This document shows positions 1 to 33,920 of a stretch of 33,920 nt of DNA, in pieces. The position numbers and the translations under genes are program-made. This DNA is from an uncultured Verrucomicrobia subdivision 3 bacterium (GTDB lineage: Bacteria > Verrucomicrobiota > Verrucomicrobiia > Limisphaerales > UBA11358), in contig CAJAQO010000036.1 in the NCBI GenBank assembly GCA_903944085.1, forward strand, positions 1 through 33,920, in the 5' to 3' direction. Below the pieces are notes generated by a model. That model was given only the letters and a program-made list of their open reading frames with translations, was not told the origin of the DNA and did not search any database. Numbering within the stretch: position 1 is the stretch's first letter; every line of letters starts with the position of its first letter.

Positions 1-431
1 ACGCCGCGACCGGTCAGCGCATTCAAATAAACCGGCATCGTGCTGACCAGCGTCTTGCCTTCGCCGGTGGCCATTTCGGAAATGTGCCCGTGATGCAGCG
101 AATAACCGCCGATGAGCTGCACGTCGAACGGAATCATTTCCCAGCGGATGGGATGTTCGCGCACGATCACGTCCTGCCCGCACAGGCGACGGCAGGTGTT
201 TTTCACCACGGCAAAGGCTTCCGGCAGGATTTCATCGAGCTTGCGAGCGAGTTCATCCTTGTCCTCGATCAGGGCAAGTTCGGCTTTCCACGCGGCCGTC
301 TTGGCGCGCAATTCATCGTCGGACAGCTTTTGCAGGCCGACTTCGATTTCATTGATGCGCGCCACGACCGGGCGGATTTTCTTCACATCGCGGTCGTTCT
401 TGGTCGGAAAAATTTTTCGGAAAAAATTCAC
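1..431 (-). CDS. secA: Preprotein translocase ATPase SecA, N-terminal part (cut by window edge)
   Basis: SecA is the cytoplasmic ATPase that pushes unfolded preproteins through SecYEG. Translating the minus strand from a GTG at 431 gives about 143 residues: an N-terminal helix, a stretch ending in FDVQLIGGYSLHHG, then the Walker A segment EMATGEGKTLVSTMPVYLNA, which is diagnostic of SecA nucleotide-binding domain 1. An in-frame TGA lies four codons upstream, so the GTG is the only reasonable start. Compared with Escherichia coli SecA there are extra residues (around CGQDVIVREHPIRWEMIP) ahead of FDVQL, an insertion I associate with PVC and related phyla (recalled, not searched). The rest of the gene lies beyond position 1. 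Confidence 0.95.
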   Translation of the reverse strand, partial: MNFFRKIFPTKNDRDVKKIRPVVARINEIEVGLQKLSDDELRAKTAAWKAELALIEDKDELARKLDEILPEAFAVVKNTCRRLCGQDVIVREHPIRWEMIPFDVQLIGGYSLHHGHISEMATGEGKTLVSTMPVYLNALTGRG

Positions 432-468
432 GTTTGTCTTTCAAATGCGTTGGTTAAAACGAACGGAT

Positions 469-497
469 ACGCTACGCGACGAACCGCACAGCGTCAA
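469..497 (-). promoter_or_regulatory. Possible promoter of secA
   Basis: On the minus strand TTGACG (497-492) and TAGCGT (474-469) are separated by 17 bases and sit about 40 bases ahead of the secA GTG. They resemble sigma-70 -35 and -10 boxes, but this is pattern matching only. Confidence 0.3.
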
Positions 498-614
498 AGC
501 GAAACGACGGCGGAAACTGCCGCCCGCAGGAGCTTGCGCATGGGATAAACGTGTCAGTTTCAAGCGCGACCGATCGGGAAAGCAAGCCGTTGAGCCGCCG
601 ACAACCTGCGGCCG

Positions 615-2576
615 TCACCTCAGTCCGGAAACTTCCGCGCCGGTTTCCAAAATCAGCGCCCCGCCTTGCTCGGTCTTGATCTCCGAGTTTTTGAACTCAA
701 CCGCCCGGGCATGGCGCACCGTCAAACCTTTCGGCGCGGTGATGCGCACGTTGTCAAACACCAGGTTCGTCACGCAACTCTCCGGCAGACCGACCACGAA
801 GCCCGCGCTTTGCGGACTGTCCGCCGTCAGATTCACGATTTTCAAATTGCGATACTGCGGCGTTTTGTCCGTCACCGGCTGCGCGGCATCGGTCGCGGGA
901 ATTTTGGGATAGTAGCCCGTGATGTTGATCGGAATTCTCACGTTCCGCATCGTCAAATTTGAATAAGTGCAGCTCTCCACCACGCCGCCGCGCGAGCGGT
1001 CGGACTTGATGTGGATGCCGCTGGTCGTGCCGTCAAACGTGCAGTTGCGCACGGTCAGATTTTTCACGCCGCCAACCGTCTCGCTGCCGATGCTCATGCC
1101 GTGGCCGGCGAGAAACGTGCAGTTCTCAACCAGCATATCCTCAACCGCTGCGTGCGGATGCGCCAAATCCACGTGGCCGGACTTGATGGCAATGTTGTCG
1201 TCGCCCACGTCAAATGTGCATTGGGAATAAATGACGTGCCGGCACGCGCTCGGATCCGTGGCGTCCGTGTTCGGCGAATCCGCCGGAGCTTTGATCGTCA
1301 CGCCCGTGACGATCACATCTTCGCAATCGCTCGGCACCAGATGAAAACTCGGCGAGTTTTGCAGCGTGATACCTTCGACGCGCAGATGGAGGCAATTTTG
1401 CAGCACCACCAAACGCGGCCGACGACGCGGCTCCGGCACGCCATTTTTTTTCGCCGCGCGCACCGCCGGCCACCAAACCGCGCCGGCGCCGTCAATGACA
1501 CCGGAGCCGGTGATGGTCAAATTTGTCAAGCCATTCGCGTTCACCAGCGCGAACACCGCCCCGGATTTTTCCGCGTTGGTGAAATCGGAAAATTGATCGC
1601 TCGCCTGCAGCTTTGCGCCCGCGTCCAATTGCACGGTCAGATCGCTGCCTTTCAAAAAAATCGGCCGGCTCAAATAAACTCCCGCCGGAAATTCCACCGT
1701 CCCGCCGCCGGCCTGGGCACAGGCGTCGAGCGCTTTCTGAATCGCCGGCGTGTCAAAGTTTTTCCCATCGCCCGCCGCCCCAAATTTTTTCACGTCAAAA
1801 ATTTTCGGCAACACCGCTGCGGGATTCGGATCCGCGAGCAGATGCGGCGCGAGTTCGGGGACCGCCTGCCGCAGTTCTTCAACCACGAGCCGCGCAAAAA
1901 CCACGCGCCCGGCCGCGTTCAAATGCGTTGTGTCCGGCTTGCCGTCCTTGCCGGGTGGATTCAGCTTCGCCGTTGCCTCCGGGCCGATTTTTTCGCAATA
2001 CTCGACGCTGCGCGCGTGCAGATCCACCAGCGGCACCTGCTTCTCCACCGCCAGTTTTTTCATCGCCGCGACATACGGGAGGAGGCTGGGAACCAGCTTG
2101 CCGGCCGCGTCAAAATTCCGGCGCGTCAGCGACGTGACCAACACCGGCTGCGCGCCGATGGCCCGCGCCTCGTCCACATAGCGCGCCAGATTTTGCGGAT
2201 AAGTCGTGGCCGGATCGGTTTCGCGGTCCGGGCCTTTGCCCGGCTCGTCGTTGAGGCCGAATTGGATGAGATAATAATCCCCTTTTAATTCCAGTGCCTT
2301 TTGCCACCGGCCCTCGGTGATGAAACTTTTCGAGCTGCGGCCGTTGGCGGCGGTGTTGCTGCACTCGGCATCCGCGGTGAGAAATTGCTTAAAGCCATAG
2401 CCCCAGCCGCCGCCGTCGTTGACGGTCGAATCGCCGACGAGAATAATTTTTATTTTGCGAGCGGCCGGCGTCGATTCAGCCGCCGTGGCGGCCAAGGCCA
2501 AATTCAAGACCAGGAAAATAAGAGATGCGATTTTCAAGCGCCCAGATTTTACGCCGCCAAGCACCGAAGGGAACAC
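615..2576 (-). CDS. Secreted SGNH esterase fused to GH28 polygalacturonase-like domain
   Basis: This is a two-domain secreted pectin-degrading enzyme. After a signal peptide (hydrophobic 15-32) comes a rhamnogalacturonan-acetylesterase-type SGNH hydrolase (about 42-250). It shows GDST with the nucleophile Ser50, NGRSSKSF near 78-85, FGLND at 106-110 and the DTTHLN block with Asp215 and His218. A right-handed beta-helix of the GH28 family follows (about 259-653). It opens with FDVKKFGAAGDG and carries the family acid residues in NTDATD (436-441) and GDDNIAIKSG (458-467), then GHGMSIGSE (491-499) and HIKSDRSRGG (522-531). The pair would remove acetyl groups and cleave galacturonan chains. The frame opens at a GTG (2576); a TTG at 2537 would give a tighter signal peptide. 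It does not look linked to the cytochrome genes next door. Confidence 0.9.
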   Translation of the reverse strand: MFPSVLGGVKSGRLKIASLIFLVLNLALAATAAESTPAARKIKIILVGDSTVNDGGGWGYGFKQFLTADAECSNTAANGRSSKSFITEGRWQKALELKGDYYLIQFGLNDEPGKGPDRETDPATTYPQNLARYVDEARAIGAQPVLVTSLTRRNFDAAGKLVPSLLPYVAAMKKLAVEKQVPLVDLHARSVEYCEKIGPEATAKLNPPGKDGKPDTTHLNAAGRVVFARLVVEELRQAVPELAPHLLADPNPAAVLPKIFDVKKFGAAGDGKNFDTPAIQKALDACAQAGGGTVEFPAGVYLSRPIFLKGSDLTVQLDAGAKLQASDQFSDFTNAEKSGAVFALVNANGLTNLTITGSGVIDGAGAVWWPAVRAAKKNGVPEPRRRPRLVVLQNCLHLRVEGITLQNSPSFHLVPSDCEDVIVTGVTIKAPADSPNTDATDPSACRHVIYSQCTFDVGDDNIAIKSGHVDLAHPHAAVEDMLVENCTFLAGHGMSIGSETVGGVKNLTVRNCTFDGTTSGIHIKSDRSRGGVVESCTYSNLTMRNVRIPINITGYYPKIPATDAAQPVTDKTPQYRNLKIVNLTADSPQSAGFVVGLPESCVTNLVFDNVRITAPKGLTVRHARAVEFKNSEIKTEQGGALILETGAEVSGLR

Positions 2577-2627
2577 CGATTTTGTGCAAACCAGTTTGAA
2601 ATTTCGCCGTAAAATCGGCGGGCCGAC

Positions 2628-3389
2628 TTACTCGACCGTCACTTTGGCGTCATCCAAAATGACATTGTATTTGTAGCCGGCACCAAAATCTTTGTCCGTC
2701 GAAACAATGCCGGTTACCAGCACCGTGTCGCCGAGCTTGGCGGGCGTGGTGGTGGTGATGGTCAAGTCATTGTCACTTTTTTCCGCGCTGCCAGAGCCAT
2801 CCTGGATGTGCAGCCAGTTTTTCTCCATGACCATCGAGTTATATTTCACCACTTTGCCGCGCACCGCGACGGACTTGCCGGCGAGTTTGGCCTTGGCCGC
2901 GAAAATTTCCTGGATGGTTTTTCCGCCGTCGGCACGTTTTATACCGGTCAAATCCACTTTGGGACTGCCCGATTGATTCGGCAATGACGGATGCCCTGGC
3001 GGCAGCACCGAAGCGGCTCCGCCTGGCAGCGCCGGATGTCCCGGAGGCAAAGTCGGAGCCGCACCGGCAACCCCGCCATTCACGGTGATGCCACCAGTGA
3101 AATAAACGACATCAAAATCACGATTCAGAGTTTTGCTGTGGAAGTTGGCCATCGGCATGGCACCGGCGACGGACGCCGTGTCGCCCACCTTGACGGCAAA
3201 CTGCGTGGCGGCAGCCCAAATCTTTTTGCCGCCCGTATCCACCAAAACATAGGTGTAGCCGGCGGTGGACATGGTCTCGACCACTTTGCCGGAGAAGCTG
3301 CCTTCGGCGGCTGCGGCGGAATCCGCGTCTGCCGCGCGGGCAAACCGGAGTGGCAGAATCAGGCAGCCGATCAGCAGGAGATATTTCAT
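2628..3389 (-). CDS. Exported protein with two OB-fold-like domains (NrfJ-like)
   Basis: About 253 residues with a clear signal peptide (MKYLLLIGCLILPLRFARA). There are two halves. The first (roughly GKVVETMSTAGYTYVLVDTG through DVVYFTGGITV) resembles the small OB-fold domain often called NrfJ-related and found beside multiheme cytochromes. A proline-rich linker with two GHPxLP motifs follows. The second half (GKSVAVRGKVVKYNSMVMEK, then NWLHIQDGSG and DTVLVTGIV) has the pattern of an OB-fold. It lies about 140 bases downstream of the 12-heme gene on the same strand and is probably the last gene of that operon. A periplasmic accessory role in cytochrome assembly or ligand binding is inference. 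Start chosen at the ATG beginning the signal peptide; ATG 3395 and TTG 3410 are in frame. Confidence 0.75.
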   Translation of the reverse strand: MKYLLLIGCLILPLRFARAADADSAAAAEGSFSGKVVETMSTAGYTYVLVDTGGKKIWAAATQFAVKVGDTASVAGAMPMANFHSKTLNRDFDVVYFTGGITVNGGVAGAAPTLPPGHPALPGGAASVLPPGHPSLPNQSGSPKVDLTGIKRADGGKTIQEIFAAKAKLAGKSVAVRGKVVKYNSMVMEKNWLHIQDGSGSAEKSDNDLTITTTTPAKLGDTVLVTGIVSTDKDFGAGYKYNVILDDAKVTVE

Positions 3390-3532
3390 GTTCATTTTAA
3401 ATTCGATCAAAACGGCAAATGCACCTTACGCGGAAATGGCGGCGGACACAAGCCTCACGCAATGGCGCCGCGTCCAACATCATTTGACTTTTTGAATCAT
3501 GCGACGGTTTCTCGCAACGCCAGCCGCACCGG

Positions 3533-5329
3533 TCAATAGGCGGTATTTTTGTGCTCCTTGCCGTGGCAGCTCAAGGTGCAATTGCCTTTGAACAATCCCG
3601 TGGAGGTGTAACGAACCATGCCCAGTGAACTGTTGGTGACATACGTGGTGTTGAAATTGATGAGGTGCGGCGCGGTGGCGACCCCGTGCGAATCGTGGCA
3701 GGTGGTGCAGGCGGTTTTCTGTTCGACGACATGTTTTTCGTGAAAGCGGAAACTCAGGCTGCTCAAAACCTTGTTCCGGTCATGACATTTGTAACACAAG
3801 GCGTAAGCCGCCGGACTTTCGGGCTGATAATCGGTGATGGCGAGGTTGCGTTCCAAAATCGGGCTGAAAATCGAGCCGTGCGGCCCGTTGGCACCGCTGC
3901 CGCCGGCGTTCGGGCCGGAATCGCTGTTGTGGCAGTCCGTGCAATAGGTCTGGCTGTTCACCGTCCAAGGTGAAATCAAGCTGGGCACGCTGTTCTGATT
4001 TTTGCCGATGGTAACCACCGGATGAAAACTCTGGCTGGCGGCGGAAAATTGGAGCCGCGTATTCGTTTGCACAAACTGCCGCGACACGGTAGCCGGGCCG
4101 CGCGCGAGACTGTCGGCATGACAGCGGAAACACAATTCGTATTCGTTGTGCAATGGTTGGATGATGCCACCGGCGGCGGCAACTCCGGTCACTCCGGCGA
4201 GCGCGCCGGGCGCATTGGGCGCGACTGCCGTGGTCGCGGTGGCGGAATGAGCGTCGTGACAGTCCGCGCAAACCACATGCCGGGTTTGCGGATTCACCGG
4301 ATCTTCCACCGGCGAATGCGTCTGACTATTCAGCGTGATCGGATGAATGCTTAATTTTTGAAAGTCAGAAACGATGTTTTTCTTTGCCGTGACACCGTTG
4401 TGGCAGACCAGACAATTCTGCTCCGGCGCCGCCGACTGGAGCAAATGCTGTTTGGAACCGGCCTTGTGGTTCATGTGGCAGTTTTCACAACCGACGGCCG
4501 CAATGGTCGAGACTCTGGCCTTGGCCGGATGCGTTTTGGAGGTGGCGGCGATTCTCGCGGTGATAGCCAGAGGCACAATCGTCGAGGAAATGGCATGGGC
4601 CGAGGAACCCCAATTTCCGGGTTTGTGACAGACGAGACACAAGGTGGAAGTGTCACTCACCACCAAGAAATTGCCGTATTGATTGTTGTGCGGATCGTGG
4701 CAGGAAGTGCATTGCAAACGGTGCTGCGAATCCATTCTCACGGCCTTGGTATTCAAATTATCGGGATTGTTGACCGCCGCACTATCGCTGGCCGCCAGCG
4801 CGGCATCATAAACGAATGAGATCGGATGATCGGCCGACAAATCCGTGCCCAAATTGCTGGGGTCGCCGACGGGCATGTTCAACACCCCGCCTTGCATCTT
4901 GATCTGCGGGGCGCCACTGCTGACGCTGCCCAGCGCCACCGTGCCATCATGACAGCTCAAGCATAAGCGCGACGAACCGTTCGGCTGCGGGATGGTCAGT
5001 TTCAGCGTTTGTAAACGTGCGCTGCTATAAACGACATAGTTGGAATAAGTCGAAAGGGAATGGTTCCACAACGGCGTCACCCCGCTGGCATGATGCACGG
5101 TATGGCAGAAAATGCAGGCGTTGGTCACGGCGGAAGCCTTGATGGTGCCAGGCCCGTCGGCCGAAAGATTGTGGACCGAATTAATAATGCTGTCGGCTCG
5201 CGCCGCGAGCGGGAACGAGGCGAACCCGCACAGCAAAAGCGCACCGCCAATGCCAAGCAGCCAGCGCCCGAAGCCGGACGGCGGACCATTGACGATTCGC
5301 GCTGTTTCCATTCTTGTTTCTATTTTCAT
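3533..5329 (-). CDS. Twelve-heme c-type cytochrome, exported
   Basis: 598 residues with an N-terminal hydrophobic export signal (about 22-45, ending LAARA). Eleven CXXCH heme-binding motifs are visible, starting at residues 72, 123, 207, 231, 281, 306, 354, 400, 463, 512 and 541, plus a final CX3CH (CTLSCH, 584-589), giving up to twelve hemes. The first four hemes lie in a module (VHN, CIFCHTVH, PLWNHS, CLSCHDGTVALG, HPISF, CTSCHDPH, CLVCH) that matches the layout of the tetraheme cytochrome at 10843-11568. The start ATG overlaps the stop of the upstream NHL gene (ATGA), so the two are translationally coupled. Likely the outer-surface or extracellular member of a porin-cytochrome conduit (inference from neighbours). 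Confidence 0.93.
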   Translation of the reverse strand: MKIETRMETARIVNGPPSGFGRWLLGIGGALLLCGFASFPLAARADSIINSVHNLSADGPGTIKASAVTNACIFCHTVHHASGVTPLWNHSLSTYSNYVVYSSARLQTLKLTIPQPNGSSRLCLSCHDGTVALGSVSSGAPQIKMQGGVLNMPVGDPSNLGTDLSADHPISFVYDAALAASDSAAVNNPDNLNTKAVRMDSQHRLQCTSCHDPHNNQYGNFLVVSDTSTLCLVCHKPGNWGSSAHAISSTIVPLAITARIAATSKTHPAKARVSTIAAVGCENCHMNHKAGSKQHLLQSAAPEQNCLVCHNGVTAKKNIVSDFQKLSIHPITLNSQTHSPVEDPVNPQTRHVVCADCHDAHSATATTAVAPNAPGALAGVTGVAAAGGIIQPLHNEYELCFRCHADSLARGPATVSRQFVQTNTRLQFSAASQSFHPVVTIGKNQNSVPSLISPWTVNSQTYCTDCHNSDSGPNAGGSGANGPHGSIFSPILERNLAITDYQPESPAAYALCYKCHDRNKVLSSLSFRFHEKHVVEQKTACTTCHDSHGVATAPHLINFNTTYVTNSSLGMVRYTSTGLFKGNCTLSCHGKEHKNTAY

Positions 5330-6354
5330 GGCTGGCCGAGATATTTGAATACTTGCACGCGATGGTTGTAGGCGTCCGCTACGAAAATCCGGTTGTCCGC
5401 CCCGATGGCGATGCCGTTGGGCAGGCCAAAATTACCGGGCTCACTGCCAGTCTCTCCGACATTCAACAGCAATTCCCCGTCCGAGTCAAAAATCTGAAAA
5501 TTATCAAACAGCGCGTCCACGACATAAATGCGCCCCGCCGCATCCGCCGCCACGCCCTTGGGCCGGGCAAAGTGGCCCGAGGTGTCGCCGTTGCTGCCGA
5601 ACTCTAAAATAAATTTACCGGCCAGATCGAAAACCTGCACGCGGCAGTTCATCGTGTCGGCGACGAGCAGATGCCCGCGTCCATCGGCGGCAATGCCGGT
5701 GGGAAAATTAAATTCGCCCGGCCCGGTGCCGCGCTGGCCGAAGCGGGACTGGAATTTTCCATCCAGCCCAAAACAAAAAACCGCGTGCAACTGGGAATCC
5801 ACCACGCATAAAACCTCTCCGGCAATCGCCAGGCCGACGGGACGCTGCAGCGGCGCGCTGATTTCAAAGAGCAGCTTGCCGTCTTCGCGGAAGGCAATGA
5901 CTTTGGCCAGTTCGGAATCGGCCACATAAAAAATCCCATTCCGCCGGGCCACCGCCACCGGGCTAGCAAACTTGGTTTTGCCGGCCCCATCGTAGCTCCG
6001 CCAGCGTTTTTGTTCAAAGTCAGCGAAGCAGACCAGATTGGCGTCGGTGTCGGTGACGCAAAGATTTTCCTTTTCGTCCAGCGCGACGGCAAAGGGCTTG
6101 CGCAAGTTCAGGCTTTCGCCGGTGTCGCCCGTGATCCAGTTCGCGAAGGAACGAAACGCCGACGTCGTCTGGCCAATGTCATGCGGCCCGCGCAAATACT
6201 GGACAAAACCGATGCGCGGTTCGGACGGCGGCGGCGGCCAGACCGGCGCATTGGCCGCAGGCGTCAACCGGGCGCGCGGCGCCGAGGAACAGGATTCCAG
6301 CAATCCCGTCGCCAGCAGCGCGAGCATCAATGGCATGGTGGTCCGCCGGTTCAT
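5326..6354 (-). CDS. NHL-repeat beta-propeller protein, probably lipoprotein (first copy)
   Basis: About 342 residues. The N-terminus has a short hydrophobic segment ending LLATGLLESCSS, a possible although imperfect lipobox. The rest consists of NHL-type beta-propeller blades, with repeated patterns such as FPTGIAADGRGHLLVADTMN, RPKGVAADAAGRIYVVDALF and LPNGIAIGADNRIFVADAYN, each followed by RVQVF or NFQIFD. Such propellers are protein-interaction scaffolds. This gene sits between the porin and the 12-heme cytochrome and overlaps the latter by four bases. A similar protein starts the operon (9554-10669). The chosen ATG at 6354 lies just after the porin stop; a TTG two codons upstream (6360) would overlap it. 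A role in docking cytochromes at the outer membrane is inference. Confidence 0.88.
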   Translation of the reverse strand: MNRRTTMPLMLALLATGLLESCSSAPRARLTPAANAPVWPPPPSEPRIGFVQYLRGPHDIGQTTSAFRSFANWITGDTGESLNLRKPFAVALDEKENLCVTDTDANLVCFADFEQKRWRSYDGAGKTKFASPVAVARRNGIFYVADSELAKVIAFREDGKLLFEISAPLQRPVGLAIAGEVLCVVDSQLHAVFCFGLDGKFQSRFGQRGTGPGEFNFPTGIAADGRGHLLVADTMNCRVQVFDLAGKFILEFGSNGDTSGHFARPKGVAADAAGRIYVVDALFDNFQIFDSDGELLLNVGETGSEPGNFGLPNGIAIGADNRIFVADAYNHRVQVFKYLGQP

Positions 6355-6356
6355 GC

Positions 6357-8363
6357 TCAAAAGTTGCGCCGGGCGCGCAAAAACACAAAGTTCCGGTCCC
6401 GCCCGGTTCCGATATATTCCTGGTCCTCGTATTCATACCCGAGATGCAGATCGAGTTTGCCAATCGTCCAATTCAGATAGGTGCGGGCGGCAAACAAATC
6501 CTGATCCAGACCGCCGCCCCGCTCCTGCTGCCAGCCCGCCTCAGCACTCCAGTTTAAAAATGAAACCGGATGCCATTCGTAGTGGACCACGTTGTTGTAA
6601 AACGTCACTTCGCTGCTCGGGTTGAGCGTGGCACTGTTGGCGGGATAATAGCTCCACTGCTGATTCAGGTTGATGCTCAGGTTGGAATGGGGAGTGGTGA
6701 TCAGCGAATAGGATTCCGTGGTGGAGTAAGAATAATAACTAAACAGCGAGGACTCGTCATCGGTGTAATTCGCGCCCAGATGCAGGCGTTTCCAGTTTAA
6801 ATCCGTCCCCGCCTGAAATTGCCTGATATTTTCCAGAACAAAGCCCGGCGAATCAGCATTGTTGTCGGTGTAATTATAGCGGACATAAACGCCCAGCAGC
6901 CCGTTCCAGAGATCCAAGCGCGCCTGCGAGACATCGGTTATCGTCGAGTAATTGCCGGAAGGATTGGGTTGGATATCATAAGTCACCAAGACGGTGGCTG
7001 GGCTGGTGATTAATAAACTGAAAGGACTAATTTGAATCTGCCAGGGATCGGTGGAGCGGTTGACATAATAGTCAGTGCCCTCCGTCAACAGCACATGACC
7101 GGTGGTGGTGACCCGGAAATTGCCGTCATTAATCACCCGTGGCTGATTCAGCCGCACCCATTGCCCGGTGTTCAAAACGTGCGACTCATCCGTTATGAGT
7201 AGAGCCGTCCCGCTGCTGTCCTGCTGGGTCAAATCATAGTTGGCGGTGGTGCCGAGCGACAAGTGCCCCCAACCGCCAAGATTCTTCGAGTAATTGACCG
7301 AGCCCGAGGTGCCGCCGGAATAGGAATCCAGCGTGGACCCAGTGTAATCGCTGTTTAACGATGATCCGTGAACATCCACCGTCGAGGTCAGGCTCTCGTA
7401 AAGTTGATGCTGCAAGCCGACGCGGGCGGTGTTTTGCAGCGAGTCCCCGCCATCGGTCGAGTAACGGGAAACCGCATAATCATAAAAACTGCGCAGTTGC
7501 GGCGTGTGCTCCACGCTCAGATCCAGCGCGAGATTGAGGTTGTCGGAAGTGGCCCCGGAATAATCGGATTGGTTGTAAAGCAGGCTGGAATTCAACGTGC
7601 TTTTGCCGAAATGTTCCGCATCGGTCAACGTCACGTCATGGCTGGAACTGGAACTCGCCGTGCCCAAGCTTGACTGGTCCCAAGTCGAGTTCTGATACTG
7701 GTAAGTCAAATCCGTGTTGTCGCCGAAGCGCCGTTCATTGACCGCGTGCAGGTTCAGCATGGTCTGATCCGACGTGCTGTTGTAGGCAAACCCGGAGCTG
7801 TTGTTCAGTGACTTCTGAAAGGAAACCGTGAATGGCACCGCGCCTTCCCGATAGCCGGTCGTGCCGCCAAAACTCTGCACATCCTCGACCACGGTGTTGA
7901 AAAAATCATATTGGTGCGTGTCATGCGAGGAACTGGCAAACACGGTTGAAGCGTAGGGCTTGAGTTGCAGCAGCGTGGCATTAATGCTGCCGTTCAGCAG
8001 CAAGTCATTTTCCTGGCTCGGGTTCTGGGCCGACCCGCTGGTCTGCCAGACATATCCCGGTTCTGCCAGAAGCGAGAAGGTCATTAAATCCGGATGATAA
8101 AGAAAATAGTCCCAGCCGATGCCCACCGTCGGCGCGACATACAACCGTTGATAAGTGGATTGCGAACTGCCGCCGGTCTCCGCGGTCTGCTCGGCCTCGA
8201 CATTCAAGTCAACATACTTTAATCGCGGCATCGTCAGCGGCGGCAGCGGCTGTTCCAAAGACTGGGCCGAACTGCGCGCCGCCCCCGACGCCAGCACCAG
8301 CAACGCCAGGGAACGCGGCAGAAAGCGGTTTTTTCTTGGAAGGTTGAAGAACATGGAAGTCAC
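6357..8363 (-). CDS. Large outer-membrane beta-barrel, porin of a porin-cytochrome conduit (predicted)
   Basis: 668 residues with a signal peptide (SLALLVLASGAARSSAQS). The body is rich in alternating polar and aromatic strands typical of outer-membrane barrels, with little helix, and it ends in RARRNF, the terminal Phe seen in proteins folded by the BAM machinery. Its size and its position directly between multiheme cytochrome genes fit the MtrB/PioB/OmbB role of a barrel that sheathes a cytochrome across the outer membrane. That function is inferred from context, since no MtrB signature was recognised. The start is GTG, overlapping the stop of the 13-heme gene (GTGA); an ATG at 8354 is the alternative. 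Confidence 0.85.
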   Translation of the reverse strand: MTSMFFNLPRKNRFLPRSLALLVLASGAARSSAQSLEQPLPPLTMPRLKYVDLNVEAEQTAETGGSSQSTYQRLYVAPTVGIGWDYFLYHPDLMTFSLLAEPGYVWQTSGSAQNPSQENDLLLNGSINATLLQLKPYASTVFASSSHDTHQYDFFNTVVEDVQSFGGTTGYREGAVPFTVSFQKSLNNSSGFAYNSTSDQTMLNLHAVNERRFGDNTDLTYQYQNSTWDQSSLGTASSSSSHDVTLTDAEHFGKSTLNSSLLYNQSDYSGATSDNLNLALDLSVEHTPQLRSFYDYAVSRYSTDGGDSLQNTARVGLQHQLYESLTSTVDVHGSSLNSDYTGSTLDSYSGGTSGSVNYSKNLGGWGHLSLGTTANYDLTQQDSSGTALLITDESHVLNTGQWVRLNQPRVINDGNFRVTTTGHVLLTEGTDYYVNRSTDPWQIQISPFSLLITSPATVLVTYDIQPNPSGNYSTITDVSQARLDLWNGLLGVYVRYNYTDNNADSPGFVLENIRQFQAGTDLNWKRLHLGANYTDDESSLFSYYSYSTTESYSLITTPHSNLSINLNQQWSYYPANSATLNPSSEVTFYNNVVHYEWHPVSFLNWSAEAGWQQERGGGLDQDLFAARTYLNWTIGKLDLHLGYEYEDQEYIGTGRDRNFVFLRARRNF

Positions 8364-9511
8364 TTGGTTTTCGCCGACGGCTTCAAAAGATCTTTGTCCG
8401 TGCCCACATGCGGATCATGGCAGACCGTGCAGGATTTTCCTTCGGCACCCACATGGCCTTTGACCGCCTTCAAATCCTTGTCGTCATGGCAGTCGCCACA
8501 GAGCTTCAAAATATTTTTGGCGAGCAAATGGTTTTCGGTTGACTGATGCGGCTTGTGGCAGCCCGTGCAATCTTCCACCACGTCGTGCTTGAATTTGGCC
8601 TTCTCCAAAAAGTTGTCGTGGCAGTCCCAACACAGCGCCGGCGTGGATTTCTTCACCAGCGCCTTCTTATCTGTCGCGTGCGGATTGTGGCAGGCCAGGC
8701 AATCGCCGTCTCCCACCGGTTGATGAACGACTTTGGCATTTTTGCCCAGAATGTCATCATGGCAACTCGCGCACGTTTCTTTGACCGATTTTTTCAACAG
8801 CCCTTTGATCTTGCCAGCGTGCGGCGTATGACATTCGAGGCAATCTCCGTCAGCCACCGGCTGATGCACGATCTTTTTCTTGCCGATGATTTCGTCGTGG
8901 CAGTCGGCACAGGTTTCCTTGACGGATTTTTTCAACAAGCCCTTAAAGTTGCTTGCGTGCGGCGCGTGGCAATCCAGACATTCGCCCGCCTCGACGGCCT
9001 GATGCTTGAATTTGCCGGCCGCGAGTGGATCATCGTGGCAGGTCAGGCAAAGTTCGCTGCCTTTCTTCAGCAGCAGTTTTTTATTAACCGACTGGTGCGG
9101 GTCGTGGCAACTGTTGCACTCGCCGGTTTCCGCCGGTTGGTGCTTAACCTTTTTGTCCGCCAGAAAATCCTGGTGGCAGGTCCAGCAAAGCGCGGGCTTG
9201 CTCAGCCGCAACGCGCCGCCGCCGTTGTCATGGCAGGCGGCGCACTCCTGCTTGTCAAACGGCGGGTGACTGGAGCCGGACGCCACCACCGGGACCGTCG
9301 GTTGGGCCGGCCGCACAATTTGATTCGTCGCCGACGGATTGGTGGCCGGAGTTGACACCGCCACGCCATTGGTGCTTCCGCCCGCCGACGGCACACCGTC
9401 AAAAAAGAACGTCAGCCATTTGTGTTTGGCGGCAGTGCTACAGCCATCGGTCAGCAACAGACCACTAATGCCTGCCACCAGCACCGCCAATAACATTCGC
9501 CGGTTTTTCAT
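8360..9511 (-). CDS. Thirteen-heme cytochrome of the doubled-CXXCH type
   Basis: About 383 residues with an N-terminal hydrophobic segment ending LLLTDGCS, which could be an atypical lipobox. After a Pro/Ser/Thr-rich spacer come thirteen CXXCH motifs (CAACH, CWTCH, CNSCH, CLTCH, CLDCH, CADCH, CLECH, CASCH, CLACH, CWDCH, CTGCH, CGDCH, CTVCH). They are arranged as about six repeats of the pattern KHQPxxxGxCxxCHxPHxxxxKxLLKK followed by CxxCHD. This is the paired-CXXCH family of periplasmic cytochromes. It lies upstream of the barrel and overlaps it, so it is the best candidate for the heme wire inside or under the porin (inference). The ATG at 9511 has AGG five bases upstream; the frame also reaches a TTG at 9541. 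Confidence 0.92.
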   Translation of the reverse strand: MKNRRMLLAVLVAGISGLLLTDGCSTAAKHKWLTFFFDGVPSAGGSTNGVAVSTPATNPSATNQIVRPAQPTVPVVASGSSHPPFDKQECAACHDNGGGALRLSKPALCWTCHQDFLADKKVKHQPAETGECNSCHDPHQSVNKKLLLKKGSELCLTCHDDPLAAGKFKHQAVEAGECLDCHAPHASNFKGLLKKSVKETCADCHDEIIGKKKIVHQPVADGDCLECHTPHAGKIKGLLKKSVKETCASCHDDILGKNAKVVHQPVGDGDCLACHNPHATDKKALVKKSTPALCWDCHDNFLEKAKFKHDVVEDCTGCHKPHQSTENHLLAKNILKLCGDCHDDKDLKAVKGHVGAEGKSCTVCHDPHVGTDKDLLKPSAKTK

Positions 9512-9553
9512 TTTTGCCTTTGATCCTGCTGAAGCGCGCAATTCAAGCGGTTA

Positions 9554-10669
9554 TTATTTTTTATGGCCAAAACCATAGACGGCCACTTTGTGGGGTCCAA
9601 ACTGATTCATCACGATGAGCAAATGTTCCACCTGAAAATCCGGCGCGGCGTATTTTTGGAACAGCGCCACGTCATCGTAATCCACCAGCACCTTGGCCGG
9701 CAGTTCCATGCTGGCCTGGTCAGAGTTAGCCCCGCCAAACGGCATCAGCAGGTGCCCTTCATCGTTGAACAACTGCACATTGTCGAAGGCTGCGTCCACG
9801 ACATAAATATAATTATTGTGATCCACCGCCACGCCTTTATTCCGCGAAAAATCACCAAAGTTATTGCCATGTTCGCCGAAGGTGCGGATATACTTTCCGT
9901 CCGCGTCATAAATCTGCACATGCGACGCCCCCAAATCGCTGACCACCAGCCGCCCCTGCGTGTCCAAGGCAATGTTGATCGGCTGATACAGCTTCCGTTG
10001 CAAACTGTCTGCGTCCTCGCCCCGGGGAATGTCAAACAAATTTGTCCGCGTAGCCTTGTCCAGCACATGCACTGAATGGGTTGTCACGTCGCTCAGATAA
10101 ATCCGATCGCGGGTCAAAGCCACATCCATCGGTTTGTTCTTCCCTTTCGCGCCGATCATGGCCACAAAATTTTCCTTATCGTCCAAAATCACCAGTTGCT
10201 GGCGGGCCATGTCCACCACATACAGCCAGCCATTGGTATCCACGGCCAGATTAACCGGATCCTGAATGGCTCCCGCCGCGTCAGGAGTCACCACGCTCAT
10301 CCTTTGCAGAACCAAATCCATTTTCAAGACCGCCCCCTGGCCGGTGTCGCAAACATAGATTTTGCCCCCGCCGGCATGGCCGCCATATGGCTTCACAATC
10401 GGCAGCAACCGGGGCTGTTGCCCGGTCAGAAAGGTCACGAAACTATCGTGCGTCCCCTTGCGTAAATCCCGTTCCGACGCAAAGGAGGTCAGGAATTGCA
10501 CATGCGGTTCGTCGGGCGCCGGCGGAAAGAAAACGTATTGCGGTTGCTTGTTCTTTGCCTTTTGGCTGTTCGCCGAGGTGGCGCAACCCGCCGCCAGCCA
10601 GAGCAGGCCCGCAACAGCCAGCATCGGCAGGGCTAAATTCAACAAACTTTGGGATGGGTTGTTTTTCAT
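9554..10669 (-). CDS. NHL-repeat beta-propeller lipoprotein (second copy, first gene of conduit operon)
   Basis: About 371 residues. The signal sequence ends in a good lipobox (LLWLAAGC), so the mature protein should be lipid-anchored. Propeller blades follow, for example DPVNLAVDTNGWLYVVDMA, QPINIALDTQGRLVVSDLG and RNKGVAVDHNNYIYVVDAAF. The block before the propeller (PDEPHVQFLTSFASERDL) matches the same place in the other NHL protein (PSEPRIGFVQYLRGPHDI), so the two are paralogues. It is the first gene after the terminator at 10777-10818 and precedes the 13-heme gene by about 40 bases. The ATG at 10669 begins a normal signal peptide; an in-frame upstream ATG at 10720 would add 17 residues. 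Confidence 0.88.
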   Translation of the reverse strand: MKNNPSQSLLNLALPMLAVAGLLWLAAGCATSANSQKAKNKQPQYVFFPPAPDEPHVQFLTSFASERDLRKGTHDSFVTFLTGQQPRLLPIVKPYGGHAGGGKIYVCDTGQGAVLKMDLVLQRMSVVTPDAAGAIQDPVNLAVDTNGWLYVVDMARQQLVILDDKENFVAMIGAKGKNKPMDVALTRDRIYLSDVTTHSVHVLDKATRTNLFDIPRGEDADSLQRKLYQPINIALDTQGRLVVSDLGASHVQIYDADGKYIRTFGEHGNNFGDFSRNKGVAVDHNNYIYVVDAAFDNVQLFNDEGHLLMPFGGANSDQASMELPAKVLVDYDDVALFQKYAAPDFQVEHLLIVMNQFGPHKVAVYGFGHKK

Positions 10670-10776
10670 GGCTTCAGCATCGCTGGTCTGGAAGATTGAC
10701 GCCAAACATTTTTTGCTCACTAGCGAACATAATTTGGTTAGTCACGGTCAATCACTATTTTTCCATTTCATCCCGC

Positions 10777-10818
10777 AAAAAAAACGGGGCATCTGAAGTC
10801 GTGACGTCAGATGCCCCG
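10777..10818 (-). terminator. Rho-independent terminator after the tetraheme gene
   Basis: A perfect 12-bp stem (10785-10796 with 10807-10818, arm CGGGGCATCTGA) has a 10-base loop. On the minus strand it is followed directly by eight Ts (10784-10777). It lies about 25 bases downstream of the tetraheme stop and separates the cbcL-like/hemA/tetraheme unit from the conduit operon. Confidence 0.93.
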
Positions 10819-10842
10819 GTGTGTTCAAGCTATTTGGTTTGG

Positions 10843-11568
10843 CTACTTGATGTGGCAGCTCAAGCAGAGGCTCTGCCCGTGCGGAATGGTCCGCGTGTTA
10901 TGAATGTCGTGGCAGGTGCTGCATTCCATCTGGGACTGGCTCGGGCCTTTCAACTGGGCCTGCACGGTCAACGTGCTGGTCAGGAAGGTGCCAGACTTGG
11001 GCAGCAGTTCCGTCACGCCGTAGCGGGTAGCCAAGGCGGTGGAGGCTTGGTCATAGCTGATGCCAATCGGATGCACATGGGTGAGGTCGTTGCCGTTCAC
11101 CGCCAGAATATAGCCGGCAGGCACAGTGACAGGCCCCGCGTTGGTGTTGCCCAACCAATTGGCGGTCGGCGTCGTGGTGCCATCAAGGCCCAGCTTCAAT
11201 TGCTGGTTAATGCCCACCGTGCCGTCATGGCAGGACAAACAGGCTTTGCTGGAGGTGCCGAGACTCACGGTCAGACCCAAGGCATCGAAAGTTTCGCTGC
11301 CGGCATGATCGTAAGTCTTGTAGATTTGGGATGACGGAGCGTGAATCCATAGCGGCCCTTTCGTCGGATCAGGTGACTTATGGACGTCGTGACACTCACC
11401 GCAGACGCTCGGAGAGGAGGCTTTCAGGCCCGTATTGCCGCCCGCCCACAAGTTCGTGGTGGCGCTGGTGTAAAAATCGTGGGCTGAGCCCGCGATCGCT
11501 GCCTTACTGACCGATGGCATCATGGCCACCGTGGCTCCCAAGGCGAGGAGCATTGTCATTTTTTTCAT
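10843..11568 (-). CDS. Exported tetraheme c-type cytochrome (OmcE-like layout)
   Basis: About 241 residues with a signal peptide (MLLALGATVAMMPSVSKA). Four CXXCH motifs (CGECH, CLSCH, CSTCH, CLSCH) are widely spaced, and the protein ends two residues after the last one. Features such as CHDVH, GPLWIH, CLSCHDGTVGI, HPIGISYD and CSTCHDIH match the first four hemes of the 12-heme protein. Single-domain tetraheme cytochromes of about this size with a C-terminal heme include Geobacter OmcE, which polymerises into filaments. Whether this one does is unknown. It could equally be a periplasmic shuttle. The ATG at 11568 starts a normal signal peptide; a GTG at 11583 is in frame. Confidence 0.9.
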   Translation of the reverse strand: MKKMTMLLALGATVAMMPSVSKAAIAGSAHDFYTSATTNLWAGGNTGLKASSPSVCGECHDVHKSPDPTKGPLWIHAPSSQIYKTYDHAGSETFDALGLTVSLGTSSKACLSCHDGTVGINQQLKLGLDGTTTPTANWLGNTNAGPVTVPAGYILAVNGNDLTHVHPIGISYDQASTALATRYGVTELLPKSGTFLTSTLTVQAQLKGPSQSQMECSTCHDIHNTRTIPHGQSLCLSCHIK

Positions 11569-11706
11569 AGTTTTGTCTAGCACGTGCTGTTGTTTGTTTG
11601 TTTCAACCCGTCCTCATTCGAGGCCGGGAGTTCCAGCGAAAAACCAAACACAGAGCTCTGCGCCGGAAATTCGTTGAAAGGGTGTTTGCTCATGGCAAAA
11701 TTTTAG

Positions 11707-12783
11707 TTACATCGTCGCGCCGCGCAAGGCCCAACCGGGCACGGTTTCGACTGCGGCGGCGGCGCGTTTCGCAAACGGGGAATCGAAGCGGGCCATCAAT
11801 TCCGCCGTGTGTTCGGCAATGATCTGCTGGCACACCGTCAATTCCTGCTCGCGATTTTTTGTATTTTCGCGGACGACCGCTTCCAGATCGTCGATGTCGT
11901 AAAGGAAAACATTCGGGAGTTCGGCCACCGCCGGATCAATGTCGCGCGGCACCGCAATGTCCACCAGCACCAGCGGCCGGTTCCGGCGCGCGGGCAAAAT
12001 CTTCTCCACGTCGGCGCGATGCAGAACAATGTCCGGGCTGCCGGTGGAGCTGACCAGAATATCCGCCTCAGTCATCGCCGCCGCCGAATCCTCGATGCGC
12101 ACTGCGCGCCCGCCGAATTCCGCCGCCAGTTTCTCCGCGCGTTCCACCGAGCGGTTGGCGACCAGCACGGTTTTCGCGCCGCGCTTGGCGAGATGTTTCA
12201 CGCAGGCCTCGCCCATTTTGCCCGCGCCTAAAATCATCACGGTCTTCTCACCGAGGTTCGCATCAAAAATTTTTTCGGCCAGCTCCACCGCCACGCTGCC
12301 GACGGAGGTCGCGCCGCGCCCGATGCCGGTGTTCGTGCGCACGGCTTTCACCACCGCGAACGCCGTTTGGAACAGCCGGTTCATTTTCTTGCCGACGAGG
12401 CCGGCGTCTTTCGCGGCTTGATAGGCGTTCTTGACCTGGCCGGTAATTTCCGTTTCGCCAATCACGAGCGAGTCTAGCCCGCTGGCGACCGCGAACAAAT
12501 GTTTGGCCGCTTCGGCACCTTCCTTGACGTAGAGATGCGGGGTGAAATCAAAATCGCTGCCGGTGAGCTCCTGAAACAAATGCTGGACGCGGCCATGAAT
12601 CCAATTTGAAACGCCGTAAATCTCCACCCGGTTGCAGGTGGAAAGGAGCACGACTTCTTCGAGCCCGCCGCGCAGCTTGAGGCGGCAGCCGCAGCATTGC
12701 AGCCGCGCGCGCTGGACCGCGAGTTTCTCGCGCACTTCCACCGGCGTGGTCTTGTAGCTTAATCCTGCAACAAAGATTTTCAT
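11707..12783 (-). CDS. hemA: Glutamyl-tRNA reductase
   Basis: Catalyses NADPH-dependent reduction of glutamyl-tRNA to glutamate-1-semialdehyde, the first committed step of C5 heme synthesis, in the cytoplasm. Visible are the N-terminal catalytic domain with the nucleophile Cys50 in LLSTCNRVEIYGV, the signature SGLDSLVIGETEITGQVK, and the Rossmann NADPH domain (VMILGAGKMGEACVKHLAKR). The C-terminal dimerisation helix is short: 358 residues against about 420 in Escherichia coli. It lies between a nine-heme/cytochrome b gene and a tetraheme cytochrome on the same strand, so it is probably co-transcribed with them and matches heme supply to cytochrome demand (inference). Confidence 0.96.
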   Translation of the reverse strand: MKIFVAGLSYKTTPVEVREKLAVQRARLQCCGCRLKLRGGLEEVVLLSTCNRVEIYGVSNWIHGRVQHLFQELTGSDFDFTPHLYVKEGAEAAKHLFAVASGLDSLVIGETEITGQVKNAYQAAKDAGLVGKKMNRLFQTAFAVVKAVRTNTGIGRGATSVGSVAVELAEKIFDANLGEKTVMILGAGKMGEACVKHLAKRGAKTVLVANRSVERAEKLAAEFGGRAVRIEDSAAAMTEADILVSSTGSPDIVLHRADVEKILPARRNRPLVLVDIAVPRDIDPAVAELPNVFLYDIDDLEAVVRENTKNREQELTVCQQIIAEHTAELMARFDSPFAKRAAAAVETVPGWALRGATM

Positions 12784-12911
12784 TTCGGTTCGGTTGACGT
12801 CGTTGTCTGGCCCAACCTTAAACCCGCCAGAAATCCCTGCCTACCATTTTTTGCTTTTTAATATGCAATTTTTGGCAAGGTTAACGATTCATTTTAGGCT
12901 TAACCACATTA

Positions 12912-14642
12912 TCAGATTTCCTTACCGACCTGCAAAGTGCTCGGCGGGTCCGCCCGGCGTGGCGCGGTGGCCGGTTCCAGCGGATGCTCGTGCGCCTGAA
13001 ATTCCTCGGAGATGCGCCCGTCGAGGCACGCGGTGTTCAGCGGATAAACTTCCGGATCAAAGATCACATGATAGAAATGCCAGACAATGATGGCGAGGCA
13101 CGCGAGCACCGCCTCGTAATAATGAATGGTCGTCGCCACCGTCACCACCCAGCGCGGCAGATGTTGCGTCACGTCAATCTTGAACCAGATGGCCAGACCC
13201 GTCGCGCCCATGATGATGGTGCCCCAGACGACCGCCCAGTATTCCATTTTTTCCGCGTAGCCGAAGCGGCCGATTTTCGGCTTGTCCTTGGTGAATCCGG
13301 CCAGATAACGCACCGCCTGCAAAACGTCCAGCGCGTCTTTTTTGACCGGAAATAAATCCGCCACCAGTTTCCGCCCATCGCGGGTGGCTAGCAGATAAAC
13401 CAAATGATAGAGGCCGATCAGCAGCATCACGATGCCGGCGATACGGTGCGCCCAGCGGCGGAATGGCTCGCTGGAACCCAAAACTTTCGCCAGCCACGAA
13501 TCGGAAAATTTCAACGCAAAGCCCGTCACCGCCAGCACAATGAAACTGGTCGCCAAAATAAAATGCTGCCAGCGCTGCGAGGCCGTCATCCGCACCACCG
13601 GCCGCTCGGTCATACGCAGCCGCGCGGCGGTTTTCTTGATGAACAAAATGCCGTTGTGCGCCAACATGCCGCCGATGGTGCCGACAATCAGCAGCAGATA
13701 AATCTGCCGCACCCAGTGGTTCAACCGGCCCCCGAAATCCGCCCCGCCCGCCTGCCCGTCCGGCTCGACGTGGATTTTGCCTTGAGAAAATTCCGTGTTT
13801 GCGCCCGGATGACATTTGCCGCATGTCTCAACCAGATGAACTTTATTGATCATCGAATTGGTGTCCGACGAGGCCAGAATTTTGTGGTAGCCGTGGCAGC
13901 TTGCACAGTTCGCCGCGACCGTGGAACCGTATTGCGCCGCGAGGCCGTGGTAGCTGTCAAAAAAAGTTTTCACCCGGTCGGCCGGCAGATTGTATTTCGT
14001 GTTCAACCGCTCGGACGCGTGGCAGCGGCTGCACACCTCCTCGGAAATGTTCATGGCCGAACTGCCCTTGAGCGAGCGAATCTTGTGCTCGTCGTGACAG
14101 CCCGTGCAGGTTGGCGCGTCATGCGAACCGGCGAGGACCGCCTTGCCATGGACGCTTTGCGCCCACTCGCGCGCCTCCTTGTCGTGACACGCGCCGCAGG
14201 TTTCCGCCTGGCGCGAAAAATAAATCGGCGAGGTCGGCGAATTGTCCGAAATAATGTCGTGCGAATCGTGGCAATCGCGGCACGTCGCCGCGTCGTTATG
14301 CCCGGCCTTCAGCGCCAGGCCGTGAACGCTGGCTTTAAAACTGTCCGTCTGCCGCGCGTGGCACACCCCGCAGTTCACCGGCGCCACCGGCTTGTTGTCG
14401 TCGGGATGTTTGGTGGTGAGATCCGCGTGGCAACTGATGCAATCATTGGTTTTGTGCGCAGACAATTTCATTTTGGCCGCGTCCACAAAAAGCGAAATCG
14501 CCTTGCCGGCGGAATTGGTCTTGAACAGCGTGTTGTCGCCGTGGCAATCGAGACAGTCGCTGTTCTTCAAACCGGCCCAGGCCGGCAGCGCCGTGAACAG
14601 GAACAGCGTGCCGAGGCAAAGAAAAAAAGAACCACGTTTCAT
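12912..14642 (-). CDS. Nine-heme cytochrome c fused to membrane cytochrome b (CbcL-type quinol oxidoreductase)
   Basis: 576 residues. After a signal peptide, a periplasmic domain carries nine CXXCH motifs between residues 30 and 278 (CLDCH, CISCH, CGVCH, CRDCH, CGACH, CTGCH, CSRCH, CASCH, CGKCH). The C-terminal half has five predicted membrane helices (about 312-332, 358-378, 398-418, 467-487, 507-527). Histidines at 360, 399, 413, 507, 522 and 525 are well placed to bind b hemes, as in HydB/cytochrome b561-like subunits. This architecture is that of Geobacter CbcL, an inner-membrane menaquinol oxidase for low-potential extracellular acceptors. Formate or hydrogenase-linked cytochrome b proteins are the alternative, but no partner subunits are nearby. 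It heads the cbcL-like/hemA/tetraheme unit. Confidence 0.9.
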   Translation of the reverse strand: MKRGSFFLCLGTLFLFTALPAWAGLKNSDCLDCHGDNTLFKTNSAGKAISLFVDAAKMKLSAHKTNDCISCHADLTTKHPDDNKPVAPVNCGVCHARQTDSFKASVHGLALKAGHNDAATCRDCHDSHDIISDNSPTSPIYFSRQAETCGACHDKEAREWAQSVHGKAVLAGSHDAPTCTGCHDEHKIRSLKGSSAMNISEEVCSRCHASERLNTKYNLPADRVKTFFDSYHGLAAQYGSTVAANCASCHGYHKILASSDTNSMINKVHLVETCGKCHPGANTEFSQGKIHVEPDGQAGGADFGGRLNHWVRQIYLLLIVGTIGGMLAHNGILFIKKTAARLRMTERPVVRMTASQRWQHFILATSFIVLAVTGFALKFSDSWLAKVLGSSEPFRRWAHRIAGIVMLLIGLYHLVYLLATRDGRKLVADLFPVKKDALDVLQAVRYLAGFTKDKPKIGRFGYAEKMEYWAVVWGTIIMGATGLAIWFKIDVTQHLPRWVVTVATTIHYYEAVLACLAIIVWHFYHVIFDPEVYPLNTACLDGRISEEFQAHEHPLEPATAPRRADPPSTLQVGKEI

Positions 14643-14684
14643 GCGCCCATTTTCCGCCCTGGCCGCCGGGAAAACTCCACCAAA

Positions 14685-14703
14685 TTTGCCAACTGTTTGC
14701 CAA
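14685..14703. promoter_or_regulatory. Tandem octamer upstream of the CbcL-type gene
   Basis: TTTGCCAA occurs at 14685-14692 and again at 14696-14703, an exact direct repeat with an 11-bp (one helical turn) step, about 45-60 bases before the start codon at 14642. It could be an operator; chance is not excluded. Confidence 0.3.
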
Positions 14704-14861
14704 TTTTTGATGCAGGCTGCCGCGCCAAAGAGATTCGCGAGGTGCGGACCGATTTAATACTGGCAATGCCCGTTGCCCGTTTGGTTGGGAAAACCAATCC
14801 GCCAACCGGAACATCAGTCAGGGACAAACGCAAAGCAGATTTCGCGCGGCAACCCCGCCAT

Positions 14862-15095
14862 TCACCCACCGGTGCGCGCGACAATCTCCAAGTGACGTGG
14901 ATGGAGGCACAGATGGCCGAAGTTAAACAGCGTGCTGTGGTAGCAACAAAACAGGTTCGCCTCCACCAGACAGCGGGAATAGTTCCGGGCACCGTCAATC
15001 CGTTCGGCCCGGCAAGCCACGGCAAAAGGCGGCAGGGCGGCCGGAATTGACCGGCCACCCGCGGCGATTGCAGGTTGGTGCTTCAGGGCTGGCAT
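14862..15095 (-). CDS. Small Cys/His-rich hypothetical protein, overlapping the preceding gene
   Basis: 77 residues, function not recognised. The C-terminal half is Cys- and His-rich (SRCLVEANLFCCYHSTLF, then NFGHLCLHPRHLEIVART) and could bind metal. Codon use is of the same GC-rich type as the neighbours, with many CTG, GCC and GGC codons. Its ATG (15095) lies inside the last 13 bases of the upstream gene, which suggests translational coupling and supports it being real. It is followed by about 220 bases of apparent non-coding DNA before the CbcL-type gene. Confidence 0.5.
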   Translation of the reverse strand: MPALKHQPAIAAGGRSIPAALPPFAVACRAERIDGARNYSRCLVEANLFCCYHSTLFNFGHLCLHPRHLEIVARTGG

Positions 15096-15622
15096 AAAAT
15101 TGGTTTATGCAGAAAAAAAGCGTGCGCCGGATCTGTCGGCTGTGGTTCGCCGGCGGCGGGCGGCAACGCGGTTTCCGCCTGCCGAAGCAAGCCGTGAATC
15201 AAGGCGGTCAGATCGCCGCTCAAAACTTGTGCCAGCGCCAGCAGACTCCGGCTGTCATGCTTGAAGCGCGGGGGCTGGCCGGGCTGAAAAACCTCCGCCG
15301 TCCAGCGGGTTTCAACTTCGGCCTGAGCTGCGGAAGATTGTGACTCCAGACAGATAATGTCAGCGGAGACGATCACGATTTCCGGGCCGGAAGTCTGGTG
15401 CTGCTCGAAATGAAAGCACCAGCGATAACGCGCATTCCGGCCGAAACTCCCCGACCGGTCTTCAAAGTGAATGCCAGCCTCCGCCAGCCGGCTGCGGGCT
15501 TGCTCAACACCGTGCTGCAGCCGGATCACCGCTTCGGCAAAAAGCTGGTCAGGCTCAACCTGAGCGCGAACCGCTTCACGCCGGACACCGGATCGTTCGG
15601 CATAAGCCGCGAACTCTTCCAT
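15083..15622 (-). CDS. Hypothetical protein of unknown function
   Basis: 179 residues from the ATG at 15622 (a TTG at 15655 is also in frame). No signal peptide or membrane segment. A helical start (MEEFAAYAERSGVRREAVRA) is followed by a probable alpha/beta region (RYRWCFHFEQHQTSGPEIVIV, then SADIICLES) and a tail rich in Pro/Ala. I recognise no family. It overlaps the 77-residue gene downstream. A 16-bp box shared with the next promoter region lies upstream at 15701-15716, so expression probably follows the adjacent two-component system (inference). Confidence 0.65.
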   Translation of the reverse strand: MEEFAAYAERSGVRREAVRAQVEPDQLFAEAVIRLQHGVEQARSRLAEAGIHFEDRSGSFGRNARYRWCFHFEQHQTSGPEIVIVSADIICLESQSSAAQAEVETRWTAEVFQPGQPPRFKHDSRSLLALAQVLSGDLTALIHGLLRQAETALPPAAGEPQPTDPAHAFFLHKPILCQP

Positions 15623-15665
15623 TACCGGCAAGGTGATTGTTGGGCTGCTATTCAATTAATGTTGA

Positions 15666-15716
15666 CCCGTAAGCTACCCTGCGCAGATGGCGGGCAACAA
15701 CTGCCCTTTGGGGAAG
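15666..15716 (-). promoter_or_regulatory. Shared two-box regulatory element, copy 1
   Basis: CTGCCCTTTGGGGAAG (15701-15716, plus strand) is identical to 16479-16494. On the minus strand, 27 bases further on, CTTACGGG (15673-15666) matches CTTGCGTG in copy 2, where the gap is 28. Both copies precede minus-strand genes. The CCC-TTT-GGG centre is a small palindrome, typical of a dimeric regulator site. Confidence 0.6.
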
Positions 15717-15766
15717 GTTTCAACCCAGCGGGTGGCGGCAGCGACAAAAATTATTATTCCAGAAAT

Positions 15767-15922
15767 TCATTTTTTGCAGGCGGCATAAACCATGAATCCC
15801 GCCACGATGGACGCAAACAACACCGAAGTGACGAGCACGAAAAAAATGGTGCGCATCCGCTTTTTGCGCTGCCAATCCGGCAGCCGTGGAAATAGTATTT
15901 TGCCCAAAAAGTTCAGCAGCAT
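15767..15922 (-). CDS. 51-residue single-pass membrane peptide
   Basis: Minus-strand frame from ATG (15922) to TGA (15767): MLLNFLGKILFPRLPDWQRK, then KRMRTIFFVLVTSVLFASIV and AGFMVYAACKK. It has a basic middle followed by one clear hydrophobic helix (about 25-48). It is third in a row of small minus-strand genes (16430, 16175, 15922). No family recognised; a small regulatory or assembly membrane subunit is possible. Confidence 0.6.
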   Translation of the reverse strand: MLLNFLGKILFPRLPDWQRKKRMRTIFFVLVTSVLFASIVAGFMVYAACKK

Positions 15923-15983
15923 GCGAGGTGGTTCGATGGCAGGTAAACGGAGTTTGGAAATGAATTTGCCGGCGGACAGTTTT

Positions 15984-16175
15984 TTAAGCCCGCGATTTTG
16001 AAAAGCGTTTCGCCCCGGCGCAAACCGGCCAGAAAATCAGCAGGGGCCACAGAAAGATGACCGGCCAGAACCAGTTTCGAACGCTCAGGACCGGTGCCCG
16101 ACCGAGCAAAAAATACAGCAGCGCCGGCGGGCAGCCGAGAAAATAAATCCCCAGGCAACGCAGAAAAAAAGTCAT
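15984..16175 (-). CDS. 63-residue small membrane protein
   Basis: Two hydrophobic segments (FFLRCLGIYFLGCPPALLYF and NWFWPVIFLWPLLIFWPVC) joined by a short basic loop, ending in a basic tail (KRFSKSRA). This is the look of a two-helix hairpin membrane protein rich in Trp and Pro. It lies 61 bases ahead of the 51-residue peptide on the same strand. The competing frame at 15913-16158 gives a less natural sequence. Function unknown. Confidence 0.6.
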   Translation of the reverse strand: MTFFLRCLGIYFLGCPPALLYFLLGRAPVLSVRNWFWPVIFLWPLLIFWPVCAGAKRFSKSRA

Positions 16176-16208
16176 GATTTCAAGCCGTTTATGTTTGGCA
16201 TCCGAACT

Positions 16209-16430
16209 TTAATCATGCTGCCGGCGAATTTTTTTGCCAGCGGCGGAGCCACATTCCAACCGCTCCAGCGTTGGCGATTCGTGACTTTCATTTTTCGTCA
16301 CCGGCAGAAAACGCCGGGCCAGTTTCGCCCACTTGGCCTTGGTGGCCGCTCGATTACGCCGGGTCAGCCGGAGGGTATAAAGGGACATGATCAGGCTGCA
16401 AAGGGCGGCGAGTTGCATTGGGTGGCTCAT
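16209..16430 (-). CDS. 73-residue hypothetical protein with N-terminal hydrophobic helix
   Basis: From ATG at 16430: a hydrophobic start (MQLAALCSLIMSLYTL) followed by a strongly basic stretch (RLTRRNRAATKAKWAKLARR) and a polar tail. It resembles a small membrane-anchored protein with a cytoplasmic tail. It is the first of three small genes on this strand and lies just downstream of the second copy of the shared two-box element. The frame is open further upstream to 16520, but that would run through the regulatory box. Confidence 0.45.
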   Translation of the reverse strand: MSHPMQLAALCSLIMSLYTLRLTRRNRAATKAKWAKLARRFLPVTKNESHESPTLERLECGSAAGKKIRRQHD

Positions 16431-16442
16431 AATTGAGGCGGT

Positions 16443-16494
16443 CACGCAAGTATATGAATTGCCAAGCATCAGGGATACCTGCCCTTTGGGGAAG
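16443..16494 (-). promoter_or_regulatory. Shared two-box regulatory element, copy 2
   Basis: The 16-bp box at 16479-16494 is identical to 15701-15716. The second box CTTGCGTG (16450-16443, minus strand) follows after 28 bases. It sits 49 bases before the ATG at 16430 and directly behind the response-regulator gene, whose product is the obvious candidate binder (inference). Confidence 0.6.
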
Positions 16495-16516
16495 CTGCCG
16501 TGGTGCCGGCAAAAAA

Positions 16517-17155
16517 TCACTCCGCTGGATCCGGCTTGAACAGGCCGGCTGCCGTCGCCAAGCTGGTCAGTTCGGCCACGGATTGGACTTGCAGCCGGCG
16601 GGTCAGATTGGTGCGGTGCAATTTGACGGTGCGCAAATTGATGCCCAGTTCGTCAGCGATCTGCTTGTTCAGCCGGCCGCGCACGACGTGGCCCAGCACC
16701 TCGAGTTCGCGCGGGGAGAGTTGGGCAAACCGGGCGCGCAATTCGCGCTGCCGTTCCCGCTGGCCGCGCTCGGACGCGTTGCGCGCGAGCGCGCGTTTCA
16801 CAGCGTCGAGCAAGGCTTCTTTGGGACTGAGCTTGGTCAGAAAATCTTCGGCGCCGTGCCGAATGGCCCGCACGGTGATGGGAATATCCCCTTGTGCCGA
16901 GAGAAAAATAACCGGCAACGGATTCGCGGACTGCGCCAGCGCCGCCTGCAATTCCAAGCCGTCGCAGCCTGGCATCTGCAAATCGGTCACCACGCAACCG
17001 GCGGCGGCGGGCGGGAGCTGGTCGAGAAATTCCCGCGCCGATTCAAAAGCCTGGACCGCATAGCCCGCCGCGCGCAGCAGGCGGGACGCCGACGTCAAAA
17101 ATGACGCGTCGTCATCCACAATAAAAACCGTGGCTGAGGTGGCGGCTGCATTCAT
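16517..17155 (-). CDS. FixJ/NarL-type response regulator
   Basis: 212 residues: a receiver domain (about 8-120) with the acidic pocket DDD at 14-16, phospho-acceptor Asp58 in CVVTDLQMPG and Lys107 in the FLTKL segment. A LuxR-type helix-turn-helix follows (LSPRELEVLGHVVRG, LNKQIADELGINLRTVKLHR). It works as a transcription factor controlled by the kinase encoded immediately upstream; the two genes overlap by ATGA. FixJ-like regulators usually bind as dimers to short palindromes, which fits the boxes at 15701 and 16479. Confidence 0.95.
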   Translation of the reverse strand: MNAAATSATVFIVDDDASFLTSASRLLRAAGYAVQAFESAREFLDQLPPAAAGCVVTDLQMPGCDGLELQAALAQSANPLPVIFLSAQGDIPITVRAIRHGAEDFLTKLSPKEALLDAVKRALARNASERGQRERQRELRARFAQLSPRELEVLGHVVRGRLNKQIADELGINLRTVKLHRTNLTRRLQVQSVAELTSLATAAGLFKPDPAE

Positions 17156-19125
17156 GGGCTGCTGCGTTCCGCCGGCAGCGTGAACTTGAAAACCGCGCCG
17201 TGCGGGTCTTGGTTTCCGCCCCAGATTGAACCGCCATGCGCGGCGATGATCGTGTGCGAAATGGCCAGTCCCATGCCCATGCCCTCCGGCTTGGTGGTAA
17301 AGAATGGTTGAAAAAGACGTTCCAGTTTGTCCGGCGGAATGCCCGTGCCCGAGTCGCTCACAGCCACTTCAACCAGCCCGTCTTTCCTTGGTTCGGCCCG
17401 GATCACCAGTCGCCGGTCGGCGGGATTGCAGGTGGCCATGGCATCCATGCCGTTCAAAATCAGGTTCAGCAACACCTGCTGCAAATGCACCCGGTCGCCT
17501 TGGACGACGGGCAGCCGGGCCGAAACCTGCATGGTTAAATCCACCTGGCGAGTGAGCGCGTCCGACCACGCCAGCGCAACGGTCTCCTCGATCAATTCGC
17601 CCAAGTCCAAAGGATTGGATGCCAGGTCGCGGCGCTTCAACAATGACCGCATCCGTTCAATCACGCTGCCGGCACGCTGGTCGTCCTTGCGGATGTCGGC
17701 CAGGATCGCACGGATTTCTTCCAAATCCGGTTTCGCTTTTTGGAGGAAAAGTTCGGCGGCTTCCGCGTTGCGCAGAATGGCGCCGAGCGGCTGGTTGAGT
17801 TCATGTGCCAAGGCCGACGCCAATTGCCCCATCGTGGACACGCGAGACACATGCGCCAGCTCCGTGCGCTGCCGGTTGATTTCCGCCTCCGCCTGCCGCC
17901 GCCGTTTCCGCTGGGCCAGCAGTCCGGCAATCGTGAATGCCTGCGCCAAAAAAACCACGAGCGAAATCAAAATCAAATCCTGATGTTCATCCCACAACGA
18001 AACCGGCCGGTAGCGGACCAAGCAATCAGCCGGCACCCGGCTTTCCCGGATGTGCCAGCGCCGCAGCGCGCGCCAGTCCACCATCGGCGTGCCTTTCGTG
18101 ACCACCTCGATGGGCAACGTTTCTGGTTTGACACCTCCGAGCACGCGAAAGGCAAGCTGGCCGCCGCGCGCCCCAAGTTCCTCGGAATCCACCACCACGC
18201 CGCCCACCACGCCGCTGCCGAGCACCCAGCCGCCCAGCACATAAACCGGAACGCTGGCCGAAGGCACCAGCATTTGCGCCAGTTGCGACATGAAAAAAGG
18301 CTGGCCGGTGACATCGCGTTGAAACGTGCTCAACAAGATCACCGTGCCGGCCGGCAACGACTGGACCGCCGCCGGCAACGCCGCCACCGGCCGGTTCGTC
18401 CAGAATTCAAACTCGATGCCCTCCAAGGCGTGCGCCGATTCCTCGATCCGGCCCAAGGCGGCCCGATCCACTTCCGAAGTGCCGCCAATCACCACCACGC
18501 GGCGTGTGTCCGGCTGCAAACGCAGCATCAAACCCAGTGTGCCGCGAACGTCGAAACGCTGGATGATGCCGGTGACGCCGAGCTTGCTGATGGCCGACGG
18601 CACGGCCAGTTCGTTGACCGAAAGAAAAACCACCGGCACGTCCGGGAACAAAGCATCCGGCAAGGCGCCCGCGAGCGAGTAGTCGCCCGAAGGGAACACG
18701 AGGAAGAGGTCTAGATTTTGGCCGGCGTATTTTTTGCCCAAGTAATCTTGAAACAGTTGAAAATTGGCCTTGTCCGAAAAATGGCGGGCATAAAGATGCT
18801 CGGAAAAAAATTCAATCCGGTTCGTGCTGAGCTTCTGCAACTCCGCCTGGACCACCTGTTGCAGCGTGATGCTTCCCGGCGCATCCCGCCCCTCGTTGAA
18901 CAGCATCAAAACCCTTTTGGGGCGGGCATCCGCCCAGCTTTTTTCATTTTGAGCCACGCCCTCCAGCCGGCCGAAAAAAAACAAAGCGAGCAGGGCGCAG
19001 ACCAGGCTTCCGGGCCGCCGGCGGATTGGCGAAAAAAACTGGGGGCTAAAATTCAATGCCGCCAGCCTAGCGTTCCGACCTTTAGTTTCAAGCAAATCCG
19101 GCGGCCGGCCCCAAATCCTGATCAA
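17152..19125 (-). CDS. Sensor histidine kinase with periplasmic ABC-substrate-binding-like domain
   Basis: 657 residues. An N-terminal hydrophobic export segment (about 41-53) is followed by an extracytoplasmic domain (about 68-350) resembling ABC-transporter substrate-binding proteins (KRVLMLFNEGRD, PDVPVVFLSVNE, LGGWVLGSGVVGGVVVDSEE). A membrane helix (384-404) and a short coiled segment lead into the kinase core: His441 in ALAHELNQPLGAILRN, N-box Asn555, DSGTGIPP at 591-598 and GMGMGLAIS at 615-623. The H-box is of the FixL/DctB-like type. It would sense a small periplasmic ligand and phosphorylate the FixJ-type regulator downstream. The frame opens with TTG (19125); a TTG at 19056 is a plausible alternative. 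The ligand is unknown. Confidence 0.92.
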   Translation of the reverse strand: MIRIWGRPPDLLETKGRNARLAALNFSPQFFSPIRRRPGSLVCALLALFFFGRLEGVAQNEKSWADARPKRVLMLFNEGRDAPGSITLQQVVQAELQKLSTNRIEFFSEHLYARHFSDKANFQLFQDYLGKKYAGQNLDLFLVFPSGDYSLAGALPDALFPDVPVVFLSVNELAVPSAISKLGVTGIIQRFDVRGTLGLMLRLQPDTRRVVVIGGTSEVDRAALGRIEESAHALEGIEFEFWTNRPVAALPAAVQSLPAGTVILLSTFQRDVTGQPFFMSQLAQMLVPSASVPVYVLGGWVLGSGVVGGVVVDSEELGARGGQLAFRVLGGVKPETLPIEVVTKGTPMVDWRALRRWHIRESRVPADCLVRYRPVSLWDEHQDLILISLVVFLAQAFTIAGLLAQRKRRRQAEAEINRQRTELAHVSRVSTMGQLASALAHELNQPLGAILRNAEAAELFLQKAKPDLEEIRAILADIRKDDQRAGSVIERMRSLLKRRDLASNPLDLGELIEETVALAWSDALTRQVDLTMQVSARLPVVQGDRVHLQQVLLNLILNGMDAMATCNPADRRLVIRAEPRKDGLVEVAVSDSGTGIPPDKLERLFQPFFTTKPEGMGMGLAISHTIIAAHGGSIWGGNQDPHGAVFKFTLPAERSSP

Positions 19126-19279
19126 CCTAACTAAATCTTGACATTAACATATCAAATATTGCAAAGTAGCGATGGAAATTCAAACAAACGGTCGAGCCCG
19201 CCTTGGACGGACTAGGCCAATCGAAAATCAGAAGAGAAGTCATGGTGGCCGCGCCGCCACGAAAACCCAAAATCAAAAA

Positions 19280-22200
19280 ATGAAAACCAAACAAACTCTC
19301 GTTCAAATCTGCCGGCTTGTTGCCTGGGTCTGCCTGATTTCATTTCGCAGTTCGGCGGAAACCGGCTCGCTGCCGAATTTTGACCGCCGCTTGGAAACAA
19401 CCAAGACAAGCCAGCCGGCGGTCGCCAACGCGGCCCGGGAAAAGGCCGCGAGCCTCATTCGCGCTCGCGTCCAGGAAGTCCGCATTGACGGTGATGAGCT
19501 GCTTGGCTCGCCCAAATTCATCGCCTCCACGCGCGCGTTCCTGACGGGCGCGAATGGCAGCGGTGGCGCGGTGTCCGCCGCGACGGCGGCGGCGTTTCCG
19601 ACGGACGAGCCGCAGCGCGGCGTGAAAACTTTTTTAACGGAGCACTCGGCGCTGTTCGGTTTCGGCCCGGAAGCGCTGGCGGCGGCCAAGGTCAAGCGCG
19701 ATTACGTCAGCGCGTCCGGCGGCTTCAGCACCACGGTCTGGCAGCAGCATGTGGACGACATCGCGGTTTTTGAAGCAGTTTTCAAAGCGCATCTGACGCA
19801 GCAGGGCGAACTCATCAACGTCAGCAGCCAGTTTGTGCCCGACTTGCCAACCGCTTCCGGCAGAATTGCCGCCCGCACCACGCTCGAAGCGATGCCGCCG
19901 ATTTCGGCGCAGCAAGCCATTATTCTCGCCGCGCAAAACATTGGAGACATGCTCGCCACCAATCAGCTTGCGGCGCAGGATTTGCCGCAGGGCAACGAGC
20001 GGGTCCAGCATTTTCGCGGCTCGCCGGTGTTGAACAACACCAGCGCGCGGCTGGCTTGGCTGCCGGTGGATGCGGGCACGCTGCGGTTGTGCTGGAATGT
20101 CAACGTCGAAAGCCGGGCGCGCGGCGAGTTGTATCAAATTCTCGTGGACGCACAGACGGGCCAAATTTGGTTGCGCGAATGTCTCACCGACGAGCTTTCA
20201 GACGCCACATTCAACGTGTGGACCAACGAAAGTCCCACGCCCATGATGCCGACGCTGGGCGCGATGACTTCGTTTCAACCGCCGCAGGTGCCGCGCGCGC
20301 TGGTGACGTTTGCCGCGCTGGACACCAATGCCTCGCCGGCCGGCTGGATCAATGACGGCGACAATACAACTGTCGGCAACAACGTGGATGCGCATTTGGA
20401 CTGGAACAACGATAACATCGCCGATCCCGGATCGCACCCAGCCGGTTCGCCCAACCGGGTTTTCAGTTATGCGGCTGACCTGACGCAGGAACCCTCCAAC
20501 AACTGGGCGCCAGCAGTGGTTTCCCTGTTTTACTGGAACAATTTTGCACACGACCGATACTACGAATACGGTTTCACGGAAGCTGCGGGCAATTTTCAGT
20601 CGAATAACTTCGGCCGCGGCGGCACGGGCAACGATCCCGTGCAGGCGGACGGCCAGGACAGTTACATGCTGCCGGCCACCAATGGCACTTCGCGAGACAA
20701 TGCCAATTTTTCCACCCCGACGGACGGCAGTTCCCCTCGGATGCAAATGTATATTTTCAACTTCCCCAGCCCGAACCGCGACGATGACTTGGACGCCACG
20801 ATGATGCTGCATGAATATACGCACGGCGTCAGCTCGCGGCTGGTGGGTGGCGGGGTCGGCATCAGCGCGCTGCAAACGTCGGAAATGGGTGAAGGCTGGA
20901 GCGATTTTTGCGCGCTGTCGTTGTTGAGCAATCCGACGAACGATCCTGACGCGAACTATGGCATGTTTGCTTATGTGGGCTACAATTTTTACGGCATGAC
21001 CAGCAATTATTATTTCGGTCTGCGCCGTTATCCTTATTCGGTTAGCACCAATGTCAATCCACTAACTTACAAGGATATTGACACCAACCAGTTGAGCGCC
21101 CACACCGGCGTGCCCATCAGTCCGTGGCTGGGTTACAACCCCGCAAACGCTAACGAAGTCCACAACGCGGGCGAAGTCTGGTGTATTGCGCTTTGGGAGG
21201 CGCGCTCGCGGATGTGCCACAAATACGGCAACGCGGCGGGCAATCAGATGATGCTGCAACTGGTGATTGACGGCATGAAACTCTCGCCGGCCAATCCGCT
21301 TTTTCTCCAGGCGCGCGATGCGATTCTTCAGGCCGACCGCGCGGACAACGGCGGCGCGAATCAGGATTTGTTGTGGGCCGCCTTTGCCAAGCGCGGCATG
21401 GGTTACTCCGCCTCGTCACCCGGCAACAACACCACCACCGGCGTCGGCGAAGCGTTTAATACGCCATTGGACACGAACGCGCCAATCATCGCGGTATTAT
21501 CGCCGGCAAATAACGCCACCCTGAATTTGTTGACGAACATCAGCGGCACCGCGTATGACGGCGGCAGCGGTTTGCAGGGCAATCAAATTCACTTCACGCT
21601 CAACAATAATGGAAATTTTTGGAGCGGCAGCTATTGGACCAATACCGTTTCAACCGACCCGTCCATCCTGCTCACCGCGAATGTTGCCAATGGTGCGTGG
21701 ACTTTCAACGGCGTGCCGACCGGCGGCAATCAAGCTCAAGGAACCTATTACATCAGCGCCTACGCCCGCGACAACGCGGGCAATGTTTCGCAGGCGCAAT
21801 CCGGCGTCACCTCGACCAGTTTCGTCCTCAGCACCACGCCACCGAACGTGGCGATCACGTTTCCGGTGAACGGCAGCACGATCACCAATCAGCTTTCCGG
21901 CAACTGGTTTCAAGGCACCGCCAGCGGGAATCTGGGCATTTCGGTAAGCGTGTCACTCTTCATCCGCCGCAACAGCGACAATCTTTACTGGACCGGCTCC
22001 GGCTGGGGCAATGTTACGAACGGCTTCATCAGTAACACCTACAATTCCGGCACGCACGCCTGGCAGAGCACCGGCCTGCTGCCGGTGCCCGGCAGTTCGC
22101 TCGGCAACGGCACCTATCACTTTATCGCCATCGCGGCGGATGCAGCGGGCGTCCAGCAACAGGTGGATTCCGTCGTGTCAGTGGATTTTCATCCCGTCTA

Positions 22201-25200
22201 TACGTTCACGGCGGGCAGTTACTTCGATGCCGATCCGAACAATGACAACATGAACTGGGACAATCCCGCGAATTGGGACCAGGCCAGCGTGCCCACATCG
22301 GATGCCCGCGTGGTTATCAATGGCTACACGCCGGATAACACCAGCCTCGGCAGTCTGCAACTGTATCGGCTGGACTTGTCCGGTGGCACGCTGACCACGG
22401 CTGGGATGATCATCACCAACCTCAACATCTCCGGCGGCGCGCTTTCCGGCGGAGCCATCAGCTTGCCGGTGGGCGGCGTCTTCAATTGGTCAGGCGGGAT
22501 CATCGCCGGTTCCTACAACGTGCCCGCCGGCGCGATGGTCAACCTCACCGGTTCGGCGGACAAAACCATGTCCGTCGTTACCCTCGTCAACAATGGCACG
22601 GTGCTTTGGAACGGTGGCAACTTGGTGGGTTCCTATGGGAGTGTGGTCACCAACAACGCCAGCTTCGTCATCCAAAGCAGCGGCAATTTCGATAATAATG
22701 GCAGCGGTGCCGGCTACTATGGCTTGCCAGAGTTCGTCAATAACGGCTGGTTTCAAAAAACCAATTCCAACGGGGAAACCATTATTGCGCCTGACAATGG
22801 CGGGTGGACTTTCATCCAAAATGGAACCATTGACATTGAAAACGGTGCCTTAAGTTCGCAGAGCCAGTTTCAGGTGAACGGGGGGGCCGTCTTTGCGGGG
22901 CCGGGCGAAACGCGCGTGGATGCCGGGAGCATTGTCCTCAGTGGCACCAACACCATCCAACCGGGTGCAACCGTGGAATTGGCGGGCGGCACTTGGGGCG
23001 GCAACAATCTCTTTATCGGCCCCGGAACGTTTGTGTGGAGCGGCGGCACCATTGACGGGATCAACGCCGTCGGTGCCGGTGCAAATCTTGCCATCCTCGG
23101 CGATGGTCCGAAAACTTTGAACGTCGGCACGCTGACCAACGCCGGCTATGGGGTTTGGACCGGTGCCGGGCCGGTGGTTTGCACCTATGGCAGCACGTTC
23201 GAGAACGACGGCACTTTCATGGTTCAGAACGATTCGTCCTTTGCCAACAATGGCGGTGGCGCTGGATATTATGGGCTGCCGCAGTTCATCAACACGGGCA
23301 GCTTTGTCAAGACCAACAGCACCGGCACCAACACCACTCTGTTCGCGCCGGACAACGGCGGCGTGGCCTTCAATAACTATGGCACCGTCACGGTGCAAAG
23401 CGGCGTGCTGGCCTTGGGCGGCGGCGGCAGTGATGCCAACGCAACTTTCACGATCGCTGCGGGATCGCGACTCGATTTGACCGGCGGCGTTCACAATTTC
23501 GGCCCCGGCCTCATGAGTTTGAATGGAACCGGCCTGACCCGGCTGATTACGACCGGCTCGCTAACGTTGAACGGCAACGTGATGTTCAATAACGGCGGCA
23601 CGTTCGAAATTGACACCAATGGAAACGTGACGGGAAATGGAACCTTTGGCGGCACGGGAATTTTCAACTGGACCGGCGGCACCATTTCAGCGGTCATCGG
23701 GCTGCAAACCAACATCACCCTCAATGTGAGCGGCGACGGGGCTAAGACGCTGAACGTCGGCACGGTGACCAATGCCGGCCACGGTTTTTGGACTGGCGCC
23801 GGGTCAGTTAATTGCACCTATGGCAGCACGTTCGAGAACGATGGCACTTTCACGGTCCAGAACAACTCAGCCTTTTCCAACAACGGCGGTGGGGCCGGCT
23901 ATTATGGACTGCCAGTGTTCATCAACAACGGCAACCTGGTCAAAATCAATAGCAGTGGAACCACGCTCTTTGACAGTGTCAATGGCGGCGTGGCCTTCAA
24001 TAACAACGGGATCGTCAACGTGCAAAGCGGCAATGTGGCCCTGGCCGGCGGCGGCATTGGCAGCAACGGTTCGCTGGCCGAAGTTGCCGGTTCAGAAGTG
24101 GATTTTCTGGCGGGAAACTTTTCTCTGGCTGGGAATCCAATCTTTTCTGGCGCGGGCAGCACGCGGGTCAACGGCGGAACAGTCGCTTTCGCAAATTCCC
24201 AAAACACGCTGACGGCGGGTGCCACGTTCGAAATTGACACCAATGGAAACGTGACGGGAAATGGAACCTTTGGCGGCACGGGAACTTTCAACTGGACCGG
24301 CGGCACCATTTCAGCGGTCATTGCCCTGCAAACGAACATCGCGCTGAACATCACCGGCAGCGACCCGAAGATTTTCAACGTCGGCTCGCTGGCCAACGCC
24401 GGTCATGGCCTGTGGACCGGAGCCGGTCTGGTGATTTGCACCTATGGCAGCACGTTTGAGAACGATGGCACATTTATCATCCAGACCGACTCGTCCTTTT
24501 CCAATAACGGCGGCGGGGCCGGCTACTATGGGCTGCCGGCGTTTGTCAACAACGGCACGCTTCGCAAAAACATCACGACGGGCACCACGGTTATCGCCCC
24601 GGACAATGGCGGCGTAATCTTTGACCAGAATGGCACGCTGGATGTCGAAACCGGCATCTTGAGTTTGCAGAGTCAGTTTAATGTCAACGGCGGTGCCGTC
24701 TTTACCGGGCCGGGCAAAACACGCGTGGACGCGGGAACCGCCGTGGTGAACGGCACCAACACCATCCAAGCCGGCGCGACGGTGGAACTGGCGGCCGGCA
24801 GTTGGAGCGGCCTCAATCTTTTCACCGGCTCAGGCACCTTTGTCTGGAGTGGCGGAATCATGGCCGGAATCAACACCGTGGGCGCGGGTGCCAATCTTTC
24901 CATCCTCGGCAACGGAACAAAAACCTTGAATGTGGGCACGCTGGTCAGTGCCGGCCAGGGGTTGTGGGCCGGAACCGGGCCGGTTAGTTGCACCTACGGG
25001 AGCATTTTCGAGAACGATGGCACTTTCACTGTTCAAAACGATTCGGCATTCAGCAACAATGGCGGCGGCAGCGGCTACTACGATCTCCCCGCCTTCGTCA
25101 ACCATGGCACGTTTCGCAAGAACACCACGACCGGCACGACAACTTACCCCTTAGACAATGGCGGTGTGGCGTTTAACAATACTGGCACGGTGGATTTGCA

Positions 25201-25726
25201 ATCCGGCAGCCTGGCCATCAATGGAAATTACGCCTTGGCTGGTTCCCCGCAGCTCAAGCTGGTGCTCGGTGGCGTCAATCCCGGAACCCAGTTCAGTCAG
25301 GAAACCTTTGCGGGTGCCGCGACGCTTGGCGGAATGTTGAGCGTCACTTTGACCAACGGATTCACGCCCACCAACGGCCAGTCTTTTACCTTGGCCACTT
25401 ACAATTCCAGCGCCGGCCAGTTTAGTGCCACGCAATTTCCACCGCTGCCGGTGATTTCAAAATGGCAACTGACTTACAACCCCGGTTCGCTGCTGTTGCA
25501 GGTGGTGCCTTCGGCGGCATTTCAAAGCGCCTCGCTGACCAACGGGAATTTTCAATTCGTCTTCTCCGGCCAGACCGGTTCAAGTTGCCTCATCCAAGTT
25601 TCGACCAACTTACTAAACTGGGTGCCGCTGTTCACCAACGCGCCGTTCAACGGCACCTTGAACTACGTTGATCCGCAAACGCCGCAGGTTCCCGTGCGCT
25701 TTTATCGCGCGACCATTCTTCCGTAA
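19280..25726 (+). CDS. Giant secreted M36 (fungalysin-type) metalloprotease with repetitive beta-rich region
   Basis: 2148 residues from the ATG at 19280, which begins a good signal peptide; an upstream in-frame ATG (19172) would bury it. A propeptide-like region comes first. The M36 catalytic domain follows, with zinc motif HEYTHG (511-516) and the third ligand in EGWSDF (Glu538), typical of fungalysins. Ig-like modules (from about residue 733: AVLSPANNATLNLL, PPNVAITFPVNGSTI) come next, then a long Gly/Asn/Thr-rich region (about 1000-2000). This contains five copies of a motif built on YGSTFENDGTF and NNGGGAGYYGLP. The C-terminus (SGQTGSSCLIQVSTNLLNW to RFYRATILP) resembles end modules common in verrucomicrobial secreted proteins (recalled). 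Probably degrades extracellular protein while the repeats act as stalk or adhesin. Confidence 0.9.
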   Translation: MKTKQTLVQICRLVAWVCLISFRSSAETGSLPNFDRRLETTKTSQPAVANAAREKAASLIRARVQEVRIDGDELLGSPKFIASTRAFLTGANGSGGAVSAATAAAFPTDEPQRGVKTFLTEHSALFGFGPEALAAAKVKRDYVSASGGFSTTVWQQHVDDIAVFEAVFKAHLTQQGELINVSSQFVPDLPTASGRIAARTTLEAMPPISAQQAIILAAQNIGDMLATNQLAAQDLPQGNERVQHFRGSPVLNNTSARLAWLPVDAGTLRLCWNVNVESRARGELYQILVDAQTGQIWLRECLTDELSDATFNVWTNESPTPMMPTLGAMTSFQPPQVPRALVTFAALDTNASPAGWINDGDNTTVGNNVDAHLDWNNDNIADPGSHPAGSPNRVFSYAADLTQEPSNNWAPAVVSLFYWNNFAHDRYYEYGFTEAAGNFQSNNFGRGGTGNDPVQADGQDSYMLPATNGTSRDNANFSTPTDGSSPRMQMYIFNFPSPNRDDDLDATMMLHEYTHGVSSRLVGGGVGISALQTSEMGEGWSDFCALSLLSNPTNDPDANYGMFAYVGYNFYGMTSNYYFGLRRYPYSVSTNVNPLTYKDIDTNQLSAHTGVPISPWLGYNPANANEVHNAGEVWCIALWEARSRMCHKYGNAAGNQMMLQLVIDGMKLSPANPLFLQARDAILQADRADNGGANQDLLWAAFAKRGMGYSASSPGNNTTTGVGEAFNTPLDTNAPIIAVLSPANNATLNLLTNISGTAYDGGSGLQGNQIHFTLNNNGNFWSGSYWTNTVSTDPSILLTANVANGAWTFNGVPTGGNQAQGTYYISAYARDNAGNVSQAQSGVTSTSFVLSTTPPNVAITFPVNGSTITNQLSGNWFQGTASGNLGISVSVSLFIRRNSDNLYWTGSGWGNVTNGFISNTYNSGTHAWQSTGLLPVPGSSLGNGTYHFIAIAADAAGVQQQVDSVVSVDFHPVYTFTAGSYFDADPNNDNMNWDNPANWDQASVPTSDARVVINGYTPDNTSLGSLQLYRLDLSGGTLTTAGMIITNLNISGGALSGGAISLPVGGVFNWSGGIIAGSYNVPAGAMVNLTGSADKTMSVVTLVNNGTVLWNGGNLVGSYGSVVTNNASFVIQSSGNFDNNGSGAGYYGLPEFVNNGWFQKTNSNGETIIAPDNGGWTFIQNGTIDIENGALSSQSQFQVNGGAVFAGPGETRVDAGSIVLSGTNTIQPGATVELAGGTWGGNNLFIGPGTFVWSGGTIDGINAVGAGANLAILGDGPKTLNVGTLTNAGYGVWTGAGPVVCTYGSTFENDGTFMVQNDSSFANNGGGAGYYGLPQFINTGSFVKTNSTGTNTTLFAPDNGGVAFNNYGTVTVQSGVLALGGGGSDANATFTIAAGSRLDLTGGVHNFGPGLMSLNGTGLTRLITTGSLTLNGNVMFNNGGTFEIDTNGNVTGNGTFGGTGIFNWTGGTISAVIGLQTNITLNVSGDGAKTLNVGTVTNAGHGFWTGAGSVNCTYGSTFENDGTFTVQNNSAFSNNGGGAGYYGLPVFINNGNLVKINSSGTTLFDSVNGGVAFNNNGIVNVQSGNVALAGGGIGSNGSLAEVAGSEVDFLAGNFSLAGNPIFSGAGSTRVNGGTVAFANSQNTLTAGATFEIDTNGNVTGNGTFGGTGTFNWTGGTISAVIALQTNIALNITGSDPKIFNVGSLANAGHGLWTGAGLVICTYGSTFENDGTFIIQTDSSFSNNGGGAGYYGLPAFVNNGTLRKNITTGTTVIAPDNGGVIFDQNGTLDVETGILSLQSQFNVNGGAVFTGPGKTRVDAGTAVVNGTNTIQAGATVELAAGSWSGLNLFTGSGTFVWSGGIMAGINTVGAGANLSILGNGTKTLNVGTLVSAGQGLWAGTGPVSCTYGSIFENDGTFTVQNDSAFSNNGGGSGYYDLPAFVNHGTFRKNTTTGTTTYPLDNGGVAFNNTGTVDLQSGSLAINGNYALAGSPQLKLVLGGVNPGTQFSQETFAGAATLGGMLSVTLTNGFTPTNGQSFTLATYNSSAGQFSATQFPPLPVISKWQLTYNPGSLLLQVVPSAAFQSASLTNGNFQFVFSGQTGSSCLIQVSTNLLNWVPLFTNAPFNGTLNYVDPQTPQVPVRFYRATILP
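22560..25180 (+). repeat. Intragenic repeats in the giant protease, A-B-B-A order
   Basis: Five copies of a YYGLP-centred block have anchors at 22712, 23263, 23897, 24521 and 25072, so the steps are 551, 634, 624 and 551 bases. The first and last intervals share one filler (VNGGAVF, TRVDAG, GATVELA, GTFVWSGG). The two middle ones share another (GTFEIDTNGNVTGNGTFGGT), and 23600-23697 and 24224-24321 are almost identical in DNA. Confidence 0.85.
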
Positions 25727-25797
25727 GCTGCACCTCGGCTGGCTGGCCGGCGATGGTGCGGACGCGGAAACTTCCGCGCCCTTCGCAGTTGCCATTT

Positions 25798-26085
25798 ATG
25801 GCCGGAACCGGCATTGTCAATCGCATGGATGAATCCAAAGCACCGCCGGCCGCGCCGGCGACCAAGCCGGCCGCGATTGCTCATCCGCGTGACCCGCTGC
25901 ACGGCATCACGCTGGAGCAAATCCTCAATCAACTGGTCCAGCGGCACGGCTGGAGCGAGATGAGTCGGCGCATTCCCGTCCGCTGTTTTCAGTTCAATCC
26001 GTCGGTGAAGTCCAGTCTCACCTTTCTGCGCAAAACGCCGTGGGCGCGCAAGAAGGTTGAAGACTGGTTCATCGGCGAGCTTTGA
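25798..26085 (+). CDS. VF530-family (DUF2132) putative DNA-binding protein
   Basis: About 95 residues. After an Ala/Pro-rich N-terminus the sequence carries the family core HPRDPLHGITLEQILNQLVQ, RHGWSEMSRRIPVRCF, then NPSVKSSLTFLRKTPWARKK. This is the signature of the small VF530 family, conserved in many bacteria and suggested to bind DNA; its exact function is unknown. Start uncertain: ATG 25798 or ATG 25825. It stands alone between the giant protease and the convergent gpsA. Confidence 0.88.
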   Translation: MAGTGIVNRMDESKAPPAAPATKPAAIAHPRDPLHGITLEQILNQLVQRHGWSEMSRRIPVRCFQFNPSVKSSLTFLRKTPWARKKVEDWFIGEL

Positions 26086-26159
26086 CGGCAACGCGATCCG
26101 TTTGCCCGCCGTGACCACGCTTGGCGGCTTTGGCACCGGTCTTCAAACTTGGCGCGGAA

Positions 26160-27137
26160 TCAGTCTTCGGCTTTGAAGGCGCGCGAAATCAAATCGCGCA
26201 CGGCCTGCCGGGGATTTTTCCCTTCGTAAAGCATCGCGTGAACCTCGTCAATGATTGGCGTCGGCACGTTTTTTTCCCGCGCGAGCCGATGCGCGGAGCG
26301 CGCGGTGGGATAGCCTTCGGCCAGCTTCGGATGCGAGGCTTGGATCGCCGCCATCGTCTCGCCGCGACCAAGTCGTTCGCCGAGATCGCGGTTGCGGCTT
26401 TGCTTGGAAAAGCACGTCAGCATCAAATCGCCCAAGCCGCTCAAGCCGGAAAAAGTTTCCGCCTGCGCCCCGCACGCCACGCCGAGCCGCCGCAGTTCGG
26501 ACAACGAGCGCGTCACCAAGCCGGCTTTGGTATTGTCGCCGTAACCCAGGCCGTCGCTCACGCCCGCGCCAACGGCGATGACATTTTTCAGCGCGCCGCC
26601 GTATTCCACTCCGAGAATGTCGGTGCTCCGATAAATCCGAAATTCCGGGCGATGAAAAAGTCCCTGCACCGTTTTCGCCGTGCCGGTGCTTTCGCACGCA
26701 CAGACGACCGTCGTCGGAATGCCCAAAGCCACTTCGCGCGCGAAGCTCGGACCCGACAACGCCGCCACGCGATCCGCCGGCGCTTGTTCGCGCAAAATCC
26801 GGCTCATCGTCTCGCCGGTTTCAAATTCAATGCCTTTCGTCACGCTGACAAAAATTCCGGGATGACCTTTCAGCTTCACCGCCACGTCGCGGAAAAATTG
26901 CGACGGAATCGCCATCACCAGCACTTCCCGCCCGCCGACGGCTTTCGCAAAATCCGGTTCCGTTTTCCAATCGGTCGGCAGCGCCACGCCCGGCAGCAGT
27001 TTTTCGCTGCGACCGGATTGCAATTCCGCGAGCAGCGCGGTGTTGATGTCCCACAGCGTCACGGAATTGCCGTTCTCCTGAAGGACTTTCGCCAGCGACG
27101 CGCCCCAAGCGCCCGCACCTAAAACGCAGATTCTCAT
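26160..27137 (-). CDS. gpsA: Glycerol-3-phosphate dehydrogenase [NAD(P)+]
   Basis: Reduces dihydroxyacetone phosphate to sn-glycerol-3-phosphate, the backbone for phospholipids, in the cytoplasm. 325 residues, normal length. Nucleotide-binding GAGAWG at 7-12, substrate segment LSGPSFAREVALGIPT, catalytic Lys184 in GGALKNVIAVGAG, and GDNTKAGLVTR followed by GLSGLGDLMLTC. The start ATG overlaps the plsY stop (ATGA), so the two successive steps of lipid precursor supply are encoded as a coupled pair. Confidence 0.97.
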   Translation of the reverse strand: MRICVLGAGAWGASLAKVLQENGNSVTLWDINTALLAELQSGRSEKLLPGVALPTDWKTEPDFAKAVGGREVLVMAIPSQFFRDVAVKLKGHPGIFVSVTKGIEFETGETMSRILREQAPADRVAALSGPSFAREVALGIPTTVVCACESTGTAKTVQGLFHRPEFRIYRSTDILGVEYGGALKNVIAVGAGVSDGLGYGDNTKAGLVTRSLSELRRLGVACGAQAETFSGLSGLGDLMLTCFSKQSRNRDLGERLGRGETMAAIQASHPKLAEGYPTARSAHRLAREKNVPTPIIDEVHAMLYEGKNPRQAVRDLISRAFKAED

Positions 27138-27805
27138 TTCGATTCTTTCTTTTGGCCGAAGCGGTTTTCCGTGCCCGCCAGCAGCCGTTGAATGTTGGAT
27201 TTGTGTTTGTAAATCGCCAGCGCGCCGAGCGCCGTCGTGACGATGCCGAGAAATAAATTATGCGGCGTCATCACCCAGACTGTCACCGGCAATGCCACCG
27301 CTGCGGAAATCGAGCCGACCGAAACATATTTTGTCAGGAGAATCGCCACAATGAAAACCACCAGCGCCACCAGCACCGCCCACGGCGCGAGCGCCAGATA
27401 AACGCCCGCCGTCGTCGCGATGCCTTTGCCGCCTTTGAACTTCAGCCAGCAGGTGTAATTGTGGCCGAGCACGGCGAAAATTCCCGCCACCACATAGAAC
27501 CGCATTTGAAATTCAACCGGCGTGTCCTGGAAATAACGGAACAATCCTGAATAATGCGGAATTAGCCAGTTGTAAATTATTGGCGGCAGAAAAGCACACG
27601 CGACGTAGCCTTTCGCTACGTCCAGCAGCAGCACGGCGATTCCCGCCGGCTTGCCCAGCACGCGCATGGCGTTGGTTGCGCCGATGTTGCCGCTGCCCAC
27701 GGCGCGAATGTCAATGCCCTTGGCTTTCGCCGCAAGGAAGCCAAACGGAATCGAGCCGAGCAGATACGCGGCGAGCGCGGTCAGGATGTAACACAGAATT
27801 GGCAC
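27134..27805 (-). CDS. plsY: Acyl-phosphate:glycerol-3-phosphate acyltransferase
   Basis: Inner-membrane enzyme that transfers an acyl group from acyl phosphate to glycerol-3-phosphate to give lysophosphatidate. The family motifs are present: LLGSIPFGFL followed by GSGNIGATNAMRVLGK, then GHNYTCWLKFKGGKGIATTAG, with several hydrophobic helices and a basic C-terminus. It is upstream of and overlaps gpsA, which makes its substrate. Start taken at GTG 27805; a TTG two codons upstream (27811) is the alternative. Confidence 0.96.
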   Translation of the reverse strand: MPILCYILTALAAYLLGSIPFGFLAAKAKGIDIRAVGSGNIGATNAMRVLGKPAGIAVLLLDVAKGYVACAFLPPIIYNWLIPHYSGLFRYFQDTPVEFQMRFYVVAGIFAVLGHNYTCWLKFKGGKGIATTAGVYLALAPWAVLVALVVFIVAILLTKYVSVGSISAAVALPVTVWVMTPHNLFLGIVTTALGALAIYKHKSNIQRLLAGTENRFGQKKESK

Positions 27806-27848
27806 GCGCAAAGTTTATGACTCAAACAACCAAAGTCCAAATTGAAAT

Positions 27849-27934
27849 CTCACGCCAAGGCGCAAAGGCGCGAAGTTAAAAGGGAAATCTTCCAACTTCC
27901 AAAGGCTCTTTGCGGCTTTGCGCCTTTGCGTGAG
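27849..27934. repeat. Imperfect inverted repeat between divergent plsY and oxidoreductase genes
   Basis: 27849-27875 and 27908-27934 are 27-base arms that pair at 24 positions (core AAGGCGCAAAG), with a 32-base loop. The right arm (CTTTGCGGCTTTGCG) resembles the left part of the repeats near 33430. It is probably a mobile palindromic element rather than a promoter feature, although it occupies the divergent promoter region. Confidence 0.7.
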
Positions 27935-27978
27935 GAATTTTGATTTTCCGAAGGCCGGTTCAATGGCAGACTCCGCGC

Positions 27979-29010
27979 ATGGCTAAAGTCAAAGTCGCCG
28001 TTCTCGGCACCGGTTCGCTCGGTCAACATCACGCCCGGATTTATTCCGAACTCCACGCCGCTGGCGAGGTTGAACTCACCGGCATTTACGACGCGCACGC
28101 GGAAACCGCCCGCAAAATCGCGGAGAAACACAAGCTGCACGTCTTCGCCTCCATCGCCGAAGCCGCCGCCGCCAGCGACGCGCTGAACATCGTCACGCCC
28201 ACGACAACACATTTCGACATCGCCAAACAACTGCTTGCCGCCGGCAAACACGTGCTCGTCGAGAAACCGATGACCGACAGCTCCGAGCAAGCCGCCGAAC
28301 TGTGCGAACTGGCATTGAAGAAGAATCTCGTCCTCCAAGTCGGCCACGTCGAGCGGTTCAATCCCGTTTTCAATTTTCTCCAGACCGTCGCCACCGAGCC
28401 GAAGTTTATCGAATGCCATCGCCTCTCGCCATTTCCCGCGCGCAGCACCGACATCGGCGTCGTGCTGGATTTGATGATTCACGATCTCGATGTGGTGCTC
28501 GCCTTCGTCAAATCGCCCGTGACCAGCGTGGACGGCGTGGGCATTCCGGTGTTGAGCAAGAGCGAGGACATCGCCAACGTGCGCCTGCGCTTTGCCAACG
28601 GCTGCGTGGCCAACCTCACCGCCAGCCGCGTCAGCCCGGAGCGGATGCGCAAGATCCGCGTCTTCAGCGGCCCGACCAATCCCTGCTACATCTCGCTCGA
28701 TTACCGCGTGCAGGAAGGATTCATCTATCGCGTCGCCCGCGACGGCGAGGAAGAAAGTTCGCTGCTGAAGAAGGTGCTCGCCGCCAAGCTCGGCATTGGC
28801 AAAGACTCCACCATCGTCAGCCAGTTTGCCGGCAAGAAGATTGTGCGTGAGCCGGTGCCGATTGCGAAGGACGAACCGCTCAAGCTGGAACTGCAACATT
28901 TCGTCGAATGCGTCCGCGCGCAGCAAACCCCGATGGTCAGCGGCGAATCCGCCAAACGCGCGCTGGACCTAGCGTTTGAAATCACGCGGCAGATTCAGCA
29001 ACTCAAATAA
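27979..29010 (+). CDS. Gfo/Idh/MocA-family NAD(P)-dependent oxidoreductase
   Basis: 343 residues. N-terminal Rossmann fold (VKVAVLGTGSLGQHHARIYS) and the family motif EKPMTDSSEQAAEL containing the usual catalytic-lysine segment. The C-terminal alpha/beta domain has GHVERFNPVF and HRLSPFPARSTDIGVVLDL followed by MIHDLDVVL. It resembles the nucleotide-sugar dehydrogenases of this family, such as UDP-GlcNAc 3-dehydrogenases that act in lipid A synthesis, but the substrate cannot be told from sequence. It is divergent from plsY. Start set at the ATG just before the Rossmann strand; the frame is open 13 codons further upstream. Confidence 0.88.
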   Translation: MAKVKVAVLGTGSLGQHHARIYSELHAAGEVELTGIYDAHAETARKIAEKHKLHVFASIAEAAAASDALNIVTPTTTHFDIAKQLLAAGKHVLVEKPMTDSSEQAAELCELALKKNLVLQVGHVERFNPVFNFLQTVATEPKFIECHRLSPFPARSTDIGVVLDLMIHDLDVVLAFVKSPVTSVDGVGIPVLSKSEDIANVRLRFANGCVANLTASRVSPERMRKIRVFSGPTNPCYISLDYRVQEGFIYRVARDGEEESSLLKKVLAAKLGIGKDSTIVSQFAGKKIVREPVPIAKDEPLKLELQHFVECVRAQQTPMVSGESAKRALDLAFEITRQIQQLK

Positions 29011-29026
29011 GCCGGAGAAAATCTTA

Positions 29027-30592
29027 ATGGACTCAAAGAAAACTATCCATGCGCTTTTTGAATGGGAAGGGTTGCAGTCCAAAAAGAAAATCGCGCGCTT
29101 GGAACATTCAGGGAACCTTCTTTCAGGCAGTTCCACAGCAACAATTGCACGTGGTGATTCTTATGAGCTTTATTGCGAGGTTCAAGGTTTCACTGACAGT
29201 CCATTTGGCCCGCAACTCGAAATTCAAAATCTCCGTTTTGGCGCATTTAACTTTTCTGGCGATTGTGATGGCTACAAAGGTATTTTTTCTAACTGCTACA
29301 TTGGCGGTCTTCAGTCGTTTGTGGATTGTGAATCTGGGACACATAAAAATAATTCGTTTAGTCTGAATCTCCACACAGATTCCTTCGAACAGAAAGCTGT
29401 TGGAACTTGGAATGAAGTTACTCATATTGATTGGTTTCTAAATGGTCCAGGTGATTGCATTTTTTCGAGAAGCATTTCTCGACAACACGATAAAGGGTAT
29501 TCACGAACCATTGAAGGCCCCAAAAATTACAGACTTGCGGCTGGCAGTAGCGCGCCCGGTGTTGATGTTGGCTGTGCTTGGATTCAACTTCCAGAATTCT
29601 CTTTCATTATCAGGCGGGTGCCGGAGGAATATGCACCTTCCTGGTCAAAAAACTTTGCCATTGAGTATTCGACCAAACTTTCACTGATTCCCGAAGAGAA
29701 AACACGCAAGGCGATCACAGAAATAGTTAGTTTTGTTCTAGGGCGCAGATTAATTGACATCGGTGACACATCTTTCGCAGATGAAGGCCTTGAATTTTCC
29801 ATGCAAAACTGGGATACCGAAGCGCATTTTTCACCTGTTAAAGTTAAATCTGACTTGCCGTATCTTTTGAGGAGCTGGAATCCTCACGGAATTAATGTTC
29901 AAGCACTGTGCTCCAAGCCGGATTTCGCACCAATTCCAATTGAGCGAATACACAGACATAAAAATCAAGCTGTCGAAGCTGTCCTGACCAAACTTGTGCC
30001 TGTTTATTTGGATCTTCGTGACACGTTGGCACTGGATCATGCCCTTTGGCGTTATTGGACGTTTCAAGAAATGCCGCTTGGAATTAATCTTCCCATGCTG
30101 GTAAGTGGAATTGAAATTTTATCAAAAGCCTGGTTCGACTCACCATATTCAGCGTCGCACGGCAATTTCACACCGAAAGAACAATTCCTGAATCTATTAC
30201 AGCAAGACTTCGATAGCATTCGCGCAAAACTTGTGAGTGCAAGCATGAATAATCCATCAATGCAGCAATTGAAAAATGCAATGACATTGGAAGCGCTGAT
30301 GAGGCGAATTCAAGATTCATTTGAAATGGGAATTGGTGCAAAAACCCGTCGCTTTTTTGAAGAATTGGGTTGGCAACCTACAGAAAAAGAAAATATGGCG
30401 TTGACTGCGGCAAGGAGCAAACAAGTTCACGGACACAGCGAAAAGGAAGATGCCGACGAGCTTTACATCTTGAGCGAAAGCCTTCGGACTCTTTTCTATA
30501 AAACCATGCTTAGCCTGCTTGGATATTCTGGAGAATATTTTGATTATGCAAAACGAGAAGTTCAGATTTTGAACCCCGTGTCTCTGCCTTAA
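29027..30592 (+). CDS. HEPN-domain protein, ApeA-like candidate abortive-infection effector
   Basis: 521 residues from ATG 29027, preceded by GGAG. The gene is visibly more AT-rich than its surroundings. The N-terminal half is beta-rich (FEWEGLQSKKKIARLEHSGN, QLEIQNLRFGAFNFSGDCDG). The C-terminal half is helical and ends with RSKQVHG, an RX4H motif (Arg463, His468) characteristic of HEPN ribonuclease domains, then LYILSESLRTLFYKTMLSLL. This layout matches ApeA-type anti-phage proteins, which as I recall act by cleaving tRNA. Family membership is my judgement from motif and layout, not a search. Next to it is a restriction-modification pair, consistent with a defence island. The stop codon lies within the repeat at 30574-30682. 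Confidence 0.7.
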   Translation: MDSKKTIHALFEWEGLQSKKKIARLEHSGNLLSGSSTATIARGDSYELYCEVQGFTDSPFGPQLEIQNLRFGAFNFSGDCDGYKGIFSNCYIGGLQSFVDCESGTHKNNSFSLNLHTDSFEQKAVGTWNEVTHIDWFLNGPGDCIFSRSISRQHDKGYSRTIEGPKNYRLAAGSSAPGVDVGCAWIQLPEFSFIIRRVPEEYAPSWSKNFAIEYSTKLSLIPEEKTRKAITEIVSFVLGRRLIDIGDTSFADEGLEFSMQNWDTEAHFSPVKVKSDLPYLLRSWNPHGINVQALCSKPDFAPIPIERIHRHKNQAVEAVLTKLVPVYLDLRDTLALDHALWRYWTFQEMPLGINLPMLVSGIEILSKAWFDSPYSASHGNFTPKEQFLNLLQQDFDSIRAKLVSASMNNPSMQQLKNAMTLEALMRRIQDSFEMGIGAKTRRFFEELGWQPTEKENMALTAARSKQVHGHSEKEDADELYILSESLRTLFYKTMLSLLGYSGEYFDYAKREVQILNPVSLP

Positions 30593-30682
30593 ACCAAAAC
30601 CGTGAAACCGAAAACCTTCCTGCTCATCGCTGGTGCTTTAGCTGCGGAGCAGCGCCCACTAGTAGCCCATAGCGCCAGCTAT
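30574..30682 (+). repeat. Composite repeat, copy A
   Basis: Left module CTCTGCCTTAAA, then GTGAAACCGAAAACCTTCCT, followed by GGTGCTTTAGCTGCGGAGCA and a truncated CCCATAGCGCCAGCTAT palindrome. Related copies are at 32668, 33427 and 33728. It supplies the stop codon of the HEPN gene and ends beside the methyltransferase stop. Confidence 0.85.
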
Positions 30683-30687
30683 TCAAT

Positions 30688-31677
30688 TCAGCTTCGCCGC
30701 GTTTTTGGGGAAAGTTTGGTTCGATAAGGCGCTTTCTTTTCGGCAAGAACCATTGTCAACTGTTGTTTGTCCTCGCGTTCAATCGAGCCATAGTCACCGT
30801 TCATCTGAAGTTCTTCACCGGTAAAATCGGGATAGAGAGCCGCGAGTCGAGGAATGGAACGTTCGGCCAGCTTGAAATACTCCTCGTCCAGTTCAACGCC
30901 GACGGAATCGTAACCAACCGCTTCAGCGGCGGCGACGGTTGAGCCAGAACCCATGAACGGATCAAGCACCGTGCCTTCGCCAAGTGGCAGGAGCGAACGA
31001 ACGATGACGCGCATAAAATATTGCGGCTTTAGACACGGGTGATTTGAAATGGCTTCTTCGCGGCCGGGCGTGCGTCCGCTCGGAATTGAGTCAGGCAATG
31101 GTTTGTCAACCGAGAGCCGTCGCAACCCGCCGGTTTTCCATTTGCGTAGATTTTCGGCCACCGTCTTTTCTTCAATCGGTTTTCGGAAAAGCATCCAAGG
31201 TTCGTAAGCGCCTTTTGGTGTCACGCAAACTTCTGGGAACTCCCGCTCCGCAAGTTTTGGTCTATCCCCGCCGCGAAAGCTGAAATAAAGGCGCATAATC
31301 GCCGCCCGCACTTCGTAGCCAGCATTGGTCATCGCGCCCTGGACAAGGTGTTGCAAAATGGGATGTCCAGCCACGCACACATGAGCACCCGGCACGAGCG
31401 CCGGCCACAGTGTCTTGCCCCATTCATGGAAGAAACGCCGAAGCTCCAGCTTTTGTGCGTCAGTCAAAACCGTAAAGCGAGGCAACGGGTCACGTTGGCT
31501 GCCGCCGATGGTCGGAGGCAGCCGCCACACTCCACCGCGTCCGGCGCGAAGCTTGGCAACCTCTTTCCCGGTAAATTCCAAAACGCCATAGGGCGGATCA
31601 GTGCACACGGCATGGAGCGAATGCGGCTTGCACCCGCGCAACCAGTCAAAACAATCTGCATGGTGGATTTGATACAT
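30688..31677 (-). CDS. Beta-class DNA methyltransferase (N4-cytosine or N6-adenine) of a type II-like system
   Basis: 329 residues. Motif IV DPPY (27-30) precedes the recognition region, and motif I FMGSGST (241-247) lies in the C-terminal part with VGVELDEEYF after it. This order defines the beta class of amino-methyltransferases. The enzyme would methylate A-N6 or C-N4 in the same site cut by the divergent nuclease. The start ATG has AGGTAAG just upstream. The closing segment (after about 290) is charged and may be accessory. The recognition sequence cannot be read from the protein. Confidence 0.92.
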   Translation of the reverse strand: MYQIHHADCFDWLRGCKPHSLHAVCTDPPYGVLEFTGKEVAKLRAGRGGVWRLPPTIGGSQRDPLPRFTVLTDAQKLELRRFFHEWGKTLWPALVPGAHVCVAGHPILQHLVQGAMTNAGYEVRAAIMRLYFSFRGGDRPKLAEREFPEVCVTPKGAYEPWMLFRKPIEEKTVAENLRKWKTGGLRRLSVDKPLPDSIPSGRTPGREEAISNHPCLKPQYFMRVIVRSLLPLGEGTVLDPFMGSGSTVAAAEAVGYDSVGVELDEEYFKLAERSIPRLAALYPDFTGEELQMNGDYGSIEREDKQQLTMVLAEKKAPYRTKLSPKTRRS

Positions 31678-31752
31678 TTCTTACCTGAAGACCAATTTCA
31701 ACTATAGGCGAAAGACAATCAAGCAAAAAACATGTATCAACTATGGGCGAAA
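31669..31752. promoter_or_regulatory. Divergent control region of the restriction-modification pair
   Basis: Two 16-bp direct repeats differ at one base: TCAACTATAGGCGAAA (31698-31713) and TCAACTATGGGCGAAA (31737-31752). The second covers the start codon of the nuclease gene. In addition, TTGATACAT (31669-31677) and ATGTATCAA (31732-31740) form a 9-bp inverted repeat covering the methyltransferase start. They are good candidates for operators bound by the HTH domain of the nuclease. Confidence 0.65.
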
Positions 31753-32648
31753 TGGACACCAAAGCAACTATCGGCCGTTTTCTTCGCAAACTCCGCGAAC
31801 AGAAACAGCTCACTCAAGAGCAACTGGCCAATAAAACCGGCATCACCTACCAGCATCTGTCCGGCATGGAAAACGGTCGAGAGAATTTCACGATTGATAT
31901 TCTTGAATCTCTTGCCCACGCACTCGTCTATCCGTTGCCTCAATTGATTGCCGGTGCGTTTGCTCCTGAACCAACCGCATCTGGCATCACTGTAAATCAC
32001 GATTATTTTCGCCCACAAGTTCCGCTGCCGCCAGGCATGAAGATTGCCCATCTGGAAGCAGCGATGAACGCCACACAAAGCATTGTGGCGCGCATCAATG
32101 CCAACTTGCTCATCAGCGGGGCGAAGCCGCTCCCGGAATACATTCAGGGCAATAATTTCAGCGGACTGGTGTCGAATGTCTTTTGTGATGCGTTGAATGA
32201 CCATTCACCCTACAAACATAATTCCCACCAAGCCTATCCCGACCTCGTCAATGCGACTGTGGAGAAAGGTGGCAAACTGGCTGGCTTGGAAGTGAAATCA
32301 ACCGTTCAAATTGGCAAGGGTGGCGAAAGCCACAATGGGCATTCCGGCTGGCATCTCATCGCGTGTTTTCAAATTGAACCGCAAACGGGAAACGTCCGAT
32401 TCATTCACCTTATGTTTGCCGTGCTTAACGGACATGGTCATTCTGAACCCGATTGGACTTACGTTGGCAGCAAAGTCAATGCGGACACAGGGAGTCGCCG
32501 CACTGAAACCTACAACACTACATTGGCTGGCACGACCAAACTTCGTGATGGTTCTATTTTTCTTGATTCAACAGCCGTTAATTTCAAACGCTGGCGTCAA
32601 AAGCGCAAAGATGTCGTTCCACCTTATTCAATATTTTCACAGAGGTAA
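31743..32648 (+). CDS. Restriction endonuclease with N-terminal XRE HTH and PD-ExK nuclease domain
   Basis: 301 residues. An XRE/Cro-type helix-turn-helix (about 10-66: TQEQLANKTGITYQHLSGME) is joined to a domain with YPDLVNATVEK (Pro166-Asp167) and LEVK (Glu183, Lys185), the PD-(D/E)xK catalytic signature, followed by GWHLIACFQ. The divergent partner is a DNA methyltransferase, so this is most likely the restriction half, with a built-in controller domain instead of a separate C protein. An Mrr-like or repair nuclease is less likely given the partner. ATG 31743 lies in a putative operator; ATG 31752 is an alternative start. Codon use is less GC-rich than the flanking housekeeping genes. Confidence 0.82.
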   Translation: MGEMDTKATIGRFLRKLREQKQLTQEQLANKTGITYQHLSGMENGRENFTIDILESLAHALVYPLPQLIAGAFAPEPTASGITVNHDYFRPQVPLPPGMKIAHLEAAMNATQSIVARINANLLISGAKPLPEYIQGNNFSGLVSNVFCDALNDHSPYKHNSHQAYPDLVNATVEKGGKLAGLEVKSTVQIGKGGESHNGHSGWHLIACFQIEPQTGNVRFIHLMFAVLNGHGHSEPDWTYVGSKVNADTGSRRTETYNTTLAGTTKLRDGSIFLDSTAVNFKRWRQKRKDVVPPYSIFSQR

Positions 32649-32667
32649 GGGACGGTTCTGTTTACTC

Positions 32668-32740
32668 GCGTCTCCCCGTCTCTGCGTTAAAATAAAGCCG
32701 GGAAACCGAAAACCTTCCTGCTCCTCGCCGGCGATGAGGG
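32668..32740 (+). repeat. Composite repeat, copy B
   Basis: GTCTCCCCGTCTCTGCGTTA, then GGAAACCGAAAACCTTCCTG and CTCCTCGCCGG match the left module of the other copies. After that the sequence diverges, with an inverted-repeat element (32756-32847) in place of the TTTAGCTGCGG tail. Together with copy A it brackets the restriction-modification genes in direct orientation. Confidence 0.8.
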
Positions 32741-32755
32741 CAACAATTCCCCTGC

Positions 32756-32847
32756 AGGAGACGAGGTGACGAGTCTCTAACTCTTATCGGACGGCCTTTT
32801 CATGCAGTGGCCGGAAAACCAGTTTGAGACTCCTCACGTCGTCTCCT
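32756..32847. repeat. MITE-like element with 22-bp terminal inverted repeats
   Basis: 32756-32777 (starts AGGAGACGAGG) and 32826-32847 (ends GTCTCCT) are inverted repeats matching at 20 of 22 positions, separated by 48 bases. There is no coding capacity. The size and structure fit a small non-autonomous palindromic element. Confidence 0.7.
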
Positions 32848-32897
32848 ACAAATAATCCATGGATTTCACCGCGCGATCCGCTGAGCCGGCACTTGCT

Positions 32898-33337
32898 TCA
32901 TGTGTCGCCCGCCCTGCTTCATGTGCCGGCAGCCATATTTCATGTGTCGGAAGCCCTGTTTCATGTAAAATCACCGGTTTCTCATGTTTTATCCCTGCCA
33001 ATCTCGTGGTTGCCCGGCAAAAACATGGTTTAGGGAGGGTTTCGTCAGGTTAAGAATGGCGTTCGTCAGGTTAAGAACGCAGTTCCTCACCTGAGACATG
33101 GGGTTTTTCAGGTGAAGCGTGGTCGGCCTCACCTGATGGAGCCAATTCTTCACCTGAGGAAGTCCATGGCTCAGGTGAGTCGAGGCCGGCAACAGCCGTG
33201 GATCGCGTCGCTCACCTGAAGCAACCGCTGGTTCACCTGAGGAATCGCCCGGCTCAAGTGAGGAAACCTGGCTATCAGGTGAGGAACGCCGTCCGTAACA
33301 TGACGAAGCTGGTTTTACACCTGAGGAAACCGCTCCA
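32898..33337. repeat. Diverged tandem array, about 21 units of 21 bp
   Basis: An octamer core recurs at a 21-base step: 32898, 32919, 32940, 32961, 32982, then weak copies near 33003 and 33024, then 33045, 33066, 33087, 33108, 33129, 33150, 33171, a weak copy at 33192, and 33212, 33233, 33254, 33275, 33296, 33317. The first five cores read TCATGT; later ones read TCACCTGA or its reverse complement TCAGGTGA, often followed by GGAA. One base is missing between 33171 and 33212; otherwise the phase is kept throughout. Confidence 0.88.
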
Positions 33338-33426
33338 AATTGTGCTGTTTCGGCAGTTCCACTGTCCACCGGACTTGCTTTGGGACTCGAAGCGGAGTCA
33401 AAACCTGACGGGCACAAGAATTTACT

Positions 33427-33550
33427 CCGCGTCTTGGCGGCTTTGCGTTAAAATCCGGCCGTTGAAACCGAAAACCTTCATACTCATCGCCGGTGCTTTA
33501 GCTGCGGAGCAGCGCCCGGCAGTAGCCCATAGCGCCAGCTATGGGTTTAA
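33427..33550 (+). repeat. Composite repeat, copy C (full form)
   Basis: Left module GCGGCTTTGCGTTAAAAT, TTGAAACCGAAAACCTTC; then two perfect hairpins, GCTGCGGAGCAGC (33501-33513) and CCCATAGCGCCAGCTATGGG (33526-33545). The plus strand could encode KPKTFILIAGALA, like a signal-peptide start, but no gene follows. Confidence 0.85.
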
Positions 33551-33569
33551 TCGCCCACGCACCCACCAA

Positions 33570-33699
33570 GCTCCGGCAGGAGCGAGAGAAAATCACCATT
33601 CAACAACCCATTTCGTCCGCCCCGTCCGGGGCTTGAATCGTTTTGCCAATACGTTCCCACGGTTTCACCGTGGGCTACTACCTCGCGCCACCCCGTGGC
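33570..33699. repeat. Cluster of REP-type hairpins
   Basis: Four perfect palindromes with short loops follow one another: GCTCCGGCAGGAGC (33570-33583), GCCCCGTCCGGGGC (33619-33632), CCCACGGTTTCACCGTGGG (33656-33674) and GCCACCCCGTGGC (33687-33699). These resemble REP sequences mobilised by RAYT/IS200-like transposases encoded elsewhere (inference). Confidence 0.75.
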
Positions 33700-33727
33700 T
33701 GAAACAACGACAACTTGTTTTCCACTG

Positions 33728-33830
33728 TTCTCCGCGTCTCCGCATCTTTGCGTTAAAATAAATCCGTGAAACCAAAAACCTTCCTGCTCCTCGCCGGTGC
33801 TTTAGCTACAGAGCAGCGCCCGGCAGTGCG
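33728..33830 (+). repeat. Composite repeat, copy D
   Basis: CATCTTTGCGTTAAAATAAA, GTGAAACCAAAAACCTTCCT, CGCCGGTGCTTTAGCTACAG and GAGCAGCGCCCGGCAGT closely follow copy C. It then switches to a different palindrome (33831 onwards). Confidence 0.85.
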
Positions 33831-33913
33831 CGCGGCGTCTCGCCGCGTGAATCCAGCGGACGGTTGGTCCTGGCAGCGAGACGCTGCCGGAACCCGCAGC
33901 CGTGGACGGCTGC
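33831..33913. repeat. Second group of perfect hairpins at the window end
   Basis: CGCGGCGTCTCGCCGCG (33831-33847), GGCAGCGAGACGCTGCC (33872-33888) and GCAGCCGTGGACGGCTGC (33896-33913) are perfect palindromes with 2-3 base loops, of REP type. No gene is visible here. Confidence 0.75.
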
Positions 33914-33920
33914 GCCACAA

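Follow-up and report, generated by a model that had tools for sequence, protein, structure and literature searches.

A 440-base intergenic array of short palindromes spaced two DNA turns apart in an uncultured Verrucomicrobia bacterium, and other arrays of the same pitch

The stretch of DNA analysed here, called the window below, comprises 33,920 nucleotides and is the whole of contig C36 (CAJAQO010000036.1) of an uncultured Verrucomicrobia subdivision 3 bacterium, whose genome (GCA_903944085.1) spans 5.79 Mb in 335 contigs and is 95.9% complete. Multihaem cytochromes, NHL-repeat proteins, a cytochrome b561-type protein and a glutamyl-tRNA reductase are encoded at 3533-14642 (a second glutamyl-tRNA reductase is located at another locus of this genome, L282), and a 2184-residue protein with an M36 fungalysin peptidase domain at 19172-25726. 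Towards the right end lies a gene pair of restriction-modification (R-M) type (Table 1), in which the helix-turn-helix (HTH) protein matches the PADLOC Control_protein model (E 3e-8) and C.BclI in the PDB (E 1.1e-5). The subject of this study begins 250 bp behind this pair: a 440-base intergenic stretch holding about 20 copies of a short palindrome at a spacing of exactly two DNA turns (21 bp). Both R-M genes and the array are enclosed by the 80-bp direct repeats, a pattern as from an insertion with a long target duplication or from a mosaic of dispersed repeats. At 32753-32850 there is a 30-bp inverted repeat whose arms are 87% complementary, and the region of its right arm recurs at several places in the genome. 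The last 110 bases (33811-33920) are identical to the start of contig C161; a repeat thus closes the contig, and what lies to the right of the array is visible only in part.

Table 1. Features around the palindrome array in the window
Feature	Position	Strand	Remark
Direct repeat, left copy	30603..30682	+	80 bp, 93% identity
Type II DNA methyltransferase (N6_N4_Mtase)	30688..31677	-	
Xre/Cro-type HTH protein resembling R-M controller proteins	31743..32648	+	Possible restriction-enzyme domain at the C-terminus; the REase_II match is weak (E = 0.0018)
Array, first block	32897..32988	+	5 TCATGT units, pitch 21, centre TG, single orientation
Two degenerate lattice positions (33003, 33024)	33003..33044	.	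Phase maintained; 32982 to 33045 = 63 = 3 x 21
Array, second block	33045..33178	.	7 units TCAGGTTA/TCAGGTGA/TCACCTGA, both orientations; palindrome test 33041-33187 p < 0.001
One unit lost plus 1-base slip	33179..33211	.	Step of 41, not 42
Array, third block	33212..33324	.	6 units including TCAAGTGA, TAACATGA, ACACCTGA; palindrome test 33208-33333 p = 0.039
Direct repeat, right copy	33463..33542	+	

The initial annotation of this locus had described about 21 cores phased at 21 bp with one 1-base slip, and this description held. The span 32897-33324 forms a lattice of 21 positions spaced 21 bp apart, in which a single step of 41 replaces 42. Eighteen of them carry a TCA-NN-TGA or TCATGT core and three (33003, 33024 and 33191) are degenerate, the full make-up being five TCATGT, nine exact TCA-NN-TGA, four cores with one change and the three degenerate positions. 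The TCATGT copies start at 32898, 32919, 32940, 32961 and 32982. Seven units follow at 33045-33171, with TCAGGTTA present twice, and after the 41-base step six more at 33212-33317; in these second and third blocks TCANNTGA is exact in 9 of the 13 units and carries one change in 4. Aligned on TCA with TCACCTGA, TCATGTGT is the same type of site with centre TG, and the centres seen after this alignment are TG, GG, CC, AG and CA. An additional weak unit, TCCGCTGA, lies at 32877, one step upstream.

Self-identity at lag 21, the check proposed with that annotation, is 0.508 over 32881-33360, against about 0.25 at most other lags. Echoes are seen at lags 42 (0.441), 63 (0.410) and 84 (0.384), and the remaining lags from 5 to 61 give 0.18-0.30. 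Lags 62 and 83 are also raised (0.311 and 0.348), as a one-base slip would produce. Period 21 exceeds all neighbouring periods, and the periodicity expected of heptanucleotide STRR repeats is absent from the array, with lags 7 and 14 at background (0.22 and 0.227).

The palindrome extends beyond its core to about TTCyTCAnnTGArGAA. In a dyad test by column permutation, the score is 0.57 at 33041-33187, where the null averages 0.40 (p < 0.001), and 0.49 at 33208-33333, where it averages 0.41 (p = 0.039); a weaker test, of the dyad symmetry of the conservation profile, was mostly non-significant (p 0.095 and 0.51 for the window). Conservation is higher in the core than in the filler, as the annotation had claimed: across 13 units the variance of column conservation is 0.053, above all 5000 null draws (mean 0.017, largest 0.045). 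Either orientation does occur: the 13 units of blocks two and three are split 6 to 7 between them, and all five units of block one share a single orientation. Self-complementary centres are rare, 1 in 18 units where 6.4 are expected and 0 in 13 in blocks two and three where 5.6 are expected; the sole instance is the GC of the weak unit at 32877, which is counted among the 18. In this array the orientation of the centre is independent of that of the filler (p = 0.32), so the signature of inversion seen in a Chitinophagaceae genome described below is not found in the window.

The two arms of the palindrome do not covary significantly inside units; the half-sites vary independently. Over 18 chosen arrays, 791 cells are paired between arms, compared with 776.4 (sd 10.2) after shuffling, and 7.6% of the shuffles reach as high. 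One array of the 18, in Pedobacter, stands at p = 0.024. In the 168 units of the Chitinophagaceae genome, arm positions 1-5 are at or below the shuffled values and position 6 is slightly higher (67 vs 57.2). Hairpins are disfavoured by this result, which fits better with duplex DNA in which each half-site is read on its own. Rfam at the gathering threshold gave no match over the window or over eight other loci of the same genome.

The array is very probably non-coding. No frame of the six is open across all of it, the stops over 32897-33324 being 7, 7, 2, 2, 7 and 14 per frame. One minus frame of 142 codons (33417-32989) is open over the second and third blocks, that is, the last 13 units; the slip alters the unit register inside this frame, and its peptide has no uniform repeat. 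Column conservation carries no signal of codon phase in the window (p 0.75 and 0.90), in a test that detects only two of seven coding controls, and with this same low power the test is significant in none of 29 array segments. The suggestion that the array is decayed heptad-repeat coding DNA is therefore unlikely, given the stops, the shift of register and the lack of a codon-phase signal.

Between the two genes of the neighbouring R-M pair, the array motif is present only as a site with three mismatches (31677-31692), which is at chance level, and the stretch holds other direct repeats, judged by eye. On this ground we draw no link between the array and the R-M system, and the proposal that it is the operator of the controller protein is unsupported, the divergent promoter having no convincing copy of the motif.

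The genome was then scanned at all periods from 16 to 33, and the claim of a preferred pitch rests on these multi-period scans, not on the pattern scan with a preset spacing of 21 that is described further below. In 493,214 unmasked bases, read in windows of seven units, 14 regions were found at period 21 (the window counted), against 0-3 at the other periods. A further 232,419 bases, read in slightly shorter windows of six units, gave four regions at period 21 and 0-3 at other periods, so that about 726 kb of the genome yield 14 + 4 period-21 regions. The stretches scanned were low-numbered contigs together with C38, C102, C121, C156, C226 and C241, which held earlier matches and were not picked for period; contigs L279, L283 and L287 were wholly masked and hence excluded. 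About half of the regions resemble non-coding arrays with other palindromes, including CCTTTGAAGG (L289), CTACG..CGTAG (L292), TTCG-GA/TC-CGAA (L401) and TTCC-N4-GGAA (L396); the remainder lie mostly inside long frames or have stop-free frames (for example, L294, L298 and L389). The window array is thus one of a set in its own genome with the same pitch and different palindromes, which goes beyond the initial annotation.

Nine of these arrays were compared in the dyad test. Five reach p < 0.04 (the window, L289, L292, L396 and L401, with scores of 0.49-0.59) and four are non-significant (L282, L288, L293 and L310). Twelve comparison regions, made up of four from two relatives and eight presumed coding or unclear ones from the same genome, include three at p <= 0.04, two of these at p <= 0.02 (L343 and L309), with scores no higher than 0.42; dyad p-values near 0.02 are therefore weak on their own. 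Stops are present in all frames of the window array, L282 and L293. In L288, L289, L292, L310, L396 and L401 an open frame spans the greater part or the whole of the array, and judged by stops these may be either coding or non-coding. Around six other arrays of this genome, the 20 neighbouring proteins scanned are either of housekeeping type or unknown.

A search for the same core elsewhere, also proposed with the annotation, had a mixed outcome. TCASSTGA pairs at pitch 21 are found in this genome only at the window array; of 293 genomes in the order three have them, this one included, and the remaining two show one pair apiece. Other palindromes at the same pitch are present in the genome and a Chitinophagaceae genome carries TCANNTGA arrays. 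The TCANNTGA array is single in its own genome, and constraint on it rests on its internal pattern and on the Chitinophagaceae family. Among relatives, 246,875 bases of a congener contain three period-21 regions and 333,201 bases of a genome from another family contain one, each region having at least one stop-free frame. L310 lies beside der, and none of 29 congener loci has an array there, with at least 600 bp beyond der covered in 28 of the 29 and 492 bp in the last.

One palindrome of the genome does recur. With at most two mismatches allowed, TTCC-N4-GGAA at pitch 21 gives 31 matches per strand. Three loci account for 28 of these (L439:1438-1668, L441:1480-1731 and L444:1480-1710, on contigs C32, C196 and C237), and the reversed-pattern control gives none. 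These arrays hold 11, 12 and about 11 units with unrelated centres, and their dyad tests give p < 0.001, 0.002 and < 0.002. The presence of one palindrome at three loci with unrelated centres is the clearest sign of a trans-acting factor. In one frame all three translate into heptads of the form xPxG, of whose third codon positions two are conserved and another varies freely, and both strands yield the same peptide pattern. TTCG-NN-CGAA at pitch 21 showed no such recurrence in the genome (5 matches per strand vs 6 in the control).

Public genomes were scanned with a tripled TCANNTGA pattern that required a pitch of 21, and the taxa named here are those among the matches listed, a biased and incomplete set. 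Many of these matches are near-identical tandem repeats, and arrays like that of the window, with diverged filler and both orientations, were found among them in the Chitinophagaceae genomes Jr-11may16-263 (G293) and Jr-28aug17-252, in Aminicenantes and in Treponema. When the chosen arrays are taken out, the selected public loci (765,659 bases) still contain 29 period-21 regions vs 0-11 at any other period, several of the 29 containing long open frames. In 400 kb of G293, a genome chosen through the spacing-21 pattern scan, there are 25 period-21 regions and 0-5 at each other period from 16 to 33. Of its regions, 12 of 22 have a dyad test of p <= 0.02 (two being copies of one element), and in 16 of the 17 checked for frames (of 26; three element copies and six others were omitted) no longest non-overlapping frame of at least 100 codons covers over half the length. 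Self-complementary centres are rare here as well: 5/167 in G293 (55.5 expected), 1/35 in Aminicenantes (12.1), 1/15 in Jr-28aug17-252 (4.3) and 0/13 in Treponema (5.0). An array in the isolate Pedobacter planticolens (L061:4470-4790), in which TCATATGA and CAGTTGA units alternate at pitch 21 with two centres, breaks this rule, with the self-complementary TA in 7 of 10 exact cores. A Chitinophagaceae gene adjoins the array at L093; its orthologue in G293 has no array beside it.

In G293 part of the arrays lies inside a transposon-like element, 579-726 bp when full, with terminal inverted repeats TAATTCTACTTTGACAGATTA and an internal TCANNTGA array (loci L219-L248). There are at least about 40 copies, full or partial, a lower bound from scoring 40 of 100 candidates. 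No transposase frame was evident by eye at L423 and L426, the unpaired, array-free element ends among the five element-end loci inspected (L416, L417, L423, L425 and L426). Changes between copies were counted in 7 disjoint pairs taken from 38 ungapped pairs (19 full-length elements, 30 loci), with the lattice anchored on the exact cores of one copy. The core TCA/TGA changed at 5 of 396 positions (1.3%), compared with 424 of 3442 (12.3%) in the element flanks (p = 2.5e-15). The arms changed at 53/396, the filler at 84/455 and the centre at 32/132, the last being faster than the flanks (p = 0.00025). This shows that a related TCANNTGA array family is strongly constrained on exactly the half-sites. 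In G293 the orientation of the centre follows that of the filler, an association that none of 2000 permutations equalled. The G293 arrays share with the window array the TCA-NN-TGA core, the pitch of 21, both orientations and the avoidance of self-complementary centres; they differ in lying within an element with terminal inverted repeats, none of which were found around the window array in 32640-33600.

Several known systems resemble the window array in part. Plasmid iterons are tandem sites of about two turns to which a protein binds cooperatively, and they are direct repeats adjoining a rep gene. The window cores, unlike these, stand in both orientations (6 and 7 of 13), and no Rep family was found with Pfam among the 20 window proteins scanned, on a contig that ends about 600 bp past the array; the iteron-like origin remnant put forward in the annotation is on these grounds not supported. 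MetJ boxes, omega heptads and ParR/ParG sites are short dyads or half-sites repeated in phase and bound side by side, at pitches of 7, 8 or 11 bp or in longer units, whereas several motifs of the present genome share one 21-bp pitch. REP/BIME elements are intergenic, palindromic and present in both orientations. According to PMC3733652, REPs are 20-40 bp palindromes, many with a GTAG or CGTC tag; the window array has a core of 8-16 bp, no such tag, an exact helical pitch and no significant arm covariation, and it lacks the compensatory arm changes expected of REP/BIME, with no significant excess of arm pairing within units. TIGR arrays, according to PMC12045711, adjoin a Tas gene with a Nop domain, are built from edge and loop repeats (or stem-loops) and yield 36-nt RNAs on processing. 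They share with the window array tandem short repeats and short variable fillers of fixed length. TIGR-Tas is not matched in two respects: one palindrome recurs every 21 bases without a strict alternation of edge and loop, and the best Nop-domain match in the genome has 11 bits (E 0.57), below the cut-off of 25.4 that 4 of 14 control genomes exceed. A CRISPR needs near-identical repeats of at least 20 bp with unique spacers, and here the core is 8 bp in a unit of 21 bp. A coding heptad repeat fails on the 2-14 stops in each frame. Iteron, CRISPR, TIGR-Tas, REP/BIME, heptanucleotide repeat and coding heptad thus each miss at least one tested defining feature.

One alternative is a neutral minisatellite: slippage would have expanded a 21-bp unit, two turns being mechanically favoured when replication slips, and the array would then have decayed without function. 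Near-perfect tandem arrays do exist at this pitch (L276 at 0.98 and L266 at 0.95), L396 starts with six identical units, and arrays appear and vanish between related genomes. Decay should affect all columns alike, however, and column conservation is far more uneven than expected; diverged arrays of mixed orientation also avoid self-complementary centres, and half-sites in the G293 element copies change about nine times less than the flanks, which disfavours this origin for the G293 family. We regard it as unlikely for the window array. The array could also consist of recombination sites, in which dyad half-sites flank a non-palindromic 2-bp centre like the crossover sites of serine recombinases and inversion gives both orientations. 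The scarcity of self-complementary centres in five groups (window, G293, Aminicenantes, Jr-28aug17-252 and Treponema), the two orientations and the link between centre and filler in G293 are in line with this idea. It is nevertheless quite improbable: that link is missing from the window, none of the 20 window proteins scanned matches a recombinase family (several match nothing at all), the Pedobacter centres are self-complementary, and classical resolvase and invertase sites are longer than 21 bp.

A decoy function, in which many operator copies titrate a regulator, for instance of a phage or of the adjacent R-M genes, would fit motifs that as a rule differ between loci, an array beside der that congeners lack at the same place, and the position of the window array next to an R-M pair inside the direct-repeat bracket. 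The chance-level site between the R-M genes and the housekeeping or unknown neighbours of six other arrays make it very unlikely. If each unit folded into a small stem-loop, whether in RNA or in DNA made single-stranded, this would account for palindromes whose centre does not pair and for the slight, non-significant excess of arm pairing (with the one Pedobacter array at p = 0.024), but clear covariation of the arms is missing both in G293 and over all arrays, Rfam is silent on nine loci, and RNA or cruciform hairpins are highly improbable. We give as little credence to a seven-residue peptide repeat, intact or decayed. Twenty-one bases are seven codons, the 142-codon minus frame spans 13 units, L294, L298 and L389 are in long or stop-free frames, open frames cover or reach into six further arrays (L288, L289, L292, L310, L396 and L401) and the TTCC-N4-GGAA arrays read as xPxG heptads. 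Against this, no frame is fully open over the window array and the slip shifts the register within the open one, the codon-phase signal is significant in none of the 29 segments (at low power), period 21 exceeds other multiples of three, and the TTCC-N4-GGAA arrays keep two third codon positions and yield the same peptide pattern from either strand.

On balance, the window array is probably, though by no means surely, non-coding and made up of about 20 dyad sites resembling operators of dimeric proteins, set two turns apart and kept by selection. The half-site would be TCA/TGA, extended to TTCyTCA/TGArGAA, on either side of a 2-bp centre that is almost never self-complementary. At a 21-bp pitch every site faces the same side of the helix; this, with the independence of the half-sites, leads us to propose that a putative dimeric DNA-binding protein occupies them side by side; such dimers could build a cooperative nucleoprotein patch. 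Binding by protein, the dimeric state, cooperation between neighbours and selection on this particular array are what we infer from these patterns. A short half-site with a 2-bp gap may suit proteins reading compact palindromes, such as ribbon-helix-helix proteins, better than a classical HTH dimer. In the initial annotation, sites for a symmetric protein on one helix face, with a nucleoid or partition protein named as an option, stood beside an iteron remnant and decayed coding DNA; the iteron remnant is not supported and decayed coding is unlikely, and the first is the reading that survives, as putative binding sites, through the significant palindrome, the independent half-sites and the half-site constraint in G293. 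Several observations count against an array of dimers. A different palindrome at most loci would call for several proteins, the dyad is non-significant in four of nine arrays of the genome, and self-complementary centres prevail in the Pedobacter array and in several near-identical tandem arrays. To these we add the open minus frame, the lack of arrays at the 29 congener der loci, the TCANNTGA array being single in its genome, the two comparison regions at p <= 0.02 and the R-M intergenic region without a convincing site.

That the window array belongs to a class within its own genome, with equal pitch, other palindromes and one palindrome at three loci, is observed. It is possible, and we put it forward tentatively, that this class extends to unrelated phyla as an undescribed kind of chromosomal element, with dozens of intergenic arrays per genome, locus-specific palindromes, a mostly non-self-complementary centre and an exact two-turn pitch, which would be read by dimeric proteins with a common assembly geometry but different sequence and would organise or mark the chromosome. 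No description of such arrays was found in the titles and abstract openings searched, a set that leaves most subscription journals outside and makes for weak evidence of novelty. If the proposal is true, some of what lies between the genes of these bacteria is more than filler. The fixed two-turn geometry is present with many motifs in the window genome and in Chitinophagaceae, arrays of the TCANNTGA kind are also found in Aminicenantes and Treponema, and together these would point to a common assembly principle, with the arrays serving directly as bait for proteins. Scanning for period 21 is a cheap way of finding arrays in any genome, and the half-site constraint in the transposon-like copies renders the functional claim testable now.

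Arrays of more uniform kind were also seen. The near-identical tandem arrays at L052, L095, L107, L115 and L142 have centres that are mostly TA, AT or CG and likewise depart from the rule on self-complementary centres. At the start of its contig, L396 opens with six identical 21-bp units (L396:1-126) and is possibly a young array. In the isolate Texcoconibacillus texcoconensis, three contigs bear TCAGGTGA-type arrays at pitch 21 with a single orientation throughout and 25, 14 and 7 cores (L049:3617-4273, L120:1373-1779 and L148:4821-4954, respectively).
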